Shown: piece after piece, positions 1 to 64,000 of the stretch | Layout of the letters: every line of letters begins with the position of its first letter | How positions within the stretch are numbered: position 1 is the first letter of the stretch | IMG/VR virus record: IMGVR_UViG_3300013132_000034 | Coordinates: 1 to 64,000 of that record | From: a virus | Length of the DNA: 64,000 nt | Direction: 5' to 3' (one strand) | The notes under the pieces: model-generated | Told to the model about the DNA's origin: nothing | The model's database searches: none | Seen by the model: the letters and a program-made list of their open reading frames with translations, nothing else | Position numbers and translations under genes: made by a program

Positions 1-132
1 AGAGTAAGTGTAGGTGTATTGGTATTTGTTGGAGTTATTGTAGCGGTAGGTGTTTGTGTAGGGGTATCAGTAAGAGTAAGTGTAGGTGTATTGGTATTTG
101 TTGGAGTTATTGTAGCGGTAGGTGTTTGTGTA
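1..132. repeat. 72-bp-period direct repeat in Pro/Thr tract
   Basis: A 60-bp segment at 1-60 recurs identically at 73-132, giving a 72-bp period (24 codons) inside the Pro/Thr-coding tail of the gp15-like gene. Exact nucleotide identity suggests recent duplication or homogenisation. Confidence 0.85.
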
Positions 133-1064
133 GATGTTTTGGTAATAGTAGGTGTATTGGTAATAGTAGTATTTGTTGGAGTTACTGTTGCAGTGAGTGT
201 ATTAGACGGTGTTTGTGTAGATGTTTTGGTAATAGTAGGTGTATTGGTAATAGTAGGTGTATTTGTTGGAGTTACTGTTGGAGTGAGTGTATTAGACGGT
301 GTTTGTGTATTGGTAGGAGTCGGTGTTTTAGTACCAAACGTTTCAGTAGGTGTATTTGTGAATGATGGTGATGGTGTAAAAATAGGGGTAGCAATAGGCG
401 GGGGAAGCGAGGCAACCGAGACAAAGTCAGTGTTAATATAAAAAATATTAGAAACATTATTGTTTTTAAATTCTTTAAATAACCACCCTTTTATAATAAA
501 TGTGGTATCACCAGTTACTTCATATTTTTTTCTTGCGTCTAATTCTGTAGGGTAATCTACTTTTATATTACCATCCCACAAAACTTCCGATCTTATTTCT
601 TGTGGTATTGAGAGCCCAGCTTCATCAGGTATCTTCCAACTTAATATCATATAAGGGTCGTTATATGGTAAAAAATTTGAAACAATTTGTTCAAAATCGC
701 TAATATATTTTGCTATAATTGACATCTTAATTTTTATATTAACTGGTACAGGTGTCTTAAGATATGAAGAAGTTACATCATTATTTTTTTTGTTATAAAA
801 ACCAGCTATCTTATTAAAAACTCTTGTATTATCTCGCGAAATGTCTTCTATAGATATAGCAACGGCAGGCAGAGTAAGATTTTGAGATTGATTAGCTATA
901 TCATGTAAAACTCTTTGTTTGTTGGGGCTGTAGATATACCTTACTTGTAGCTCACTTTGCGCTTTTCTATTTGAATCAAATTTTTTTATGGTTACATTAT
1001 CAAATGCTGATACAAATTGAGTTACTAAGTTTTTAATTTCAAAACTAAAAGCTTTAGCTTTCAT
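1..1064 (-). CDS. gp15-like tail sheath terminator paralogue with Pro/Thr-repeat tail (partial at left edge)
   Basis: About 354 codons are visible, from ATG at 1064 to the window edge with no stop. Residues 1 to about 210 align along their length with the next gene upstream, by eye around 60% identical, and carry the T4 gp15 pattern: a VTIKKF strand, a VRYIYSP segment, SIIAKY followed by NFLPYNDPY, and IIKGWLF near the domain end. From about residue 212 the protein becomes a long low-complexity tract of TPT, NTPT and ITPT units that is still running at the edge. In T4, gp15 caps the tail and stabilises the contracted or extended sheath. The start is 4 nt after the stop of the upstream copy. 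The Pro/Thr tail is not part of known gp15; I infer surface display or glycosylation. The true C-terminus is unseen. Confidence 0.75.
121..312. repeat. 87/90-bp imperfect direct repeats in Pro/Thr tract
   Basis: The segment beginning GGTGTTTGTGTA recurs at 121, 208 and 298, spaced 87 and 90 bp. The first two copies are nearly identical over their length and differ mainly by a 3-bp indel, so the reading frame is kept. This adds to the 72-bp repeat at its left. Confidence 0.8.
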
Positions 1065-1068
1065 TAAT

Positions 1069-1791
1069 TTACTCTGCAACAAATGAGCTTATAGAATCAA
1101 TAAAGCTTTGAATAGAATTTATGCTATCAGTTAAATTAAAATTATTATTAATTTCAAATATATTTTTTACATTATTATTTGTTAAATCTTTAAATAACCA
1201 TCCCTTTATAGTAAATGATGTGTCGCCTAAGACTCTATATTTGTCATTGTAGGAAATATCAGTTGGGTAGGTAAGACTTATATCTCCACTCCAAAGTACC
1301 TCAGATCTTATTTCCTGAGGAATGGCTAATTTAGCTGCATCAGGCACTCTCCAACTAATTACTATGTAAGGATCATTATAAGGTATGAAATTAGAAAGTA
1401 TTTGATCCATATCACTTTGAAATTTTGTAATAATTGACATATTAACTCCAATGTTTACTGGAACGGGGGTTCTTAAATATGATGTTAATGAGCTGCTTTC
1501 ACTTTCTTCTTTTGATTTGCCAGTATAAAAACCTGCAATCTTATTAAACACACGGTCATTGTCTCTAGATATACTCGTAATTGATACAGCAACAACAGGT
1601 ATGGTTATATTTTGTGATTGATTTGCAATATCATACAAAACTCTTTGTTTTGGGCTAAAAACATAACGAACCTGAACTTCTTCTTGAGCCTGTCTTTCCG
1701 AATTAAAACGCTTTATTATTACATTATCAAAAGCAGCAACAAACTGAGTCATTAAATCTTTGACTTCAAAGCTAAAAGCCCTTTCTTTCAC
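1069..1791 (-). CDS. gp15-like tail sheath stabiliser / tail completion protein
   Basis: A 240-residue protein matching T4 gp15 (272 aa) in order of elements: an N-terminal IIKRF strand, VRYVFSP, an [11 protein letters not shown] region replacing the T4 loop, [14 protein letters not shown] then FIPYNDPY, and FTIKGWLF in the C-terminal beta domain. gp15 forms a ring on top of the tail tube and sheath and joins tail to head. I choose the GTG at 1791 because it aligns the N-terminus (KERAFSFE) with the ATG of the downstream paralogue (KAKAFSFE); a TTG sits one codon upstream. It follows the gp4-like gene by a few bases and precedes its own paralogue, so the pair arose by tandem duplication. This copy lacks the Pro/Thr tail. 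Confidence 0.8.
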
Positions 1792-1795
1792 CAAA

Positions 1796-2248
1796 TTATT
1801 TAATGTTTAATTCATGCTCAGTTAGTATTAAAAACTTATAACCTTTCTTAGTGCAAAATGATTTTGCTGCATCCCATTTTGCAGTATTTTGAATAAACAT
1901 CTGAGCTTCATATAAAAACGTAGTATTCTTTTTATTACCTTTTGCAGGTTTTAATGTTTGTTTGTAAGGTTTTATTTCAATTAAATATTTTTCAATTTTT
2001 TCATTATCTAATTGCAACTTGACATAATTATCTACAAAATAGCGATGCATTTTGCCATCTAAAGGATTCATATAAGGTATTACATAGTTTTCACTTCCCC
2101 ACTCAATAACCCGGGTATTAATATCACACCATTTAAAGAATTTAAGCTCGTAACCTGAGCGATAAATTGGATAAGTTGAACCTTTAAATTTTTTTTGGTT
2201 TATAGGTTTATAGATTCCTTGATTATATCTATCGTTTTTAGAAAACAT
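1796..2248 (-). CDS. gp4-like head completion protein (nuclease-fold)
   Basis: 150 residues, the usual length of T4 gp4 (also called gp50/65). The family signature is clear: a YRSGYELKFFKWCD segment near residue 30, VIEWGSE, IPYMNPLDGKMHRYFVD around residues 60-72, and IEIKPYKQ near residue 90. The D...ExK arrangement (D73, then E and K in IEIKP) resembles a restriction-endonuclease-like core. In T4, gp4 acts after DNA packaging to let tails join heads. The gene sits between gp13-like and gp15-like genes with 1-nt gaps, a head-to-tail joining cassette. ATG start; no separate promoter motif is seen, so it is likely cotranscribed with the gp13-like gene. Confidence 0.85.
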   Translation of the reverse strand: MFSKNDRYNQGIYKPINQKKFKGSTYPIYRSGYELKFFKWCDINTRVIEWGSENYVIPYMNPLDGKMHRYFVDNYVKLQLDNEKIEKYLIEIKPYKQTLKPAKGNKKNTTFLYEAQMFIQNTAKWDAAKSFCTKKGYKFLILTEHELNIK

Positions 2249-2249
2249 T

Positions 2250-3326
2250 TTAACCTAAGAAGAATTGAGGAGGAGCCACATCTCCTAAACCGGGGGCGCC
2301 AGTATAAAGCTTTTCTTCTAGTTCTTTTTTTTCTGCTAAACCTTGCGCTAACATATCATTAAAATTGAGCGTACCGCCCCCCAAGAGATTCATATTTTGA
2401 TATTTACCCCTAATTTGTCCAATAGCTATCTTGGTCAATGCTAATGCGTATTGATATACCCAAGGTTCTTTAATTATATCTCTCAGCGGTCTCTCAACAT
2501 AGCATGGTAAAACACCATAAAAGCGGCTACCTGAGCCTGGAGTTCTGGGAGGAGGGAACATCGTTAACATTTGTGTACGTTCATCGAACAACAAGTATCT
2601 CCTTTGGGCTAGCACCTTTTCTCTAGTGTCTAACCAATTCTTTAAGATAACCCAACTTATTAAATCAAAGCCATAATTACCCATAGCATAGCTAAAATAT
2701 GTTTGCTGTGCTAAAGTTTGTTCAATAGTAAACAAAGTATTAACCCCGTTAGTTGAACCTTCCTCAAAATCTATAATTTCTATAACTTTTCTATAATCCA
2801 TGATATCATAATCAAAGCTATTAACATATTTTTCTTCATTTTCATTTACAAATACAAAATTAGTTGAAAGTGCTGGGTTAAAAGAAGATATTTCAGCATA
2901 TTTAGTTTGATTTAAAATTTCATTTTTAAATAAACCATTCATATATGTAGCGCTCAAGGTTGTTGAAGTTGCAAAAACGCTGCTAGGCACATTTGTATTT
3001 GTAACAAAAGCTTTTACACCAGGAGTATTAATTCTGTTAAAATATGGAGTTATTGAAAATAACTGATCTAATCTCAAACCGACATTATCTATATAAAGAT
3101 TAGAATCAAATATTAATATCTCTTCAGTATAACCTGCAAATTTTGAAAACATTTCACATGCAATAGAAATGTTTTCATATAATTGATCTTGATGCACTTC
3201 AAGATTTACTAATGGTGCACCTAATGCACGAGAAATTCTTTGCCCTAATCTACTATAATTGTCAATCTTACTACCAAGATTAGTACTTAGAAAAGCTGAT
3301 ACAGGAGTTACTTCTGTACATGTCAT
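2250..3326 (-). CDS. gp13-like neck / head-closure protein
   Basis: 358 residues. It has the layout typical of the T4-like neck protein family found beside portal: an N-terminal LGAPLVNLEVHQDQLYE segment (strand plus helix), a central RRYLLFDERTQMLTMFPPP segment, then a late WVYQYALALTKIAIGQIRGKY helix, a GGGTLNFNDMLAQG turn and a short C-terminal FFLG ending. Many relatives end in a similar hydrophobic tetrapeptide. T4 gp13 (309 aa) works with gp14 to close the packaged head. A CATAAATA late motif is 5 nt upstream of the ATG and overlaps the end of the portal gene. Assignment to gp13 rather than another neck protein is by family memory, not a search. Confidence 0.7.
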   Translation of the reverse strand: MTCTEVTPVSAFLSTNLGSKIDNYSRLGQRISRALGAPLVNLEVHQDQLYENISIACEMFSKFAGYTEEILIFDSNLYIDNVGLRLDQLFSITPYFNRINTPGVKAFVTNTNVPSSVFATSTTLSATYMNGLFKNEILNQTKYAEISSFNPALSTNFVFVNENEEKYVNSFDYDIMDYRKVIEIIDFEEGSTNGVNTLFTIEQTLAQQTYFSYAMGNYGFDLISWVILKNWLDTREKVLAQRRYLLFDERTQMLTMFPPPRTPGSGSRFYGVLPCYVERPLRDIIKEPWVYQYALALTKIAIGQIRGKYQNMNLLGGGTLNFNDMLAQGLAEKKELEEKLYTGAPGLGDVAPPQFFLG

Positions 3327-3331
3327 TTAAT

Positions 3332-3339
3332 TATTTATG
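3332..3339 (-). promoter_or_regulatory. T4-late-type promoter motif for gp13-like gene
   Basis: CATAAATA on the minus strand, 5 nt before the ATG at 3326. It overlaps the portal stop codon. Confidence 0.6.
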
Positions 3340-5122
3340 CTGCGGGAACTGCGGAAGCCCCAGCTGCACCTGCAGCTTCACCACCGCCGGCAGGTGCTGT
3401 CTCTGCACCGGCTGGTGGTTCGCCACCGGCTACAGTAGCTGTACCTGGACCAAAGGCGGGCGGGGCGGCACCTACTCCGCCACCGCCGCCTTCACCTTCC
3501 GGAGTTGCAGGTTGTGCACCTCCAGCCAATGCTTTTTGCCAAGCTGGGCCAGCACCTTCAATTTGTGCAAGTTCCCATGCAAATTCTTTATCTTTTCTGA
3601 GAAATTCTCTATTAGCCATGATTTCCTTCTCTGTCCAGCCCAAATACCGCTTTTGTGCATATGTCTTAGAAACACTATCATTTGCGGAAAAATCATTAAA
3701 GGTTTTAACTTTAAGTTCTAGCTTTTGTTGCTCTCTTAGTTCGTAGAAATTAGAAGGAGGATTGAAAGCAAGATCAATTATATTTTCCTTAAGGTTATGT
3801 TTTTCCCACAAACCCTTTAATTTTAAATGTGTGATAAAACCATTCTTGAGACCTGCAGCAAATCTTTGTTGTAATCTAACAATAAATTTTGCAAACTTTA
3901 ATTCTTCTCTTAATATGTTTTCGCCACCTTGATACTGATCTTCAGGATTCAATCTAGTAGTCGGTACTTTTAATGCTTTGTATAGTTTTTTAACAAAATA
4001 CATTAAGTCAGTCAATTCACCTAAATTCTGACCACCCGGGAGCGATGTTACTGAAGTTCCATCACTCCCCGCTCTCTTGGCAAACCAAAAACTATCCAAC
4101 ATAGATTGCGGATTAAATTTTTGAACTGCTGCATTTTGATCAATATCAAAGGTACGTTTTGACCAATAATTATTCATTAATTTTCTAATATAAGCTTCTG
4201 CTTTCGGAGGTGACATATTACCAACATCCACATTAAAGATCAAACGCTCTGGAGCTCTTACTAAACGATAAATTACAATTGAATCTTCAATTAAAGAAAG
4301 TTGACGGTAAGCCCGGCGTGCATTTTCAATAAATGGTAATCTTAATGTTTTGTTTTCATTCCATATGCCTGAATTAATATATGTTACCTGATTTTTGTCC
4401 ATCGGTATCATTTTGAATTCTTTTATCTTGAGAGGATTTGTTGGATCCATAATAGGCTTTCTCAAAAGATAGCCTTTCACAATCATATTTTGAACATTAG
4501 AAAAAATAGGATCAATGAGTTCGCAAGGCATTGTAACAATACCAAGAATACCTTCTTCAGGATACGATTTGTGAATAATGTGTTCGAAGTAAAGTTCAGC
4601 TTCAACTAGCATTCTCCTAAAATATTCCCACCCGTTAAGATCTAAATTAAAATAACCGACATATCTTTCAAATTCTTTAATAAGCGTTTCTTTTATGGTC
4701 TCTTCAATTTCTTCTGGTCTATTAAAGTTTAATTTTACTATATCACCTTTATCGTCCTTGTTGACACATTCATCACATATTTCATCAAGTGCATCTGCTA
4801 CTTCAGCAAACGCAGCCATAATTCTATAATCCATCATTCTCTTAGGTTTATCTGTTTGTACGTTTGCATACATGAACTGATAAAACTGAGACTCTCTCAT
4901 TACGCTTGCAACAGCGTTATCTCCATAATTTAGGGAAGATGAGATGCTCTGTCTCTGCAATGCTTCTTGACGGGAAGATCCCTGGTCATGAAAAACTTTA
5001 AATTTTGGATTTAATTGTTCAAATCTATCAAGAATGGAATAAGATGAGTAAGGTAGCTTATTACTCATAAACTTGTAAAGTTGCCTACCAAATCCGCCAG
5101 AATTTTCTTGATCGTTAGCCAT
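3335..5122 (-). CDS. Portal protein (gp20-like)
   Basis: 595 residues against 524 in T4 gp20. The core begins with a short basic N-terminus (GRQLYKFMSNKLPYSS), then RRMMDYR-type text around residue 95 (KRMMDYRIMAAFAEVADALDEI), a LNLDLNGWEYFRRMLVEAELYFE region, and PCELIDPIF, all typical of T4-like portals, which form the dodecameric DNA gate at the packaging vertex. The last 70 or so residues are an unusual Gly/Ala/Pro/Glu-rich tail, which T4 gp20 lacks; the DNA there is distinctly more GC-rich than its surroundings. Upstream I see AATAAGTA 7 nt before the ATG, a variant of the late motif. Neighbours gp13, gp4 and gp15 support the call. Confidence 0.88.
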   Translation of the reverse strand: MANDQENSGGFGRQLYKFMSNKLPYSSYSILDRFEQLNPKFKVFHDQGSSRQEALQRQSISSSLNYGDNAVASVMRESQFYQFMYANVQTDKPKRMMDYRIMAAFAEVADALDEICDECVNKDDKGDIVKLNFNRPEEIEETIKETLIKEFERYVGYFNLDLNGWEYFRRMLVEAELYFEHIIHKSYPEEGILGIVTMPCELIDPIFSNVQNMIVKGYLLRKPIMDPTNPLKIKEFKMIPMDKNQVTYINSGIWNENKTLRLPFIENARRAYRQLSLIEDSIVIYRLVRAPERLIFNVDVGNMSPPKAEAYIRKLMNNYWSKRTFDIDQNAAVQKFNPQSMLDSFWFAKRAGSDGTSVTSLPGGQNLGELTDLMYFVKKLYKALKVPTTRLNPEDQYQGGENILREELKFAKFIVRLQQRFAAGLKNGFITHLKLKGLWEKHNLKENIIDLAFNPPSNFYELREQQKLELKVKTFNDFSANDSVSKTYAQKRYLGWTEKEIMANREFLRKDKEFAWELAQIEGAGPAWQKALAGGAQPATPEGEGGGGGVGAAPPAFGPGTATVAGGEPPAGAETAPAGGGEAAGAAGASAVPAA

Positions 5123-5129
5123 GTTTAAT

Positions 5130-5137
5130 TACTTATT
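5130..5137 (-). promoter_or_regulatory. Variant late-promoter motif before portal
   Basis: AATAAGTA, one base from the xxTAAATA consensus, 7 nt before the portal ATG. Related TAAGTA variants precede the terminase and tape-measure genes. Confidence 0.35.
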
Positions 5138-5154
5138 TGTATTTCTTAAAAATA

Positions 5155-5325
5155 CTATTTTTTATCTTCTTCCTTTTCAGAAGATTTTATAAACTCTTCA
5201 TAATTCAACCCTCTTTGTAAGCAATAAATTTTTATTAAACTCTCATCTTGAATGTAATTAGCTTTGTTAGCTAAATCTGTATTGTTATGACTAAATTTTT
5301 TTATCTTAGAGGTATACTTGGACAT
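5155..5325 (-). CDS. Small basic protein, function unknown
   Basis: A 56-residue reading frame in the gap between nuclease and portal. It starts MSKYTSKIKKF, contains a short helical middle and ends with a Lys/Glu-rich tail (SSEKEEDKK). An AATAAATA motif at 5333-5340 lies 7 nt before the ATG, which supports expression. T4 has small prohead genes (67, 68) near portal, but I see no sequence reason to equate them. A second ATG at 5330 is in another frame and stops after nine codons. Confidence 0.55.
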   Translation of the reverse strand: MSKYTSKIKKFSHNNTDLANKANYIQDESLIKIYCLQRGLNYEEFIKSSEKEEDKK

Positions 5326-5332
5326 ACCATAT

Positions 5333-5340
5333 TATTTATT
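5333..5340 (-). promoter_or_regulatory. T4-late-type promoter motif for 56-aa gene
   Basis: AATAAATA on the minus strand, 7 nt before the ATG at 5325; it overlaps the end of the nuclease gene. Confidence 0.5.
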
Positions 5341-6031
5341 TCAAACTAAAGCCTCTATCCTTAAACCAATTTAACATATTCTTTATATCTGTATATAAAT
5401 AAGGGGTATCGTATCTCTCAAACTCATTAGTTTCCCTATTTAACCAATAAATCTGTAACGATCCAACAGATTTACCCGTCATATTACTATACAAATATGC
5501 ATAAGTTGATACTTGCAAAGAATACACATTATATTCACATTCACTTAAATGTGAAAGAGGAGAGTAAAGAAACTTATTATATTTCGATGTAAGACGAAAG
5601 TTTTTATTAGTTTTTAAATCATATACATCAAATGTCTTACCATTATCTATGATAAAATCTGCAGTACCTGCAACTCTAAATTCATTATTGTAAACAATTG
5701 TCTCACTCTTAGTTTTCTTTATATCAATTTGGGACATATCAAGAAATTTCTTGACCATATCATCATCTTTGTATTCAACGCCTCCGGAAGTAACATAACA
5801 CTCTAATTTTTTATGTGAGTCAATGCCATAATCACAGGCTGTTGTTTTTATATCTTTCCACTTATTCTTTATAATGTCAGGGGTAACTCCTTCGCGTGCT
5901 GCAACTATTTTTGAAAATTTCTCTACATCAAATGGCTCTTTGAACGAATTAATAATTGAAGTTACAGAAAAATAATTTAATTTTGTATGGACATTGGTAT
6001 AGGCGTGTTTTTCTTTATTAAATTCTATCAT
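5336..6031 (-). CDS. PD-(D/E)XK-family nuclease (RecB/exonuclease-like)
   Basis: 231 residues with the PD-(D/E)XK core laid out as in phage exonucleases and RecB/Cas4-like nucleases: a possible motif-I glutamate near residue 110, the Asp-bearing AGTADFI strand at 121-127 (D125), then DVYDLKTNK at 135-143 with D138 and K140 as the (D/E)xK pair, and a QxxxY-like segment (LQVSTYAYLY) about 35 residues on. These residues would bind the metal ions that cut DNA. No four-cysteine iron-sulfur cluster of Cas4 type is seen. Likely roles are recombination, DNA degradation or repair. No late motif precedes it, unlike the portal genes downstream, so it may be expressed early or in the middle phase. Confidence 0.75.
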   Translation of the reverse strand: MIEFNKEKHAYTNVHTKLNYFSVTSIINSFKEPFDVEKFSKIVAAREGVTPDIIKNKWKDIKTTACDYGIDSHKKLECYVTSGGVEYKDDDMVKKFLDMSQIDIKKTKSETIVYNNEFRVAGTADFIIDNGKTFDVYDLKTNKNFRLTSKYNKFLYSPLSHLSECEYNVYSLQVSTYAYLYSNMTGKSVGSLQIYWLNRETNEFERYDTPYLYTDIKNMLNWFKDRGFSLK

Positions 6032-6061
6032 TATAGTAGTATAGAAGATAATTTAAAAAGG

Positions 6062-6301
6062 TCAAGCCTTAATTTTTGCTAAAGAAAATACCACCGTGGT
6101 TGTCTGATTCATCTCTATTTTTGCAATTACATTAAATCCTAGAGGCAGCATTCTATTAATTAATTTGTCAACCCACTCGTTACTTACATTTACTAGCATT
6201 GATTTATGATCCGGGTCACAAAAAGTATGCCTTGCGAATTCTTCGCAAACCGCAGCACCGTTTTCATAAACGTTGCTCATACAATAGTATTTATTCTGCA
6301 T
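6062..6301 (-). CDS. Small protein, function unknown
   Basis: 79 residues from the ATG at 6301 (MQNKYYCMSNVYENG). A TTG twelve codons upstream could extend it, but the ATG overlaps the end of the -1-frame Pro/Thr tail by 11 nt, a common coupling arrangement. It contains several Cys and His residues (YYC, AVCEEFARHTFC), which could bind metal, and a C-terminal beta-type stretch (VVFSLAKIKA). I do not recognise the family. It lies between the membrane/coiled-coil gene and the nuclease gene. Confidence 0.55.
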   Translation of the reverse strand: MQNKYYCMSNVYENGAAVCEEFARHTFCDPDHKSMLVNVSNEWVDKLINRMLPLGFNVIAKIEMNQTTTVVFSLAKIKA

Positions 6302-6710
6302 TCTTATAAAATGACAATCTAAAGTTTGAATCAAGCGAGGAAGGTGTATTATCTATAATTTTTATAAAATTATCTGTAGGTGTTGAGGAAGGAAGTTCCC
6401 AAACTTTATTACTCCATTCAATTACACCATCTTTTAACGGCAATTTATTTAATAATATGGTACTAGTAGATGTTATTGTAGGTGTAGGCAGTAAAGATTG
6501 AATTACTGTTGAAGTAATAGTAGTAGTAGGTGTAATTTTTATAAAATTTGTACACGATTGTGTTATAGCGGGAGTTAAAGAAAAAGTATAACTTGGGGTG
6601 ATAGTTGGTGTTGCAGAAGGTGTGGATGTATTAATAGGTATTTGCGTGACTAATGGTGTTGGGGTGGGTGTAACAAATGGTGTTTTTGTTAATTCTATTT
6701 CAAAACTAAC
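6291..6710 (-). CDS. Pro/Thr-rich C-terminal extension in the -1 frame of the membrane protein
   Basis: Directly after an A-AAA-AAG heptamer (6716-6710), the -1 frame is open for 139 codons to a TAA at 6291. It contains no ATG, GTG or TTG start that would explain independent translation, and the frame is closed just upstream by a stop at 6729-6731. The product begins VSFEIELTKTPF, passes through TPTPTP and TPTITPSYTF units like those on the virion proteins here, then a non-repetitive KDGVIEWSNKVWELP segment, and ends near SFYKNAE. It is most simply read as a tail added to the upstream 280-aa protein by -1 frameshifting, giving a product of about 415 residues. A length error in the A run would give the same fusion. 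Confidence 0.65.
   Translation of the reverse strand, partial: VSFEIELTKTPFVTPTPTPLVTQIPINTSTPSATPTITPSYTFSLTPAITQSCTNFIKITPTTTITSTVIQSLLPTPTITSTSTILLNKLPLKDGVIEWSNKVWELPSSTPTDNFIKIIDNTPSSLDSNFRLSFYKNAE
6671..6691 (-). other. Weak inverted repeat downstream of slippery heptamer
   Basis: TAACAAA and TTTGTTA arms (7 bp) flank a 7-nt loop, starting 18 nt after the heptamer. The stem is AU-rich and further away than usual frameshift stimulators, so its role is doubtful. Confidence 0.3.
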
Positions 6711-7537
6711 TTTTTTTTTAATAAAAAATTAAATACGATTAACAAGATTACAGCTAATGGATCAAATACAAAAACCAAACACAATATAAAATATTTAACA
6801 GCAGTATCTAAATCTAAGTTAAAAGCATTTGCTATAAACTTGAATGTACTAATATCTGACTCTGAAGATTCTTTTTGCTTAAGTTCTAAAATTTCATGAT
6901 TTATAGTGTCAAGCTGGGTTAAAAGAGCCTCATTTTCTTTGTTTATATTATCTATCTGTAAATTAGCGTCTGTGACTTCTTTAGAAGCAGCTTCAATCAT
7001 AGAAGTTTTTGCTTTTAATGCTGAAGCATCGGTTACTGACTGAGTCTGATCGCCTCCAAACAAACCGCCTTTTTTAGAAGTAGTTATAGTGGTATTTTGT
7101 TTTGTAATAGTATTGAGTCTTTCTTCTTGTGAAGCTCTTACAAATGTAAGGGTTTTAATTCTTTCTTTATTATATTCAAATTTTTGTATCAAGGCATTTT
7201 TCTTTTCCTCAACAAATTGTATTTTTGATGTGTATAATTCTGATTTAAATTTACTCTTATTATATGCATCGGTTAAAAAACCAAAAATACCTAAGCTTGT
7301 TATAAGCATAAGAACAGTTATTGCCACATATAGATAAATTCTTATTAGTTTGTTGAGTTCTGAAAAAAATCTATATAAACAACTTGTTGCTACTAGTTTT
7401 CCTATTTCTAAAGCACTAGCCATTAGTACAACTGCCCAGAAACTACCTGAAAACAATAAGGATATACCTTTTATAGAGAAAAATGCCGCAATACCGGCAA
7501 TTAAAAATGATGTTGTACCAACAATTATCTTAAACAC
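6695..7537 (-). CDS. Membrane protein with long coiled coil
   Basis: 280 residues from a GTG at 7537. Hydrophobic segments lie near residues 3-22, 32-52 and 70-92, followed by a charged coiled-coil region from about 100 to 240 with a glycine-rich kink (KKGGLFGGDQ), and a last hydrophobic segment near 248-272. The second segment contains ALEIGKLVATSCLYRF, a pattern I associate with conserved membrane proteins of marine T4-like phages; function unknown. The zero-frame C-terminus is a lysine run followed by LVLK. An AATAAATA motif is 4 nt before the GTG, suggesting late expression. The gene ends in a slippery heptamer (see 6710-6716), so two products are likely: 280 aa, and about 415 aa with a Pro/Thr tail. 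Confidence 0.75.
   Translation of the reverse strand: MFKIIVGTTSFLIAGIAAFFSIKGISLLFSGSFWAVVLMASALEIGKLVATSCLYRFFSELNKLIRIYLYVAITVLMLITSLGIFGFLTDAYNKSKFKSELYTSKIQFVEEKKNALIQKFEYNKERIKTLTFVRASQEERLNTITKQNTTITTSKKGGLFGGDQTQSVTDASALKAKTSMIEAASKEVTDANLQIDNINKENEALLTQLDTINHEILELKQKESSESDISTFKFIANAFNLDLDTAVKYFILCLVFVFDPLAVILLIVFNFLLKKKLVLK
6710..6716 (-). promoter_or_regulatory. Candidate -1 ribosomal frameshift site, A-AAA-AAG
   Basis: On the minus strand the zero frame reads TTA AAA AAA AAG, ending in the heptamer A-AAA-AAG in the same phase as the dnaX site of E. coli. The zero frame ends five codons later at TAG (6695-6697), while the -1 frame continues 139 codons. No strong SD-like stimulator was seen upstream. 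Confidence 0.6.
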
Positions 7538-7541
7538 TTAT

Positions 7542-7549
7542 TATTTATT
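7542..7549 (-). promoter_or_regulatory. T4-late-type promoter motif for membrane/coiled-coil gene
   Basis: AATAAATA, 4 nt before the GTG start at 7537. Confidence 0.5.
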
Positions 7550-7550
7550 A

Positions 7551-7766
7551 TCAATCACCATCATCATCAACTAAATCTTCTGAATCAAAATCAATAGGCT
7601 CAACCAATTCCACATCATCGTCTTTGCCTCTTCTTATTATACGTAAAAAATCATTCTTTAGGTCTTCCGTAAAATACAAAATGCCTACTTCTTTACCATC
7701 AATTTTAAGCATAATATTTTGCTTATCATTGTAACTATCTTTTACTTCAAATTCAATGCTTTTCAT
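7551..7766 (-). CDS. Small acidic protein, function unknown
   Basis: 71 residues from the ATG at 7766 (MKSIEFEVKDS). The first two thirds look beta-rich with a KIDGKEVGILYF turn; the C-terminus is very acidic (DFDSEDLVDDDGD), a feature of DNA-mimic or protein-interaction tails. It overlaps the end of the next upstream gene by 14 nt, pointing to coupled translation. I do not recognise a family. Confidence 0.6.
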   Translation of the reverse strand: MKSIEFEVKDSYNDKQNIMLKIDGKEVGILYFTEDLKNDFLRIIRRGKDDDVELVEPIDFDSEDLVDDDGD

Positions 7767-7971
7767 TTTTATCAAAATAATCTAGTATAATTTCCCCGAT
7801 TTTCTTAACAAATTGCTCATCAGTTAAATTATAAAGCTTGTAAACACTTTTAAATAATTGTTCAACATTTTTTGAAATAGTAAATTTAACTTCAAAATTA
7901 TTATCATCAACTCTCCTTAGGCTCCTTACTATTAGCCCGGGATTGTTCTTGGGCTGCTTTGATCTTTTCAA
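7753..7971 (-). CDS. Small basic protein, function unknown
   Basis: Up to 72 residues if the TTG at 7971 is the start (KRSKQPKNNPG); no in-frame ATG exists further in. The body is VKFTISKNVEQLFKSVYKL followed by a helical tail ending DYFDKNEKH. It overlaps the upstream small gene by 65 nt and the downstream one by 14 nt, so the true start may be inside and non-canonical. The nucleotides before codon 22 contain AAGGAG, a possible ribosome site. Function unknown. Confidence 0.45.
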   Translation of the reverse strand: MKRSKQPKNNPGLIVRSLRRVDDNNFEVKFTISKNVEQLFKSVYKLYNLTDEQFVKKIGEIILDYFDKNEKH

Positions 7972-8104
7972 GTGTACCTAAATATTTATCATAAATGCGA
8001 CCAATTTGTGATAATTCGGCACCAGTAATAGCTCCTCGAGAAGCCATTAAACTTATAACCTCTAAAACACTTTTTAAATCGTTAACTGTTAGTTCTATAT
8101 CCAT
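7907..8104 (-). CDS. Small helical protein, function unknown
   Basis: 65 residues from ATG at 8104. It reads as two amphipathic helices (ELTVNDLKSVLEVISLMASR and ELSQIGRIYDKYLGTLEKIKAA) joined by a glycine turn, with a charged tail. Small helical-hairpin proteins of this kind are frequent in T4-like genomes and usually unassigned. It is preceded by another small gene with a 1-nt gap, forming a run of four short minus-strand genes. Confidence 0.6.
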   Translation of the reverse strand: MDIELTVNDLKSVLEVISLMASRGAITGAELSQIGRIYDKYLGTLEKIKAAQEQSRANSKEPKES

Positions 8105-8105
8105 A

Positions 8106-8306
8106 TTAAAATTTATGTATAAACCCTTTATTAGTTGTATAAACCGCAGTGCCGTCCTGATCTATTATCTTTACTATATCTTCTTTAGCTAAATTTACAT
8201 TATTTAAAGCTATTTTATGTGCCTCAAGACTATTAGTAGCAGAAACGTTTTTTGACCTTGTTTTAGCAAGATAATTATCTTTTAATATGGCTTTATACCT
8301 AAACAT
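8106..8306 (-). CDS. Small protein, function unknown
   Basis: 66 residues from ATG at 8306. The text alternates strand and helix: FRYKAILKDNYLAKT, then SLEAHKIALNNVNLAKEDIVKII, then DGTAVYTTNKGFIHKF. No motif is recognised. It starts the cluster of four short genes that runs down to the membrane/coiled-coil gene. No late motif precedes it; the upstream bases are plain AT-rich sequence. Confidence 0.55.
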   Translation of the reverse strand: MFRYKAILKDNYLAKTRSKNVSATNSLEAHKIALNNVNLAKEDIVKIIDQDGTAVYTTNKGFIHKF

Positions 8307-8333
8307 AATCTTATATAATTATACTACCTTATT

Positions 8334-8669
8334 TTAAAAATCTATAATCTTTTTAAACAAAAAGCATAAGCTTGGAAAAACTATAAATGTAACGGCAGGT
8401 GTATATAGAGGTTGGCCACAGAATACTGTTAAGATTATACCTGCTATTAATGAGGACCAAAAACTCATACATATATAACAACTTGATAAAATAGAAAGTT
8501 TTTCACTTTTAAATTTTAAAAAAATTAAATCTTCAAATTGTTCTTGTTGAGTAATATTTTGTTTAAACAAAATTTTTGCTAAAGTAGTTTTTAAAGGAGA
8601 ATAAAACCATAGCAATAGAAAACTATTTACCCCTAACAATGATAACAAAAGTAAAGTCAAATCAACCAT
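8334..8669 (-). CDS. Small membrane protein with CxxC-like pair
   Basis: 111 residues with hydrophobic segments at about 4-24, 62-82 and 86-105. The middle segment begins SSCYICMSFWSS, resembling the Cys-x-x-Cys plus FW signature of small phage and bacterial membrane proteins such as DUF1360; that link is tentative. It overlaps the preceding Cys-containing gene by 8 nt, so the two are probably translated together. It is likely to sit in the host inner membrane. Function unknown. Confidence 0.6.
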   Translation of the reverse strand: MVDLTLLLLSLLGVNSFLLLWFYSPLKTTLAKILFKQNITQQEQFEDLIFLKFKSEKLSILSSCYICMSFWSSLIAGIILTVFCGQPLYTPAVTFIVFPSLCFLFKKIIDF

Positions 8670-8856
8670 TTGTAATTTTAGCTATATACCGGTTTCTTAT
8701 ACCTCTTAACTTACATGGCGAGCAACCACCAGGCGTGCTTTTAGCGCTATTGACTTCATTTTCATATTCTATTCTCAATTTATCACAATCTTTCACATCC
8801 GGGGGGCAGGGTTTGGAATTGTCAAAAAAGTTTTCAACTATAGTTAATGGAAGCAT
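8662..8856 (-). CDS. Small cysteine-containing protein
   Basis: 64 residues from ATG at 8856. Two cysteine pairs are evident: CPPDVKDC in the first half and GGCSPCKLRGIRNRYI near the C-terminus. The second resembles a short metal-binding or redox CxxC knuckle. Its stop overlaps the start of the membrane protein that carries a CYIC motif, so the pair may act together. The opposite strand is also open over this stretch, but the composition and context favour the minus strand. Confidence 0.6.
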   Translation of the reverse strand: MLPLTIVENFFDNSKPCPPDVKDCDKLRIEYENEVNSAKSTPGGCSPCKLRGIRNRYIAKITNG

Positions 8857-8884
8857 ATAATTAATTAGTCTAAATTTATTATTT

Positions 8885-9538
8885 TTATAGAGGTATTATT
8901 CTTATTGCTACAAATGCTTCTGCATAATCTTCTTTAATTTCCCTACCTAAAATTTTAGCATTATCTATTATATTTTGTACTGATCTTGGGTGGTTGCTAT
9001 CTCTTATTTCTTGGGTGTAACACTGTAACGCATTTGCTTTAATTTTAATATGGCGTTCTTTTAAAGGTACAAAATAATTAGGCACGAAAGGTTGTATATT
9101 TTTTAGTATACCTTGATCTGTAGATGAGATTGTTTGATATAGAAAGATATTATCAACTCTATGTTTGCTCCAAATACGAGCTGCAGAGTTTAAAGCTTCA
9201 AACAATTTTCTATGATCTTGATGCAAATCGCCGTAAAAAGTAGAATATATTGTGTCCGGTTTTATTTCATAAATTAACTTTTCTAATTTATCAATTAAAT
9301 TATTATTAATATTGTGTAATTCTTGTTCATTTAAATTTAAAAACCTTAAACTATGTACACCGAGAATTTTAGAACTTTTAACTGCATCTCTTAATTGTAT
9401 TTTAGATCTTTCATCATACGAATTTCTTATTAATGCAACTGTTACTATATCACTACTTTCAATATGCTTGGCTATAGTAGCGCCGCACCCTAAAACTTCA
9501 TCATCCCCGTGAGGAGCCAGTACTAGAATTCTTCTCAT
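8885..9538 (-). CDS. PIG-L/LmbE-family deacetylase
   Basis: 217 residues. The N-terminus carries the family's zinc motif in the form APHGDDEVLG (H10, D13; usual form HPDDE), and a second motif GDLHQDHRKLF at 103-113 supplies the further Asp/His ligands. PIG-L/LmbE enzymes remove acetyl groups from N-acetylglucosamine-type sugars, leaving a free amine (GlcNAc-PI, mycothiol and bacillithiol pathways, teicoplanin tailoring). The start overlaps the GT31-like gene by 38 nt and closes an operon of sugar enzymes that includes an amidinotransferase, so its likely substrate is a phage glycan or nucleotide sugar. The exact substrate cannot be read from sequence. Length is normal for the family. Confidence 0.88.
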   Translation of the reverse strand: MRRILVLAPHGDDEVLGCGATIAKHIESSDIVTVALIRNSYDERSKIQLRDAVKSSKILGVHSLRFLNLNEQELHNINNNLIDKLEKLIYEIKPDTIYSTFYGDLHQDHRKLFEALNSAARIWSKHRVDNIFLYQTISSTDQGILKNIQPFVPNYFVPLKERHIKIKANALQCYTQEIRDSNHPRSVQNIIDNAKILGREIKEDYAEAFVAIRIIPL

Positions 9539-10286
9539 ATAATTTTAAAAATATGTCTCTCCTATTGTAGTCATTTTTAGCATAGTTAACTTGCAATATA
9601 TGTAATTTATCTAAAAATTCGGATTTACAATATATATCATTATATAAAGAATAATGAACGGGGTGTAATGAGAGCCCGTCTTTTGTTATATCCATATTAA
9701 GACTTTCAGAATATTGAGTATTTAAATCTAATTTTTTAAATTTTTTAGAAGCTAATAATTCTCCCATCAACACATCTTCACCTTTATAGCTGCCCGGGCA
9801 ATTTATAAAACTTTCTTCCGTTTGAGTAAGAATTTTTTTAACAGCTTTTTTTGAAATCATATAAAATCCACCCTCTGCATATTTTGATTTAGCAGGGCGT
9901 TTTGCTATTCTAAAATTTGATTTTACTTTGTAAAAATGTACTGTTTCAGAATTAATAATTTTATTAAATTTACCAATATAGTCGAATTTATAAAAATTTG
10001 CGTTTAATTTAGTATAATCAAAAAAAGTATCGTCATCTAATTTGATAACATGTGTATATTTTATATCTTGAATAGCTTTAAGAGCTAAAAACGTCTTAAG
10101 GGGCAATTGTTCATAGCATTCTTTAAAATTTCTAAGCTTTAGAAGGGGCACAGCGGGTATGAAATCTGACGTAACATAAAAATAAGAAATTTTTTGGTTT
10201 TGCAAAATTTTAGCCCAAGTATTTTCTATGGCTTGAATTCTTTTTAAATTTTTTTTACATGTTGTTATTAGAACTACAGGTTTCAT
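9501..10286 (-). CDS. GT31-like (fringe / beta-1,3-galactosyltransferase type) glycosyltransferase
   Basis: 261 residues with the fringe-type layout: an N-terminal VVLITTCKKNLKRIQAIENTWA strand-helix, a metal-binding triple-Asp HVIKLDDDTFF near residue 85, then KYAEGGFYMISKKAVKKI and a GEDVLMG motif, whose Glu-Asp pair is characteristic of GT31 enzymes. These transfer galactose, GlcNAc or similar sugars in beta-1,3 linkage from a UDP-sugar. No signal peptide or membrane anchor is seen, so the enzyme should act in the cytoplasm. It starts with an ATGA overlap with the amidinotransferase gene and its end overlaps the PIG-L gene, so the three are translationally coupled. Donor and acceptor are unknown. 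Confidence 0.8.
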   Translation of the reverse strand: MKPVVLITTCKKNLKRIQAIENTWAKILQNQKISYFYVTSDFIPAVPLLKLRNFKECYEQLPLKTFLALKAIQDIKYTHVIKLDDDTFFDYTKLNANFYKFDYIGKFNKIINSETVHFYKVKSNFRIAKRPAKSKYAEGGFYMISKKAVKKILTQTEESFINCPGSYKGEDVLMGELLASKKFKKLDLNTQYSESLNMDITKDGLSLHPVHYSLYNDIYCKSEFLDKLHILQVNYAKNDYNRRDIFLKLYEKNSSTGSSRG

Positions 10287-11371
10287 GAAAAATAATCAGT
10301 ATAATTACTTTGACGTCTTACATCTAACGTTAAGCAATGATGTCCTCCTCCAAATAATCTACTATATCTAATTTGATTGGGTATAACTTCTATATTATAA
10401 TCTTTTAACTTATTTTTTAAAACACTGTAATATTCTGGCAAACAAACAATACAATTTTGAGATATAGAAAGCACGTTACAAAATATTTTTTCTGATGCTA
10501 GAGGTGTATAGCTAGTAGGTGTTAATTCAGGTGAAATTTTTATAAAATCCCATTGCTGTAAAGGCTCTGGTAGCTGCTCAATAATATCTAAAGTAATTAG
10601 AGCTAACCCTGGTTTAAGAGGTAAAAAAACAGAATCTATATGATGATCAGTAATTTGTACTGGCCATACTTCATATTCTTTACCTAAATGTTGTTGCAAC
10701 CAAATAGCTCCAAGCTTTTCATGTTCTGTTGGAGCATTAAATAATATTTTATTACCTAGCCTCATGCAATTTGCAGAATCAAACATTATTTCAACGCCAC
10801 AATCTAATTCATGAGCAAATTTATTTTTTAAATTTTCATAATATTCTAAAGCTCCCTCACTTTTATATACTCTTGAAAAATCATATGAACTATCTGTTAC
10901 AAGTGGTCTTGGTGCAGCTGACCATTTTGCACCATTTTTAAAATATTCTAAAAATAAATGTTTTAAATAATCATTTTCGAATTGTCTCCATCTAGCAGAA
11001 ATAGGTGTTTCAATTATCTCGTTACCTACTATCATAGTAAGATCTCTTACATTTAATGCGGGGTAGTTTGTGCTCTTCCAACATAGTGTCTGTGTTTTTA
11101 CTACTTTATTAGGCACTTTAGGTCTTTTTACAATAATTCCCATATTTTTTAGTAAATTTACAAAATTTTCTAAATCTTCATTATGTTCACAAATTATTTT
11201 TTTATCATGTGCCCATCTATCAGAAAAATAGCTATTTCTAACCCCAAATATATTATCATGAAAAAACAATTTAAAAGTTAAATCATCTGTTGGCAAAGAT
11301 TCAGGAAAACCATTACCGACAATAACTTCTTCTAAATTATCCCACTCATTATGACTATTTACAGTATTCAT
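10283..11371 (-). CDS. AGAT/StrB1-like amidinotransferase
   Basis: 362 residues, the family's usual size. The catalytic triad of glycine amidinotransferase is visible: Asp198 in FDSANCMR, His244 in DHHIDS followed by LKPGLALI, and Cys346 in GGGHHCLTLDVRR. These residues form a covalent amidino-cysteine intermediate with arginine as donor. Relatives include vertebrate GATM (glycine acceptor) and StrB1 (inosamine phosphate acceptor in streptomycin synthesis). The gene overlaps its neighbours with ATGA junctions, between an unknown gene and a GT31-like gene, next to PIG-L. I infer that the acceptor is an amine on a sugar or aminocyclitol. Arginine hydrolysis (a deiminase) is an alternative for this fold, but the motifs fit a transferase better. 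Confidence 0.85.
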   Translation of the reverse strand: MNTVNSHNEWDNLEEVIVGNGFPESLPTDDLTFKLFFHDNIFGVRNSYFSDRWAHDKKIICEHNEDLENFVNLLKNMGIIVKRPKVPNKVVKTQTLCWKSTNYPALNVRDLTMIVGNEIIETPISARWRQFENDYLKHLFLEYFKNGAKWSAAPRPLVTDSSYDFSRVYKSEGALEYYENLKNKFAHELDCGVEIMFDSANCMRLGNKILFNAPTEHEKLGAIWLQQHLGKEYEVWPVQITDHHIDSVFLPLKPGLALITLDIIEQLPEPLQQWDFIKISPELTPTSYTPLASEKIFCNVLSISQNCIVCLPEYYSVLKNKLKDYNIEVIPNQIRYSRLFGGGHHCLTLDVRRQSNYTDYFS

Positions 11372-12096
11372 ATTTTAAAAAAAATATTATAACAATCATT
11401 TTGTTTATTTAAATCCCAGTAAACAGTATATTTCCTAGTATGTTTATAATTTCCGAAAAATTGTGGCGCTATATTACATTTTTTCTTGGTTTTGTTTATA
11501 TCGTCAACTATGTAAAAAGGTAGATTATGCATTATTCCTTTTATAGAGTCTTGTGGGTTTTTATATATTATAATAATCTTAGAAGGATTATGTGTATATT
11601 CTAAATATTTTACCAAACTTACATCTTCCTTTATATTGAAAAAGTCTAGGACTTTTTTAATATTTCTATCGTTTATATAATAGTATCTTCTAATTTGAGT
11701 TGCATCGTTATTAAATTCAACTGATACTGCTTTTTGGTAATTTATCAAGCTAGTTTTTTCGAGTATATCGTGTTCTTTAAAATTAAAAAATTTATTTAGT
11801 TTTATATGAAAATTATATACTATATTATTCATATTGTCAATTTTAATAGAAAAACAATTATTGTTACTTCTATCTAAATCTATAAATTTATAAAATTTTT
11901 CATATAATTCATAATTATGCGGGAAGGGATACTCTTCTTTTGATAATTTATGTAGAAATTGAAAATATGCTTTATTTGAAATAATGGCTTTGTTTTCGTA
12001 TGTCTTTCCTAAAAGTCCTAACCAATTATTAGTGTAGTGGTGTTTTTTATATAATGTATTATATAGCTCGTAAAGACTCTTAAAATCAGTAACCAT
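11368..12096 (-). CDS. Unknown protein in glycan operon
   Basis: 242 residues without a motif I recognise. It is rich in Lys, Asn and aromatic residues, with helical text in the N-terminal third (SLYELYNTLYKKHHY) and alternating strands later, ending VYWDLNKQNDCYNIFFKI. No signal peptide, membrane segment or DxD-type sugar-binding motif is clear. The start shares its A with the previous stop (TAATG) and the stop overlaps the amidinotransferase ATG (ATGA), so it is translated as part of the radical SAM-to-PIG-L operon and probably acts in the same pathway, perhaps as an accessory or transferase subunit. Confidence 0.6.
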   Translation of the reverse strand: MVTDFKSLYELYNTLYKKHHYTNNWLGLLGKTYENKAIISNKAYFQFLHKLSKEEYPFPHNYELYEKFYKFIDLDRSNNNCFSIKIDNMNNIVYNFHIKLNKFFNFKEHDILEKTSLINYQKAVSVEFNNDATQIRRYYYINDRNIKKVLDFFNIKEDVSLVKYLEYTHNPSKIIIIYKNPQDSIKGIMHNLPFYIVDDINKTKKKCNIAPQFFGNYKHTRKYTVYWDLNKQNDCYNIFFKI

Positions 12097-12887
12097 TAAA
12101 ATTCTTTAGATAAATTTAAATACTCTTTACTATATTTATTTTCATCGTATCCGCTAACAACTATAGGATCAACTTCAGCAAAAATATCATAAGCAATAAA
12201 ATTAGAAGGTAATTCTAATATTCTTAAAAGATTTTTATATTTCTTATATGCGTACGCAACCCAAAACGAGTCACCATACCATGCCACAGTAGAAAGTATA
12301 TTGTCAGATACCTCCTTAAAAAATAATTGAGACGAGGAGGTATTCCTGACTATCATACAACCTTCTCTAAAATGTAGATCTTGAGTTTCGAGATCTATTA
12401 ATTTATTATCAAAATTTTTAAAATTATTTCTTCTTTTTTCTAATTCTTTGCCCTCCAAAACGCCTTTATGTGCAAATTTTATAAACAAATCGTAATCTTT
12501 ATCTTTTATAGATTCAAAAAACGGCATCATGTTTTTTAAAATTAAATTATCTGCATCCATATTAATTACGTAATCAAAATTATATTTTTTTAGTAAATTG
12601 TATATATTATATACTTTGCGTAAATTGGCGTAAGCGCCTCTTATACTGACTTTTCTTTCTTTAACAATATGTGATGTTTTATTTTTAATAGTAATTTTTG
12701 TATCGTCTAAATTTGAGTTATTATATTCAACAAAAGTGTTTTTTAAATTTTTAAATTCAAAATTTGACACATCAATTAAGTCTACAAACGCGCTTACCTC
12801 AGGTGAATTAGTATTGAGCGATGCTATACTCTTTTGTACATATGGTATATAATTATTATCGACACTATATGATAGACAAATTCTCAT
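12096..12887 (-). CDS. GT-A-type glycosyltransferase (GT8-like)
   Basis: 263 residues from ATG at 12887 (MRICLSYSVDNNYIPYVQ), preferred over an upstream start because it forms an ATGA overlap with the radical SAM gene and starts directly with the first Rossmann strand. A DxD metal site lies in VINMDADNLIL near residue 110; later FREGCMIVRNTSSSQLFF and AWYGDSFWVAYA match the acceptor-side pattern of GT8 and related enzymes. It probably uses a nucleotide sugar with a divalent metal. No membrane segment is seen. It belongs to the coupled operon that continues to PIG-L. The precise family is uncertain. Confidence 0.7.
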   Translation of the reverse strand: MRICLSYSVDNNYIPYVQKSIASLNTNSPEVSAFVDLIDVSNFEFKNLKNTFVEYNNSNLDDTKITIKNKTSHIVKERKVSIRGAYANLRKVYNIYNLLKKYNFDYVINMDADNLILKNMMPFFESIKDKDYDLFIKFAHKGVLEGKELEKRRNNFKNFDNKLIDLETQDLHFREGCMIVRNTSSSQLFFKEVSDNILSTVAWYGDSFWVAYAYKKYKNLLRILELPSNFIAYDIFAEVDPIVVSGYDENKYSKEYLNLSKEF

Positions 12888-13711
12888 ATATTTTCTGCAA
12901 AAACACACTCCCTACATATACTGTTTACTGTTTCGTCGTTGAAACCTTTCAATATATTTTTATATATTTCTCCGGAATATAACTCATCATACGACATATT
13001 ATATAAATTACCCAAAACATGATGTTTTTCAACATCCATACAACATAAAACCACATCACCATCTGGCAATAGATGCTGAATTCTGTGGTGATCATGCTTA
13101 CATTTTATCTTTCCAGACAATTTTTTTGGAAGCAAGGGCGATTTGTAATGTATAGGGGTGTTTATTCTTTTAAAAGGTTCTGTATAATGAACTAAATCAG
13201 ACACATTATTTCTATTGAATAAGTCAACAATCTTGGTATCTACATTCTTAGTTAAAACCGTGACAGTATCTTTGTTTTCTGAACTTTTATTTTTTAATTG
13301 CTTTAAAAATTCATTTAAATGTTTAAGATAATCTTTCGAAATGTTTTTATAACTCATAAATTCATCTCTTATATGCACTGATCTGTTAAACCAATAAGAG
13401 CTATTTAAAAAAACCTCTATATTATTTGTATATTTTTCTGGCAAAGTAGTAAAGCAAACCAATTTATGACCTTTTTCATATGTATATTTTACTATAGACT
13501 CAAAGTCTCTATGCAGTAAAGGCTCACTCATACCTATAAACCCAATAATTGTACTGGATGGTATTTTATCAATTAAAATTTTATAGTTTTCTACTGATAG
13601 TCTTTTATTTTTACTCTTTAAAAATAATGAAAATTGTGGACAGTATGTACAGCTAACGCTACACCCTACGTAAAGGCTTATCTCCATCATTTTTTCACCG
13701 GGCTTTAGCAT
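12884..13711 (-). CDS. Radical SAM / SPASM-like enzyme
   Basis: 275 residues. The [4Fe-4S]-binding CxxxCxxC motif is C17, C21 and C24 in GCSVSCTYC; a GMSEPLLH segment near residue 60 is the GGE/GxExxL-like SAM-binding region. The C-terminus has a SPASM-like extra cluster region: CKH, LPDGDVVLCCMDVE, then GNLYNMSYDELYSGE and CRECVF. SPASM enzymes modify peptides (sactipeptides, quinohaemoproteins) or sugars and aminocyclitols (for example BtrN-type dehydrogenation). Here it starts 1 nt after a GT-A gene and overlaps the next GT gene by ATGA. A sugar or cyclitol substrate feeding the amidinotransferase is attractive, but a protein substrate is equally possible. Confidence 0.85.
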   Translation of the reverse strand: MLKPGEKMMEISLYVGCSVSCTYCPQFSLFLKSKNKRLSVENYKILIDKIPSSTIIGFIGMSEPLLHRDFESIVKYTYEKGHKLVCFTTLPEKYTNNIEVFLNSSYWFNRSVHIRDEFMSYKNISKDYLKHLNEFLKQLKNKSSENKDTVTVLTKNVDTKIVDLFNRNNVSDLVHYTEPFKRINTPIHYKSPLLPKKLSGKIKCKHDHHRIQHLLPDGDVVLCCMDVEKHHVLGNLYNMSYDELYSGEIYKNILKGFNDETVNSICRECVFAENI

Positions 13712-13712
13712 A

Positions 13713-14483
13713 CTACATACCTATACTATTTAATTTGTTAAAAAACTTGTTATTTTTTGTAGAATTTTTAATCAAATTTTTTTGCTTTCTAAAACCTTCT
13801 GCAGACCATATAAATGAATTATCACTATAGTTTGTATCAACAAAATTCTTGGGCAATTCTTTTATATTAATATTATTTTTAAAAATTTCATTAGTAAAAA
13901 ATTCTGTATGCCCCCACATAGTATCAAATATATTACATTTATCACTAATACTTGTAAATAATTTTTTAGTATTTTTATTATTTTTTATAAACATAAAATT
14001 AGTTTTATATCTTTTAGTGCCTACTTCATTCAAAAAACCATTATTATCAACATTAAAACTTTCAAGCAAAATATCATACTTATATGAATAAGGTATTAAA
14101 AAACTTAAAGATTTATTGCATAGGCTATCTGCATCTAAAAAAACTATATTATTAATTTGCAAATTCAATAATTTTTTTATAAAATAAAAACGTGCATTAT
14201 TACAATAACAATTTTTTTCAGAAACATACTCATAAGTATTAAAAAACTTTAAAAATTCATTATCAATAGTGTTTAATTTTTTGACTATATGTTTTTCTGT
14301 ACATAGTTTTTTGTTGTCAAAAAATATACTAATATGAGATGTTTGGTAGTTTAATAATTCACCGGGTTCACCTATAAAATATAGATAAAAATTAGCATTC
14401 TTGTTATTTGCTTTTATAGATTTAAAGCAAGGAATTACAAAATCTAAATACTCTTTATCAGAAACTGCAGCTATATTAAGCAT
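13713..14483 (-). CDS. GT-A-type glycosyltransferase (GT8-like)
   Basis: 256 residues beginning MLNIAAVSDKEYLDFVIPCFKSI, the usual first strand and helix of a GT-A fold. The metal-binding DxD is in NIVFLDADSLCNKSL near residue 118. Further on, TNFMFIKNNKNTKKLF and WGHTEFFTNEIF resemble the acceptor-side strand and helix of GT8-like enzymes, and ELPKNFVDT is a common late motif. It overlaps the preceding small gene by 8 nt and precedes the radical SAM gene by 1 nt. Donor and acceptor are unknown. Very AT-rich with many Asn and Lys codons, as in its neighbours. Confidence 0.68.
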   Translation of the reverse strand: MLNIAAVSDKEYLDFVIPCFKSIKANNKNANFYLYFIGEPGELLNYQTSHISIFFDNKKLCTEKHIVKKLNTIDNEFLKFFNTYEYVSEKNCYCNNARFYFIKKLLNLQINNIVFLDADSLCNKSLSFLIPYSYKYDILLESFNVDNNGFLNEVGTKRYKTNFMFIKNNKNTKKLFTSISDKCNIFDTMWGHTEFFTNEIFKNNINIKELPKNFVDTNYSDNSFIWSAEGFRKQKNLIKNSTKNNKFFNKLNSIGM

Positions 14484-14943
14484 TTTTTATCTTATCAAAA
14501 ATTTTTTCTAAATCTACAAAACATTTTTTGAATTTATTATTTTTAATAGTTAATTTACAATCATTTATAGAAAAAAATCTATTTAGATTAGTCAATGTAT
14601 ATTCGTAATTTTTTTTTGTAGCAAAATTCTTTGCAGAAGTTTTAAAAACTATTAAATTCCATACAGACGTAAAAAATGGGTGAGTTTCAATAAAAGACAT
14701 AGTTTTAATTAACGATTCATTGCATGTACTATCAATACAAATTAAACCACATGACCACTTTTTTTTGTCTGCAGTTAATCTAATAGGGTGATCAGCTTTT
14801 AAAAATTCTTCTCTAGTAACTAACCCATTCGAATGACTTAAAACATCAAAAGGAAAAAACCCAAAATGTTTTTTTATTTCATGTATATAATTAGAACCAT
14901 ATAGTTTTTTAACTTTTAACATGTAATCTAGTGCTGAAGGCAT
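14476..14943 (-). CDS. Unknown protein in glycan cluster
   Basis: 155 residues. The middle contains HPIRLTADKKKWSCGLICID and a helical segment around SLIKTMSFIETHPFF; the C-terminal third is Asn/Lys rich. No catalytic motif is recognised and it is too short for a full GT-A domain, though it might be a degenerate or accessory glycosyltransferase piece. It has its own late-type motif (TGTAAATA, 5 nt before ATG) that overlaps the stop of the GT32-like gene, so it may open the transcript that runs through the radical SAM, amidinotransferase and PIG-L genes. Confidence 0.55.
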   Translation of the reverse strand: MPSALDYMLKVKKLYGSNYIHEIKKHFGFFPFDVLSHSNGLVTREEFLKADHPIRLTADKKKWSCGLICIDSTCNESLIKTMSFIETHPFFTSVWNLIVFKTSAKNFATKKNYEYTLTNLNRFFSINDCKLTIKNNKFKKCFVDLEKIFDKIKNA

Positions 14944-14948
14944 TTAAT

Positions 14949-14956
14949 TATTTACA
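14949..14956 (-). promoter_or_regulatory. T4-late-type promoter motif opening the sugar-tailoring operon
   Basis: TGTAAATA on the minus strand, 5 nt before the ATG at 14943. It is the only good late motif seen between 17.7 and 8.9 kb. Confidence 0.5.
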
Positions 14957-15689
14957 TATTATATTTTTTTAAAATGCAATAATATAGTGATGCAAGGCGA
15001 GGGTTATTCCAATCTACTTTTAATTTACGATTCCAAATAGACGTGGTACAAGCAGTATTACACCAATGAATAGCGTATTTTGGTAAAGAATCTAATTCAT
15101 ACACATTACTATTGATCATTTTATATAAAAAATCTGCATTATCATCACCAAAAACTTCTTTGCTTACTATGTACTGATTGAAGTTGTATTTTATAACTGC
15201 ATTATTTAAAATTTCTAATGGCTTAACCCAGTTATCATTGTTGTGAGATATGTGTTTAGTGTATTCTGCAATCACATGATCAATAAAATCCACATTATTG
15301 CATTTAATTATATTTGCAACAACACCCTTCGAGTTGTGTGGTCTTAATATTATTTCTGTATTATTAAAATCATTGAATGATTTTAAACAAGTAACATCCA
15401 TATCTACGTACCATCCTTCTATTTTTTTAAGTAAATGAAATCTAAAAATATCGGAAAATCCACCTACGCTATTATTCGGGCAATCGCCAAAACCTTTATA
15501 TGTAAAAAAGTTTGATTTATCTAATATTTCGTTAGCATCTAATATAGTAAATTTACTATCTTTAAAATCTGTAATATTTTTATCATATGTAAATATATTA
15601 AATTCATGGTCATTAGATATAAAACTTTTTACAGTAAGTTCTTCTAACTTGTTTAATTTTTTTCCATAATAAAATGAATTAATTTTCAT
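14952..15689 (-). CDS. GT32-like glycosyltransferase (DxD, OCH1/capsular type)
   Basis: 245 residues with the Gly_transf_sug (GT32) signature: GGFSDIFRFHLLKKIEGWYVDMDV around residues 78-101, where the GG-x-SDxxR-x-x-LL and the D-x-D of YVDMDV bind the nucleotide sugar and metal. Later, AIHWCNTACTTSIW supplies the conserved C-terminal His-Trp region. GT32 enzymes add mannose, galactose or GlcNAc to glycans or proteins. The start overlaps the upstream GT8-like gene by 11 nt. No membrane segment. Length and motif order are complete, so it is probably active. Confidence 0.82.
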   Translation of the reverse strand: MKINSFYYGKKLNKLEELTVKSFISNDHEFNIFTYDKNITDFKDSKFTILDANEILDKSNFFTYKGFGDCPNNSVGGFSDIFRFHLLKKIEGWYVDMDVTCLKSFNDFNNTEIILRPHNSKGVVANIIKCNNVDFIDHVIAEYTKHISHNNDNWVKPLEILNNAVIKYNFNQYIVSKEVFGDDNADFLYKMINSNVYELDSLPKYAIHWCNTACTTSIWNRKLKVDWNNPRLASLYYCILKKYNM

Positions 15690-16443
15690 ATTTTTTATAT
15701 ATTTTGATCATTTTTTTAAGATTATATATGTTATTATTTTTAATAATATGCTCATCAAAGCAGTCTTCGATGCTAGATCCCATCCACGGTTTTTTAGATC
15801 CAACGTACTGTAAAATTTTAAAACTATTTTTATATAGTTCAAAATTATAACTAAGTACGTTATAAACTTTAGATAAAAAATAAATTTTATTTTCAAAAAA
15901 TAAATTTAGCACAGGCTCATCACTAGACCATTTTTTTATTTTTGATAATTCAATTAATTTATTTTTTGTATGATAAGTAAGATATTTTTCATTTATAAAC
16001 ATCAAGCCACCATCAAAAAATTGTTTTGAAGAATGATCTAAACGATTTTTTTCATCTACTTCTACAGCGGCAAAATCTACTGACAGGTTAAATAATTCGT
16101 CTAGAGGTGAATTTACAATCATATCTAAATCAAAAAACAATATATTCTTTGACTTTAATAAAAATATATCAAATCTGTTATAACAATTAAATCCCCAGTT
16201 TCTAAATTTATCATTAGTATTGTAATAACTGTAATCGTTCGATAATATATCGATAAATTTAATATTTTTATATATTAATAATAGATCATCTTTTTCTTTT
16301 GGTGTTAATGTTTCAAAAGTTAAAAAATTATATAAAAAATTTATATTTGGATTATAATATAGTAAGCTTTTTAAAAATGATTTTGCGCCTGGCAAATATT
16401 TTCTATTTAATGTTGATGCAAACTGCAAAGATTCATTAATCAT
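15679..16443 (-). CDS. GT8 glycosyltransferase (glycogenin-like)
   Basis: 254 residues. Family landmarks are in order: N-terminal SLQFASTLNRKYLPGAKSFLKSL, the DxD in NILFFDLDMIVNSPLDELF near residue 102, FFDGGLMFIN around residue 145, and a late ILQYVGSKKPW that matches the GT8 C-terminal substrate-binding motif. GT8 enzymes are retaining transferases that use UDP-glucose, UDP-galactose or relatives, and some glycosylate proteins directly, as glycogenin does. The gene overlaps the 430-aa gene by 8 nt and the GT32-like gene by 11 nt. Very AT-rich composition like its neighbours. Confidence 0.8.
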   Translation of the reverse strand: MINESLQFASTLNRKYLPGAKSFLKSLLYYNPNINFLYNFLTFETLTPKEKDDLLLIYKNIKFIDILSNDYSYYNTNDKFRNWGFNCYNRFDIFLLKSKNILFFDLDMIVNSPLDELFNLSVDFAAVEVDEKNRLDHSSKQFFDGGLMFINEKYLTYHTKNKLIELSKIKKWSSDEPVLNLFFENKIYFLSKVYNVLSYNFELYKNSFKILQYVGSKKPWMGSSIEDCFDEHIIKNNNIYNLKKMIKIYKKYEN

Positions 16444-17728
16444 TGTAGCTCAATACAAAGCTGGGTATAGGGTAGAGCATTACAGGCCAGTATTCTAAAA
16501 TTTCTGTTACCGTTAATTTGGTAGACAATTCAGTTCTAAACAATTCATTATCATCTTTTAATAATTTTATAATTTGTAATAGATCGTTTTTTTCATCATC
16601 ATCATTTGTATTGGAGATATCACTCTCTATTTCTTTTACTAAATTGTCACGATGTTCAATTATTTGTTTCACTCTTAATATTTTTATTTCGTTAAAATAA
16701 AACCTAGGTGTTGTAATAATATTAACTGCTTTTTCTTCTGAGAATTCTTTTATTAAAATCTTATATAAATTAATATCTTTTCTTGTAAAGAAAGGTTCAT
16801 TTATAAAAATTTCATTTGGTGGCACAATATTGAATGGCCAAAACTTATATACAATATACGGTGATGTTATATTTTCGAGTTCTTGTTTAAAATCACTACC
16901 TTCAAGTATATTAATTTGTTTATGAACTTGAGCTTTTACATCAGTTGCACTTACTAATTCATTAAGTTGTTCTTTATTATCTAAATTATTGAGATCATTT
17001 TTAAGTTTTGTAATTAGCTCTTCTTTAATCTTATTGAGATATAATATATACACATTTTTGAGTTCATTTAGAAATGATATGTCTTTTAATTTATCGCAAA
17101 ACTCACTGTAAGATGTTGCGTTAATTTGATAATTTAATGCTTTGAAGATACTTTGTACACTTGGCAGAAAGTCTAGGGTTTGATAGTTTTCAAGAAATGC
17201 TTGAGAGAGTTTTTGACTAAATGCAATAAAATGAACGAATCCTACAATATCATTTTCAGGAATATGAATATTTAGATTAATTAATTTTTGGTTTAAACTA
17301 AAAACAGCTTGACTTGGCTCATGCTTACCAAAATCATCTATATTAAAACTTTTAAACTCTTTAATTTTAGTAAAAAAAGCCTGCATACTATCAAAATATA
17401 AATTAAATGCATTTTCTCTAAATTCTTTAGATGCTTGTCTTGTGAATAGCCATGGCGGTACGAAGGAAACTGGTACACCTAGAAACATTGTTTGCCTAAT
17501 GGTTTCTGGATCTATTGACTCAAGCTTATTAGTCAATACATTGTAATATTGTGCTTGATTTTTCTTTGCAAACTCATCATAAGAGTCAAGTAATCTTTGG
17601 TTATATGGTACGCCCAAGCATTCTGCTATCTTCTTGTTACAAGTTGCCAAAACATAGGGCACAGAATTATTCTTAAAATTTATTAATAACAATGATGATT
17701 GTAAAATATTATCTACATCAGTATACAT
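16436..17728 (-). CDS. Unknown 430-aa helical protein
   Basis: No family is recognised. The N-terminus (MYTDVDNILQSSLLLINFKN) is followed by FLGVPVSFVPPWLFTRQASKEF, then a long Lys/Glu/Asn-rich helical middle with coiled-coil character (residues about 225-275), an ITSPYIVYKFWPFNIVPPNEIF stretch (about 285-308), and helical text to the C-terminus, which ends EILEYWPVMLYPIPSFVLSY. It lies between the receptor-binding fibre genes and the glycosyltransferase run, and overlaps the GT8-like gene by 8 nt. It could be a virion protein or a glycosylation accessory factor; the sequence does not decide. No late motif is seen before it. Confidence 0.6.
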   Translation of the reverse strand: MYTDVDNILQSSLLLINFKNNSVPYVLATCNKKIAECLGVPYNQRLLDSYDEFAKKNQAQYYNVLTNKLESIDPETIRQTMFLGVPVSFVPPWLFTRQASKEFRENAFNLYFDSMQAFFTKIKEFKSFNIDDFGKHEPSQAVFSLNQKLINLNIHIPENDIVGFVHFIAFSQKLSQAFLENYQTLDFLPSVQSIFKALNYQINATSYSEFCDKLKDISFLNELKNVYILYLNKIKEELITKLKNDLNNLDNKEQLNELVSATDVKAQVHKQINILEGSDFKQELENITSPYIVYKFWPFNIVPPNEIFINEPFFTRKDINLYKILIKEFSEEKAVNIITTPRFYFNEIKILRVKQIIEHRDNLVKEIESDISNTNDDDEKNDLLQIIKLLKDDNELFRTELSTKLTVTEILEYWPVMLYPIPSFVLSYND

Positions 17729-17757
17729 AATAAGACTTAATTAAAAATTCTATTTTT

Positions 17758-18405
17758 TCAAGGATAGCTACGGGTTCCGCCAATTCTAATTTCAGAACTT
17801 ACCATTTGCCCACCGCAAAACTTATCATCTACAACCCAACCAGTAAATACTGCACCATTATTAACAGTTGTGAGAGTATGATTAGATCCGTAGGGACCTG
17901 TCCATACATTAACAATACCAGATTGAGTACCTAAATTAAAACCAACATCTACAAAAATATAATAACCTGATCCCATACTTGAAGCAGGTGAACCACCACT
18001 AAAATTCATTACTATATTACCAGTAGAGTTTTTTGCACCTGTTGCTTGACCATTTGCAACACAAGCCGGGGGCGGTGAATAAGATTTTTGAAATTCAGAA
18101 ATACGGCTTGGTGAATATGGTGAGCCCGGGCCATTGTATTGCCAGGCTTTTGGTGATGTTGATGGTGAAAATGAGTTTATATTACCATTGTAATAAACTT
18201 CTTGTTGCTGCCACATGCATGTATTTGAATTAGTTACTATAACATTAGCGCCGCCTGTGACATTGTTGCCCATAAAACATTGTTCTAATGCAAATAAAGA
18301 TATATTTGAAGTACCGGGTACACCAGAAGCCCCAACACCACTTATCCAGTTTCTTATTTGTGAAATGGTTAATGTTGCGTTATTTGAAGTAGTAATAGCA
18401 GCCAT
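17758..18405 (-). CDS. Putative tail fibre tip / receptor-binding protein
   Basis: 215 residues, rich in Ser, Gly, Asn and Thr, with scattered Cys pairs. It starts AAITTSNNATLTISQIRNWI, a short helix common at the head of small phage fibre proteins, and ends with beta-type text (GWVVDDKFCGGQMVSSEIRIGG). The SPSTSPKAWQYNGPGSPYSPSRISEFQKSY centre is proline-rich. Its ATG overlaps the stop of the S74 fibre gene by one base, so the two are made together. A receptor-binding or fibre-tip role fits context and composition but no domain is recognised with certainty. Confidence 0.55.
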   Translation of the reverse strand: MAAITTSNNATLTISQIRNWISGVGASGVPGTSNISLFALEQCFMGNNVTGGANVIVTNSNTCMWQQQEVYYNGNINSFSPSTSPKAWQYNGPGSPYSPSRISEFQKSYSPPPACVANGQATGAKNSTGNIVMNFSGGSPASSMGSGYYIFVDVGFNLGTQSGIVNVWTGPYGSNHTLTTVNNGAVFTGWVVDDKFCGGQMVSSEIRIGGTRSYP

Positions 18406-20366
18406 TATTTTCTCTCCAACTTTTTATTTAAATCCTTTATGCATTCAATTAAAAGTGGTATAATTTTTTCATATCTAACTGCTTTGTATCCGTTGGTGCG
18501 TGTTTCTACTGCTTCAGGTAATATTTTTTCTACTTCTTGCGCTATAACACCTATATCATGGCCTTTATAATTTGAATCTTCGCTCCAATCAAACGAAACA
18601 CCATTAATTTTATCTATTTTTTCTAGTGGAGAATCAATATTTACTACATTTAACTTTAACCTTTCGTCAGAAGTATAATATGCAACGACGTCTCCACCAT
18701 TTGCATAAATGTTGCCTATTACTTCCAGATTACCATTAATTAAAGCACCTGCATTTGTGCCAATACCGGATGAAAAATAACCATTAGCTCTGACTTGAAA
18801 CGTTTCTGTACCATCTGTTCTATTTGGGCCTGTTGCATTATATCGAATAGAAAGAATTGTATCAGGTAAAGCGGTTGAAGAGGTTGTTCCAAGCACCATG
18901 GAAGGGCCGAAAGCAGAGCGGCCAATCAATTTTAATGCAGTTGGGCTAGAAACATCATCAGTAAAAATTTGAACTACGTGATCATTAGGTAAAGTTGTTG
19001 GATTAACTTTTCCTTTCGAAAAATAATGACCATTTACATTTGCATCAAAGAAATTAAAACCAGTTTTTGATATGATTTCACCATTCATATCAATATCAAC
19101 ACGGCCCCTATTACCGCCTTCAGCTGTTACCACATCACGAATTACTAATCCGCCTGCAATATGAATGGATGAGAGTGCACTTGTATTAGATGATGTTGGG
19201 GAGCCTCTACTTACGGAGCCAAACCCTCTACCAAAAGAGGCATTACAGTATCTATCAAAAATAATTCTATTAAAAGCAAAATTATCATTAAAGAATCTTG
19301 CTGTATTAAAATTGTCTTGTTGTTGAAATATTGTAACTGCATCTTGAGCTGTTTGATTAATAACAGAAAGCGCTGAAGTTACAGATACAAATGTTTCCAA
19401 CACTGTAAAATCGCCTAAAGCTGTGAGATTTCCAAGTACCAAACAATCATTATCAATCATTACACTGTTTGTAAATCTTGAAAAACCATCAACTCTTAAT
19501 GCGGGTTGTGAAGAGTTACCGCCTGTCTTTTGGAAGTAAGCAGTTCCGGAAGAAGTGAGTAAAAATGAGCTTGGATTGTTGTTGTCACTCTGTCCAGGAA
19601 AGAAATTAATACCACTTAAACCAAATAAATCTGAAGAGCCTGCAATATTACCAAAATTACCTTCTGTTTTAATAACAAAAATATCATTAGTAGGGCTATA
19701 AACTGTTAATGCCCCCTCATTTAACCCTGTTGTATTAATATTAATACGATAATCCAAGTCACATTTGAGATTGTTTTGCTTAATATCACCAAAATAAAAA
19801 ACACCATCGCGTTGAGATGGGTTAAAACCAGTATCTGATGTTATTGCCCAGTAGTTTGAATTTAATTCTGCAACCTTTATGGTGCCATAGAATGGCTCTG
19901 CTGTATTATAGTCAAACCAAAAAGCTTTGCGGTAATCATTAACTCCTATTACCTTTTTGCCAAAAACTGATTCAGAAATACGAACTTTACCGGTAGGCGA
20001 AGTTGTTTTTTCCAATACCAACTCTTCATATCTTGGGCCTATGTCAAATTTTCCAGATGCTAGTCCTGTCTCGTCTAAAGCATATAAAGTACTCTCATTA
20101 GTATCGTAAAAAGAATCACCAGGCTGAAAAAAACCTACTGGTAGTGAATTTATAACCGTATCTACATTTGGAAAGGCGCCTTGAAACAAGTTACCCGCAA
20201 CATTACCTCCCCCACCCAGCCCATCACCAATAAACAAACGCTTTGAATCTATTGTATACCCCAATTCACCTTCATCTAAGCGTATATTTTGGCGTTCCGA
20301 TTCAGTACCTCTCCGTACTAAAATCTTTAAAATAGTTGTATCGGTGATTTCAAATACGCCTGGCAT
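18405..20366 (-). CDS. Tail fibre with Mtd-N-like head and S74 intramolecular chaperone
   Basis: 653 residues. Near residue 12 the segment KILVRRGTESERQNIRLDEG, followed by FIGDGLGG, is the Mtd-N-like module that anchors many phage fibres. A long beta-rich shaft follows. The last 90 or so residues are a Peptidase S74 (endosialidase chaperone) domain: YYTSDERLK carries the catalytic Ser-Asp with nearby Lys, followed by GHDIGVIAQEVEKILPEAV. These domains fold the trimeric fibre and then cut themselves off before the serine, so the mature fibre should end near residue 565. CTTAAATA lies 5 nt before the ATG. It probably forms a receptor-binding fibre with the genes on either side. Confidence 0.85.
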   Translation of the reverse strand: MPGVFEITDTTILKILVRRGTESERQNIRLDEGELGYTIDSKRLFIGDGLGGGGNVAGNLFQGAFPNVDTVINSLPVGFFQPGDSFYDTNESTLYALDETGLASGKFDIGPRYEELVLEKTTSPTGKVRISESVFGKKVIGVNDYRKAFWFDYNTAEPFYGTIKVAELNSNYWAITSDTGFNPSQRDGVFYFGDIKQNNLKCDLDYRININTTGLNEGALTVYSPTNDIFVIKTEGNFGNIAGSSDLFGLSGINFFPGQSDNNNPSSFLLTSSGTAYFQKTGGNSSQPALRVDGFSRFTNSVMIDNDCLVLGNLTALGDFTVLETFVSVTSALSVINQTAQDAVTIFQQQDNFNTARFFNDNFAFNRIIFDRYCNASFGRGFGSVSRGSPTSSNTSALSSIHIAGGLVIRDVVTAEGGNRGRVDIDMNGEIISKTGFNFFDANVNGHYFSKGKVNPTTLPNDHVVQIFTDDVSSPTALKLIGRSAFGPSMVLGTTSSTALPDTILSIRYNATGPNRTDGTETFQVRANGYFSSGIGTNAGALINGNLEVIGNIYANGGDVVAYYTSDERLKLNVVNIDSPLEKIDKINGVSFDWSEDSNYKGHDIGVIAQEVEKILPEAVETRTNGYKAVRYEKIIPLLIECIKDLNKKLERK

Positions 20367-20371
20367 AATAT

Positions 20372-20379
20372 TATTTAAG
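20372..20379 (-). promoter_or_regulatory. T4-late-type promoter motif for S74 fibre
   Basis: CTTAAATA, 5 nt before the ATG at 20366; it overlaps the 3' end of the preceding fibre gene. Confidence 0.55.
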
Positions 20380-21079
20380 GTGATTTAATCATCAAGTAAT
20401 AAAATCTTGATGGAAAAGGTTCGTTTAATATATACAATGATTTAGATGGCATAACATTAAAATTAAAATTTGAAGGACTTATTGATGATAAGCCGGGGAA
20501 TACTTGTAGATTATCTACTCTTATATTATTCCAATCTACACCTAGAGCTGTAGATTTTAACGCAGTTATAGAAATAGTATTAGTATCTACATAAATTTTG
20601 CCGGTAGGGTTAAATTTTATTGTGTCGTTATCTAAATTAACAGTTAATTGATCGTAGGGTGAAGCAGAAAGACCCAAATAAACAATTTCATTTACTCTTA
20701 TTTCATTTACACCTAAACCTTTTTGCTTCACCCCAAATTTAAATGCTGTTGTTAATGCTATAGTTGTATTATCAGGTTTTACACCTACGTTAACCCAATT
20801 ACTTGAAAGAGAAGGTGGGAAGGTTGATAAAGCGTAAAGAGCGTTATTGTTGTTATCATAAACAAGATCGCCCACTAATGCTTCACCAAAATTTGACCTA
20901 TCACCTGCGCCAAGGAATTTATTAGCTATATTAATGCCGCCTAGTGTACCGCCATCCCCTACAAAAAATCTTTGTGTATCTGTAGTGAAACCAAGCTCTC
21001 CTTCATCAAGTATAACTCTTTTTCTATCTGAGTCAGTACCTCTTCTTACTTTTATCTTTACTATACTAATATCTGCCAT
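20375..21079 (-). CDS. Fibre protein with Mtd-N-like head
   Basis: 234 residues. It opens with the same module as the next gene: KIKVRRGTDSDRKRVILDEG, TDTQRFFVGDGG and GDLVYDNNNNALYAL. The remainder is beta-rich and ends hydrophobic (FYYLMIKSP) without an S74 domain. The shared N-terminal module suggests that this protein and the S74 fibre attach to the same kind of baseplate or connector site, or stack as successive fibre segments. Gap of 1 nt to the upstream 87-aa gene. T4-like phages often carry such modular fibre sets. The Mtd-N assignment is by pattern. Confidence 0.7.
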   Translation of the reverse strand: MADISIVKIKVRRGTDSDRKRVILDEGELGFTTDTQRFFVGDGGTLGGINIANKFLGAGDRSNFGEALVGDLVYDNNNNALYALSTFPPSLSSNWVNVGVKPDNTTIALTTAFKFGVKQKGLGVNEIRVNEIVYLGLSASPYDQLTVNLDNDTIKFNPTGKIYVDTNTISITALKSTALGVDWNNIRVDNLQVFPGLSSISPSNFNFNVMPSKSLYILNEPFPSRFYYLMIKSP

Positions 21080-21080
21080 G

Positions 21081-21344
21081 TTATGGTCCTACTACATTTG
21101 TTAAAAGCCCATTACTGAAAGTAAATGTGCTGGTATTTAAAACGAAAGTATGTGATAACCCAGTTAAGCTATTAGTTAGAAATCCATTTTTCGCGCTTAA
21201 TGATCCGTTTACAACAAAATTACCTTGAAATGGGTAAAGTTCAGAGGCAATGGGGTCGGAAGCACTATCAGGTACCCCAGGGGTGCTATTTGTATGGTGA
21301 TTTGCTCTATGATACTTGTTATGAAATCTTGCGTTCCCGGCCAT
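21081..21344 (-). CDS. Small structural / fibre-associated protein
   Basis: 87 residues beginning AGNARFHNKYHRANHHTN, a His/Asn-rich head, then TPGVPDSASDPIASELYPF and a beta-type C-terminus (FVVNGSLSAKNGFL; FTFSNGLLTNVVGP). The wording recalls the short N-terminal attachment parts of marine phage fibre proteins. It has one of the best late motifs in the window (TATAAATA, 6 nt before ATG) and heads the transcript for the fibre genes downstream. Function inferred from context only. Confidence 0.6.
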   Translation of the reverse strand: MAGNARFHNKYHRANHHTNSTPGVPDSASDPIASELYPFQGNFVVNGSLSAKNGFLTNSLTGLSHTFVLNTSTFTFSNGLLTNVVGP

Positions 21345-21350
21345 ATATGA

Positions 21351-21358
21351 TATTTATA
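21351..21358 (-). promoter_or_regulatory. T4-late promoter motif (perfect) heading fibre operon
   Basis: TATAAATA on the minus strand, 6 nt before the ATG at 21344. Identical to the T4 late consensus. Confidence 0.7.
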
Positions 21359-21385
21359 GAAAAAAATAGGTTTTAAACTAAAAAA

Positions 21386-23026
21386 TTAACTAATAACTTT
21401 TGTAGAAGTTAGGGGAGGCCATACGTTTAATTTAGTATCTCTTAAAACACTTAACATATGAGTTTGTAAATCATACATTTTTGATATACTTCTATTAATT
21501 ACCGAATTACTATACATTTCATTTATACCGACTAAATAATTTAAACTATAATCAAATTTTTCTTTTTGGACCTCATTATCAAGTAAATACAAAGTACCAT
21601 AAAGAAGTAGATTGCCGCTACCATCATATTTTCCGGCAAATCTTTTTGTTATTCTATCTCTCATAGCTAAAATATTAAGTAAAATTTTGTAATTCGACTT
21701 GCTAAAAACCCAGTCTTGAGAATATTCTTCAGGATTTACTCTTATTTCATCAATAGTATACATATCCAAGTCATTATTTGTCAATATAGTTACATAGCTT
21801 GATTTTTCTAGAAATGACAAGAACATTCCAGCATTATAGCGTTTACCATACACCACTAAATTATCAATATTGTCTGAATATTTGGTTAAATAACTAAAAT
21901 TAAATTGTGTAGTTGTAATATTGTTGTCACTTAACAAAAATTTGCCTATATAAGTTTCAGGTTTACTTATAAATTTTTTATAAATGTTTTTATTAGAAAT
22001 TGTATAGAAGATATTATTATCTACTTCGGAAAAATTAAAATCAATTATTTTTTCGTTAGTAGTAAAAAAAGAAGACATTGAAAAAAAGTTGCTTGTTGAA
22101 AGCTCCGGAGTAAACACACCCAATATAGTATTAAACCCCAAATAAAATTTATTATTAACAGGATTTATCTTAAAAGCAGTTATTTCATTTTCTAGAAACA
22201 AGTTTTTATTTCTAAATGTTTTTACCCAATTCATATTGCTGTCAAAAACTTTAACACAGTAGTTGCCGCGGTCCATAATATATAAATTATTTTGATATAG
22301 ATTTAAAAAGCCTGGATTATTAAATTTATCTATGTCTTGATAAGTGCCTGTACCGCCCATACTATCAACATATACAATCTTTCTACCAATAATATTATCT
22401 TCTTCAAGCAAATTGTTAATATTATATTGATAGATTGTATCATTACCGGAATCACACACATATAAATACTGTTTAGTTTCATCTATAGCAATAGAATCTA
22501 TTCTACCAAAAGTAAATGTAGAGTTTTCTGTAACTTTATTAGTTGAAAGAAAGACACCTATAGTATTGTAATTATAATTACTAGTTAACACATAAAGATG
22601 AGTATTTGATGCAAAGAAACCTATATTAGCATCGCTATCTACAGGTGATTTTTTTGTAAAATTACCTGAAACAAGTTGGTCAAGCTGTGGTAATCCATAG
22701 CTTGATAATGGTTTGCTGCTGTTTGTATTAGTAATATTTGAAGGTATCCAACTAAATGCACCACAAAGAGGGAAAAGACCTGTAGATGAGCCTGAAGCTA
22801 ATTTTGCATATTGAAAAGGTATATTATTGTCTGATAATTTAGTTAAAGAATACAAATAAATTAAATTAGATTGAAGCTTGCTATAAATTTCATTTATTGT
22901 TTCATGATACGAAATTTCATTTATCGGAACCGCTATTTCTTCGTAACTATAGGGTAGCTCAATAGTACCGCCCATAGTTCTATCATAAAAATAGTTATAT
23001 TGCTTTACAATTTCACTCGCTTGCAC
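21386..23026 (-). CDS. NHL/beta-propeller virion protein
   Basis: 546 residues from a GTG inside the end of the preceding gene (14-nt overlap). The middle contains repeated propeller-blade text: IDSIAIDETKQYLYVCDSGN, then NPGFLNLYQNNLYIMDRGN with CVKVFDSNMNWVKTF, and NPVNNKFYLGF, typical of NHL-type blades. The N- and C-terminal parts are helical (QLVSGN; ILLNILAMRDRITKRF). Propellers in phage virions usually bind surface glycans or proteins. No enzyme motif is seen. It is translationally coupled to the 1135-aa protein and probably assembles with it. Confidence 0.65.
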   Translation of the reverse strand: MQASEIVKQYNYFYDRTMGGTIELPYSYEEIAVPINEISYHETINEIYSKLQSNLIYLYSLTKLSDNNIPFQYAKLASGSSTGLFPLCGAFSWIPSNITNTNSSKPLSSYGLPQLDQLVSGNFTKKSPVDSDANIGFFASNTHLYVLTSNYNYNTIGVFLSTNKVTENSTFTFGRIDSIAIDETKQYLYVCDSGNDTIYQYNINNLLEEDNIIGRKIVYVDSMGGTGTYQDIDKFNNPGFLNLYQNNLYIMDRGNYCVKVFDSNMNWVKTFRNKNLFLENEITAFKINPVNNKFYLGFNTILGVFTPELSTSNFFSMSSFFTTNEKIIDFNFSEVDNNIFYTISNKNIYKKFISKPETYIGKFLLSDNNITTTQFNFSYLTKYSDNIDNLVVYGKRYNAGMFLSFLEKSSYVTILTNNDLDMYTIDEIRVNPEEYSQDWVFSKSNYKILLNILAMRDRITKRFAGKYDGSGNLLLYGTLYLLDNEVQKEKFDYSLNYLVGINEMYSNSVINRSISKMYDLQTHMLSVLRDTKLNVWPPLTSTKVIS

Positions 23027-26000
23027 GGTTATTACTCCATATTATATTTCTCAACTTTGTATAAGAAGGCATTACCCCGTCTAAAATTTGTTTTATTTGT
23101 TTTTCTAAATTTAATTTTAATGTAATATCAGTAATACCTGTATTTTTTATTTCTAAATCAAAAATTCCAGATTTAAAACCGGGTATTTTATTTTTAAATA
23201 CAAATTCAATTTCATCTAATATATTTCTTCTACCTGATGGTATATCAAATAAAATTGTATAAAAGTCTAAACCTTGTTTTACATGTAGGTTAATTTGTGC
23301 TTCATCTAGAGTAGTGTTATAAAAATATATATTTTTTAATTTTGTATTGTTTACAAAGAAAGAATTTTTTTGTTTTAATCGATTTGCTAAAATTCTGTTA
23401 TTAAATGATGGTGTAGCGCCAGCTAATAATGGTTCTTTTAATAGATTATTAAAAATATAATTGTTTTCAGGAAAAAATGCATTGTTTACCAACTGACCAT
23501 CAACAAATAATGTCATTGTACCTCTATAAGTATCAACCCTTACCGAAAAATGATGATATCCTACATCTATGCCGGAGGTATGAAAAGGAAGATCAACAAC
23601 TAAACTATCATTGTAATCATAGACATTTCTAAGCTTTATTTTTGCATTTATATTTTGTGGTTTATATTTCTTTTTTACATAATATCTTGCATAATCACCA
23701 CCTGAAGTATCTGCAATAGTATTGGCAGAATATGAATTACTTAAGATATTAGTTTTAAGTATATCCCCGTTATAATTAATTTTATCCATTCTTAATTTGT
23801 TAAAATCTGACAATGAACTTAATCTTGAATATGTAATTAATTCTTCTTTATATTGGGAGCCTTCAAAATAATTTATTAGATCAATATTAGTGAACGTGCC
23901 TGACAGATCAACAGCAAAAGTAGATAACAAAGTTTTGTCTGGTGTTGTTGTAAGTTTTGATAATTTATTACCAGTGTGCAACACCCATAAATAACCATTA
24001 TTATCAATATTAAAATCTATTAAATTATCAAATTTATATGCAGAATACCTTTCTTTAGAAATAGTATTGTATACAAAAATAAAATCTTTCCAACTTATGT
24101 AAATATCATTATCAAGTATTTTAGGTGAATAACCTTGTATGGGATACACCTGGTTATTATATGCAATTATATTAGTAAATCCTGTATTGTCAAAATCAAT
24201 TACATTTGCAGCGTCATATAAAAATCCGGTATTATCATAACTAGATATTTGACCTGTATTAGTATCCAACATAAAAAAATCATCTGATTCCTGCCCAGTA
24301 AGCACGAAGCAAAAATTATCATTAATTGGAAATACAGATCTCACATTACTTATTTGTGGTATTGTTACTTTATCTAACGAAACACCATCCAAATTCACCC
24401 TCACTACATCATTATTTTCAAGTATAGGAAAATAATCTTCACATTGATCATATCTTATTAAATTTTTCACTTCACCATACAGGCGTTTAGTATCAACATA
24501 AGCTAAATCGGTGTTAAAAATATTTACCGCAGATTGTGATAAAATAGTTATATAAGGTGTAACATAGTTTGTACTAAATACACCAAAACCATCATTTATA
24601 TAGTTACCAATAATTTGATTTGCGTAGTTTTTTGTCCAATCTTTTGTATATAAGTAAAAATTTAAAGTAAATTTATTAAAATTTTCAGGGCTTGATATTC
24701 TTCCGGTTCTTGCATATTCGTTACCATTAAACGAATATTCTAAACTTTCGTTTTCTACAAGACTACCTGATAAACTTTCATAAAATATGTTAGTATAAAG
24801 ACTCAAATCTTTTTCAAATAATATATTGTTAAAAGTTTTTATTAATTGATTTATTGTTTTCTTACCTAAATGATGATAAGCATACAAAACACCAGGTTCA
24901 AATGTAAATCGGCTAGGTATATCAACTACAACTTGTTTTATAAATGGCAATTCATTTTGTGTCCCTTGCAATTCGGAAAAATAATTTACGAGAGGGTTAG
25001 GACCCGAGGTAAACGCTGCAACATAAGTGGTTTTTTCTGGAAAATAATATCTATCTATCCATACTGGCCGTATTTTATCATTTGAACCAGCGGAAAGCCA
25101 TGAACACAAAAAGGTTCCGCTTTGTTCTATTGTTGCATCACCAAATGAAGAGGTATTTTTATAATCTGCTTTCTTTTTAAACAATTTATCTGATCGTAAA
25201 GGATGATCCCCTGCAATTGCACCACTTTCAATCAAACCTGTATCGCTTATATTAAGCTTCGCGAAAGGAAACAAATCTTGAGGTGCATGAAAATATGTTA
25301 GTTTATCTGGTTCAAACTGACGCTGACTAGTATAAGATTCATAACCTAATAAAATATTTTCATTGCCACCTATTTGATTAGTACCTGTAAATAATTTTTG
25401 ATATTGCCTTTGTTGTATCTCAGGTTCTTTTACTGAAAATGGGTTGTTTTTTGATTGATAATTTTCAGGTGTATTGGTATTTTTTAAAGTTAAAATATTT
25501 ACTGGTAATGTTTTACCGGATAGACTATAGTATTCAGCATTAATTAAAAAGTTTGTATCTAGCTTTGCATATGAAGGACAGTATTCATTGTAAGGTAAAG
25601 GCCTATCATCAATAGTTAAATTGTTTAGCTTGAGATCTTTAGTATATTGTGCCCAGATACTATTAACTACCGGTTCATTTTGAGGTTCAAATCTGGGCCT
25701 ACATCTATAAATTTGATCATTTAAAAATCCAAAATCATCTGAAGTTAATGGTAGATATAGAGATATATCTTTAGTTATCTCAAAAGTCTGCAATATATAA
25801 GCAACATCATTTATAAGTTTGTATATAACAATAAAATCATTATTTCTATCGTAAAGATAACAAAACGATTGTGTAGAGTTAGGATCAAAAGGATTTTGAC
25901 CATTATCTAAACAAAAAAATGTATTACCGGTAGCTTGTAGATAATTTATAGTGAGATATCGTGTATAGTTATTATATGAATGTGCAATTCTACAAATTTT

Positions 26001-26420
26001 ATCATCAAGAAATTCTATATCGAAAATATATCTATTATTAATATCTATAAAAATTCCTGATGCTGATACATCTATAGTTGAAATATTTCCTTCAATATCA
26101 TTTTCAATATTCCAAAAATCTGTTTTAGTTGTCAGCAGTTTATCTGCATCTGATGCAAGCCATGTAGTAAATTTTTCTATTTTAGGATTTTCTAGAGATT
26201 TAAACTGTATATTATCTTGTAAGCTGAACCTGTCAGTTAAATAAAAATTACTATATTTGTTAGATGATGCATCACGAGAATCTTTTAAAAAATTATGAAG
26301 TAATATATCCAGATTTTGTTCATTTTCAAAATTATCGTTTTTAAGCGATAGAGTACTGTCTAAATCATAGCTTAAACGTATGGAGGGGTATGTTGTTTTA
26401 TTTAAAGCCTGGATTTCCAT
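23013..26420 (-). CDS. Very large structural protein with propeller and LamG-like domains
   Basis: 1135 residues. The middle third (about residues 650-900) reads as beta-propeller blades (IDFNIDNNGYLWVLHTGNKLSKL). Near residues 960-1010 a concanavalin/LamG-like domain is suggested by VGYHHFSVRVDTYRGTMTLFVDG and the following QLVNNAFFPEN, a classic jelly-roll strand pair. The C-terminus is beta-rich (FKSGIFDLEIKNTGITDITLKL). LamG folds bind carbohydrates. TATAAATA lies 6 nt before the ATG, marking strong late expression. In place and size it may be a peripheral baseplate or side-fibre protein. No T4 homologue was recognised. Confidence 0.65.
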   Translation of the reverse strand: MEIQALNKTTYPSIRLSYDLDSTLSLKNDNFENEQNLDILLHNFLKDSRDASSNKYSNFYLTDRFSLQDNIQFKSLENPKIEKFTTWLASDADKLLTTKTDFWNIENDIEGNISTIDVSASGIFIDINNRYIFDIEFLDDKICRIAHSYNNYTRYLTINYLQATGNTFFCLDNGQNPFDPNSTQSFCYLYDRNNDFIVIYKLINDVAYILQTFEITKDISLYLPLTSDDFGFLNDQIYRCRPRFEPQNEPVVNSIWAQYTKDLKLNNLTIDDRPLPYNEYCPSYAKLDTNFLINAEYYSLSGKTLPVNILTLKNTNTPENYQSKNNPFSVKEPEIQQRQYQKLFTGTNQIGGNENILLGYESYTSQRQFEPDKLTYFHAPQDLFPFAKLNISDTGLIESGAIAGDHPLRSDKLFKKKADYKNTSSFGDATIEQSGTFLCSWLSAGSNDKIRPVWIDRYYFPEKTTYVAAFTSGPNPLVNYFSELQGTQNELPFIKQVVVDIPSRFTFEPGVLYAYHHLGKKTINQLIKTFNNILFEKDLSLYTNIFYESLSGSLVENESLEYSFNGNEYARTGRISSPENFNKFTLNFYLYTKDWTKNYANQIIGNYINDGFGVFSTNYVTPYITILSQSAVNIFNTDLAYVDTKRLYGEVKNLIRYDQCEDYFPILENNDVVRVNLDGVSLDKVTIPQISNVRSVFPINDNFCFVLTGQESDDFFMLDTNTGQISSYDNTGFLYDAANVIDFDNTGFTNIIAYNNQVYPIQGYSPKILDNDIYISWKDFIFVYNTISKERYSAYKFDNLIDFNIDNNGYLWVLHTGNKLSKLTTTPDKTLLSTFAVDLSGTFTNIDLINYFEGSQYKEELITYSRLSSLSDFNKLRMDKINYNGDILKTNILSNSYSANTIADTSGGDYARYYVKKKYKPQNINAKIKLRNVYDYNDSLVVDLPFHTSGIDVGYHHFSVRVDTYRGTMTLFVDGQLVNNAFFPENNYIFNNLLKEPLLAGATPSFNNRILANRLKQKNSFFVNNTKLKNIYFYNTTLDEAQINLHVKQGLDFYTILFDIPSGRRNILDEIEFVFKNKIPGFKSGIFDLEIKNTGITDITLKLNLEKQIKQILDGVMPSYTKLRNIIWSNNRASE

Positions 26421-26426
26421 TAAGAA

Positions 26427-26434
26427 TATTTATA
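26427..26434 (-). promoter_or_regulatory. T4-late promoter motif (perfect) for 1135-aa protein
   Basis: TATAAATA on the minus strand, 6 nt before the ATG at 26420. Confidence 0.7.
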
Positions 26435-26447
26435 GAATACCTTAATT

Positions 26448-27134
26448 TTATGAACTGCTAATTTTAATAAGATTGTTAAGTAAGTACTCTGGGTTAGATG
26501 CTTCTAAGACATTTGTAATGGTTTTTTCGGAAAGAGATACATATTTAGAATCTAACATATAAATTTCATCAAAATCAAATATAGAATCTTGTACTATATC
26601 AATAGTAAAATACCAGTGATTTGTAGCTAAATTACCATTTAATACTCTTAGATAGGCAGTATATGTTGTTGTAAGTGTAGAATCGCTTGGTTCATATGTA
26701 TGAGATACATTAACCCACTTCGGATCGCCGAAACCTGCGCCGTTGAGTAGTGAATCTATCTTAAGTTTGGAATAATCGATTAAAATTTCTCTATTATTCG
26801 CGTATGTTTTACCGTCTCCAAAATCGTAATTAATTCTTAGTATTGGAAAAAACCTAATATCTAACCCTGTGCCACAAAAAGTAACAGTTGTATAGCCTTT
26901 GTACTTGCCAAGATATGCAGAATTGTATGAGTCCTGAAATGAATATCCCCAGGGAAAGAAAAAACCACCGTTTGCAGTCTCTGGCCAAGAAGATGTTGAG
27001 AAAAGATTACCGGTTGCTGTCAATGGGTAAGGTATATTGGTACCGGATAAAACATCACTAAACCAATAATGATTTAACATGTTGATTTCGCCGGGATCTT
27101 GTACAGATGACAAGTACGCAAGAACTAGATTCAC
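26448..27134 (-). CDS. PKD-like structural protein
   Basis: 228 residues from a GTG that sits 6 nt after an ATTAAATA late motif. A PKD-like beta sandwich is suggested by ILRINYDFGDGKTYANN near residue 105 and VSHTYEPSDSTLTTTYTAYL 45 residues later: the D-FGDG and the HxY strand are the PKD landmarks. The rest is aromatic- and Ser-rich. PKD domains are adhesive or spacing modules on surface proteins. It lies between the sulfotransferase and the giant propeller protein, in the adhesin block. Function as a virion adhesin is inferred. Confidence 0.6.
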   Translation of the reverse strand: MNLVLAYLSSVQDPGEINMLNHYWFSDVLSGTNIPYPLTATGNLFSTSSWPETANGGFFFPWGYSFQDSYNSAYLGKYKGYTTVTFCGTGLDIRFFPILRINYDFGDGKTYANNREILIDYSKLKIDSLLNGAGFGDPKWVNVSHTYEPSDSTLTTTYTAYLRVLNGNLATNHWYFTIDIVQDSIFDFDEIYMLDSKYVSLSEKTITNVLEASNPEYLLNNLIKISSS

Positions 27135-27140
27135 ATTTAA

Positions 27141-27148
27141 TATTTAAT
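27141..27148 (-). promoter_or_regulatory. T4-late-type promoter motif for PKD-like gene
   Basis: ATTAAATA, 6 nt before the GTG at 27134. Confidence 0.5.
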
Positions 27149-27170
27149 ACTAAACCATTAATACAATATA

Positions 27171-27755
27171 TTAAATTTTATCAAACATAGTGCTTTGATT
27201 AAGATGGGGTAGAGGCTCGGAAGGTATATCTACATTTAAAAACTTACAAAATGGATCCCAACCATCAGAAAACTTATATATTAATAAAGGTTTATTATCT
27301 GTTTTTGCAAAATTAATAATTTTTTCTTTATGAATGAGTACTTCTTGACAAAAACTTTCTTGGTTTAAATCTGTTTTTTTAAAAACTTCAAGTAAATTAA
27401 AATAATCAAAAGTTTGAGCAGGTTTTGATGTATTTTTATTAAACCAGTCTTCTAAAAGTTTAAAATTTCTTGACAGCCCAACCTTTAAGAAAGAATTATA
27501 TATAGCTAGTGGGTCTTTATCTATATAAATTAAGTTAAAATCAAATCCTTTTATCATCTCTAAAAAAATTAAGGAATAGAAAGGTGTATCTGAATAAAAT
27601 TCGTATCTCTTGCTTTGAAGATATGCAAACGCGTGCTTGCCACCAACATGCAGTGCATTAAGACCAACAATTTTTGCCATTTTTGTTAAAGACAAGGTAC
27701 CTGTTCTGGGTAAAGAACATACTATAGTAAGAGGCTTATCTTTTTCTTGGCTCAA
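27171..27755 (-). CDS. Sulfotransferase-like protein
   Basis: 194 residues. The N-terminal SLPRTGTLSLTKMAK at 14-28 is the 5'-phosphosulfate-binding loop of the P-loop sulfotransferase fold, close to the RTGTLSL wording of Pfam Sulfotransfer_4. A later FNLIYIDKDPLAIYNSFLKVGLSR segment resembles the 3'-phosphate-binding region (R/S at the end of a helix), and a WDPFCKFLNVDIP C-terminal motif fits family ends. Such enzymes move sulfate from PAPS to a sugar, lipid or tyrosine. The gene begins with an ATGA overlap with the 557-aa glycosyltransferase, so I infer that it sulfates the glycan made by that block. It is slightly short for the family but motif-complete. Confidence 0.75.
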   Translation of the reverse strand: MSQEKDKPLTIVCSLPRTGTLSLTKMAKIVGLNALHVGGKHAFAYLQSKRYEFYSDTPFYSLIFLEMIKGFDFNLIYIDKDPLAIYNSFLKVGLSRNFKLLEDWFNKNTSKPAQTFDYFNLLEVFKKTDLNQESFCQEVLIHKEKIINFAKTDNKPLLIYKFSDGWDPFCKFLNVDIPSEPLPHLNQSTMFDKI

Positions 27756-29425
27756 TTCTCTCTTCTTTCTTTAGATTCGTAATGTGCAAAACGGTAATGA
27801 TTAATAGGTGACAGCAACAACAATGCCCCTCTCAAATTGCCCGATTTAGACATCTGAAAAAATTGAGACATCCATGTTTGTTCGTATGGGTGCGCCCATT
27901 TAGTATCTAAAAACATTTTTTTATTACCAGTTCTTGAAACTATTTGAGGCCAATTACAATAATAAATTTCACCATCAATGTATGCCAACCCATCACATGA
28001 ATTTATATTGTTAAATTGTGTTTTTGGAGCATTAGGGTCTAAACCTTGTACTGGTAATACTGTTTTTTCTGGAAAAAATTTCTCTCTTACTGTTTGCGGA
28101 ACATTATACCACGACCACTGGGTCTTATTATCACCAAAAAACTCTGTAAATGAAAATTTAAGAAAATCATACTCTTCTTTGTCCATTATTTTAATAATTT
28201 TATAAAACAAATTATCAGTAGTACGCGGAATTCCATTCTTACAAACTCTTTCCGGTCCATTGTAAAGATTCATATCATCTTCAAAAAACATATAGTATTT
28301 TCCGTTAGTAGTTTCAAAATGATCGGCAATAAATTGCCGTCCACCGCATATTCCTATATTGTTTTGTTTGATATGTTCAAAATTATACTTTGCACATATA
28401 CGTTTATAATCATCTGTGGTTGTTAAATTAGTACTATTATCGATTAGTACATTGGTAGTATCTCTGAAAAACCCGGGTTGTATTAAATAGCTTTCAATAA
28501 GCTTGGAAAATTGCTCAGGCGAATTAAACCCTATAACATATGAATAAGTCCCAGTGTGATTGCTAAATATTTTTACATCTTTTTTAGTTACATCTAAATT
28601 TTTTACATCTTCAAAAAACTTTACTACTAAGCCATTATCTTCAATCATGTGTTTGTGAAACATTTGAGGATATATGTAAGAGAGTATTGTAAAAATACTT
28701 TCTTCCGTGCCCATTAACCCTTCATGTAATGAATTTGATAGTAATGCATAATATGCACCGTTAATATCGCTCATATCTTTGGTGCTACCGCCGAAAAAAC
28801 CTCCTCGACATACATATTCTACATTTTTTGTATGTGCATATTCATTTATTTTCGGTCTGCTAAAGCCATGTATTTCGCCACCACCAGTATATGGAAAGGT
28901 TATAAACAAAAACTTATCTGTTATTTCAGGAATTTTTTCTATAACTTTGTCCTTGCTGAAATAACCCGGGTGAACTGTGTTGGTTAAACCACCATCAATC
29001 CAATACATGTATTCTGTATTAAAGGGGTTGCGTATTTTTTCATCATGCAGCATAAACATTTTTGACATAACCATAGGGTTATATAACTCCATGGTTGCTT
29101 GGGTGCTCTCACGAAGCCAACCAGCTTGATTCAACCAATTTTCGTTTTTTCTTATATTTTGTACTTGATCATAGAATGGAAAGTGTTCTTTAAATGAATC
29201 TGTTTCTTTTATTCTTATTACTGTGTTATGTGGTTGACGCAAACTATTGACAAGATCTTTATACTTGTCTTCTATATAAATTACTAAATTATAATCTTTT
29301 AGAGATGTAAGCAATTCCGTGAATTTAACAATATAATGTGAAAAAGGTCTTTTGAATCCTTCACCAGCATTATTTCTACCCAGGTCCCATATGCCTGTGA
29401 CAAGGGTAATATTGTTTTTATTCAT
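27752..29425 (-). CDS. Two-domain glycosyltransferase (HtrL/YibB-like plus GT-A)
   Basis: 557 residues. The first 300 match the HtrL/YibB (WlaTC) pattern: ITLVTGIWDLGR at the start, then an MYWIDGGLTNTVHPGYF metal-site segment near residue 137 and CRGGFFGGS. The second part, from about 325, is a separate GT-A-like domain with NIGICGGRQFIADHF and a DxD-bearing YYMFFEDDMNLY near residue 378, and a late KWAHPYEQTWMSQFF. Fusion of two transferase domains would allow two sugars to be added in turn. An HtrL-like single-domain protein is encoded directly upstream. ATGA overlap with the sulfotransferase gene downstream. Donor and acceptor unknown. Confidence 0.75.
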   Translation of the reverse strand: MNKNNITLVTGIWDLGRNNAGEGFKRPFSHYIVKFTELLTSLKDYNLVIYIEDKYKDLVNSLRQPHNTVIRIKETDSFKEHFPFYDQVQNIRKNENWLNQAGWLRESTQATMELYNPMVMSKMFMLHDEKIRNPFNTEYMYWIDGGLTNTVHPGYFSKDKVIEKIPEITDKFLFITFPYTGGGEIHGFSRPKINEYAHTKNVEYVCRGGFFGGSTKDMSDINGAYYALLSNSLHEGLMGTEESIFTILSYIYPQMFHKHMIEDNGLVVKFFEDVKNLDVTKKDVKIFSNHTGTYSYVIGFNSPEQFSKLIESYLIQPGFFRDTTNVLIDNSTNLTTTDDYKRICAKYNFEHIKQNNIGICGGRQFIADHFETTNGKYYMFFEDDMNLYNGPERVCKNGIPRTTDNLFYKIIKIMDKEEYDFLKFSFTEFFGDNKTQWSWYNVPQTVREKFFPEKTVLPVQGLDPNAPKTQFNNINSCDGLAYIDGEIYYCNWPQIVSRTGNKKMFLDTKWAHPYEQTWMSQFFQMSKSGNLRGALLLLSPINHYRFAHYESKERREN

Positions 29426-29459
29426 TAATATAATTTAATTATTGGAAAAAAAATAGCTA

Positions 29460-30347
29460 CTATACATACTTGCTAAAAATTTTATAAAAAGAATTATTAT
29501 TTCTTTCTAAAATGGGCATAAAAGGTGCACCGCTGTCTTCATGATACCAACACCCAAAGCTTTCTAATTTCATAGTATCTTGTTCTGTATTAGATATAAA
29601 TTCAGATAACAACCCCTCTTCAGACACCATTAAATTATTATCAAGATAACCTTCGAGATACTCTGTATATGTTTTATGTAAGTTAGTTATAAAATCTCTA
29701 GTACCTCCAAACAGACCACCAACTACATGATACTTTTGAAATCTCTCGGAATTACCATAAAGCAATTTACCGGAAGGAAAATGGTCCACTAAGAAAGGCT
29801 TTTCACCTACAACAAAAAAACTATTTTGTTTTTCATCAAAACTTAACATTTTTGTGAACACTTCAGGGTTGAATAAGTTAAATTCATAATAACGAGCTAG
29901 TGAATCATACTGCTCACCAACAAATTTTTGTGGAAATAAACCATTATATGATAAACCACAATCAATCCAGAAAATATTTTCATAGTTAGTGGTTTCTTTT
30001 ATTTGATTAAGCCATGTAACCTTGCTATGCATAATTTCAAAACAACGATCAGGCCATACTTTATTATGACCACCTAATATTTCTTGAAATCTTTTATGAT
30101 ATTTGCATTCTTTTAAATCGTAGGGTACCATGTTAAGATTAGAAAAAAATCTATGTTTAAATTCGCCTTGCAAACCATCTTTACTAGCTTCATCAACATA
30201 AACATAGATGTTAGAATTAATTTTGGAAATACTTCTCAAAGAATATACATACTGGTGCTTGCGACTTGCGCGTCCTCCTAGCGAGGTATTGTATAAATTA
30301 GTATAACAAGATGTTATAAAGCATGTATTATCTTTTAAGTTGATCAT
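29460..30347 (-). CDS. HtrL/YibB-family glycosyltransferase-like protein
   Basis: 295 residues. It starts NTCFITSCYTNLYNTSLGGR and contains the family's metal-site segment IFWIDCGLSYNGLFPQKF near residues 124-141, then HVVGGLFGGTRDF and a late YHEDSGAP motif. It parallels the N-terminal half of the next, larger gene, suggesting duplication. HtrL/WlaTC proteins occur in lipooligosaccharide loci and are believed to be sugar transferases. The start overlaps the methyltransferase gene by ATGA. No signal or membrane segment. Confidence 0.72.
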   Translation of the reverse strand: MINLKDNTCFITSCYTNLYNTSLGGRASRKHQYVYSLRSISKINSNIYVYVDEASKDGLQGEFKHRFFSNLNMVPYDLKECKYHKRFQEILGGHNKVWPDRCFEIMHSKVTWLNQIKETTNYENIFWIDCGLSYNGLFPQKFVGEQYDSLARYYEFNLFNPEVFTKMLSFDEKQNSFFVVGEKPFLVDHFPSGKLLYGNSERFQKYHVVGGLFGGTRDFITNLHKTYTEYLEGYLDNNLMVSEEGLLSEFISNTEQDTMKLESFGCWYHEDSGAPFMPILERNNNSFYKIFSKYV

Positions 30348-30949
30348 GACTTCTTATATTTACATGTCCATACTACATCATTAAAATTAATCTTATCATA
30401 ATCAACCAAATTATGCTCTAAACAAGTAGGTTCGATATCTTTTTCAGTTAATTCGCACCAACCCCATACTGTTCTCTTATACTCCTCTGTGAATAACTCT
30501 AAACTCCTGCAAAAATCATGTGCCATAATAAAATCCCCTGGCTTAAGAAGTGGTGCTGCCTTCTTAAATTCAAAAAGCTTGTTCCCGCCGTCACATAAAA
30601 CTAACGTTTTAAGCGGACAAAGAATGTCATCTTTAATTTCTTGATCTATATCTTTCATATACCCGGGAGCACCTTTTTCACCAAATGTATCACGCTCAAC
30701 AACTTTTACACCTAATTCAGTTAAAACCCCTTTGAGAAAAATTGGCGGTAAATTATACGTTGACATCTTTACAGGGTTACTATGTTCACGTATAAATCTA
30801 GTAAGACACCCTGTACCAGTACCAATCTCAACTATATTCTCAAACTTCTCTTCATCCAAAAGTTTTTGAAAATATATATCATATTTTTCATGTTGCTGTA
30901 ACATTACTTCTTTATATACTGTAAAACCTTTTATGGCATTATCACTCAT
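30344..30949 (-). CDS. Class I SAM-dependent methyltransferase-like protein
   Basis: 201 residues. Motif I is NIVEIGTGTGCLTRFIRE at about 38-55 (the glycine-rich SAM loop), motif II-like text VKMSTYNL follows, LVLCDGGNKLFEFKKAAPLLKPGD at about 117-140 is the motif IV to motif V stretch, and FIMAHDF follows it. The wording IxxHD after LLxPG is close to cephalosporin-hydroxylase-like and glycan O-methyltransferase groups. It is followed, with ATGA overlap, by the HtrL-like gene, so a sugar hydroxyl is the likely acceptor. GCTAAATA lies 5 nt before the ATG. Confidence 0.72.
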   Translation of the reverse strand: MSDNAIKGFTVYKEVMLQQHEKYDIYFQKLLDEEKFENIVEIGTGTGCLTRFIREHSNPVKMSTYNLPPIFLKGVLTELGVKVVERDTFGEKGAPGYMKDIDQEIKDDILCPLKTLVLCDGGNKLFEFKKAAPLLKPGDFIMAHDFCRSLELFTEEYKRTVWGWCELTEKDIEPTCLEHNLVDYDKINFNDVVWTCKYKKS

Positions 30950-30954
30950 AATTT

Positions 30955-30962
30955 TATTTAGC
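30955..30962 (-). promoter_or_regulatory. T4-late-type promoter motif for methyltransferase-HtrL-sulfotransferase operon
   Basis: GCTAAATA, 5 nt before the ATG at 30949; it overlaps the stop of the upstream glycosyltransferase gene. Confidence 0.5.
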
Positions 30963-32289
30963 TAACTACATGGTGTCCAATAGTACCAGTTATGGGATCT
31001 TGCCAACCTTTACTGATACTATGAGGCCAGACTATCCAGCTTGCTGGCAATTCCTCTGCATTAAACTCTCTCCAGACCTTGCAATAACCATCAGGATCAT
31101 TTCGCATACGTGCAATTTCGTCTTTATCAGCATCCTTACGAAAAACATCTTTGCCAGCTTTATCCTTAAATGCTACACACCAAAAATCATAATCATCAAG
31201 AGGAATCTGACTATACTGTACATCAATGCAATGTTTAAATATTTTTAAGAATGAAGCTTCAAACTCTTTCTCATTTTTAAATGAGTATGGATTTGGTGCG
31301 AGATTATTATCTAATGTATATCTTTGGACTGCACGTTTTTTAAAACAAAGGCCTGAATATTTCTCATATTCGCGCAAAGTTCTTTCAGTACCAAAATCAT
31401 ATATACCAAAATCAATATCTTTCTTCTCACCATCCATTTCAAATAACTTGCGATTTCTTAAATGACAAGCATCATTTCTTTTAACCCATTCTTTATCGTC
31501 ATCCCATTGCTTAGTCCGTCCTTTTCTTGTATATTCATGCCATATTACCACTCGATGTGGGTGAAATAAATCGTAACCCTTGGTAAATGCTCTTACTGCA
31601 ATACTAATTTCTTCGCCGTGAAAATAATAATTAGGATCATGAGGAACTTCTTTACAAAACTCGCCTAATGTAAAACAAAAATGCGCAGAATAAAATCTAG
31701 CAGGTATTGGTTCATTGCGTTCTCTCCAATCATCAATTGTTGCAGGCAAGAAAAATACCGCGCCTTCAGGTATAAATCTATCAAAATTCATTTTCCATGG
31801 CTCTTGTACACGTGCTTGAGGATCTTTATCCGGGTCAAAGCTAGGAATATAACCAGTTAGCAAAGGTTTTTTGTGCCCTTTTTTCTGTAACTGTAATATC
31901 ATATTAACTAATATTTCATCCCAATCTTTAACAAATCTGTGATGGCTATCCAGCTGTAAAGTGTATTTTTCATCTTTATAATATTGTTGTACTAAGTTAC
32001 GTGCCCAACAAACACCCTTGCTTTTTGTATATGGTACATCAATTATTCTAAATTTACTATCATTAACAAATTCTTCTAAAGATTCTTTTTCATCATGTTG
32101 CCAGCAAATACCAAATCTCAATCTATTAGGATATTTTGCATTTGCTAAGCAATCTCGCAAAGTAGGGACAAGTTGTGGGTCTCTATACGCAGCAATTTGA
32201 ATATAAATTGTATCTTCTGCAGATGATACGGGTATAGCAGTTACATTTTTAATTTGTTTTTTTGTTTTTTTAGATGGTCTTGGCGGCAC
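30958..32289 (-). CDS. GT60/PF11397-like polypeptide GlcNAc-transferase-like protein
   Basis: 443 residues from a GTG start. After a basic leader, residues 27-65 read TIYIQIAAYRDPQLVPTLRD and LRFGICWQ, the signature start of Pfam GlcNAc (PF11397). The metal site appears as LQLDSHHRFVKDWD at 111-124 (D114-S-H116), exactly where family members have DSHxRF. Further matches are FYSAHFCFTLGEF and HGEEISIAVRAFTKGYDLFHP. Characterised relatives attach alpha-GlcNAc to hydroxyproline (Skp1 enzyme of Dictyostelium) or to threonine (trypanosomatid enzymes). The gene is next to virion proteins with long Pro/Thr tracts, which would be natural acceptors. No membrane anchor is seen, unlike the Golgi relatives. 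Confidence 0.82.
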   Translation of the reverse strand: MPPRPSKKTKKQIKNVTAIPVSSAEDTIYIQIAAYRDPQLVPTLRDCLANAKYPNRLRFGICWQHDEKESLEEFVNDSKFRIIDVPYTKSKGVCWARNLVQQYYKDEKYTLQLDSHHRFVKDWDEILVNMILQLQKKGHKKPLLTGYIPSFDPDKDPQARVQEPWKMNFDRFIPEGAVFFLPATIDDWRERNEPIPARFYSAHFCFTLGEFCKEVPHDPNYYFHGEEISIAVRAFTKGYDLFHPHRVVIWHEYTRKGRTKQWDDDKEWVKRNDACHLRNRKLFEMDGEKKDIDFGIYDFGTERTLREYEKYSGLCFKKRAVQRYTLDNNLAPNPYSFKNEKEFEASFLKIFKHCIDVQYSQIPLDDYDFWCVAFKDKAGKDVFRKDADKDEIARMRNDPDGYCKVWREFNAEELPASWIVWPHSISKGWQDPITGTIGHHVVS

Positions 32290-32330
32290 AATTATATTTT
32301 AATAGTATATTTTTAAATTTCAACAAAGAA

Positions 32331-33827
32331 TTATATTACATTTATCCCGCTTGCGCCCTGATAGGGTGAAGTGCCCAAAATTCTAATACCTGCACCGGGT
32401 GAGAAAGAATCATAATGAGTTCTTAAATCATCTGTAATAAAACTTGCGGATATAGGTGATACTACAGTATAGCTCGCAAGATTATTTACAAAAATTACTT
32501 GGCCAATATTTTGGCCATAAGTTGTAGCGGCAGGGTCAAATATAGGTCCTATATTTTCAAAATCATAATCTGTAGTAGGTGAGAGACGAGCAAAACCTAC
32601 CAAGTCAGGATTACCATTAATTTTAAAAAAATTACCTGTAGCTACAACATCGTTATTTTCATCTAAATCAATACTTGTAAAATTAAAATTAGATGAAAGA
32701 TATATACTATTATTAGTTTGAGGATACAATCTTTTCCAAACAGTGCTGTTAATAGTATCAAAATATACAATTTTATCGGGAAATATTCCGCTCGCAATAA
32801 TTGTATCGCCAGACATAACAGCAGAATACACAAATGCACTTGTACCTGTAATACCTGTACCATATGAACACAGCCCATCTATAGCGGTACCATCAAATCG
32901 TGCTATACCTGTAAGTCTATTATTAGCTTGTACACCGCTAAAAGTACCGCAATAAATTAAATTGCCTCTATTATCTTCTACTAAAGATATGCACATTGCA
33001 TTGGTTATTCGGTTTGTAGAGAGAGCAGGTCTTGTAAAATCCCATCTACCGCCGGGTACATTATAATACAAAATATTACCCGTTAATACAGTACCTGCTG
33101 TATACAACACTTTTGAACCTCTACTATCTGTTAAAGTGCCTAAAGAAGTAAGAAAACCCGGGGTATTATTTATAATATTTGCAGAGTCACTAAAAGGAAG
33201 CCATTTATTTTGAGCATTATTATAATAGGCTATATTCCTTGCAACATCGCCTGAAAATGAAGGTGCAAAACAACCGGATGTTGCTACCCCTATAGTAATA
33301 ATATCTTGGGTAAGCTTTACCCAATCGTTAAATCTAATAGTTGTATTAGGTGGTAGTGTTGATGTAAAGGGCCATGTATCTGAAAGAGTGTAAAAGTTTG
33401 TTAATGCGACATGAGTAGTAGTAGAAAACCCTGTTATCAGAGTATTAATATTATCAAATTTTCCTGCTGCAACTAAATTTGCACCGCAAAGAGTTAATGC
33501 ACAAACTTTATCTATAGATCTAAATTCATTTGAATTAAAAACTTGATTTCTTGTACCTATATTTTTAAGAGAGAAAAATCTTTGAAAATTTGAATCAAAA
33601 TATGCTATGTTTATATATTGAAAAGAAGATATAGGAACGTAAAAGGGATATATATAAGGTTCGTTTGTATAATTAGCTATAAAACTGCCACCAAAATACA
33701 AATTAGAACCAGAATATGCAATAGCATAAATTAGCGTGGTATTAGTATCAGCACCGCTTAAAGCAATATCAATATTTGTCCATTGATCTAAGGCAGCGTC
33801 ATAATTAATAGGGTTGTAGAATGCCAT
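32331..33827 (-). CDS. Beta-propeller (delta-60 / kelch-like) virion protein
   Basis: 498 residues made of repeated blade-like units, for example IYAIAYSGSNLYFGGSFI, VCALTLCGANLVAAGKF, NLIYCGTFSGVQ, SGDTIIASGIF and DVVATGNF, each a strand pair closing with a (A/G)G(K/T/S/I)F turn. This periodic pattern is characteristic of delta-60-type propeller repeats in surface proteins. It starts MAFYNPINYDAALDQW and has an AATAAATA motif 9 nt before the ATG. The C-terminus is non-repetitive (YQGASGINVI). Likely an adhesin or fibre component; binding partner unknown. Confidence 0.65.
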   Translation of the reverse strand: MAFYNPINYDAALDQWTNIDIALSGADTNTTLIYAIAYSGSNLYFGGSFIANYTNEPYIYPFYVPISSFQYINIAYFDSNFQRFFSLKNIGTRNQVFNSNEFRSIDKVCALTLCGANLVAAGKFDNINTLITGFSTTTHVALTNFYTLSDTWPFTSTLPPNTTIRFNDWVKLTQDIITIGVATSGCFAPSFSGDVARNIAYYNNAQNKWLPFSDSANIINNTPGFLTSLGTLTDSRGSKVLYTAGTVLTGNILYYNVPGGRWDFTRPALSTNRITNAMCISLVEDNRGNLIYCGTFSGVQANNRLTGIARFDGTAIDGLCSYGTGITGTSAFVYSAVMSGDTIIASGIFPDKIVYFDTINSTVWKRLYPQTNNSIYLSSNFNFTSIDLDENNDVVATGNFFKINGNPDLVGFARLSPTTDYDFENIGPIFDPAATTYGQNIGQVIFVNNLASYTVVSPISASFITDDLRTHYDSFSPGAGIRILGTSPYQGASGINVI

Positions 33828-33836
33828 ATTTTTTAA

Positions 33837-33844
33837 TATTTATT
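33837..33844 (-). promoter_or_regulatory. T4-late-type promoter motif for propeller gene
   Basis: AATAAATA, 9 nt before the ATG at 33827, overlapping the end of the lectin/Pro-Thr gene; spacing longer than usual here. Confidence 0.45.
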
Positions 33845-35285
33845 AATTTATATTTCTTCCTATACCACCAATAATACCGTCTGCAAGCGGTTGACCGTAT
33901 ATCGGTTGAGTTGGTGAAGGTGTAATAGTTGGAGTTGGTGTTGGTTGAACTGTAGATGGAGGTGTTGGTGAAATTTGCGGTGTAGGTTGTGGTGTACTTG
34001 TTGGATTTGGTGTATTTGTTGGTGAAGGTGTTACTGTTTGTGATGGTGTATTTGCTGGTGTATCGGTAGGTGTTATTGTTGGTGTTTCGGTAGGTGATAT
34101 GGTTTGAGTTGGTGTAAAGGATGGTGTCACTGCAGGTGTTGCAGTTTGTGTAGGTGTGCGAGTAGGTGTAGATTGAGGTGTTGATGTCTGTGTTACAGAT
34201 TTTGTTGGTGTAACCGTTCTTGTAATTGAGCAAGTTGGAGTAAATGTAGGTGTTGGTGTTGTTGTAGGAGTTTTTGTAGGGGTGGGCGAGGCAATTGTAC
34301 CTGCAACATTAAAATTCTTGATACCAAAGTCGGTATTGTTCAGGGATGAAAAGTTTAATCCTAATTTTAAGCTATCTAAAGCAATACCTGTGCCTAGAGT
34401 TGGGCTGTTATAATTTAAAATAGTTACATAATCATTATAATCACCTGGTTTAATTTTTACTTCTATTGTTTTACCTAAATCTGTTAATCTTATCTTTATT
34501 CTGTTACCTGAATTTGCAGTAAGCGATGATGCTAGATTATTGGTGAGTAAAATAGGCAAAGAATAGAATGAGCTGCTTAAATTATCAGATTGTATTAAAT
34601 GTTTATAGCTATTTAAATAGGAATCTTTAATAGAAACAGAATTTGGCACTACAGTTGAAGTTATATTGTTAAGCGTTTGTCCAAATCTACCAGTAAAATC
34701 AAATCCCACCCCAAGCAATCCACCAGCCTTGCCAGCATAAACAGACCCTACATTTTTTCGTTCTAAGTTAGGGTACCCCCAACCTGCAGGTTTATTTGGG
34801 CCATCTTTCCAATCTACAGCCCATACGGGAAAATCACTATTGCTAGTACTATAATAGTACAACAAACTGTTATTAAGCCAAATTCTCCACCCTGTAGGGT
34901 ATATACCATAAGTAGTATCGTAAAATCCTATTCTTAGACCCCCATCATTTCTATAAATTGGTCTATCTGTATAATTTGAATAAGCTGAAATATAGATAGG
35001 TGTGAATGTATTATTGGCTTCACTTAGTAAGAGATGTGAATTATTAAATATATCACCTGTTAATGGTAGGTACCCTAGCCCCCAACCAGGCGAACCACCG
35101 CTTAGAGAAGAATTACCTTCATAAAAAAATAAACAAAATCCTTCGGAGCCTGTTTCATTTAAATTTTTATCTAACAAATTACTATATACATTAGTAACAT
35201 AATCAAATGAAATGACAATATCACCTTCAGGCGACAATTCATAATTAGGAAAAAAAGTATATGACCGGGTTTCGTTAAAATTCAT
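33843..35285 (-). CDS. Lectin-like virion protein with long Pro/Thr tract
   Basis: 480 residues. The first 330 resemble an L-type-lectin or concanavalin jelly roll: GFCLFFYEGN then GGSPGWGLGYLPLTG, a GGLLGVGFDFTGRFG strand pair, IRLTDLGKTIEVKIK and a closing LGLNFSSLNNTDFGIKNFNV. From about residue 335 to 460 the chain is almost pure Pro/Thr/Ser repeats (TPTKTPTTTP, TPTQTATP, TPANTPSQT and the like), ending in a short QPLADGIIGGIGRNIN cap. The layout of sugar-binding head plus mucin-like stalk suggests a surface appendage. It follows the 90-aa Pro/Thr gene by 1 nt. The GT60-like gene lies about 1.5 kb downstream in the same direction. Confidence 0.7.
   Translation of the reverse strand: MNFNETRSYTFFPNYELSPEGDIVISFDYVTNVYSNLLDKNLNETGSEGFCLFFYEGNSSLSGGSPGWGLGYLPLTGDIFNNSHLLLSEANNTFTPIYISAYSNYTDRPIYRNDGGLRIGFYDTTYGIYPTGWRIWLNNSLLYYYSTSNSDFPVWAVDWKDGPNKPAGWGYPNLERKNVGSVYAGKAGGLLGVGFDFTGRFGQTLNNITSTVVPNSVSIKDSYLNSYKHLIQSDNLSSSFYSLPILLTNNLASSLTANSGNRIKIRLTDLGKTIEVKIKPGDYNDYVTILNYNSPTLGTGIALDSLKLGLNFSSLNNTDFGIKNFNVAGTIASPTPTKTPTTTPTPTFTPTCSITRTVTPTKSVTQTSTPQSTPTRTPTQTATPAVTPSFTPTQTISPTETPTITPTDTPANTPSQTVTPSPTNTPNPTSTPQPTPQISPTPPSTVQPTPTPTITPSPTQPIYGQPLADGIIGGIGRNIN
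33899..34300. repeat. Low-complexity Pro/Thr codon tract
   Basis: About 400 bp of degenerate GGTGTxxxxGTTGGTGT-type units (minus strand ACACCTACT-like codons) encoding the Pro/Thr tract of the lectin-like protein. Same codon style as the tract at 1-440. Confidence 0.8.
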
Positions 35286-35286
35286 T

Positions 35287-35559
35287 TTATGGCAAGGTTA
35301 GAGTTGGTGTCGGTGTAACAGTACATGTAATGGTTGGTGTTGGTGATTTTGTTGGGTCAGGTGATGTAGAGGGTGTTGGAGTCGGTTGTGGTAATGGGTA
35401 GCTTGATAAGAGAAAACAACTATCACATGAATTTGAGCCAACAATTTCCGCTTTTCTTACATTTATTAACCCACTATTACCAGTAGAAATATAACAATCA
35501 CCATAATAATTTACAGTGCTTGATAAAGAATCTGCATATATATAAAGTGAATTTGCCAT
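35287..35559 (-). CDS. Small Cys-containing protein with Pro/Thr tail
   Basis: 90 residues. The first 55 form a compact part with three or four cysteines (YYGDCYIST; SNSCDSCFLLSS), the remainder is a Pro/Thr/Ser tail (QPTPTPSTSPDPTKSPTPT) ending TPTPTLTLP. It precedes the 480-aa lectin/Pro-Thr gene by 1 nt and has AATAAATA 5 nt before its ATG. A tempting reading is that the two were once one gene with two Pro/Thr segments, but each has its own start and stop. Function unknown; probably a displayed virion component. Confidence 0.62.
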   Translation of the reverse strand: MANSLYIYADSLSSTVNYYGDCYISTGNSGLINVRKAEIVGSNSCDSCFLLSSYPLPQPTPTPSTSPDPTKSPTPTITCTVTPTPTLTLP

Positions 35560-35564
35560 CTAGT

Positions 35565-35572
35565 TATTTATT
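35565..35572 (-). promoter_or_regulatory. T4-late-type promoter motif for 90-aa and lectin-like genes
   Basis: AATAAATA, 5 nt before the ATG at 35559. Confidence 0.55.
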
Positions 35573-35591
35573 GTAGCTGTAAAGATTGAAA

Positions 35592-38500
35592 CTATACAAC
35601 TCTTTGTACATATGGATATGGCGGGTTACCCTTAATAGTAATATTAGTTCCTACAGGACCACCTGAACTTGAAACTGGAGATTTAGCAGTTATTGTGTTG
35701 TAATAACCATATGGAGCGCATGCGAATTCGTTAATTGGTTGTGTTGATGCATATACAAAACCAATATCACTTGTCCAGTTATTTGTACTTGATAATATTA
35801 AGCCCTTGACATAAGAAGAATCACTATTAAAGTCAGAAACAAATACTAGAGTAAAGTTTGGATTAGCAGTATTTGCATAAAATACAGTAAATGCAGATGG
35901 ACTTATAAGTCTAGTATATGCAGCTGTTAATGTATAATTACCATTTGCAGCAGTTAAACCAGCACCACTTACATTTATTACTAATGCATCTGGACATAAA
36001 TTATTCCATGGTAGCGGGGTTGGTGTTGGCACAGGGTTAGTTACTGTTGGTGTAGGTGTCAATGTAGGTTGCGGTGAAGGTGTGGGGGTTACAACAGGGC
36101 TAAATATTAAACCAGCATCACAATTAACGAATTCACCAACTATCAAGCTAGGTGATGCAGATGTACCAAACCATAAAATTGATTCATCTTTGTTTTGATA
36201 TGATGAGAATTGACCTGTAATAGTATTTCCATAAAAAGCTGTAAGCGGCAAAGTAACCGAAAAATTTAAATCTTTTATAAAAAATTCGGGTTTGTAAGCA
36301 ATATGTTTTATAAAATCTACATTAGCATTATTAATATAAAATTCATGGTATATATTAACAAATACATTATTACTATTTTTCGCGAAATAGTTGAGAACGA
36401 ATGTATTCGTGTCTTCGTTATAACTTAAAACAGGCTTGTCAATACGTTCTATGTTTGTATCATCATCTAAATGAACATAAAAACCTGATAAATTTTCGTA
36501 ACTAACATTAAAAGTAGGATAAATTTTTAAAAATTGAGGATTTGTAATGTTTATTTCATAAATTTCAGGATACAATACTTTTTTATTTGAAGCACTAAGT
36601 TCTGGTATAAGAACCATTTTTGCAATATAAGCTATATTTTGTTTTTCGTTAAAAAATAATGTACTAAACTTTTCAAGTTTTTTATTATTGTTATATATTT
36701 TAACAAAATTCTTTGAGCTATCGAAGGGTTCAATTATATTCTCTATATAATTATAAGAAAGTTTATCGAAAATAAAATAATCTTTTGTTTCAATAAATAA
36801 AACGTTATAAATTAATTCAAAATTAACAACTCCTTGTTTTATATTATCAACAACAAAACTTGGATATTTTTCATAAACGGTTGAAAGAGCAATATCAAGC
36901 GTATTTACATTTGTAGTATTTGCATTCTTAACATACAAATTGCCAATTTCTTCATATCTGCTTTCATAAATTGATTTGTTTTTATCAAGATTTGTTGATA
37001 AAGCTTGTACTGACGTTTGATATTCTGTAGGTACCGCTAAATTAACAAATTCTGCATTGTCATCTCTATAATTTAATGTACCGGGTCTTACAGTAGTAGC
37101 AGAATTAGATATGGCGCAAGGTGTTTCACCAGCTAAATTAAATCTAAACCCTTCTAAATCTACCAATACATTAGCAGATAGAGGGAATGTATACGAAAAT
37201 GTAGCTCTATCGACGTTATTAGGTCGAGTATAATCGTCGTTTAAGCTTCCTTCTAACAATTCACTGTAGTAAACAGGTACTGAAGAGTTAAAATCTGACC
37301 TATCTGAAGAAACATCTAATCGTAAATTACTTAAAGGGTCTACAAAAGTAACACAGTCTAATAAGACGCAATAAGTTACTTTAAAAATATCACAGTATGT
37401 GTCGATGCAAGAGCCATCTTGTTGAACCTCGCAAAAATGACCTTTTCCATAAGCTATAACAAGTAATGGTGTTGGTAGTGGTGTAAACCTAACAGGAGCA
37501 TTGTAGGGGAAATTAATAACATAATTAGCATAAGGGTCTACTCCTGGTAATAATCTATTAATTCCTCTTGCTGATAAACTTGTATAGTAACCGCTGCCTG
37601 GGGGTATTTGTGAAACAGTTCTAGATGTTACACCAGATATATCTTTGTCAGGATTGGGTATAGTTAAATCAATATTAAACCCGCTATCAAAATCATAAAA
37701 TTTATAACCGTCTAACAGTAAACAATTTTTTATTCTTAAATTGGTAAAATTATTTATATTTAAACCTTTTCTTCCTGTGCCATACAAACCACCGCGCCCG
37801 CCAGTGAAATTAAAAAAATCTAATTCTTGTTCTGAAATAAATTGTCCTCTATTTTTACCACCACGGCCAATCCCTACAGGATTTATTTCTTTATAAAGAC
37901 CAAAATTATTTCCGTATATATCATTTTTGTATTTTGTGAGAGTCTTGTTTAAAACTAATAAATTAGATTGTCTTTGTTCTAAAGGATACAAATTATCTTG
38001 TACGGGATAAACGTCGGAATTAGCCCATACTGATTTTGATGAACCTTCAAAAAATTCTGTACTGTCTATATCACGTGACATGCCTATAGGTTGATAACCT
38101 ATAGTTTCACTTCTGCTATGGTAAGCATAAAAGTTTTTATATAATGGATTACTTACTATATTACCAAAAAGATATTGAGCAGTTCTATTAAAATGCATCC
38201 ATGAAACATCTTCTTCATAAATTAATGGTGATTCAAAATCTGTTTCAGATAAGTTAGTAATATTACCATATTGAGAAGGGTCAGGAAATACGTAAACTTT
38301 ATTTGTTTTTAATTTATTATTATCTATATCTACTGTATGTTTAAAATTATTAAAATTTAATACGCCTAATTTGTCAGGTAGAAAGAATCCCCCTATTTGT
38401 CTTATATTTTTTAAATTACTTTCATTTTCAACTGCAGCTGCAGAAGGAAATCTTTTATTTAAAAAATTTGTAGATTTATCTTCGGCTTCAAAAAGTAACC

Positions 38501-39464
38501 CCGAAGCTATATCTGAAAGAGTATTTCCTACACTTAAATAATAATAGTCAGTGCCAATAAATTTTTGTATTAAATCTTTTTCTAAATTTAAATTTAAATT
38601 ATTTTTTTCTAAATTATTTATTTGATTTATAAAATCCCTATCTTTTAAATATTGTAAATCATCAGAATTTACTTGAAAATTAATTGAATAAGAGGTATTT
38701 AAATCGTTGAGAAAAAATGTATAAGCAGTTATAGCATCAATTATGATTTTATCAAAATCAGTAAATAATTTTGTATTAAATTCATTAGTATTTGATGTAT
38801 AAAAATCTGATGAAAATGTTTTGTTGTATGTAGTTGCGGGTAAGTCAGGGTTAAGATCAAAATATTGTGATTCATCGTACAGTTCATTTATTTCTAAACC
38901 TATATTATTTTTAACAGAAGAAAGATCGAATAAATTAGTTTGATTGGATACAAGCTCTATAGCTTTTAATGCTTTAAAAATTTCATTTTTTATTAAAGTT
39001 TTTACACCAGCTTGCGAACCCTTCAATGAATTTTCATATTTTTTAAACGGTACATTCTGTCTTAATAATGAGTAATAGTTACATATTTCTTTAATTTTTT
39101 TAGTGAAAAATGGTATAACAGAATATAAATCTAAATCATTATTAAAATCTGCATTAGTAACGAATCTTCTTTCTTCTAAAGTAGAGAAATTAAGTAAAAC
39201 TTCTCTTAAAAAACCTACAAATGTAGATCTAACGAAATCAGTGCTTTCGATTTTATCTATTTTTTTATATTTGTACCATTGTAAGAGATAGTATTTGTAT
39301 TGTGAAACTAAGAACTCGCTATCTGATTCGGATGAATTTGTTTTTATTAAAAAATTTAAAAATGTGAAAGGTTCATTATAATCGCCTGCATTAACTGTTT
39401 TGCCGGATATTATAGAATCAGGTACAGATATTAAAATTGTATTTTTTTCTAAAACATCGGACAT
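35592..39464 (-). CDS. 1290-aa baseplate/adhesin-type structural protein with Pro/Thr linker
   Basis: The largest gene in the window. The N-terminal 300 residues are helical and end-on to the baseplate genes, which fits attachment to the tail. The middle is beta-rich with aromatic and Asn-rich loops and several Cys (CEVQQDGSCIDTYCDIF and a following CVLLDC). Near residue 1130 a short Pro/Thr linker (TPTPSPQPTLTPTPTV and a following PVPTPTPLPW) leads to a separate C-terminal domain of about 130 residues that ends PPYPYVQRVV. ATTAAATA lies 5 nt before the ATG. It may occupy the position of T4 gp7/gp10-type peripheral wedge proteins, but I recognise no sequence homology. A cell-surface-binding role is inferred. 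Confidence 0.6.
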   Translation of the reverse strand: MSDVLEKNTILISVPDSIISGKTVNAGDYNEPFTFLNFLIKTNSSESDSEFLVSQYKYYLLQWYKYKKIDKIESTDFVRSTFVGFLREVLLNFSTLEERRFVTNADFNNDLDLYSVIPFFTKKIKEICNYYSLLRQNVPFKKYENSLKGSQAGVKTLIKNEIFKALKAIELVSNQTNLFDLSSVKNNIGLEINELYDESQYFDLNPDLPATTYNKTFSSDFYTSNTNEFNTKLFTDFDKIIIDAITAYTFFLNDLNTSYSINFQVNSDDLQYLKDRDFINQINNLEKNNLNLNLEKDLIQKFIGTDYYYLSVGNTLSDIASGLLFEAEDKSTNFLNKRFPSAAAVENESNLKNIRQIGGFFLPDKLGVLNFNNFKHTVDIDNNKLKTNKVYVFPDPSQYGNITNLSETDFESPLIYEEDVSWMHFNRTAQYLFGNIVSNPLYKNFYAYHSRSETIGYQPIGMSRDIDSTEFFEGSSKSVWANSDVYPVQDNLYPLEQRQSNLLVLNKTLTKYKNDIYGNNFGLYKEINPVGIGRGGKNRGQFISEQELDFFNFTGGRGGLYGTGRKGLNINNFTNLRIKNCLLLDGYKFYDFDSGFNIDLTIPNPDKDISGVTSRTVSQIPPGSGYYTSLSARGINRLLPGVDPYANYVINFPYNAPVRFTPLPTPLLVIAYGKGHFCEVQQDGSCIDTYCDIFKVTYCVLLDCVTFVDPLSNLRLDVSSDRSDFNSSVPVYYSELLEGSLNDDYTRPNNVDRATFSYTFPLSANVLVDLEGFRFNLAGETPCAISNSATTVRPGTLNYRDDNAEFVNLAVPTEYQTSVQALSTNLDKNKSIYESRYEEIGNLYVKNANTTNVNTLDIALSTVYEKYPSFVVDNIKQGVVNFELIYNVLFIETKDYFIFDKLSYNYIENIIEPFDSSKNFVKIYNNNKKLEKFSTLFFNEKQNIAYIAKMVLIPELSASNKKVLYPEIYEINITNPQFLKIYPTFNVSYENLSGFYVHLDDDTNIERIDKPVLSYNEDTNTFVLNYFAKNSNNVFVNIYHEFYINNANVDFIKHIAYKPEFFIKDLNFSVTLPLTAFYGNTITGQFSSYQNKDESILWFGTSASPSLIVGEFVNCDAGLIFSPVVTPTPSPQPTLTPTPTVTNPVPTPTPLPWNNLCPDALVINVSGAGLTAANGNYTLTAAYTRLISPSAFTVFYANTANPNFTLVFVSDFNSDSSYVKGLILSSTNNWTSDIGFVYASTQPINEFACAPYGYYNTITAKSPVSSSGGPVGTNITIKGNPPYPYVQRVV

Positions 39465-39469
39465 GTTAT

Positions 39470-39477
39470 TATTTAAT
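39470..39477 (-). promoter_or_regulatory. T4-late-type promoter motif for 1290-aa protein
   Basis: ATTAAATA, 5 nt before the ATG at 39464; overlaps the end of the preceding gene. Confidence 0.55.
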
Positions 39478-42400
39478 TATAGTATACATTCGTTGCACTG
39501 GTGAAAAGCTTTAACCCATTAACAAATGTATACGCTATATTTTGATCTAAAATACCATCTTCACTGTAAAAGTCGTTATGAGTGCTAAGATTAAATTTTA
39601 AATTGCTATTTTTATTGTTAAAATCTAGTATATTGTTGTATATTTCTTGATCTACTTTCTTTAATCTGTAAAACTCGTAGTAACCCGCTATGTCTATACC
39701 CGAGATAGATGAAGGTGCTACAAGGCCCCAACCCCAATCATAATTAAAAGTAATAAATGGTATTATATCGCTAGATAGAGCACCGTTTATAATAGTTGTA
39801 TTAACGGCTTTATAAGTGTTAGAAAACTTTTCTTTGGCAACAATAGTTTCAGTAGCAGAAAAGGTATCTGTAGTCAAATTAATTATATCACCTAAATTTT
39901 CAAGGTTAGAGAAATTGTTATTTGATTGATTCTTATTTCCAAAAAGTAAATTTCTCTTAATGCTGCCTAAATCTAGGATACGTCTGAGAGATGGTGGGTA
40001 GGGATACTGGTAGTTTTCAAAGTCAACACCAAACATCTCACACTTTGACAACAATGACTCAATATTACAGCTATTAACATCCGCAATATTTTGATTAAAA
40101 TTACCTATCTTTTCATAAATCTTTTTAAGCAAAGCTGTATTTACATTAGAATTTTCATCACCAACTATAGTTCCAAGAAAGTCATTAAAAAATACCGGTT
40201 TATCTTGTAATGTTTCTGTAAGTGCGTAATTTTTGTACATTTTTTGGCCATCGAAATCTTCTTTATTTTTAAACATTAAATTAAAACCTGATGCAGGTAA
40301 AATATTAAATGTTGAGGATGTCCCTGATATTAGTCGTGTATTATCGGTTGTGTAATAATACTTGTTAATCCACCTGTAACCTAAAAAGTCGCCATCTGCT
40401 TGATATTTGTCATCATAATAAGCAGATATTGGATATAAATAAAAATTGTTAGGTGCAGAAACAATTTCTATATTTTTTAATGCAGATAAAGAAAAATTTT
40501 CGGATGAATTAGCAGGTAAAAAATAAATTTTTCTATCAAAATTATTTATTGTTAATATTTCATTTAAAGAATTACAAGAAATACCTTCTAAACTTTGTAT
40601 GTAATCGGTAACATTACCATATGCACCATCAATAAAATAGTCATTTCTTTGTAGAGAATCATATTCAATTTTTGTTAATTTAGAAATTCCATGTGATACC
40701 CAGCAATGTTGACTCCCATCTACTGTAATATCGGAAGGTAAATAAAAATTATCAAAAGTAGAGAGAATATTAAGCTTGTTATCGAATAAAACAACCAGAT
40801 CATTTCTATTTTCTATATCTGCAGATGAAGCATCACTATTTAAACTATAAGCTGTAGCCCATATATTATTATTTCTATCAACAATAATTTTTTGAAAATA
40901 ATAATTACTAAGTTTAGTTGATGAAAGAAAATTTAATTCATTATCATACTTCATAATTTTTGAACACAATGGGTGTGAAAGCACAACAAACACATCATTA
41001 TTTTTATCTATATCAACAAAAGATGGGAGTATAATATTTTCGCCTGCAAATCCATTATACTGAATATAATTAGCAGAAGTAATAAAGTTATTTGTTCCTA
41101 AGCTTTTTATTTTAACAATTTTATCAGTAAAATTGTCTATCTTTATAACTGAACCACTGTCAAATAAAGTTACAAAAACATTATTATTACTGTCTATTGC
41201 AATACAAGAAGGTGCTGCGCTTCCTCCTGCGGAGTCTAGCAATGTAGCAGTAGTGCCATCATTTAATGTTACCCCTGATAATGCTATATTTGCAAGTATA
41301 TTGCCTTTATAATCATATTTTAAAATTTTATCACTATCACTATCGCCTACCCAAAAACAATAATCATCAAGAGTAGAGTTAGAAGAAGGTATTTGTGATA
41401 TAGTAAATATACTTCTACAATCTAAAGAGTTTAAGAAGTCATAATTAGTAATGGTAAGTTTTGGTGTAAATTTTGGTGAAGTAGAAAAATAAGAAGTTGA
41501 AAAATACCTTGCAATATTATTTGAATACGGTTGTGAATAAAAAATAAAAGCTGTATCTTGCTCGAAATTAGGTATATCATCTATGTAAGCTATTGCAGAT
41601 AATCTTGCAGAAAGAACAGATGTTTCGGTAATAAAATATCCTCTATAAAACCCGCCCGAATTTGAAATATCTTTTTCAAAATTTGTTTTATAGAAAACAG
41701 TATTAGGAATTTCTTTATTGCTACCATCTACTAATACTATTTTTAAATTATATGACGTGGTTGGAGAAGTATTGGTAGCTGAAAGATAGGGATAGCTTTT
41801 AGTTGTAAAATTGTCTTTATCTTTTAATTTTACAACAAATGGTATTTTAGTTGATGCAAAACTTGTATTGCTCATTTGAAAACCATTAAAAATTTCGGTT
41901 CCTTCACCATCTAACCCGTTTGAAGTAATAGTAAGCTTAGCAGCAGGGTTATAGCGTGTTTTAATAATTGGTAGGACGGCAGGTATTGTATTTAAATAGG
42001 AAATACTAAGTGGTTTTAAATTTTCATATGAATTTTGATTTATTGACATGAAATCGTAAAATTTAGATGTATCAAGCGATGCAAAAATAAATATAGGGTC
42101 ATTGTCAGAAACGTTGTTCTTATTACTATCATCAGAATAATAAAAATTAGCGGTACCAGATGTTCCAACTAAAAATGCATTACTATCTTCTTTGTTGCAA
42201 TAAATAATTTTTTTATTTTCTATTTTTGCATATATTTCATTATTTGTAGAAATTATTTTATCAACAATAACGTCTTGTAATATACCGTTTATTTCTTTCT
42301 TTTCAACAAATTTAAAAAATTTCTTAAGGTGTGCCCATTTATCTTTGTAATAATTACTTACATCATAATAATATGTACCGGATCCGCTAGCGTATAAATT

Positions 42401-42916
42401 GAATGTATAACCGGTTGCAGATAACATATTGTAATTTTGCCAACTGTTCGTTCTTGTAAGTGTTATTTTATCCGACAATCTACCCGCGGGTATATCAATT
42501 ATAAAATGTTGTTGATCAGTAAATTCATATTTATCAGGTATAAAATTTACAGCTTGTACATTAACAACAAAACTATTTAAATAACTTTCCCCGTCTTGAT
42601 TTATTAAATATAATTTTACTTCATAGTTTCCCGGAAATTTATACCAGTGTGTTCCGGTAGGAGCAATTTTATAAGTTCCATCGCCAAAATCCCATCTTAT
42701 TTTTACATTTGAATAATCATTTGTATCTGTAATATACTGTGTGTTAGAATAAGAGGTAAGCGGGGAAATAAATGTATTTGTTGATACAATTCGTACAAGA
42801 GTAAAATCAGGTACAAATGTTAACGGTGTTTGCTCTAATGTAAATGTTGATAAAGCAGGTTTTCCAGTATAGTCATATACATTAACGTAAAGATCATTTG
42901 TATTGATGAAGGGCAT
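39473..42916 (-). CDS. 1147-aa baseplate-associated protein with PKD- and NHL-like domains
   Basis: It follows gp6 directly, as gp7 (1032 aa) does in T4. Residues about 70-120 form a PKD-like unit (KIRWDFGDGTYKIAP, then GNYEVKLYLINQ). Residues about 510-770 contain propeller text of NHL type: FWVGDSDSDKILKYDYKGN, CIAIDSNNNVFVTLFDSG, VDIDKNNDVFVVLS, IVDRNNNIWATA and ITVDGSQHCWVSHG. The last 150 residues include DWGWGLVAP and AGYYEFYRLKK, a wording I know from marine T4-like structural proteins. So it may combine a wedge-binding part with displayed adhesive domains. No clear late motif precedes it; probably read from the gp25/gp6 transcript. Confidence 0.65.
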   Translation of the reverse strand: MPFINTNDLYVNVYDYTGKPALSTFTLEQTPLTFVPDFTLVRIVSTNTFISPLTSYSNTQYITDTNDYSNVKIRWDFGDGTYKIAPTGTHWYKFPGNYEVKLYLINQDGESYLNSFVVNVQAVNFIPDKYEFTDQQHFIIDIPAGRLSDKITLTRTNSWQNYNMLSATGYTFNLYASGSGTYYYDVSNYYKDKWAHLKKFFKFVEKKEINGILQDVIVDKIISTNNEIYAKIENKKIIYCNKEDSNAFLVGTSGTANFYYSDDSNKNNVSDNDPIFIFASLDTSKFYDFMSINQNSYENLKPLSISYLNTIPAVLPIIKTRYNPAAKLTITSNGLDGEGTEIFNGFQMSNTSFASTKIPFVVKLKDKDNFTTKSYPYLSATNTSPTTSYNLKIVLVDGSNKEIPNTVFYKTNFEKDISNSGGFYRGYFITETSVLSARLSAIAYIDDIPNFEQDTAFIFYSQPYSNNIARYFSTSYFSTSPKFTPKLTITNYDFLNSLDCRSIFTISQIPSSNSTLDDYCFWVGDSDSDKILKYDYKGNILANIALSGVTLNDGTTATLLDSAGGSAAPSCIAIDSNNNVFVTLFDSGSVIKIDNFTDKIVKIKSLGTNNFITSANYIQYNGFAGENIILPSFVDIDKNNDVFVVLSHPLCSKIMKYDNELNFLSSTKLSNYYFQKIIVDRNNNIWATAYSLNSDASSADIENRNDLVVLFDNKLNILSTFDNFYLPSDITVDGSQHCWVSHGISKLTKIEYDSLQRNDYFIDGAYGNVTDYIQSLEGISCNSLNEILTINNFDRKIYFLPANSSENFSLSALKNIEIVSAPNNFYLYPISAYYDDKYQADGDFLGYRWINKYYYTTDNTRLISGTSSTFNILPASGFNLMFKNKEDFDGQKMYKNYALTETLQDKPVFFNDFLGTIVGDENSNVNTALLKKIYEKIGNFNQNIADVNSCNIESLLSKCEMFGVDFENYQYPYPPSLRRILDLGSIKRNLLFGNKNQSNNNFSNLENLGDIINLTTDTFSATETIVAKEKFSNTYKAVNTTIINGALSSDIIPFITFNYDWGWGLVAPSSISGIDIAGYYEFYRLKKVDQEIYNNILDFNNKNSNLKFNLSTHNDFYSEDGILDQNIAYTFVNGLKLFTSATNVYYN

Positions 42917-42918
42917 TT

Positions 42919-44769
42919 TTAGTATTCAATTTTAGTGTTTACAGTAGAAGTTGTAAGTACCTCAATTTTATTAAGAATGTCTAGCGGGTTATTAAGGAAG
43001 GGGTATTTAAAATATGGAAATAAATAATTTTGCGATACAATCTGTATATCGTTTTCGGGGTAAACTGGATTCCAAACTAAAAAATTCAATCCCGGTACTT
43101 TAAACGTACCCATATCATCAGTTCTCTCAACATAAAAATCTTCTACACCATCAATAGCAAATATTTTTGTAGTAATATCGTTTATATCAAATAATTTACC
43201 TAAATTATTACTAGTTGATTCGAAGGCAGTTTTAATAATATTGTATACAGTATTTTTAATAGTTTGGGTGTCTACCTGAGAAAGTACATTTTTTGTAATG
43301 ATTAGCTTGGATTGTGTCGTAACATTAGGTGATAAGTTTTCCCCCGCTCTCATTATACCGAAGTCAACTGATACATATACAGGGTCAAATATTAAAACCT
43401 CAGAAGTAAGAGTTTTAAAATTTTGTAACGTATTTAAAATTAATTCTTTTTGTGCAGTGTTTAGATAATTAGTTCTCTGTGTTAAAGAAGTAATTTTATC
43501 TAATCTAGGCACCCCATAGATGTATATGTTGTTAAAATCACAAGTATCAGCAAATTTTGTTTGGTTGAATAAAACTCTAGAATCATTATTTGGTCTTTTT
43601 AACCCCAAATCATAGTAATATCTAAAATGACCATTCAAATAATCCCAATTATTAACTGCTTTTGTAGCGCTTATGATATTTGCAAAATTTTTATTAACAA
43701 AAGATTCATAATCTTGAGCAGTAACTAATCTAAATTGAGAATTATATATTCTAGGAGCGTTTGTTTTAATTTCTTCAGCAGATTCTTTATCTTGAAACTT
43801 GGTTGATGGTTCGTTATTTGAGAATGTAAGGTATCGAGTTTGATCATTATTTAACAAATTTAAATTTGTTGAAACAGTATCTTTTATTATAGTATTATAT
43901 CTTAAAGAATCATATAAAAATAATTTATTACCATCTAATGTTCCTATATCGACTTCACCCCTATCACCGTCAGTTTGTAAGAAATAAATAGCAACTTCAT
44001 CGCCCTCTTCTAATTTTTTTCCAGTAATGCCATTACCAAATTTAATTTCGTAGCGCTCATTTTCATTTAATCTTTTTTCAAAAACTCTGCTATTTGAATC
44101 ATTTAAAAATAATCATGCAGTTTCTGAATACTTAAAATATTTACTTGATGATTTTTCTTTTACATAAACATCAATATTAAAATGATCAATTTTTTGATTT
44201 TCTTGATTTGCAATAAATGTTATGGTTAATTGTTCGTATTCTTCACCGCTTGCTGTATAAGTAGGGTATTCAACGTAAGCTCCTTGATATAATAAATTAG
44301 TTTGAGAAAATAAACTTAAAATTTCATCTAAATTTGCCTCTTTAATAAAAGTAGCATCATTATTAAAGCTATAAGTAATTCCGTTTAAAGTAAAATAAGA
44401 ATATCTTTTAATTGTATATGTATCTACTGGTAGACTTTTTGATGCTATTGAATTAAAACTTAATAATGCAGATTGATATCCTATAGGCTTGTAATTTAAT
44501 TCTTTTACTATTTTGTTTATATTTTCGTACAACGTTGCTTGACTGAATAAAGTTTCTGCTGCTGTTCTATTTAAATAAAACAAAAGAACATGATAAGCAT
44601 AAGCTATAATATCAATAACAGAAGAAATATTACTACCTTCATAATTTTGATCCGTAAATGTATTATTAGCATTTAATCTATCAATAATAAGTTGCTTGAG
44701 TGATAAAGCATCAAAAGCAGCATAGCCGTCTCTATTAATTAAGAAATTTGAATCTTGTTCTACACTCAT
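42919..44769 (-). CDS. gp6-like baseplate wedge protein, interrupted by one in-frame TGA
   Basis: From ATG at 44769 the frame runs 218 codons, meets TGA at 44113-44115, then stays open in the same frame to a stop at 42919: 616 codons in all, close to T4 gp6 (660 aa). The first part has the wedge pattern DRLNANNTFTDQNYEGSNIS and YHVLLFYLNRTAAETLF; directly after the TGA come LFLNDSNSRVFEKRLNENERY and FGNGITGKKLEEGD, which are contiguous in gp6 relatives. The segment after TGA has no ATG or GTG in frame, only a TTG 86 codons on. gp6 joins neighbouring baseplate wedges and is essential, so readthrough, recoding, a strain mutation or a base error must explain the stop. TGA is used as a normal stop elsewhere here (for example terminase). 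Confidence 0.82.
44113..44115 (-). other. In-frame TGA inside gp6-like gene
   Basis: Context GCA TGA TTA on the minus strand. Coding similarity continues unbroken across it. It is not the well-known leaky UGA-CUA context. Confidence 0.85.
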
Positions 44770-44771
44770 AA

Positions 44772-45242
44772 TTATTTAAAATTAAACCCATCATTATTTA
44801 ATATGCCTGTAAGGTTTACTGATTCTAATCCTAGCTGTGGAACCGAGAGAGTTAGATTTATTAAATAGCTATTATCTTCTTCTTTTGCTACAATATTAAC
44901 CTTAACAATCTTTACTCTTGATTCAAATGTGTTTATATTGTCAACAATAGTATCGCCTATAGTTTTTGCAGTAGATTCTGAAACTTGCTCAAATACAAAA
45001 TTAGTTAAACCTATACCAAAATATGGATTTAGTAATTTTTCACCTCTATTAGTTAAAAATATGTTTCTTATACTATTTTTAATAGCATTAAGATCATAAT
45101 CTACTTTTAAATCAATTAGTTCGCTCTTCTTTAAAAATTCTGAATTTTGTGTATATTTGTAATCAAAATCTAGTCTTAAATCAGCATATTTAATATCGTT
45201 TTTCTGAACAACGTTGGCGAGACTATCGATTTTTATACTCAT
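44772..45242 (-). CDS. gp25-like baseplate wedge protein
   Basis: 156 residues (T4 gp25 is 132). The GPW/gp25 domain is plain: DLNAIKNSIRNIFLTNRGEK followed by LLNPYFGIGLTNFVFEQ at about 47-84, with the EKLLNP-x-FG and F-E landmarks, and the closing beta strands LTLSVPQLG. The protein sits at the heart of the wedge where the sheath joins the baseplate, and its fold also occurs in type VI secretion (TssE). The N-terminus has about 40 extra residues. ACTAAATA lies 6 nt before the ATG in a divergent promoter region. It precedes gp6 by 2 nt, as gp25 and gp6 pairings often do. Confidence 0.88.
   Translation of the reverse strand: MSIKIDSLANVVQKNDIKYADLRLDFDYKYTQNSEFLKKSELIDLKVDYDLNAIKNSIRNIFLTNRGEKLLNPYFGIGLTNFVFEQVSESTAKTIGDTIVDNINTFESRVKIVKVNIVAKEEDNSYLINLTLSVPQLGLESVNLTGILNNDGFNFK
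44773..44780 (-). promoter_or_regulatory. Late-type motif close to gp6 start
   Basis: TTTAAATA, only 3 nt before the ATG at 44769 and overlapping the end of gp25; spacing is shorter than elsewhere, so it is doubtful. Confidence 0.3.
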
Positions 45243-45303
45243 ATAATATATTTAGTATAAATTAGTATATACAAAATTAATTTTCAAAACATAAATATAT
45301 ATA
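45243..45303. promoter_or_regulatory. 61-bp divergent late promoter region
   Basis: Two outward-facing octamers: ACTAAATA at 45249-45256 for gp25 (minus, 6 nt before ATG) and CATAAATA at 45290-45297 for the 197-aa gene (plus, 6 nt before ATG). The rest is AT-rich with no ribosome-binding AGGAG on either side. Confidence 0.65.
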
Positions 45304-45897
45304 ATGAAAAGAAGATTTAACTCTCTCTATGAGACATACAAGCAAAAATTTACTAGCGGTGGGTTTCTATATGGTTCAACTGTAAAATTAAAAGACACAT
45401 TCTTTAAATCAGATTTCTATAAAGGTCAAACACAAGAATATCAAGATTTGCTAAAATCTTGGACTCAATCTGATTTGCTACTACGGGTAACTGGTGTAAA
45501 GCCTGTGAGACCTACTACACAAGGCGCTGGTAATGCAGAAATAACAGGTAGTGAATTTGATGTAGATATAACACAAGAAATAGCCCCGGGTAGATATGTA
45601 GATTATGTAACTGTTCCGGGTGTATATTTACAGCCTTATGGCAATGGCATTAATTTACCTAAAATTCCCGATTCATTAAAGAGAAACGATAAAGTTCAAA
45701 TTAAACCTGAAGTTGAAAAACCTGAAGATGAACAACAAGTACAACATACAGTAACTTCTGATGATGGTAAAGGTAAGCTTATTAAGGGTGATAGAAAATT
45801 GGTTAACAAAAACATCAAGATACCTGCTTCGCCAGATGTTAGTGCAAAATCACCATCAGTTGCAAGCTATACGCACAAGTATTTACCTAAGCGCTAA
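45304..45897 (+). CDS. Unknown probable virion or morphogenesis protein
   Basis: 197 residues on the plus strand, starting MKRRFNSLYETYKQKF and GGFLYGSTVKLKD, which looks like a short targeting or docking head. The middle has beta text (GRYVDYVTVPGVYLQPYG) and the last third is charged and low in structure (VEKPEDEQQVQH; SAKSPSVASY). It has its own late motif 6 nt before the ATG and ends tail-to-tail with the clamp-loader gene, overlapping it by 11 nt. Marine T4-like phages carry unassigned virion proteins of similar style; the exact role is unknown. Confidence 0.6.
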   Translation: MKRRFNSLYETYKQKFTSGGFLYGSTVKLKDTFFKSDFYKGQTQEYQDLLKSWTQSDLLLRVTGVKPVRPTTQGAGNAEITGSEFDVDITQEIAPGRYVDYVTVPGVYLQPYGNGINLPKIPDSLKRNDKVQIKPEVEKPEDEQQVQHTVTSDDGKGKLIKGDRKLVNKNIKIPASPDVSAKSPSVASYTHKYLPKR

Positions 45898-46822
45898 GTA
45901 GTTCTTCTAATCCTATACAGCAGCTATAAAAATTTATTTCCTGATCTACTACGAAACTGCTTCTATATAAATGCTCTGAAACAACGAGTAGCGCTTTTTT
46001 GCTTTTTTCAAAGTTATAATTTAAATTATCATTTATATAATTAAAAAGATCTCTCAACAAGCTAACATAATCACCTTGAAACTTATCTTCATTTTCAATC
46101 CAATATTTTCTACCTATATTAGATCTTTTAGTTTTTATAAATTCAATAATTTTTAATACCAATTCATTATTAATAGCAATATTAGGTATTTTTAACTCGC
46201 CGCCCAAACAGTGTTTTTGTATCTCATTAATAATTTTTCTAAAATCAGGGTACAATTTTTTAATTAATAAGACTACATCTCTCTTTTGCTCATCATTTAG
46301 TTTAATGTTTTCATTCTTTAGTATATAAAGAATTCTTTTAGCCATACCTTCAAGAGGTGGGGTTATATTAAAATCTTGACAACGACTTATTAGCGCGTTT
46401 ATAATCTTATGCTTATAGTTACAAGTCAAGACAAACCGAGTATTAAAAGAATATTCTTCCATGGTATTCCGAAGCGCTTTTTGCGCCTCTAGGCTAATAC
46501 CATCTACTTCATCGAGTATGATTACTTTTAATTTACCATCTAAACTCTTAGTTTTAGAAAAACCTACTACTTTATTCCTTATTGTATCTATGCCATTTTC
46601 ATCACTTGCATTAATATACAAATATTGACAACATAAAATATCGTTTACTATAATTTTAGCTAAAGAAGTTTTACCTATACCTTGAATACCTGCTAATAAT
46701 ATATTTGGAATCTCAAGTTTATCTTTAAAAGACGAAGCAAGCTTTCTAGCTTCATCAGTTAAAACAATATCATCAAGTGTTTTAGGTCTGTATTTTTCTA
46801 TCCAAAGATTATTAAAGTTCAT
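45887..46822 (-). CDS. Sliding clamp loader small/large ATPase subunit (gp44-like)
   Basis: 311 residues (T4 gp44 319). AAA+ clamp-loader motifs are in order: LWIEKYRPKTLDDIV at the N-terminus, Walker A GIQGIGKTS at 45-53, Walker B VIILDEVDG near 106-114, a QKALRNTMEEY helix, sensor 1 as LTCNYKHKI, and the SRC motif ISRCQDF near 150. The complex loads the gp45 clamp on DNA for replication; in T4 the clamp also activates late transcription, which is relevant because this window is full of T4-late motifs. The ATG overlaps the dUTPase stop (ATGA). No late motif is present upstream, as expected for an early or middle gene. Confidence 0.93.
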   Translation of the reverse strand: MNFNNLWIEKYRPKTLDDIVLTDEARKLASSFKDKLEIPNILLAGIQGIGKTSLAKIIVNDILCCQYLYINASDENGIDTIRNKVVGFSKTKSLDGKLKVIILDEVDGISLEAQKALRNTMEEYSFNTRFVLTCNYKHKIINALISRCQDFNITPPLEGMAKRILYILKNENIKLNDEQKRDVVLLIKKLYPDFRKIINEIQKHCLGGELKIPNIAINNELVLKIIEFIKTKRSNIGRKYWIENEDKFQGDYVSLLRDLFNYINDNLNYNFEKSKKALLVVSEHLYRSSFVVDQEINFYSCCIGLEELLSA

Positions 46823-47253
46823 TTACCAGATGATCCAAAGCCTTTTTCACCTCTATTAGATTCAACAATTTGTTCTGTAAATGTTGGTGTATAATTTGGT
46901 GCTAACTTATATAAAACAAACTGAGCAATTCTATCTCCCTTTGTTACCTTATAATCTATACCAGTGAAATTGTATAGCTTAATACCTGCATCTCCTCTAT
47001 AACCGTTATCTATAATACCTGGGTGCGCAAATATACCAAATTTAAATCCTAATCCACTTCTTGATTCAACCTTTATCCAATAGCTTGTTGGTATAGATGC
47101 AAATTTTAAGCCAACATCAACTACAGCTGATTGCAGAGCTGGGATTATCTTATCTTCAACACAATATACATCGTAACCGGAATCATCAGCATTGTTTTTA
47201 GAGGGTAACTTTGCGTCCGGGTGAGTTTTTATAAAAGATAATAGATCGGTCAT
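46819..47253 (-). CDS. dUTP diphosphatase (dUTPase)
   Basis: 144 residues, the standard trimeric dUTPase length. All five motifs are present: DDSGYDVY (I), SRSGLGFKFG (II), GIIDNGYRGDAGIKL (III, with the catalytic Asp and the Tyr that binds deoxyuridine), GDRIAQFVL (IV) and RGEKGFGSSG (V, the phosphate-binding C-terminal arm). The enzyme hydrolyses dUTP to dUMP, keeping uracil out of DNA and feeding thymidylate synthesis. It is translationally coupled to the clamp-loader gene and has no late motif upstream, so this two-gene island is probably expressed before the surrounding structural genes. Confidence 0.95.
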   Translation of the reverse strand: MTDLLSFIKTHPDAKLPSKNNADDSGYDVYCVEDKIIPALQSAVVDVGLKFASIPTSYWIKVESRSGLGFKFGIFAHPGIIDNGYRGDAGIKLYNFTGIDYKVTKGDRIAQFVLYKLAPNYTPTFTEQIVESNRGEKGFGSSGK

Positions 47254-47287
47254 ACTAATATTGTAACTTTTACTTTTAATAATTCAA

Positions 47288-47295
47288 CATAAATA
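47288..47295 (+). promoter_or_regulatory. T4-late-type promoter motif for 160-aa plus-strand gene
   Basis: CATAAATA, 6 nt before the ATG at 47302. No matching motif faces the dUTPase gene on the other side of the gap. Confidence 0.6.
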
Positions 47296-47301
47296 TATTA
47301 T

Positions 47302-47784
47302 ATGTCAGAAGATAACGGAGATATTGACGATATTATAGATGCTTTGAAAGAGAAAAATAGCGAGATAAAGAAAGAGGTGAGAAAATCAGCTAATAAAGAT
47401 AATTTAGAAGAATATGTTATTGAGAGTGCTAGTACTGTAATCAATGAAGGTCTAGATTTAATTAAAAACTTGGGTGTGTTTTTAAATGCGGCACCTGATG
47501 CAAAAGATCTGTCTGCATATTCAGAGCTATTGCAAGCTACGTCAACAGCAATAGAATCGTTAAATAAAATTATAATTCAAAACAAGAAAGGCGAAACATT
47601 AAAAGAGCTCAAAAAGATGGATTATGAACAAAGAAGAGATCTATTGGGTGATGCAAAGGAAGCATTAATTAGCACGCGAGAAGAAATTTTTAAAAAAATG
47701 ATTAAAAATGTTGAGATTATTGATATATCAGCCCAGACCACCGACAATATTTTGAGTGGTTCCGCAGACAACAGTGTTAAGTAA
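47302..47784 (+). CDS. Candidate small terminase subunit (gp16-like)
   Basis: 160 residues, acidic N-terminus (SEDNGDIDDIIDALKEKNSEI) then helices. The stretch from residue 48 to 98 (ESASTVINEGLDLIKNLGVF; NAAPDAKDLSAYSELLQATST; AIESLNKIIIQNKK) matches the spacing of the T4 gp16 central coiled coil ([31 protein letters not shown] in T4 wording), where the D/P-containing loop precedes a helix with repeated T/S and LxK. gp16 rings select and start DNA packaging with gp17. The similarity is by eye and moderate. It ends convergent with, and overlapping by 57 nt, the 529-aa baseplate gene on the other strand. Confidence 0.5.
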   Translation: MSEDNGDIDDIIDALKEKNSEIKKEVRKSANKDNLEEYVIESASTVINEGLDLIKNLGVFLNAAPDAKDLSAYSELLQATSTAIESLNKIIIQNKKGETLKELKKMDYEQRRDLLGDAKEALISTREEIFKKMIKNVEIIDISAQTTDNILSGSADNSVK

Positions 47785-49317
47785 ATCTTTAGTAGTATTT
47801 TCTAAAGTTGCAAGAAGAGTATCTTGAAGCTGATTTAACGCGTCAGTTCTTGAATCTGCTGCTGCACCGGGGTTATCAAATAATGAACCCAAGGAGAACG
47901 GTGGTAATGGTAAATTCATACCAAATATACTGCTTACAGAAGAAAGATCAATGCCGTTTATTGCATTTAATAATCCCTGTATAGCATCTCCGTCGGTCTC
48001 TTCAAAAGTTATATTAAAAGGATTTATTTTTTTCAATTCTTCAAATAAATCAAAATCAGAAGATGAAGCGGAAGAAAAGTTTGTTAGTGGATCTTCATTA
48101 CCATTAAAGGCAGCTAAAGCACCGCCCATGCCAATACAATCAGTAATGCTTGAAGACCATGATGGAGCTTGATATGCGGGATATGCTATCGTACCATCGT
48201 AATGACTGAAACTCTTGGGTAGATTTGTATCTGATTTTTCAGCGTTTTCAGAAGCCTGCTCGTTGGATGTTGTTTTGGGTTCTTCTTGTATCCCCGCATA
48301 ATTGGTAACGTTTTTATCTGTATTATTCTCAGACAATTCGGCCTTACTAATACTCGAGAATAATTCTCTTGGATTTAATTCTTCTAATCTGCTAAATAAA
48401 TTGTTTTTATATAATTTATCTAGTTCCTCAGTTGTTTTTTGTTTTAAATTTATTGTTTCGACAGCTTGTGTAGAAAGAACACTATCGTTAAAATATCGAC
48501 TTTTTAAATATTTTATTTTATTGCTAAGCAAATCTACTTCTTTATCTACTTTTTCAACTTGCAATCTGAATGAATATTGCGTTACATAACTTAAATTTTG
48601 TGAATAATCTCTGTAATTTAAAGCTTCATTATCATTTATATTACAATATCTTAACAAAACTTTTATTTCATTCTTAAATAAATCTAAAAGTTTATCTACT
48701 GTTTTCTTTTTAATTTCAGAAACAGTTCTTGTGTAGTAACCCTCGTCAGTAACTAAATTAGTTCCGTGAGCAGTTTTAGATAAAGAAGAAGAATCAATGG
48801 GCTGTACTAACATTATATTGCTCCTATACATATTGTTTGTTCTAAAGCTAAAGCGTTGAAGAATTTGCTTTGTCCAGGGTGAAATTTTATTAATAGAATT
48901 ATAGGAAAGGTAAAGTGGTGGCGGGGTTCTATTCATAGACCAGTCTGATATTGGGCTAATACTATCATCAATAAGATAAGAAGCGTTAGTAAATTTACCA
49001 ATACTATCGCTTTCTAATAATAAAGAAGATAGTTTAATTTCAGATTTTATATAATCTGGACTTGATTTAAATATTTCGTACCAATAAGACACGAAATCAC
49101 TATCAAATTTGTCAAAATAATTTTGTAATTTATTAAAAAATTCTATTCTAGCTTCTACACTATCATTTTTAAAAAATGTAGATCTATAATTAAGAGATGT
49201 TTCTATTTGTTCAATAAATTTAGATAAAATAGTTAAATAGTTCGAATATTTTTCAAGTATGTATTTAGATGACGCTAAATTTATATCACAAATTTGTGGT
49301 ATAATAGTTTTAATCAT
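47728..49317 (-). CDS. Baseplate-region structural protein, unknown
   Basis: 529 residues coupled by an ATGA overlap to the gp27-like hub gene. The first 330 residues are helical with coiled-coil text (LRLQVEKVDKEVDLLSNKIK-type, residues 255-280); then a low-complexity Ser/Asn/Glu/Thr linker near 335-365, and a Gly/Ser/Pro-rich C-terminal part (IFGMNLPLPPFSLGSLFDNP). No lysozyme or peptidase motif is seen, so it is not an obvious gp5. Position next to gp27 suggests a hub or central-spike-associated component such as gp28. The last 57 nt run antisense to the 160-aa plus-strand gene. Confidence 0.6.
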   Translation of the reverse strand: MIKTIIPQICDINLASSKYILEKYSNYLTILSKFIEQIETSLNYRSTFFKNDSVEARIEFFNKLQNYFDKFDSDFVSYWYEIFKSSPDYIKSEIKLSSLLLESDSIGKFTNASYLIDDSISPISDWSMNRTPPPLYLSYNSINKISPWTKQILQRFSFRTNNMYRSNIMLVQPIDSSSLSKTAHGTNLVTDEGYYTRTVSEIKKKTVDKLLDLFKNEIKVLLRYCNINDNEALNYRDYSQNLSYVTQYSFRLQVEKVDKEVDLLSNKIKYLKSRYFNDSVLSTQAVETINLKQKTTEELDKLYKNNLFSRLEELNPRELFSSISKAELSENNTDKNVTNYAGIQEEPKTTSNEQASENAEKSDTNLPKSFSHYDGTIAYPAYQAPSWSSSITDCIGMGGALAAFNGNEDPLTNFSSASSSDFDLFEELKKINPFNITFEETDGDAIQGLLNAINGIDLSSVSSIFGMNLPLPPFSLGSLFDNPGAAADSRTDALNQLQDTLLATLENTTKDLLNTVVCGTTQNIVGGLG

Positions 49318-50909
49318 AAAACAACCTCATTATTATTAGGATTTGAAAATGAATATGTTTTGATAGCTGTAATTTCATTTTCATATGAACCGCTTCTAAA
49401 TATATGGTTTATTTCAACTAAAAAGTATGTTCCTAGAAATTTATCATCAAATTTATTACTAGGTTGAGATGAATCCCTATCAATAGATACAAATCTACCT
49501 GCTTGTCTCACCGTAAGACCGGGCGCAATAAAATTAATAGTATTATTTAAAAATAGTGCTTTTTTCATTACTTCATTTCTTCCTGAAGATAACCTTTGAT
49601 CTCTATCGTTAGAAACACTAAATGTACAATCATAATTTCTATTATTAATTCTATATTCATTCTTTGTCAATGTAGAAAACCCCGCATTACTGCTACCTTT
49701 AAAATTTTTAACATAATTTTGATAAAAAACATCAAGAATTCTTTCAAATTGATTTTCTTGAACATCAATATTAAAAGTTTTGTTGTAAAAGTCATAGCTA
49801 AAAACTTGTTTTGTCGTTATGTAATGCTGTACATCAAATCCTGCAGAAGGAAAAAATTTATATTTTTGTATTTGTGAATAATCTGGTAAAAATGCGCTGT
49901 TTTTAGTGCTAATAGGTGTACGCGTAATATTATTAAAATTACTTACATTTGAATCACTATAACTGCCTACTAAAAATTTTTCAATATGTAATGGCCCTCC
50001 TTCATCTGCTCTTAAATTTCCTTGCCGAGTATAAGCGTTTTCAAAATAAGATTTTAGTGATTTGTACGAAAACTCATTTGTATATCTCTCTTTTCTTAAA
50101 ATACAAAAATCATAATTATTAGATGGGCTACTTACATGAACTGAATCTATGTATTTATAATCATCATATGCGCATGAATTTACTGGAGACGAATAAAAAA
50201 TATTTGTTGATCCTTCATCAAATTCAGCAAATTTTAATTTAAACCCTTCATTACTTGGAAATGTTTCTAATAAAATATTTTTTATAGCTGTGCCAGTTTT
50301 TATAGATCTTTCGGAATTGTCTAAATTTATAACATCAGGTTTAGTTATATAATTAGAAGTAGTAAAATCTATGTTTTTTTCTAACATTATTTGATATGAA
50401 TAATCCCAAAAATGTAATTTTTTAAATTTTTCATCGTTTGTATTGCCTGTAATATCTTCTATATCATATATAGCAAAAACATATTTTAATCTCCAAATTT
50501 TGTTTATTTTTTCACCATAATTATAATTTAATTCATTGTCTATTTTTGGGCATATATCTACTATTAAATAATCTCTCGCATCTCCTCTAAAAGAAAATGG
50601 TAAAATATTTTTAGAAGAATTTTGATTAAATTCTTTTTTAGGCAAATAATAATCTTGAGAAGCATCCGATGTTTCTGTAGTTATTTTTTCAATTGCGTCC
50701 AAGTCGTTTTTAAATATTAATGTTCCTTTATGAAAAGCGTTTAATAAATTATCATTTATAATAAGCTCAACAACAGATTGTGTTTTTAATCTTACAAACT
50801 CTTCATTTGCATTGTATAGTATTAAATCATAATAATATTCAGTATTATCTGCAAATCTATATATATTATCAGTATCAGGTGAGGGCAGTGTAGTATTAAA
50901 TGTACTCAT
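49314..50909 (-). CDS. Baseplate hub protein (gp27-like)
   Basis: 531 residues (T4 gp27 is 391). The N-terminal part follows the hub tube-domain pattern: YYYDLILYNANEEFVRLKTQ and VVELIINDNLLNAFHKGTLIFKNDLDAIEK, then FRGDARDYLIVDICP; the second half has KQVFSYDFYNKTFNIDVQEN and a C-terminal beta domain (GRFVSIDRDSSQPSNKFDDK; GTYFLVEINHIFRSGSYENE) typical of hub proteins with a final tube-like fold. gp27 forms the trimeric cylinder that joins the spike to the tube. It lies between gp53-like and the unknown 529-aa gene. No own late motif; read with the upstream gp53/gp48 transcript. Confidence 0.78.
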   Translation of the reverse strand: MSTFNTTLPSPDTDNIYRFADNTEYYYDLILYNANEEFVRLKTQSVVELIINDNLLNAFHKGTLIFKNDLDAIEKITTETSDASQDYYLPKKEFNQNSSKNILPFSFRGDARDYLIVDICPKIDNELNYNYGEKINKIWRLKYVFAIYDIEDITGNTNDEKFKKLHFWDYSYQIMLEKNIDFTTSNYITKPDVINLDNSERSIKTGTAIKNILLETFPSNEGFKLKFAEFDEGSTNIFYSSPVNSCAYDDYKYIDSVHVSSPSNNYDFCILRKERYTNEFSYKSLKSYFENAYTRQGNLRADEGGPLHIEKFLVGSYSDSNVSNFNNITRTPISTKNSAFLPDYSQIQKYKFFPSAGFDVQHYITTKQVFSYDFYNKTFNIDVQENQFERILDVFYQNYVKNFKGSSNAGFSTLTKNEYRINNRNYDCTFSVSNDRDQRLSSGRNEVMKKALFLNNTINFIAPGLTVRQAGRFVSIDRDSSQPSNKFDDKFLGTYFLVEINHIFRSGSYENEITAIKTYSFSNPNNNEVVL

Positions 50910-50916
50910 ATTAAAA

Positions 50917-51288
50917 TTAAAGTTTTAATTTTATTTCATCAAGTATAAATTTTATAAATTCAGTACGAATTATTTTAAGGTTTGTACCTATTTCAGCTAA
51001 GCTGATAGGATCATTAATCTTATTAACAAGGCATATTAGCCACCATAAATCCATTGTTTGATATTCATTAAAACTTATCATAGACCAGGGCATTTTTTGT
51101 GAAACTAGTATATTATAATAAATTGATGGGTTTATATCGTCAGGAAGTTGAATAGTGTTTAAAATATTATAATAAAATTGTTTATTATTAGTAGTATAAA
51201 TTTTGAATATATTCTCATATCTAGTAGGGCTAATTTTTGGTAGCTCCTCTATATTATTCTGATACTCGCCTTTTTGATTGGTATCCAT
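50917..51288 (-). CDS. gp53-like baseplate wedge protein
   Basis: 123 residues with the gp53/LysM-less wedge pattern: SPTRYENIFKIYTTNNKQFYYNIL, then the conserved MPWSMISFNEYQTMDLWWLI (typical relatives have DTWE or YGTTDLWWLI) and INDPISLAEIG, where the PxxLxxG closes the domain. gp53 binds gp6/gp7 in the wedge and locks wedges together; T4 gp53 is longer (196 aa). AATAAATA lies 6 nt before the ATG at 51288, overlapping the stop region of the gp48-like gene. Confidence 0.72.
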   Translation of the reverse strand: MDTNQKGEYQNNIEELPKISPTRYENIFKIYTTNNKQFYYNILNTIQLPDDINPSIYYNILVSQKMPWSMISFNEYQTMDLWWLICLVNKINDPISLAEIGTNLKIIRTEFIKFILDEIKLKL

Positions 51289-51289
51289 T

Positions 51290-52597
51290 TTATGTATTTA
51301 TTCTGTTAGAATAATTGGGTAGCGATGCAGGCAACCCATTAATATTGTTTTCTAATGATAAATTAGTACCGCCTGATGCTAAAATAGAATTTCTTTGAAT
51401 ATCTGTAATATTGCCAAGATTTGCAAATCCACCATTTGTAGTACTTGTTGAGACAAGTGATCTCTTTTCATAAAGCATTGAATATAAGAAATTTCTAGTT
51501 TCAGCAACTAAGCTTGACATAGTAATAGAAATTTTGTACGCATCTGGAACTATAGTTTCGAAACTTTCTAAATTAGATAAGGTCTGCCCATTCTCTCCTA
51601 ATTGTGGTATTGGTAGTTTCATAGTTCTTCTTGCTCCTAAAAATTCTACAGATAATTTTTTAATGTATGCGTAAGGTGTATATTTAACCCCAGGTATCAT
51701 TACTTCATAAATAACACAAGGCTCGATAATATCTCTTGAGATTCTTGTTGGTCTATTTTGATATATAAGTAAAAATACTAATTGCCAATTTCTTACTACA
51801 TCTATAAAAGTAGCGTTAGCAGTATTAAGCAGTGGGAACTCAAAACTAAAATCATCACCACCATCGGCAAATTGAAACATTTTTGTTCTTTCAATGTAAG
51901 TACCGGGTTCTTTGATATTAATTAAATCAATACCTGCTTTAATAAAAGCTCCTAAACCTGATGCTAATTCAGCAAATGCACTATTATCTAAATCACCAAA
52001 TGTATTTGTTAAATCATTATTTAAATTTTCAAAATAAGGTATATTATATTTCCAACCGGTATTTTCCGTTAAATAGAGACCATCATAAGGTGATAAAACT
52101 CCATTATACTGTCCTCCAAGCCCCACTTTGTTTACAATTTTTGAAACGCCTTCTTTTAAATAATTAACTGAATTTGTAATATTAGAACCTAGACCACCTA
52201 GTACACTTGCTCCTGTACCAGTAAGTCTTGAGCTTTGCTCAGAAAAAAACTTACCCACTTCTGAAGACACATCACCAACTTTACTTACGCCAGTAGCAAC
52301 ACTATAAAATGCCTGGTTTACTATAGCATTTACATTAATTTTTTTTTCTATTAATTCAATTCTAGGAACCTCTGCTCTATATAACTGATTTGTTTGGCTT
52401 TTATAATTTTGTATAGTCCAATAAAAAGAATTTACTACATCAACATTATATGGAGAGCGAAATGAATTTCTTAAAAAATTAGGGCTTAATGAATTTGTTG
52501 TTTTGTTATTGGCTGGTATTAATAAAGGTGGGGCGCTTTTGTAGACTTTAGTTCTATTAAGGTCTTGTGAAAAAGTCCATAAATATGATGCGGCCAT
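51290..52597 (-). CDS. gp48-like baseplate tail-tube cap protein
   Basis: 435 residues from the ATG at 52597, chosen over a TTG two codons upstream because the perfect TATAAATA then lies 6 nt before it, like other genes here. The second half has the gp48 signature: EPGTYIERTKMFQFADGGDD and FSFEFPLLNT near residue 240, VRNWQLVFLLIYQNRPTR, CVIYEVMIPGVKYTPYAYI and KISITMSSLVAETRNFLY. gp48 sits on the hub and with gp54 seeds tube assembly. The first half contains a Ser/Gly-rich insertion (SSRLTGTGASVLGGLG) not typical of T4 gp48 (364 aa), explaining the added length. Confidence 0.8.
   Translation of the reverse strand: MAASYLWTFSQDLNRTKVYKSAPPLLIPANNKTTNSLSPNFLRNSFRSPYNVDVVNSFYWTIQNYKSQTNQLYRAEVPRIELIEKKINVNAIVNQAFYSVATGVSKVGDVSSEVGKFFSEQSSRLTGTGASVLGGLGSNITNSVNYLKEGVSKIVNKVGLGGQYNGVLSPYDGLYLTENTGWKYNIPYFENLNNDLTNTFGDLDNSAFAELASGLGAFIKAGIDLINIKEPGTYIERTKMFQFADGGDDFSFEFPLLNTANATFIDVVRNWQLVFLLIYQNRPTRISRDIIEPCVIYEVMIPGVKYTPYAYIKKLSVEFLGARRTMKLPIPQLGENGQTLSNLESFETIVPDAYKISITMSSLVAETRNFLYSMLYEKRSLVSTSTTNGGFANLGNITDIQRNSILASGGTNLSLENNINGLPASLPNYSNRINT
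51295..51302 (-). promoter_or_regulatory. T4-late-type promoter motif for gp53-gp27 genes
   Basis: AATAAATA, 6 nt before the ATG at 51288. Confidence 0.55.
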
Positions 52598-52603
52598 ATA
52601 CAA

Positions 52604-52611
52604 TATTTATA
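52604..52611 (-). promoter_or_regulatory. T4-late promoter motif (perfect) for gp48-like gene
   Basis: TATAAATA, 6 nt before the ATG at 52597; it decides that start over an upstream TTG. Confidence 0.65.
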
Positions 52612-52617
52612 ACAAAG

Positions 52618-54495
52618 TTAATTTGCTAGTACGCTTTGACGCCAAGATGTTACGCCACCAGGGGAAGTCATGTTTACTACGCTTTGATTGTTAACATTTG
52701 TTGCAACGTTGTTATTTGGTTGAATTTTTTCGAGATAATTCTTAGTTTCAGTCATAATCTCTAACTGCTTTTGTAATATTTCTATCATCCTATCATTACT
52801 ATCAGAAATAGAAGAAAGATGATCAGTACTTTCTGATTCCTGGTCATCTCCAACAGTTTCAGCATATTGCTCTTCATTAGTTTCAAAATCAGGCTCTTTT
52901 TCAACAATATATTCAGGTGTTTCTTCTTCTTTCTCTACATTTACTTCTTCAGGCTTATTTTCTTCACCGCCAAATAAACCTGAGAAAATTCCTTTCTTAT
53001 TTTCTGCTGACTCTTCTTGTTTTTTCTCCGGAACGGGTTTATCTTCTCTTTCCTTCATATCACCTGAAACCCAACCAACTATTTTCTTAACCCAATCAGG
53101 TGCTTTATCAAGCATTTCTTTAGCCCACCCTATAATATCTACATTAAAATGATCTTTAATAAATTTAAGCATAGTTCTCAAAGGCCACATAACGATATCT
53201 TGCGCTTTCTTTATAATTCCAAATAATTTGCCAGTAAAATCACCTTTAAAGAAATTTTCTACTTTCTTTTTAATATCTTCACCAAAAATTTTACCCGCTA
53301 TCCATGTAGCTATTTTTCCAATACCTTGAAATATTAAATCGGGTACAGCAAGCAATATTCTCATAACACCTTCAACAATATTACCTTCAGAAAATGCATC
53401 GGTGATTTTATCAGTTAATTTCTTTATATTTTCAAAATTTAATATTCCTAAAGTAAAGAAACTTACTATACCACCAAGTAACCCATCTAATACAGACTTA
53501 AATGATAGTCCTTGTTGCTTAACACTGCCAATAGTATTTGTAATAATATCGATAATTGCAATAACGGGGCCTAAAGCTCTGCCTATAATTTTACCAATTT
53601 TAAAAAGTGGCGTTTTTTTGAGCGCATTAAAAATTGTTTTTCCTAATCCGCCTACCATTTTTGCTATACGCATAAAAAAGCTAGCACCTTTTTGAACACT
53701 TGAGCCAATTCCGCTTAATGCCTTGCTTATTAATTTGATTGCGCTGCCTGCTTTACCTTCTCCTCTAAAGAAAGCGCCTATTTTTTTGAATAATTTACCT
53801 AGAAAGGATTCTTCACTAAAAAATGTTCTAATTTTTTTAAAGAGAGATGATTCTTTGATAGAAGCTATTAAACCTCTCCATATACCTTCTAATTTTTTAA
53901 ATAGCTTAGAATCTCTAAACATCTTAGCAATCCTGCTAGCTGCACTAACTATTTTACTTCTTAAAACCATAAACGCATCTCTTAACCATTTAAAAACGTT
54001 AAGGCTACTAATTAATCTTCTTATTCTGTTAAACCAACTGCCAATAAATTCTATCAAACCAACTACAATACCTGTTAATAGTGCAAGTAGTCCCCATAAA
54101 AAGTTTGTTTTCTTTTTCTCTTTCACTTCTTCTTCTTTTTTAGGTATTAAACCTGCAATTACATCTCTCAACATTTTAAATACTGCAGGGTTTACTTCTT
54201 CAATGCGCACTTTACTAACTGGTCCACCTATTTTCTTTGCGCCTGACTCAATGAGCTCAGCTGATTCTTCTTTTGAAACTTTGCTCTCGTTCGTACCACC
54301 CGCTAGTTTAGTTAAATAATCTTTAAATTCTTTTTTGATTAAATCTGCAAATGTTTTGAACTTTGCATTTTTTGTTCTTCTAAATTCATCAACATAAAAC
54401 GAATCATCTTGCATTTTAGCAATTTTTTCATTCATTTTTTCCAAAGCCATAGTTAAATTAGCTATAGCTTCAGCTACGTCAATATTATCCGCCAT
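52618..54495 (-). CDS. Tape-measure-like protein (gp29 position)
   Basis: 625 residues between the gp48-like and gp26-like genes, the place of gp29 (590 aa) in T4. The N-terminus is a coiled coil (ANLTMALEKMNEKIAKMQDD); residues about 130-480 are a long series of amphipathic and hydrophobic helices (FLWGLLALLTGIVVGLIEFI; RALGPVIAIIDIITNTIG; GIVSFFTLGILNF) as in tape measures that line the tube and later enter the host membrane; residues about 495-580 are very acidic; a short coiled coil (RMIEILQKQLEIMTETKNYL) and a structured end follow. Length of this protein would set tail length. An AATAAGTA variant motif lies 11 nt before the ATG. Confidence 0.72.
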   Translation of the reverse strand: MADNIDVAEAIANLTMALEKMNEKIAKMQDDSFYVDEFRRTKNAKFKTFADLIKKEFKDYLTKLAGGTNESKVSKEESAELIESGAKKIGGPVSKVRIEEVNPAVFKMLRDVIAGLIPKKEEEVKEKKKTNFLWGLLALLTGIVVGLIEFIGSWFNRIRRLISSLNVFKWLRDAFMVLRSKIVSAASRIAKMFRDSKLFKKLEGIWRGLIASIKESSLFKKIRTFFSEESFLGKLFKKIGAFFRGEGKAGSAIKLISKALSGIGSSVQKGASFFMRIAKMVGGLGKTIFNALKKTPLFKIGKIIGRALGPVIAIIDIITNTIGSVKQQGLSFKSVLDGLLGGIVSFFTLGILNFENIKKLTDKITDAFSEGNIVEGVMRILLAVPDLIFQGIGKIATWIAGKIFGEDIKKKVENFFKGDFTGKLFGIIKKAQDIVMWPLRTMLKFIKDHFNVDIIGWAKEMLDKAPDWVKKIVGWVSGDMKEREDKPVPEKKQEESAENKKGIFSGLFGGEENKPEEVNVEKEEETPEYIVEKEPDFETNEEQYAETVGDDQESESTDHLSSISDSNDRMIEILQKQLEIMTETKNYLEKIQPNNNVATNVNNQSVVNMTSPGGVTSWRQSVLAN

Positions 54496-54509
54496 AAGTA
54501 TACAAATAC

Positions 54510-55286
54510 TTATTCGTTACTAAAGAATGCGGCGTCTAAATTTATAATATATTCTTTGTTATTTTGATTAAATGATAGATATTTCTTTTCGAATGATCTG
54601 ATCTCTTCAATGTAGTCTAAAATTTGCTTATTAACATCAGCCGTAACATTTTCTAATAATTTAACTTGCTGAGATACACTTAAATCGTTGAACTCAACCT
54701 TACTAACATCAGAAATTTCAATAAAATCTATAAATTTAGCTATTTCATAAACAAATAATTCACCAATAATATCTTTTAATGCATTGTCTTTTTCAATTAG
54801 GTGTGAAAGGTTTTTAGTAATTTCTTTATTAACTTTATTATCTACTGGTAGAGTAGGTATTTTTAAGCCAACTTTAAGAGTTTCGACGGTTATAATTTTT
54901 TCACTAACAACATCAAGAGGCAAAGCCGTGTTAACTACGGTATCTATATCAAACACACCGGCCTCGTCATTTAAATCTTCGGTTCTAATTGCATTTGATA
55001 TCTTTGTACCAAAAATATCTTTTCTCAAAGCAATAGCAATTGACGGGCGATCAGATACTAATAATTTTTGTGTTTGGTCTTCCCTGTTTTCAAGAATAAT
55101 AGTATTTAAAACTGTATTAAACGAAACACCCGGTATTGCCTTATCAAGAGATGCTTTAATAATTTCTTTTTGCTGCTTGATATTGAGTGGCTTAAATTTA
55201 GCAATTGAATTTATAGAAGGTACAAAAATGTCAAGTGTTTTCTTGTTAAGTTCTTGTAATTTTTGCAGTAGAAGTTCTGAACTCAT
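54510..55286 (-). CDS. gp26-like baseplate hub assembly protein
   Basis: 258 residues. After an N-terminal helix the segment IAKFKPLNIKQQKEIIKASL at about 28-47 matches the T4_baseplate family (PF12322, T4 gp26), whose members carry a F-x-P-L-x-x-x-Q-x-K opening, followed by SFNTVLNTIILEN and an IALRKDIFGTKI segment, then helices to the C-terminus (QQVKLLENVTADVNKQILDYI). T4 gp26 (208 aa) is needed for hub assembly and is thought to act as a chaperone. GTTAAATA lies 6 nt before the ATG. Assignment by motif and position, moderate certainty. Confidence 0.62.
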   Translation of the reverse strand: MSSELLLQKLQELNKKTLDIFVPSINSIAKFKPLNIKQQKEIIKASLDKAIPGVSFNTVLNTIILENREDQTQKLLVSDRPSIAIALRKDIFGTKISNAIRTEDLNDEAGVFDIDTVVNTALPLDVVSEKIITVETLKVGLKIPTLPVDNKVNKEITKNLSHLIEKDNALKDIIGELFVYEIAKFIDFIEISDVSKVEFNDLSVSQQVKLLENVTADVNKQILDYIEEIRSFEKKYLSFNQNNKEYIINLDAAFFSNE

Positions 55287-55292
55287 TTATTA

Positions 55293-55300
55293 TATTTAAC
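55293..55300 (-). promoter_or_regulatory. T4-late-type promoter motif for gp26-like and tape-measure genes
   Basis: GTTAAATA, 6 nt before the ATG at 55286. Confidence 0.5.
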
Positions 55301-56192
55301 TCAAACTCTCGGTTTTCAATGGCATGCCAGCTGGTTTAGTAGATTTTTCTAATTCATCATTTTGCTGCTGTATTTCTTTAGAATAAAGTGAATACAGCAT
55401 AAGAGATTCGGAAGGAATAAGACTCAAAAATTCAGGAATAGAAATCTTTACCTTACTTGTCAATACATACATTAGTTCAAATATATTCTTTAAATCTTCA
55501 GAATAAACTAAATCCAGAAAATATAAAATTGAATTGTTAAAAGGGTTTAATTCTAATGAGTTGAGCTCTTTTACATGGGTATTTTGTGAAAGCAATGTAA
55601 TTTCCTTGCAGCTAGCTTTAACTTCTTCAAAAAAATTAAGAAATTTTTGAGTATTAGTGCCTGAAATGTTTTCAAACAATTTTTCTTTAAGATTATTATC
55701 TAAATTTTCGAAATCATATTCATTATCTTGTAAATAAATTGTTTTGATACAATGATTAAAAATGTCATCTAAATTTTTTATATACAGAACTGTGGGTATG
55801 CAGAGTTTTAAAGAAAAATTTTTCTCTATTTCAACTATTTTATGTGTTAAGAACTTTTTTTCTGTTAAAAGCTTTATTTCATTAAACAGATTAAAAGCTA
55901 TTAATCTGTTTTCATTATCAGATTTAATTTTAAACTTTATTTCAGAGTTTATATTGATAGCTTTAAATTGTAAAAGTATAATTAATTTGTCAAATATATC
56001 TAATTTGTAAAATATTTCTTTTTTGTACAAAGTCTCACGTATTACAAAATCAAAATATTCTGATAAACCACTATAGTCTTTGTTAGTAGAATATTTTAGT
56101 ATGTTAATAAGATATGAATTTTTAAATTCACTAAAATATTCTTTACTGTCTAAACTAGGTATGTATATTTTAAGTTTAAATTCATTAATCAT
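55296..56192 (-). CDS. Probable baseplate hub assembly chaperone (gp51/gp26-like)
   Basis: 298 residues, helical, beginning NEFKLKIYIPSLDSKEYFSEF and containing EYFDFVIRETLYKKEIFYKLDIFDKLIILLQFKAININSEI, a pattern of alternating helix and an LDIFDKLIILLQ(L/F)R-like strand seen in T4_baseplate-type hub chaperones. It is Lys/Asn/Leu rich with few glycines. It overlaps the gp54-like gene by ATGA and precedes the gp26-like gene. In T4 the equivalent small hub genes are 26, 51 and 28. I cannot decide among these; it may also be a non-virion chaperone. Confidence 0.5.
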   Translation of the reverse strand: MINEFKLKIYIPSLDSKEYFSEFKNSYLINILKYSTNKDYSGLSEYFDFVIRETLYKKEIFYKLDIFDKLIILLQFKAININSEIKFKIKSDNENRLIAFNLFNEIKLLTEKKFLTHKIVEIEKNFSLKLCIPTVLYIKNLDDIFNHCIKTIYLQDNEYDFENLDNNLKEKLFENISGTNTQKFLNFFEEVKASCKEITLLSQNTHVKELNSLELNPFNNSILYFLDLVYSEDLKNIFELMYVLTSKVKISIPEFLSLIPSESLMLYSLYSKEIQQQNDELEKSTKPAGMPLKTESLS

Positions 56193-57115
56193 ATTAATCC
56201 AAATGGATTAATTGTACCAAACCCGCCTTCAAAACCGCTTTGTAAAGGCGAAATAATAGGTAATTGTCCATTCTCTATACGATTAATTATGTTAACCAAC
56301 GGAAAATACAAATTAGCATTAACTGTATAGTGAGAAAATACCCAACTAGTTTGAAAAACATCTAAAGCCTCACCGCTAGGATCATAAACCATTTCTTCAG
56401 AATCAAGAGTTACTGGGACACAGTTATAAAACTGCCACACTTTTCTAGGAACCATAGATATGTTTTGATAAGTTTGCGCATATTGCATTATAGTAATATC
56501 AGTTTTAACATTATAATAATCTCTTTTACCTCCAATGTCGCCGGGTCTAGCGGTAAATCCCATATGAGAAGCTAGTATAATCCAAGGCCTGATTACAACA
56601 TCTAAAAACGACGTATTTGTTTCTCTAAAACCTATTCTTAAAAATGAACCGTACGGTTGTCTATCAGTAGAAGCAGGTGCGCCTAGAAAGCCTCTATTAT
56701 TTTTTATACGAACAAATTCAGTATCTAAAGTTTCAGGTGGTATTGTAACAGATGAAGCAAACAAGCAACCAATAATTCTTTGTAGAGGGTAACTTTTTAA
56801 AATGGATAGTGGAGTACCTAAATCATAGCCTCTCTTATCACCTCCTATAAGTTCTAATCCTTGCATAATTCTTGTGTTTAATGCTGCTGGATACCTATCT
56901 ATTAAAACGACCCATTGCGTTCTTAATGGAATTGATGTTGACCATGATTCCATTTGCGCAAGAAAATAATCACGAACACTTACTAATGGAACAGCGGGTA
57001 AATTAAATCCAAATAGATTTGTAATCTGAGGTGCGAATAACGGGTTTTTACCTGAAACTAGACTTGCTGCGTTCTGAACAATACCAGCTGCAGCGTCAAC
57101 AAAAGGATTATTCAC
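56189..57115 (-). CDS. gp54-like tail tube initiator
   Basis: 308 residues from a GTG start (T4 gp54 is 320). The family wording is visible: WVVLIDRYPAALNTRIMQGLELI-type N-terminal part, SVTIPPETLDTEF around 125, NTSFLDVVIRPWIILASHMG near 170, and ITIMQYAQTYQNISMVPRKVWQFYNCVPVTLDSEEM followed by WVFSHYTVN, the conserved tube-like beta sandwich end. gp54 with gp48 forms the platform on which gp19 polymerises. ACTAAATA is 5 nt before the GTG, and the gene sits just downstream of the tube gene, so start choice and context agree. Confidence 0.75.
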   Translation of the reverse strand: MNNPFVDAAAGIVQNAASLVSGKNPLFAPQITNLFGFNLPAVPLVSVRDYFLAQMESWSTSIPLRTQWVVLIDRYPAALNTRIMQGLELIGGDKRGYDLGTPLSILKSYPLQRIIGCLFASSVTIPPETLDTEFVRIKNNRGFLGAPASTDRQPYGSFLRIGFRETNTSFLDVVIRPWIILASHMGFTARPGDIGGKRDYYNVKTDITIMQYAQTYQNISMVPRKVWQFYNCVPVTLDSEEMVYDPSGEALDVFQTSWVFSHYTVNANLYFPLVNIINRIENGQLPIISPLQSGFEGGFGTINPFGLI

Positions 57116-57120
57116 TAAAA

Positions 57121-57128
57121 TATTTAGT
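57121..57128 (-). promoter_or_regulatory. T4-late-type promoter motif for gp54-like gene
   Basis: ACTAAATA, 5 nt before the GTG at 57115. The site is flanked by a small palindrome (CACTAAAATATTTAGTG). Confidence 0.55.
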
Positions 57129-57143
57129 GAAAAATATTAGTTA

Positions 57144-57689
57144 TTATGGTAATCTCTTCCAGTAATGGTAAGCAAGAGTGGCGGTAAATTTAAGTGTCTC
57201 ACCTGTGCCATCAGCAATATTATATGATAATGGACCAACGTTACGTACTGATACGCCAACTAATTGATATTGAGCTACTTTGGCTAGCTTTGCATCAAGC
57301 TGAACTAGATCAATTGTTGAGCTTTGTTTTGGTGTAAAATAATTGCCAGTGCTATTTGCGTCATCAAATGTACTGCGTGACCAATCCTCAAATTTTTGGC
57401 GTAGCTTAGACTGAGCATCAGCATAAAATTCAACTGCATAAGCTTCACTATTAGGATAAAGAACACTACCCGGGACGTTGAAATTTAATCCCATGTATGG
57501 TACAACTTTATTTTGTATTGCTCTTTCAGGTAATGTGGCAGTACGAATATAAACTAAATCATCATTATCAAATGTTACACCCGAGTCAGCTGCGTTAATA
57601 GATAAAACTCTAAATTGAAAATCGCGCGCGAAATCTCTTTGTTGCGCTACTCTGTAGAAGTCTGATATTAATTGATTTACGTCTGCCAT
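57144..57689 (-). CDS. Tail tube protein (gp19-like)
   Basis: 181 residues (T4 gp19 163). The tube fold pattern is complete: DFARDFQFRVLSINA at the N-terminus, RTATLPERAIQNKVVPYMG (gp19 family has xATLPxxxIxNxxVPYxG), FNVPGSVLYPNSEAYAVEFYADAQ, a FEDWSRSTFDDANSTG loop, VQLDAKLAKVAQYQLVGV and the closing FTATLAYHYWKR. Hexamers stack into the inner tube that carries DNA. It follows the sheath gene, as gene 19 follows 18 in T4. AATAAATA lies 5 nt before the ATG. Confidence 0.92.
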   Translation of the reverse strand: MADVNQLISDFYRVAQQRDFARDFQFRVLSINAADSGVTFDNDDLVYIRTATLPERAIQNKVVPYMGLNFNVPGSVLYPNSEAYAVEFYADAQSKLRQKFEDWSRSTFDDANSTGNYFTPKQSSTIDLVQLDAKLAKVAQYQLVGVSVRNVGPLSYNIADGTGETLKFTATLAYHYWKRLP

Positions 57690-57694
57690 AAAAT

Positions 57695-57702
57695 TATTTA
57701 TT
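57695..57702 (-). promoter_or_regulatory. T4-late-type promoter motif for tail tube gene
   Basis: AATAAATA, 5 nt before the ATG at 57689. Confidence 0.6.
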
Positions 57703-57704
57703 CG

Positions 57705-60011
57705 TTATGCTATAATTTCGTTAAAATCTTGGCTAGTTTTTGTAGCATAGAAGTTAACCAAGATGTATTCAGCTGTTCTTGTTGGCTTGATATATATATC
57801 AACAACAAGTTGATTGTCATCGATTATAGCTGGTGTATTATTTTTTTCATCGCAGATGATCAAATAATCATATACCCCTTGTGTATTTTTAGCATTTTCG
57901 AAAAATGGTGATATTGTATTAATAACCTGTGTGCGTGTAAACAGTGTGTTGGGCTCAAATATAAAGCTCTTTACAGTGTTGCGTACGAGTGTTTCAAGAT
58001 TAATGAACAATCTGCGTACATTGATACGATCAAACGCGCTTGGTTGCTTTTGTAATGTTTTTTGTCCATATACAACAAACCCTTCGGCGGGAAAGAATGC
58101 AACAGGGTTTGCGCCAATCTTATATAATTGATCGCGTTGTTTCTGTTTTGGGTATACTGCAAGATCAATAGCACCAGCAACAGTGCCGCGTGTAAAGCCT
58201 GCCGGTGCAAACCATGGTTGATAATTTGTATCTGTACGTGCCATTAAAGCTGCAGCAAATCCTGAAAATGGTGCCCAAACGGGTACGCTTAATACAGGGT
58301 CAGATACAAGAACACAATTTGCATACGTGCATGCATAGCTTGTATTAATTGGATCAAAGCAATTACGCAATGGCCAGTAAATATTAGATGTAAAGTTTGT
58401 ATCAGATCTTTCTATTGTTTTAATATTTGCACCCTGGACAAAAATAGGTAGTAGAGGATCTGAAATAAACAAATGGTCTTTACGTTGTTCAGCCGCAAAT
58501 ACTCTGAATTCTTCAAATACTGATGCCCATGCATCTCTTAAATTCTTTGTTTCACCTGTAATACCTGTTGAAGATGATAAACCGTTATATGCAGAGATAT
58601 ATTTGGTGTCGTCGAATATGCCATTATTTGCAGATGACGAAGCATATATTGTTCCTAAACCGCCTTCTACTGTTAATGTTAAAGGATATACATCATAATT
58701 TTCTACTTTTTGTAGAAGTTTGTTAACCTTGCCGGGTACATTACCAATAACCTTAGAGTAAGGATTGTCTAAGGTATACGATCCGAGAGGATATAATGCA
58801 CCACCAACACCGATTTCTGATGTAAAATAATTAACCCCAGCAACGTTAATACCGGTGAAATTAGAATCGAGTTGTGCAGCATATTTTAATCCTTCACCGA
58901 GAACTCGAACTTGAACCTTAGGATTACCAGCTTCAGTTGCGTTGTTTGTGCTTGTATCTCTCTTTGAAACAGCGGGATTAACTAGTATATTAATTGTTGG
59001 TGAATTATCTTCTACTGCGCCAAGGAAGAAACTTTGTGCACCACCACCACTTTCAGGTAAGTTTTGGCGATAGTAATTGATTGAACCTGTATATTTTTCA
59101 ACAAGTGATTTTGTCAATTGTAATACTGTTGGTGAAAATACCGATTGATACAATTTAAATACACCTACATTTAAACAATCTCTGTAAGCTGTTGTGCCAA
59201 TATTATATGTTGTAAATTCCATGTCTTGCGACAATGAATTATCTGCACCATCGAATGCAGCGCTTAGAGGAAAATCTAATCTTGTTTCAAGCAATTCTGT
59301 GTAAGTATTAGTCGCTGCAGTGCCACCGGTCCTGGTACCTTCTACACTAACTGTAAAAGCTTTTGGAAGACCACGGTAATCAACTTGTGGGTTAACTGTA
59401 GTGTTGTCAATCAAACCTACATAATAACCTTCAAAGGTAGAATTTATATTATACTTCTGTTTATTTAAAACAATAATACCGGCATTACCAAATGCTGAAA
59501 GAGAAGTAATTTGACCATTACTATCCGTTACATTTGACTTCCATGTAAACCCGCTGCCGTTTAGAATATCTTGATATTGTGTGTCGGTTAATTCAACTAA
59601 ATTAGGTTTACCTAGAAGGAACATATCACCATCACCGCTAATAATATCTAGATTTGTTTGAATATCATTGTTTGATGCTTTCTTGCCACGTACTGGATAT
59701 ACAAGAGCGGTATATTTTGAACCGAAACCTTCACCTAAACCGGAACCATAGCCAAGACGAGCTGCATACATTGTTGCAGGGCTTTGAAATACTGCTTTAG
59801 CGGTATGATAAAAATATCTCTCCGCTGCATTTGTAGGTGTTCCGAATATTTGAGTAAATTCAGATAATGTCGAAACAACGATTGGTTCATATGTCGGACC
59901 TTGTGCTGCAAAACCAGCAACTAATACGTTTGTTACATCGTTTGTTGCTGCTCTTAGAGAAAGATCTACTTCACTTATTTGTACACCGGGGCTTTGGATT
60001 GTTCTTGCCAT
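57705..60011 (-). CDS. Tail sheath protein (gp18-like)
   Basis: 768 residues (T4 gp18 659). The N-terminus is classic: RTIQSPGVQISEVDLSLRA, then VLVAGFAAQGPTYEPIVVST and FTQIFGTPTNAAERYFYHTA. The C-terminal domain that forms the conserved sheath core includes YPKQKQRDQLYKIGANPVAF, QKPSAFDRINVRRLFINLE and VVDIYIKPTRTAEYILVNF. Hexameric rings contract to drive the tube through the host envelope. A perfect TATAAATA late motif lies 8 nt before the ATG. G+C content and codon use are slightly richer than in surrounding genes, as usual for highly expressed virion genes. Confidence 0.95.
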   Translation of the reverse strand: MARTIQSPGVQISEVDLSLRAATNDVTNVLVAGFAAQGPTYEPIVVSTLSEFTQIFGTPTNAAERYFYHTAKAVFQSPATMYAARLGYGSGLGEGFGSKYTALVYPVRGKKASNNDIQTNLDIISGDGDMFLLGKPNLVELTDTQYQDILNGSGFTWKSNVTDSNGQITSLSAFGNAGIIVLNKQKYNINSTFEGYYVGLIDNTTVNPQVDYRGLPKAFTVSVEGTRTGGTAATNTYTELLETRLDFPLSAAFDGADNSLSQDMEFTTYNIGTTAYRDCLNVGVFKLYQSVFSPTVLQLTKSLVEKYTGSINYYRQNLPESGGGAQSFFLGAVEDNSPTINILVNPAVSKRDTSTNNATEAGNPKVQVRVLGEGLKYAAQLDSNFTGINVAGVNYFTSEIGVGGALYPLGSYTLDNPYSKVIGNVPGKVNKLLQKVENYDVYPLTLTVEGGLGTIYASSSANNGIFDDTKYISAYNGLSSSTGITGETKNLRDAWASVFEEFRVFAAEQRKDHLFISDPLLPIFVQGANIKTIERSDTNFTSNIYWPLRNCFDPINTSYACTYANCVLVSDPVLSVPVWAPFSGFAAALMARTDTNYQPWFAPAGFTRGTVAGAIDLAVYPKQKQRDQLYKIGANPVAFFPAEGFVVYGQKTLQKQPSAFDRINVRRLFINLETLVRNTVKSFIFEPNTLFTRTQVINTISPFFENAKNTQGVYDYLIICDEKNNTPAIIDDNQLVVDIYIKPTRTAEYILVNFYATKTSQDFNEIIA

Positions 60012-60019
60012 ACTAAAAA

Positions 60020-60027
60020 TATTTATA
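60020..60027 (-). promoter_or_regulatory. T4-late promoter motif (perfect) for sheath gene
   Basis: TATAAATA, 8 nt before the ATG at 60011, leaving a predicted leader of about 3 nt. Confidence 0.65.
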
Positions 60028-60054
60028 TTTTTTCGTCACTAATTTCTTTGCTTT

Positions 60055-60663
60055 TTACAAATTAGTTGTAGTAATTGGCTGAGTAGCATCAGGAGATAGA
60101 ATCTTTACTAATAACTGATCAAAAGAAAATTCAAATGTTGTATCTATTTGAGATGCGTCCCTATAACTATAGTTAATCTCTCCTAATAAAGTAGGAAATG
60201 CACGGGTAAAGTCAAATTGTATAACTTTATTGTCATATTCATCTAAACCATACAATGTAAAGTTTGCTTTATAAACATTAGAAGTTGTACTGTTTATTAA
60301 ATCTCTATGATCTAATTGATTATATTTTTGATTATTAATTAAATCTAACCAACTATATATAACCCAATAATTGTTAAAATAATTATCTATTGTAAAACTA
60401 ACGGTAACGTTTGGATAAGGTGGTCTGCTTTCAGATGAAACATGCAAGGTTTGCCCGGCATATCTTGAAACTACTTCATTTATTGAAACGCTCGGTATAT
60501 TAATACCGAAGACGCTAAATGAAATTGAATCAAATAAAATATTACCGGGTTGTCTTGTTATTTTTTTGTTTATACTTTTTAAAGCTTCCGGTAGCGTCAT
60601 GACAAATAAAAATTTGTCTTTACGTTGTTTATTAAAAGGTGACTGCGCGTATTCTGTGCTCAT
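60055..60663 (-). CDS. Second tube-fold protein (gp19/gp54-like paralogue)
   Basis: 202 residues, encoded between terminase and sheath. It has tube-like wording: KFLFVMTLPEALKSINKK, then IPSVSINEVVSRYAGQTLHVSSESRPPYPNVTVSFTIDNYFNNYWVIYSWLDLINN, and a C-terminal NYSYRDASQIDTTFEFSFDQL strand pair, matching the gp19 order of loop, acceptor strand and closing strand. It is not close to the 181-aa tube protein, so it is probably a specialised ring such as a tail terminator, tube initiator or tape-measure partner. The start overlaps the terminase stop by ATGA. T4 has no gene between 17 and 18. Confidence 0.6.
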   Translation of the reverse strand: MSTEYAQSPFNKQRKDKFLFVMTLPEALKSINKKITRQPGNILFDSISFSVFGINIPSVSINEVVSRYAGQTLHVSSESRPPYPNVTVSFTIDNYFNNYWVIYSWLDLINNQKYNQLDHRDLINSTTSNVYKANFTLYGLDEYDNKVIQFDFTRAFPTLLGEINYSYRDASQIDTTFEFSFDQLLVKILSPDATQPITTTNL

Positions 60664-62366
60664 TTATAGTAATCCGTTAAAAATTTCCACCCTTGCCCTT
60701 TTAAATCATCAACATCTGCATTTTCGCTAGATTGACTACTAATAATTGCTGGCAGTATATTTTCACCAAATCCTCCTCTTTCATTATTTAAATAAGAAGA
60801 TGGTTTTATAAAACTTCTTAATCCCCAATCTAGAACTTTTATTAGCAATGGTTTTCTATTTGTATCATATTCGATAATATCAAAAAATTTCTCACAAACA
60901 TCATTTTCGAGCCCCATTAAAGCCCATACAAGTGACATTACTCTATCATCATAAAAATTGCCCTCTCTTGCAGCCCAGGTACCATTTGGGTATCTAACAA
61001 AGTTTTTTAATTCCATAACAGTATCTTTATCATACAGTTTAACTGCATTTAATTCATTAACCCAATAGCGCATATTTGTAACACCTCTATATTTTGTATT
61101 AGTGTGAGCGATAACGCCAGGTCTTTTTATATATTCAGTGCCTCTTATTTTAGGAGAATAATTTACAATATTTTCATAATGGTGGGTCATTTTTAATTGA
61201 TCAACTACTTGTGCACCGCAATTATTTCTTTCTATTAAAACTGGAGGTGTACCATATTGTCTTAAAATTTCTAAAAGTTTTGAAATAAAATTAAATGGTG
61301 TAATAGAATTGTCTGCGTAAATTGCTGATTGTTTTATTTCTTTTAGATCAGTTACATCTAATACCTGAACTACACTATAATTGCTGTTTACTCCTTCTGC
61401 GACGTCAACACCAACAACATATACTTTCTTTTCATCCGGCTCTTCCCAAACTCGGTATTTTCCATTATCAAAAATAAATTCAGGATCTCTTATATTTTGT
61501 TTTAATTTTTCAAACAGTTGATCGGATAAAGAACTTTCCCCCGTTTGTAAAAATACATTACCAAATTCTTGATCAAAAAATTCTTTACTACCTAACGATC
61601 TGACAGTTTTTTCTTTCCAGTCCTCATCTCTTCCTGGCACTTCCCACCAATCAACCCGCTCGGCGTGCCACCCGTTGGAATTTTCTATAGCACCTGAATA
61701 TAATTCATGAAATAAATTTCCAGTACCATTAGGAGTACTTGCGACAAATATTTTTGATTTTTTAGATGATGAAATAATTGGGTAAACGGATTTCCAAAAA
61801 TCTTGTACCATACCATTATCGATAAAGGCTAACTCATCAAGAATTAAAACATTACAGCTATCACCTCTACCTGCATCAGATGATGTTGTTGAAATTCCTA
61901 TACTACTACCATTAGCTAGTACCATAGAAGTTTTACCATATTCAACTGCGCCAGGTTTTAAATAGTTAGGAAGTTGCTCGTATGCTAATCTTACACGTTT
62001 AAAAATGTTTATTGCGGTTTGTTCTTTATTAGCGACAATTAAAATTCTTTGATCATCAAAAAAACAACTTATCCATAATGCATAAATTGTCATTAATGTT
62101 GTTTTACCTGATTGTCTAGAAGATAAAAATACAACAAATCTATTGTCTCTTAATGCTCTAAGTATTCTTTTTTGATAATTGTGTAGTTTTATCTTTTCTC
62201 TGCCTCTATCCAAATTAACAATATAAAAATAATTTTCTGCAAAATGTAATATGTTTTTGCTACACTTTTTTAATTCCGACAACATTTCACCTGTCCACTC
62301 AAATGTTGTTTCAGGTGTGGGTAAATTCTTGTTACCTAAATAAAATCGCGAATCTTTGTGAGGCAT
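60660..62366 (-). CDS. Large terminase subunit (gp17-like)
   Basis: 568 residues (T4 gp17 610). ATPase part: Walker A SSRQSGKTT at 82-90, Walker B VLILDELAFI at 173-182 with the catalytic Glu, and coupling motif VASTPNG at 208-214. Nuclease part: VVGVDVAEG with Asp321, then a later NFYDDRVMSLVWALMG motif carrying the final acidic residues. The enzyme pumps DNA through the portal and cuts concatemers. It lies head-to-head with the acidic plus-strand gene; a TATAAGTA variant motif is 8 nt before its ATG. Its TGA stop shows that TGA functions as a stop codon in this genome. Supports a headful-packaging T4-like phage. Confidence 0.96.
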   Translation of the reverse strand: MPHKDSRFYLGNKNLPTPETTFEWTGEMLSELKKCSKNILHFAENYFYIVNLDRGREKIKLHNYQKRILRALRDNRFVVFLSSRQSGKTTLMTIYALWISCFFDDQRILIVANKEQTAINIFKRVRLAYEQLPNYLKPGAVEYGKTSMVLANGSSIGISTTSSDAGRGDSCNVLILDELAFIDNGMVQDFWKSVYPIISSSKKSKIFVASTPNGTGNLFHELYSGAIENSNGWHAERVDWWEVPGRDEDWKEKTVRSLGSKEFFDQEFGNVFLQTGESSLSDQLFEKLKQNIRDPEFIFDNGKYRVWEEPDEKKVYVVGVDVAEGVNSNYSVVQVLDVTDLKEIKQSAIYADNSITPFNFISKLLEILRQYGTPPVLIERNNCGAQVVDQLKMTHHYENIVNYSPKIRGTEYIKRPGVIAHTNTKYRGVTNMRYWVNELNAVKLYDKDTVMELKNFVRYPNGTWAAREGNFYDDRVMSLVWALMGLENDVCEKFFDIIEYDTNRKPLLIKVLDWGLRSFIKPSSYLNNERGGFGENILPAIISSQSSENADVDDLKGQGWKFLTDYYK

Positions 62367-62368
62367 TA

Positions 62369-62376
62369 TATAAATA
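62369..62376 (+). promoter_or_regulatory. T4-late promoter motif (perfect) for acidic plus-strand gene
   Basis: TATAAATA, 5 nt before the ATG at 62382, only 3 nt from the terminase ATG. On the opposite strand the overlapping TATAAGTA (62375-62382) faces terminase, giving a compact bidirectional element. Confidence 0.65.
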
Positions 62377-62381
62377 CTTAT

Positions 62382-63056
62382 ATGAATAAAGTAAGGGACT
62401 TAGTAGATTTGTCTAAGGTATATGAAGCAGTAAAGACATCTAAAGTGTCTGACCCTAAGGCAAAATTTGGTACAAAACCTGGCAAGCCAATGCAAGCTAT
62501 ACCTACAGTAAAAGCAAAAGAACCTCTTACCTCTGACCATAAACCTAAACAACCCTTTTTTCATAAAGATTCTGGCCCGGAGAATGCAGATAATTTTAAT
62601 AAAAACATAGTAGATCCAAAGACAAACAAAGGTAAAGAGAATGTTTATGAGCCAGAAAAATTTTCAGATAATATCGAAAAAAAAGTAAAAGAGAGTATAA
62701 ATAATTTTATGAATAACAAATCTATTTTTGACAAACTTTACGAAGAGGTAATGGGAGGCACAGAAGATGCCGAAGCCCTCGACGCACAAGAGCTCGGCAT
62801 TGGCCCTGAACAAGAGGGTGAAAAGTCCGAAGCTGAAATGAGCTCAAAAGAGCTTATAGCGAAAGCTTTAGAATTACTTCAGCTAGCTCATGATAAATGC
62901 CCTGAAGAGGGTGGCGATGAGCATGAAGGTTCAGATGAATTTGGTCCTGAAGCCGGTAAGGAAGAAGGCCAGGAAGATGAAGAAGATGGTGAAGAGCAAG
63001 AAGAAGGTAAGAAAGAGGAGAAGAAGGAAGATAAGAAAGAAGAAGTAGCTGGCTAA
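62382..63056 (+). CDS. Acidic low-complexity protein, possible internal/scaffold-type protein
   Basis: 224 residues from ATG at 62382 (MNKVRDLVDLSKVYEAV); an upstream ATG at 62358 lies inside the terminase start and before the promoter motif. Residues about 20-100 are Lys/Pro-rich and disordered, then NNFMNNKSIFDKLYEEVMGG, a helix (SKELIAKALELLQLAHDKCP), and a final 50 residues of almost continuous Glu, Lys, Asp and Gly (EEDGEEQEEGKKEEKK). Such acidic proteins act as prohead core or internal proteins in T4-like phages (gp67, gp68, IPs), but no homology is claimed. It ends at TAA 63054, beyond which the same frame stays open for 98 codons. Confidence 0.65.
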   Translation: MNKVRDLVDLSKVYEAVKTSKVSDPKAKFGTKPGKPMQAIPTVKAKEPLTSDHKPKQPFFHKDSGPENADNFNKNIVDPKTNKGKENVYEPEKFSDNIEKKVKESINNFMNNKSIFDKLYEEVMGGTEDAEALDAQELGIGPEQEGEKSEAEMSSKELIAKALELLQLAHDKCPEEGGDEHEGSDEFGPEAGKEEGQEDEEDGEEQEEGKKEEKKEDKKEEVAG

Positions 63057-63351
63057 GCAGTTGATGCAGAAGAAGTCGGCACACCAATAGTTGATGGTGA
63101 AAAGCTATCAAAGGGGTTAAACAAAGTATCTTCCGGCTCAAATGTAGTAGCAGGCGATGTTTCAACAGCTGGTAAGAAAGCTGGCAAAGGTGGTGATGGC
63201 AAAACAACCGATAAAGTTGGTAATGACGGTGACAAGGGCCACGCACTAGTCGGTAGCGGTGTAAGCGGTGGTGCACCAACACCTGTTAAAGGCAAGTCAA
63301 ATGTCGTTAACAGCAGAATTAAGGGTAACAACCAACCCTTCTACAGCGTCT
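63057..63351 (+). CDS. In-frame continuation after TAA of the acidic protein (readthrough or split gene)
   Basis: After the TAA at 63054-63056 the same frame is open for 97 codons to the next TAA at 63349. The product (AVDAEEVGTPIVDGEKLSKG; GGDGKTTDKVGNDGDKG; ending IKGNNQPFYSV) is protein-like: Gly/Lys/Asp-rich repeats and a structured end. No ATG, GTG or TTG lies in frame before it, so it would need readthrough or a non-standard start (an ATA exists). The stretch lies before a strong terminator, so it is on the transcript. The composition looks like the natural C-terminus of the acidic protein. The opposite strand is also open but has unlikely composition. Confidence 0.5.
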
Positions 63352-63370
63352 AAAATAGATTAATAAAATT

Positions 63371-63399
63371 AAAGCCCCTCGCAAGAGGGGCTTTTTTTT
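63371..63399 (+). terminator. Rho-independent terminator with GNRA loop
   Basis: A perfect 10-bp stem (AAAGCCCCTC / GAGGGGCTTT) with a GCAA tetraloop followed by a run of T. Because A residues also flank the left arm, weak function on the opposite strand is possible. It ends the acidic-gene transcript. Confidence 0.95.
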
Positions 63400-63400
63400 G

Positions 63401-63408
63401 ATTAAATA
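63401..63408 (+). promoter_or_regulatory. T4-late-type promoter motif for nucleotidyltransferase-like gene
   Basis: ATTAAATA, 5 nt before the ATG at 63414, immediately after the terminator T-run. Confidence 0.55.
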
Positions 63409-63413
63409 TCTTT

Positions 63414-64000
63414 ATGGTTACCGATTACCTAAAAGATGAGTTGAATCCTACTTTTTTTGATAGTGATAACAAACTCAAGGAACCTATAAGAGAAAAACTT
63501 CTTTTAATTGCAAATAAAGCTTTTGAAGATTTAGAAGTAGAGACAGATATAGTTGATATAACATTTACGGGTTCTTTGGCCAATTTTACCTACAATGAAG
63601 ATTCAGATGTAGATTTACATATTGTATTAAAATTTAATGATATTAATAAAGACAATGAGCTAGTTAAAAAAGCATTAGACTGTAATAAGTTTGTATGGAA
63701 TTTAAGACACGAAATTACTTTTGCTGGGCATGAAGTAGAAATATATTTTCAAGATGTAAATGAAAAGCATAATTCGTCTGGTGTTTATTCTATAGAAAAA
63801 AATAAATGGTTGATTGAACCAAAAAAATTATCTAATCAAATTGATAAAGACTTAGTAGATAAAAAATATAATCATTATAGCTCACATATAGAATCTTTAG
63901 AAAAAATTATAAAAAAAGATGTTACTAAAGACTATGCAGAAAAAATTCTTAGCAATGCGCAGAAATATTTTAAAAAATTAAAAGCTGATAGAAAGGAAAG
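63414..64000 (+). CDS. Nucleotidyltransferase-fold protein (partial at right edge)
   Basis: 195 codons visible, open to the edge. The N-terminal VTDYLKDELNPTFFD is followed near residue 48 by ITFTGSLANFTYNEDSDVDLHIVL, the GS-x10-DxD signature of the polymerase-beta-type nucleotidyltransferase superfamily, in which the GS loop and the two Asp bind nucleotide and metal. A later HEVEIYFQD supplies the third acidic strand. A helical Lys-rich part follows. Members add nucleotides to RNA, proteins or antibiotics, or act as minimal MNT toxins; the phage role is unknown. Related genes occur in marine T4-like phages. The C-terminus lies outside the window. Confidence 0.72.
   Translation, partial: MVTDYLKDELNPTFFDSDNKLKEPIREKLLLIANKAFEDLEVETDIVDITFTGSLANFTYNEDSDVDLHIVLKFNDINKDNELVKKALDCNKFVWNLRHEITFAGHEVEIYFQDVNEKHNSSGVYSIEKNKWLIEPKKLSNQIDKDLVDKKYNHYSSHIESLEKIIKKDVTKDYAEKILSNAQKYFKKLKADRKE

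Follow-up and report, generated by a model that had tools for sequence, protein, structure and literature searches.

A run of nine adenines (A9) in a membrane-protein gene of a myovirus is probably a programmed slippage site, most likely acting during transcription, from which the gene would yield a short form and a tailed form of its product. The window, that is, the whole stretch of DNA analysed, covers 64 kb out of a 97,367-base IMG/VR virus record, and the virus is a T4-like myovirus by Pfam matches, namely:

3335-5122: portal protein Gp20 (Pfam, E 1.6e-101)
57705-60011: tail sheath protein (Pfam)
60660-62366: terminase (Pfam)

The elements of the putative slippage gene are the following:

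6695-7537, minus strand: zero-frame membrane-protein gene, GTG start, 280 codons (280 aa)
6711-6719, minus strand: A9 run, candidate slippage site (TTA AAA AAA AAG), immediately past the last transmembrane (TM) helix
6695-6697, minus strand: zero-frame TAG stop, the end of the short form
6291-6710, minus strand: Pro/Thr-rich tail in the -1 frame (139 codons, then TAA), lacking a usable start

The 3' end of the gene reads ...TTT TTA TTA AAA AAA AAG TTA GTT TTG AAA TAG, so that the run, exactly nine long, has its first A at codon position 3, and four zero-frame codons separate the run codon AAG from TAG. The -1 frame is closed on the upstream side by TAA at 6731-6729, continues as ATT AAA AAA AAA GTT AGT... 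and stays open until TAA at 6293-6291, 139 codons past the run; its start-type codons are just two TTG, codons 95 and 137 of 145, with no ATG or GTG. A preliminary description of this DNA had reported the same coordinates and frame layout, a 139-codon open -1 frame that lacks a usable start and is closed just before the slip site, and two products of 280 and about 415 aa, all of which was confirmed, the predicted fused product being computed as 414 aa.

In the mechanism that we propose, the RNA polymerase would re-align on the homopolymer, which sits where the last TM helix meets the cytoplasmic tail, and would add one A in a fraction of the transcripts. The extra A would bring the tail into frame, and a single gene would thus give proteins of 280 aa and about 414 aa. 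We infer that slippage does take place in vivo, on the part of the RNA polymerase rather than the ribosome, and that both forms are needed.

The layout of run and tail exceeds chance: A9 or longer runs are scarce in the window, and the run is accompanied by a -1 tail in every close homologue. Long A and T runs are depleted across the window coding sequence (58 kb), in which codon resampling predicts 6.4 runs of A9 or longer and 11.6 of A8, compared with 3 and 4 observed. The only two other coding A9 runs, both on the minus strand (14609-14617 and 52339-52347), lie within the genes 14476-14943 and 51290-52603, respectively, where slippage would lead to truncation. An Rfam search of the window gave no match.

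Close relatives were found by protein-based scans: L011 (87% identity), L012, L013 and L014 (65%), and L002, equal to L015 (61%). All of these carry A9 right behind the last TM helix, with the exception of L011, where the run is A10; the zero-frame stop follows 0-5 codons past the run (no codon separates it from AAG in L012 and L013), and the tail extends for 94-142 codons, always in the -1 frame. The heptamer A_AAA_AAG is in phase in the window, L012, L013 and L002 and is absent from L011 and L095, a more distant relative; these two have A_AAA_AAA in phase, as does any A9 run. The letter 3' of the run is G, T or C. Thus, when homologues are checked for the heptamer and the -1 tail, as the preliminary description suggested, the run and the tail are present in every close relative that covers the region, whereas A_AAA_AAG is missing in L011.

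The tails of the close relatives share the C-terminal consensus FIKIxDNTPS....LSFxK, preceded, except in L002, by IxWSxxxWxLP. In the window, these conserved motifs are:

6390-6422, minus strand: tail motif IEWSNKVWELP
6294-6368, minus strand: C-terminal tail motif FIKIIDNTPSS...LSFYK

A scan for the terminal motif returns the window clade only, always 3' of the membrane gene, with one copy in the window. The tail and the body are both under purifying selection, with dN/dS of the tail in the -1 frame at 0.25 for the window and L011 and at 0.18 for L012 and L013. Between the window and L011, synonymous positions in the body approach saturation (dS of about 2), so retention of the run is not a mere consequence of relatedness. 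Recoding that should give short and tailed forms of the membrane protein, as envisaged in the preliminary description, is supported by the conserved run and by the selection on the tail. A PHROG match of the tail (phrog_15511) was set aside as probably reflecting Pro/Thr composition.

A second clade came to light in a search for the TM4 motif with A9 behind it, and its loci were afterwards collected anew with a protein pattern that ignores the run. Each of the 24 loci of this clade (14 lineages) carries a run of A9-A12 at the same boundary, and the first A of the run falls on codon position 1, 2 or 3. The tails, which end in RRHDYFSRLFKN, FSRLFKN or similar, can be aligned with one another despite their differing frames: -1 with A9, A10 or A11; zero in L233 (A11) and L247 (A12); and +1 in L236, L237 and L257 (all A11). 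The tree neighbours L246 (A11, -1) and L247 (A12, zero) are one A and one frame apart. A lone third branch is represented by a single contig, L095 (44% identity), in which A9 is followed by a Pro/Thr tail in the -1 frame. In L111 and L151 (37-39% identity), a Pro/Thr tail is in frame. In-frame tails are also carried by the distant relatives examined, which include phages of Flavobacterium, Microcystis, Pelagibacter, Xanthomonas, Stenotrophomonas and Salicola as well as large uncultured phages; the named phages are distant relatives only. Three further loci (L212, L215 and L219), recovered with a search pattern in which A9 is obligatory, combine an in-frame Pro/Thr or Pro-rich tail with A9 at the boundary.

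On a tree of 87 bodies, the state of A9 or longer requires three changes, forced by starred branches, a count that alone cannot separate gain from loss; the run-bearing groups stand apart amid relatives with in-frame tails. Recurrence at the same boundary on three separate branches points to a selected feature rather than a sequencing error. Loci picked by the A9 pattern were left out of the statistics. Among 116 bodies of unique unselected relatives, an early end was found in 20 of the 22 with at least nine A and in 0 of the 94 without (Fisher 1.6e-20, an indicative value because the rows share ancestry and kinship is uncorrected). Under synonymous resampling, a run of at least nine A is present in 20 of 20 rows of the slip clades vs 6.9 expected, compared with 7 of 69 rows vs 17.9 expected in the sister group with in-frame tails, and 6 of 27 vs 16.9 in the sister-group rows with KKK, where joint probabilities are overstated by the shared ancestry of the rows. 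The run, accordingly, is retained in groups with an out-of-frame tail and avoided in those whose tail is in frame. Lysine codons alone are a plausible cause of the run in each sequence taken singly (0.07-0.6), but not across 20 lineages.

These observations bear on the type of slippage. Transcriptional realignment on poly-A is associated with a homopolymer of at least 8-9 residues where the frame changes, and the runs here are A9 in the window and L095 and A9-A12 across the members of two clades; a further hallmark, a site under selection with a conserved trans-frame product, is likewise found. The run carries more weight than the dnaX heptamer, and the occurrence of tails in every frame together with the variable A9-A12 length fits homopolymer slippage better than a heptamer that serves the -1 frame only. 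Several points weigh against a transcriptional origin: ribosomal -1 slippage accounts for all the -1 cases, given that A9 holds A_AAA_AAA; the +1 and zero-frame cases depend on five contigs, drawn from few samples, with A11 or A12, the run lengths most prone to homopolymer error; the Lys-rich stretch behind the TM helix raises the odds of A runs; and the case of L095 depends on one contig.

The most serious alternative, although a less likely one, is programmed -1 ribosomal frameshifting on A_AAA_AAG or A_AAA_AAA, at low efficiency and without stimulators. The window, L002, L011, L012, L013 and L095 each have one of the two heptamers in phase, and phage tail genes are known to shift without clear stimulators (PMC5009743). 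However, an SD-like element was not found within 25 nt upstream of the run in any of six sequences, nor was a consistent downstream stem-loop: the one-strand folds (pseudoknots being outside their scope) are weak in five of these sequences, with energies close to those of shuffled sequence, and L011 alone attains z -2.0, in a single window out of the three folded. With the last letter of the heptamer also variable, the E. coli dnaX-type ribosomal signal proposed in the preliminary description finds no support in that form. Moreover, the runs are always at least nine long although seven would suffice, and a -1-only heptamer of this type cannot reach the homologous clade 2 tails in the +1 and zero frames.

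Much less probable is a phase-variable (contingency) homopolymer in the DNA, whereby slipped-strand mispairing would toggle the tail between individual phages. Lineages indeed differ in run length (A9-A12) and tail frame, as L246 and L247 do, but near-identical contigs agree (A10 in L227-L232 and L235; A11 in L236, L237 and L257), A9 is present in both L012 and L013 despite their dS of 0.49, and the window clade is uniformly -1. An error of sequencing or assembly is very improbable, as is gene decay: a lone homopolymer at a frame break and the single contig of L095 would be compatible with it, but the break is shared by independent contigs at 61-87% identity, and tail and body are under purifying selection. 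An indel error in the A run, which the preliminary description held to be the main alternative, is therefore rejected, as five contigs agree. An independently initiated tail gene is hardly credible, for although the tail frame is closed upstream of the run, the -1 frame of L011 and L002 has no ATG, GTG or TTG, that of the window has late TTG codons only, and L111 and L151 have in-frame fusions.

Transcriptional slippage, the favoured reading, can be compared with several known systems. The E. coli dnaX -1 shift makes the shorter form of the protein. The window shares its A_AAA_AAG heptamer in phase but, unlike E. coli dnaX, lacks the upstream SD-like element and the downstream stem-loop, and the letter after the run is not conserved. 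In phage T7, a frameshift in gene 10A/10B adds a C-terminal extension to part of the capsid protein product; this, too, is a phage gene with partial C-terminal extension, but it encodes a capsid protein, and the site is a different one, without a poly-A of nine. In Thermus thermophilus dnaX, transcriptional slippage on A9 sets two C-terminal forms, and homopolymer slippage places the downstream sequence in all three frames (PMC1088944). The exact run of nine and the two C-terminal forms are common to that gene and the unrelated window gene, but slippage leads to the shorter form in the former and would lead to the longer form in the latter. In Citrobacter rodentium tssM1, A11 and the lack of an SD element or stem-loop pointed to RNA polymerase slippage, which was proven by mass spectrometry, and both length forms are needed (PMC4256274). 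The window gene resembles tssM1 in encoding a membrane protein, with poly-A just ahead of a premature stop, an extra A that would restore a C-terminal domain, no SD element or consistent stem-loop, and two predicted length forms; it differs in being a phage gene, identified from sequence, as opposed to a bacterial T6SS gene for an unrelated protein. Slippage on a phage poly-A tract has also been proposed to restore the full-length methyltransferase of Campylobacter phage CPt10 (PMC2853527), a single frame-shift mutation without family-wide conservation shown.

The chances appear about even that this boundary acquired a poly-A transcriptional switch for the cytoplasmic tail on three or more occasions within the family, with slippage supplying every frame, so that run length drifts freely and the gene is effectively insensitive to frame at this point. 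If true, the three occurrences, together with the run-avoiding sister group, would amount to a natural experiment on the need of a phage for two tail lengths in one membrane protein. The literature searched appears to contain little on conserved transcriptional slippage in tailed DNA phages. Gene callers that follow one frame would cut such proteins short and lose the tails, and hence the feature is easily overlooked in annotations.

The 280-aa protein is predicted to cross the membrane with four helices, TM3 and TM4 being joined by a long helical hairpin; in the AF2 model (mean pLDDT 81.3, pTM 0.54), helices span residues 2-28, 33-56, 63-146, 171-226 and 243-279. The KKK end and the tail are predicted to be cytoplasmic by the positive-inside rule, and one might speculate that, in some of the molecules, the tail alters interactions with further proteins of the phage or the host. 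The window protein is unmatched by DUF4407 (PF14362) at the Pfam gathering cut-off of 31.3 bits, and the distant members L030 and L033 score 21.0 and 17.2 bits, respectively, below that cut-off. Fold comparison against the PDB was uninformative, with many unrelated coiled coils at middling Z, and a viral structure library gave low E-value matches to uncharacterised phage proteins only.

Long Pro/Thr-rich stretches (TPTPT type) are also present, in their own frame and with no slip site noted, in four more window proteins:

3-1088, minus strand: Pro/Thr-rich protein
33846-35297, minus strand: Pro/Thr-rich protein
35290-35559, minus strand: Pro/Thr-rich protein
35595-39476, minus strand: Pro/Thr-rich protein

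In L002, glycosyltransferase-like and asparagine-synthase-like ORFs (467-3294), named by eye from their translations, lie 5' of the membrane gene. Elsewhere in the window, the C-terminal 100-130 residues of a 653-aa protein (18405-20366, minus strand) match many PHROG tail-fibre and baseplate families, the best match being the baseplate wedge initiator phrog_8215.

Follow-up and report, generated by a model that had tools for sequence, protein, structure and literature searches.

At positions 8885-11371 of the window, by which we mean the whole 64,000-nucleotide stretch analysed here, the ORF list places three minus-strand genes, encoding a PIG-L deacetylase, a GT31-like glycosyltransferase and an amidinotransferase (AT), which indeed overlap one another as the initial annotation had claimed: the GT31-like gene shares 38 nt with the PIG-L gene and 4 nt with the AT gene. 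The AT gene also shares 4 nt with the gene of a 242-aa protein (11368-12096), and the trio forms the terminal part of a bigger operon-like run on the same strand, 8885-17728, the rest of which encodes a radical SAM/SPASM enzyme, four further glycosyltransferases and the 242-aa protein, for which an ABBA fold is predicted. The features are as follows.

8885..9538, minus strand: PIG-L/LmbE-family deacetylase, 217 aa (PF02585 1.7e-19)
9501..10286, minus strand: GT31-like (Galactosyl_T/Fringe) glycosyltransferase, 261 aa, DDD motif KLDDDTFF (PF01762 1e-8)
10283..11371, minus strand: StrB1/AGAT-superfamily amidinotransferase, 362 aa, triad D198/H244/C346 (PDB 1bwd StrB1 8.7e-47)
11368..12096, minus strand: 242-aa protein, predicted ABBA/PT-barrel (prenyltransferase-like) fold (AF2 and Foldseek)
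12096..12908, minus strand: GT8-like glycosyltransferase, kept in relatives (weak Pfam match, Glyco_transf_8 E 1e-3, under cut-off)
12884..13711, minus strand: radical SAM/SPASM enzyme, 275 aa, CX3CX2C (C17, C21, C24) and C-terminal cluster cysteines (PF04055 6.4e-7, PF13186 6.1e-10)
13713..14483, minus strand: GT8-family glycosyltransferase (PF01501 1.8e-5)
14476..14943, minus strand: 155-aa protein without Pfam or PHROG match, homologue in relative locus L004
14952..15689, minus strand: GT32-like (Gly_transf_sug) glycosyltransferase (PF04488 1.3e-6)
15679..16443, minus strand: GT8-family glycosyltransferase (PF01501 2.6e-17)
16436..17728, minus strand: 430-aa protein without Pfam match, recurring in such islands (11 of the first 89 loci have a homologue)
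18405..20366, minus strand: tail-fibre/spike protein, Mtd_N N-terminus and S74 intramolecular chaperone (PF13884 1.8e-16, PF18454 3.8e-8)

The island adjoins tail-fibre genes; the tail-fibre/spike gene at its border is given as context and stands outside the pathway proposed below. Tail-fibre homologues were also found upstream of the AT island in the relatives L004, L005, L019, L021, L022 and L025. The window record is a T4-like phage, and its island lies in the host-recognition (tail-fibre) region. For T4-like phages, host recognition clusters containing GT8 and radical SAM genes are on record, as excerpted from the report on pelagimyophages and cyanomyophages (PMC7029224), and the island matches such a cluster, being likewise a variable island beside tail fibres. 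The authors suggest, in the same excerpts, modification of the host O-chain, whereas an amidinotransferase or PIG-L pathway is not among the features that these excerpts describe.

The amidinotransferase and its ancestry

A sequence search of the PDB gave StrB1 as the best match of AT (1bwd, 8.7e-47), followed by SxtG, HsvA and human AGAT, and the AT profile matched StrB1 1bwd at 6.2e-97. AT also matched PHROG 25854 (5e-37), with zero matches in Pfam or NCBIfam. The AF2 model (pLDDT 82) retrieved 1bwd as its best Foldseek hit (E 1.6e-28, TM 0.78) and AGAT 1jdw at 5e-26, and the fold it predicts is a pentein of the StrB1/AGAT type. D198, H244 and C346 aligned with the catalytic triad and were invariant across 18 phage relatives, which upholds the earlier description of an AGAT-like enzyme with an intact triad; AT is a member of the StrB1/AGAT amidinotransferase superfamily. 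Annotations of related phages label the AT homologue glycine amidinotransferase.

With StrB1, the streptomycin inosamine-phosphate amidinotransferase, the phage AT has in common the fold and the Asp-His-Cys triad, and in its phage relatives AT is linked to aminotransferases of the StrS family, a linkage also seen in streptomycin clusters. However, it is 33% identical to StrB1, belongs to a phage glycan island, and falls in a clade which the tree placed as a separate deep branch, outside StrB1 and other cellular groups; the sister of StrB1 was a second viral AT clade, and the window AT clade did not group with StrB1. The Arg equivalent to AGAT R322 is missing in the window AT, while it is retained in StrB1 and in the second viral clade. 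The AGAT glycine-site residues N300 and M302 of the 300-flap, the roles of which have been described (PMC4887976), are replaced by T241 and H243, although their absence is not decisive against glycine, because CyrA uses glycine without both.

More than 550 AT-matching stretches were found in IMG/VR. A single-protein AT search of genome contigs gave zero cellular relatives; the AT profile search of genome contigs gave cellular relatives at 31-43%, the nearest being from Deltaproteobacteria/Bdellovibrionota and archaeal MAGs, and some of these cellular loci had radical SAM or DegT genes nearby (ORF calling was poor in the GC-rich bacterial loci). Some marine phage ATs adjoin unrelated, non-sugar genes, therefore phage ATs are not all of one function.

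Enzymes accompanying the amidinotransferase

The PIG-L protein, sole copy in the window record, scored 71 bits against PF02585 (cut-off 28.2), its nearest PDB entries were the LmbE-related 2ixd (5.2e-10) and diacetylchitobiose deacetylases, and its metal and catalytic motifs HxDD (H10, D12, D13) and HxxH (H106, H109) were intact in the alignment. Profile and motifs place it in the PIG-L/LmbE deacetylase family, with a putative role in sugar N-deacetylation. The GT31-like enzyme, carrying LDDDTFF in its translation, scored 35.6 bits against PF01762, over the curated cut-off of 23. Matches of the strength seen for the three proteins lie well outside what chance would give.

Co-occurrence was counted over non-redundant loci found by an AT-only search, and PIG-L was present in all of the evaluable loci of the window AT clade (19/19), a count taken within one clade whose members are not phylogenetically independent. 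The single locus without PIG-L (L257), not among the evaluable ones, is cut off within the aminotransferase lying ahead of PIG-L. Whole records of relatives (41-230 kb) held a single PIG-L copy, within the AT island, in 10/10 cases. The gene orders seen were AT-GT31-PIGL, PIGL-rSAM-U242-AT, PIGL-DegT-RmlD-AT, PIGL-DegT-AT and AT...DegT-RmlD-epimerase-PIGL, which implies that the linkage of AT and PIG-L has been kept through rearrangement. The pairing of AT with GT31 was restricted to phages of the window, L004/L005 and L006-L009 types. Conservation of the neighbours had been set beforehand as a point on which the proposal could fall, and it came out divided: PIG-L always accompanies AT in the window AT clade, while GT31, present only in the nearest relatives of the window phage, was rejected as a conserved partner, so that the three genes do not make up one conserved operon. 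PIG-L was also seen in similar islands without AT (L178-L190) and therefore need not feed AT; the flow of substrate from PIG-L to AT is one that we infer. In the second viral AT clade a DegT gene adjoins AT, and PIG-L is lacking.

Most relatives in the wider AT clade add a short StrS-type (DegT) sugar aminotransferase and epimerases. This aminotransferase (PF01041 1e-15 to 1e-24, with invariant D93 and K117), nearest to perosamine synthetase and scyllo-inositol transaminase, is found with AT in each of the two viral AT clades, as well as in cyanophage S-SCSM2R, and RmlD/epimerase (nucleotide-sugar) enzymes immediately precede AT in several relatives. A DegT-family gene was not found in the window subclade, including its 217 and 230 kb records, and the window record yielded neither a recognisable aminotransferase nor a nucleotide-sugar epimerase, so that its sugar precursor must be host-supplied. 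For the radical SAM enzyme, the nearest PDB entry to the profile of the window-type subfamily was BtrN, a weak match (1.5e-5), and for the radical SAM profiles BtrN was the best match, ahead of peptide maturases; together with the CX3CX2C motif and the C-terminal auxiliary-cluster domain this weakly suggests BtrN-type features.

One of five AF2 models of the 242-aa protein was confident (pLDDT 88, against 62-75 in the others). It has ten strands in an (alpha)-beta-beta pattern, and the top Foldseek hits were PirF (5.8e-6), the arginine bis-prenyltransferase DciF (1.2e-5), LimF and KgpF, at a TM of about 0.53. Conserved residues are K42xY44, H97xK99, K/R136xY138xY140, K173, Y217 and Y226. There was no sequence match in Pfam, NCBIfam, PHROGs or the PDB sequence search, and the viral fold search gave nil below E 1e-3. 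By prediction the protein would share the ABBA barrel with the cyanobactin/arginine prenyltransferases PirF, DciF and AutF, although it is shorter and has no detectable sequence similarity to them; AutF prenylates guanidinium groups (PMC9609003).

A possible guanidino-sugar pathway and its alternatives

The guanidino sugars known so far come chiefly from aminoglycoside antibiotics, the enzymes of which include the radical SAM dehydrogenase BtrN, the aminotransferases BtrS and StsC and the PIG-L deacetylases BtrD and NeoL. A BtrN-like radical SAM enzyme, DegT/StrS, PIG-L, glycosyltransferases and a StrB1-type AT co-occur in the phages, a likeness that holds at family/profile level. Unlike the aminoglycoside set, the phage aminotransferase is a short form that lacks the C-terminal portion usually present, a cyclitol synthase was not seen in the phages, and the product is likely a surface or virion glycan. 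This aminoglycoside-like parts list supports an amino-sugar acceptor for AT. The same is favoured by the best matches: StrB1 for AT and BtrN for the radical SAM enzyme, each of them an aminocyclitol enzyme.

The sequence itself shows the enzyme families, the intact catalytic residues, the gene overlaps, where the island lies and that PIG-L obligately accompanies the window AT clade, and the acceptor, order of steps, product and target are what we infer. We propose, with modest confidence, that the StrB1-like AT of this glycan-tailoring island amidinates a sugar amine to give a guanidino sugar, with PIG-L and the glycosyltransferases as partners; the phage enzymes probably build a positively charged, guanidine-bearing sugar decorating the virus or the host surface. 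In the window phage and those closest to it, PIG-L is the sole amine-making enzyme recognised; it would free the amino group of an N-acetyl sugar, and AT would transfer the amidino group of arginine to the sugar-borne amine (of a nucleotide sugar, glycan or aminocyclitol), so that the resulting guanidino sugar would carry a positive charge. Across most of the wider clade, the short StrS-type aminotransferase and epimerases may offer another way of installing the amine, and oxidation of a sugar hydroxyl, as by BtrN, may fall to the radical SAM enzyme. The glycosyltransferases would attach the guanidino sugar to a cytoplasmic acceptor, most likely the neighbouring tail-fibre protein and less likely a host surface glycan. 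The initial annotation had put forward deacetylation followed by amidination; its amino-sugar acceptor gains from the StrS-type aminotransferase, the epimerases and the StrB1 and BtrN matches, while the exact route from PIG-L to AT loses ground to the islands with PIG-L and without AT and to a second possible amine source in most relatives. We give little credence to an extended scheme in which T4-like phages have an aminoglycoside-style pathway, running from radical SAM oxidation through transamination or deacetylation by PIG-L to amidino transfer from arginine and glycosyl transfer, and in which, in the window subclade, the guanidino group of the sugar made on the tail fibres is also prenylated by the ABBA-fold protein.

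It is possible, though rather unlikely, that PIG-L and AT act independently, each on a different residue of one glycan, the amine for AT coming from a phage or host aminotransferase and PIG-L deacetylating another sugar, in which case a guanidino sugar would still be made. PIG-L does adjoin GT8c in many islands with DegT and without AT (L178-L188), the second viral AT clade does with an adjacent DegT and no PIG-L, and DegT occurs in most of the window's wider clade; but the window subclade, its 217 and 230 kb records included, lacks a DegT-family gene and always has PIG-L. Moreover, the dependence is one-sided: window-clade AT never occurs without PIG-L, but PIG-L often lacks an accompanying AT, the pattern to be expected of an AT that works downstream of PIG-L. 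That StrB1 came ahead of AGAT in every comparison, that N300 and M302 of AGAT are not retained, and that AT has translational overlap and conserved sugar partners make it improbable that AT produces a small guanidino metabolite (guanidinoacetate, homoarginine or agmatine-like) for auxiliary metabolism with the sugar genes as bystanders, even though its superfamily includes glycine, lysine and polyamine enzymes and marine phage ATs lie beside non-sugar genes.

We likewise doubt that the radical SAM/SPASM enzyme, the ABBA-like protein and AT (on ornithine or lysine) form a RiPP-like set modifying side chains of the fibre or of a small peptide. Radical SAM/SPASM maturases are frequently peptide-directed, and the 242-aa protein is closest in fold to cyanobactin peptide prenyltransferases, among them one directed at arginine; however, the radical SAM enzyme is nearer BtrN than peptide maturases, and the conserved set is mainly a sugar aminotransferase, epimerases, PIG-L and numerous glycosyltransferases. 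No precursor-like ORF was seen: a conserved CxxC ORF of 59-70 aa was rejected as RiPP precursor, as it is conserved over its full length and lacks a variable core. To our knowledge GT8, GT31 and GT32 enzymes do not act as DNA glucosyltransferases. Modification of phage DNA bases, to a glycosylated or guanidinylated nucleobase, has precedent in phages whose DNA is hypermodified with sugars and with amidino groups (archaeosine) (PMC6884629), but is highly improbable here and was rejected, since the thymidylate synthase/dCMP hydroxymethylase family is absent from the window record and from 9/10 related records (217 and 230 kb included); the island, moreover, lies in the tail-fibre region.

If our proposal of a guanidino sugar is true, surface decoration, whether of the virion or phage-directed, would gain a new class, one that puts a strong and fixed positive charge where host recognition is decided. 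Many phage glycan-island genes, given the IMG/VR stretches counted above, would become testable chemistry and would supply novel amidinotransferases and short sugar aminotransferases, perhaps prenyltransferases as well. The earlier statement that no such phage pathway is described holds for the open-licence PMC literature, in which we found neither a guanidino-sugar nor an aminoglycoside-like phage pathway, with the qualification that a module of AT and radical SAM was already described in 2010: the Campylobacter phages CP220 and CPt10 carry an interchangeable module of a radical SAM enzyme and a putative glycine amidinotransferase, for which no guanidino sugar was proposed (PMC2853527). Its AT is 24-33% identical to the window AT and the Campylobacter PIG-L lies about 70 kb away, but the association of AT with radical SAM and nucleotide-sugar transferase-like genes in the CP220 module resembles the window island.

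The amidinotransferase and its operon-like run

The window lies in a 97,367-bp virus record with a T4-like portal. PIG-L deacetylase, GT31-like and amidinotransferase (AT) genes had been noted in it as overlapping; this was confirmed, on the minus strand, with overlaps of 38 nt (PIG-L/GT31-like) and 4 nt (GT31-like/AT). They form the terminal part of an operon-like run beginning at 17728, which also carries genes for a 242-aa protein, GT8-like, radical SAM/SPASM, GT8, 155-aa, GT32-like, GT8 and 430-aa proteins; tail-fibre genes (Mtd_N and S74 domains) lie past 17758.

Features of the window (L, loci of related phages or cells)
8885-9538, minus: PIG-L
9501-10286, minus: GT31-like transferase
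10283-11371, minus: AT
11368-12096, minus: 242-aa protein, overlapping AT by 4 nt; also in L002, L004-L009, L190, L192
8662-8856 and 8334-8669, minus: 59-70 aa CxxC ORF and ~110-aa hydrophobic protein; also in L004, L006, L175, L181-L193

AT gave no match in Pfam or NCBIfam. Its top PDB match was StrB1 (8.7e-47), the streptomycin inosamine-phosphate amidinotransferase, followed by SxtG, HsvA and human glycine amidinotransferase (AGAT), and a profile from 18 phage relatives ranked PDB entries identically, StrB1 first. The StrB1 structure (1bwd) was also the best structural match (E 1.6e-28, TM 0.78) of the AlphaFold model (pLDDT 82), and the catalytic triad positions D198, H244 and C346 were invariant among aligned phage relatives. 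A tree of 83 sequences placed the window AT in a well supported viral clade (n=13), separate from the StrB1 group and other cellular ATs, with a second viral clade (n=25) as sister to the StrB1 group; identity to StrB1 was up to 48% in the second clade as against 33% for the window AT. Residues N300 and M302 of the AGAT flap, which matter for AGAT substrates (PMC4887976, PMC3684758), correspond to T241 and H243, and the position of AGAT R322 holds Arg in the second viral clade, as it does in StrB1, and a different residue in the window clade. The window AT is thus a genuine amidinotransferase-family enzyme of its own subgroup, with StrB1 nearest in type; its acceptor is beyond what sequence alone can tell.

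One phage island carries a tandem pair of AT genes (L019:8893-11119). A separate marine phage group comprises L062, L082 and the related L063, L068, L076, L078 and L092; the L062 AT adjoins a MoxR-like AAA ATPase, a DUF2201 metallopeptidase/VWA protein and a calcineurin-type phosphoesterase, and because of such neighbours the ATs of phages probably do not all serve a single role. The closest cellular ATs (35-43%; L095-L102) come from Deltaproteobacteria/Bdellovibrionota and Woese-/Pacearchaeota MAGs, some with radical SAM or DegT adjacent; such loci may make guanidino sugars for the cell or, alternatively, belong to proviruses.

Retention of PIG-L with AT

Searching with AT alone, and only for this clade, yielded 24 non-redundant loci, of which 20 belong to it (at least 51% to the AT of phage locus L022). 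PIG-L lay within 10 kb of AT in 19 of these 20; at the exception, L257, the contig breaks off within an aminotransferase gene, the one found ahead of PIG-L in its relatives. It was absent at all 4 distant loci. Each of 10 whole records (41-230 kb) had exactly one PIG-L, located in the AT island.

Gene orders around AT
AT-GT31-PIGL: window, L004
PIGL-rSAM (radical SAM)-U242 (242-aa protein)-AT: L006
PIG-L 4 kb off, opposite strand: L002
PIGL-DegT-RmlD-AT: L026-L028
PIGL-DegT-AT: L262
AT...DegT-RmlD-epimerase-PIGL: L019, L021, L022, L025

PIG-L thus holds up as a conserved neighbour of AT through varied layouts, and such retention despite rearrangement is better evidence than plain synteny, although the phages compared are kin. 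GT31, proposed as a further partner, did not show comparable co-retention across AT loci. Starting from PIG-L, AT was present in 27 of the best 80 phage loci, and elsewhere (e.g. L178-L188) PIG-L occurs with GT8/GT32, often with DegT, and without AT. Dependence as read from gene content is therefore one-sided: AT of the window clade is always with PIG-L, and PIG-L is independent of AT. This is compatible with AT acting downstream of PIG-L, and matches just as well an island in which PIG-L is a widespread tailoring step.

After PIG-L, the closest syntenic relatives, L004 (10495-13363) and the similarly arranged L005, encode a 2OG oxygenase of the PhyH type and a member of the tryptophan-halogenase family (PF04820, 6.7e-82 in L004); the window has neither. 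In many islands, whether or not AT is present, PIG-L is followed by the conserved CxxC ORF and the hydrophobic protein.

Sugar-chemistry context and probable target of decoration

Most relatives encode a short DegT/DnrJ/EryC1/StrS aminotransferase (PF01041, 195-242 aa; L019-L028, L030, L033-L048, L075-L094, L014:6293-6880). By profile it resembles perosamine synthetase and glutamine-scyllo-inositol transaminase. The usual C-terminal part of the family is missing; an invariant Asp (D93) and Lys (K117) are kept, as one would expect of a PLP enzyme. In both viral clades DegT is found with AT, and the two genes frequently overlap (L037, L038, L084, L093); it also accompanies AT in cultured Synechococcus phage S-SCSM2R, and is flanked by RmlD/epimerase genes. 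No DegT gene was found in the window's own subclade, 217 and 230 kb records included, where PIG-L is consequently the sole recognised amine source. For both island radical SAM subfamilies the nearest solved structure, at profile level, was BtrN (1.5e-5 and 2e-9), an aminocyclitol dehydrogenase of butirosin synthesis. With radical SAM, StrS-type aminotransferase, PIG-L, glycosyltransferases and StrB1-type AT combined, the islands read like an aminoglycoside toolkit, in which BtrD/NeoL and BtrS are the counterparts of PIG-L and the aminotransferase.

The guanidino-sugar interpretation of the initial annotation survives in part. It gains plausibility when widened to an aminoglycoside-like pathway, encoded in host-recognition islands, that would yield a guanidino sugar; in this form PIG-L is the invariant AT partner in the clade and GT31 is incidental, and acceptor and product are putative. 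We found no proposal of a guanidino sugar for phages in the open-access literature; an exchangeable module with radical SAM genes and a 'putative glycine amidinotransferase' was described in Campylobacter phages in 2010 (PMC2853527).

L004, L005, L019, L021, L022 and L025 carry homologues of the window tail-fibre gene just ahead of the AT island, on its upstream side, and we favour the fibres encoded next door as the target of decoration; decoration of the host surface instead is less likely, and DNA modification as the island's role is unlikely. In T4-like pelagimyophages a 'host recognition cluster' unites tail-fibre genes with those for GT8 transferases and radical SAM enzymes, and its proposed role is O-chain modification (PMC7029224).

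The 242-aa neighbour of AT

The 242-aa protein had no sequence-family matches. Its best AlphaFold model (pLDDT 88; the remaining four 62-75) has five beta-hairpins with helices in between, and ABBA prenyltransferases took the first 31 places among its Foldseek matches, with PirF and the arginine bis-prenyltransferase DciF at the top; the best matches are cyanobactin prenyltransferases, one of them arginine-directed. The model predicts a phage-encoded ABBA/PT-barrel prenyltransferase fold. Conserved Lys/Tyr residues at alternating strand positions (K42xY44, K/R136xY138xY140, K173, Y217, Y226) are reminiscent of the fold's diphosphate-binding and tyrosine-shield residues. Since AutF-type enzymes prenylate guanidinium (PMC9609003), one may speculate that the 242-aa protein prenylates the guanidino product.
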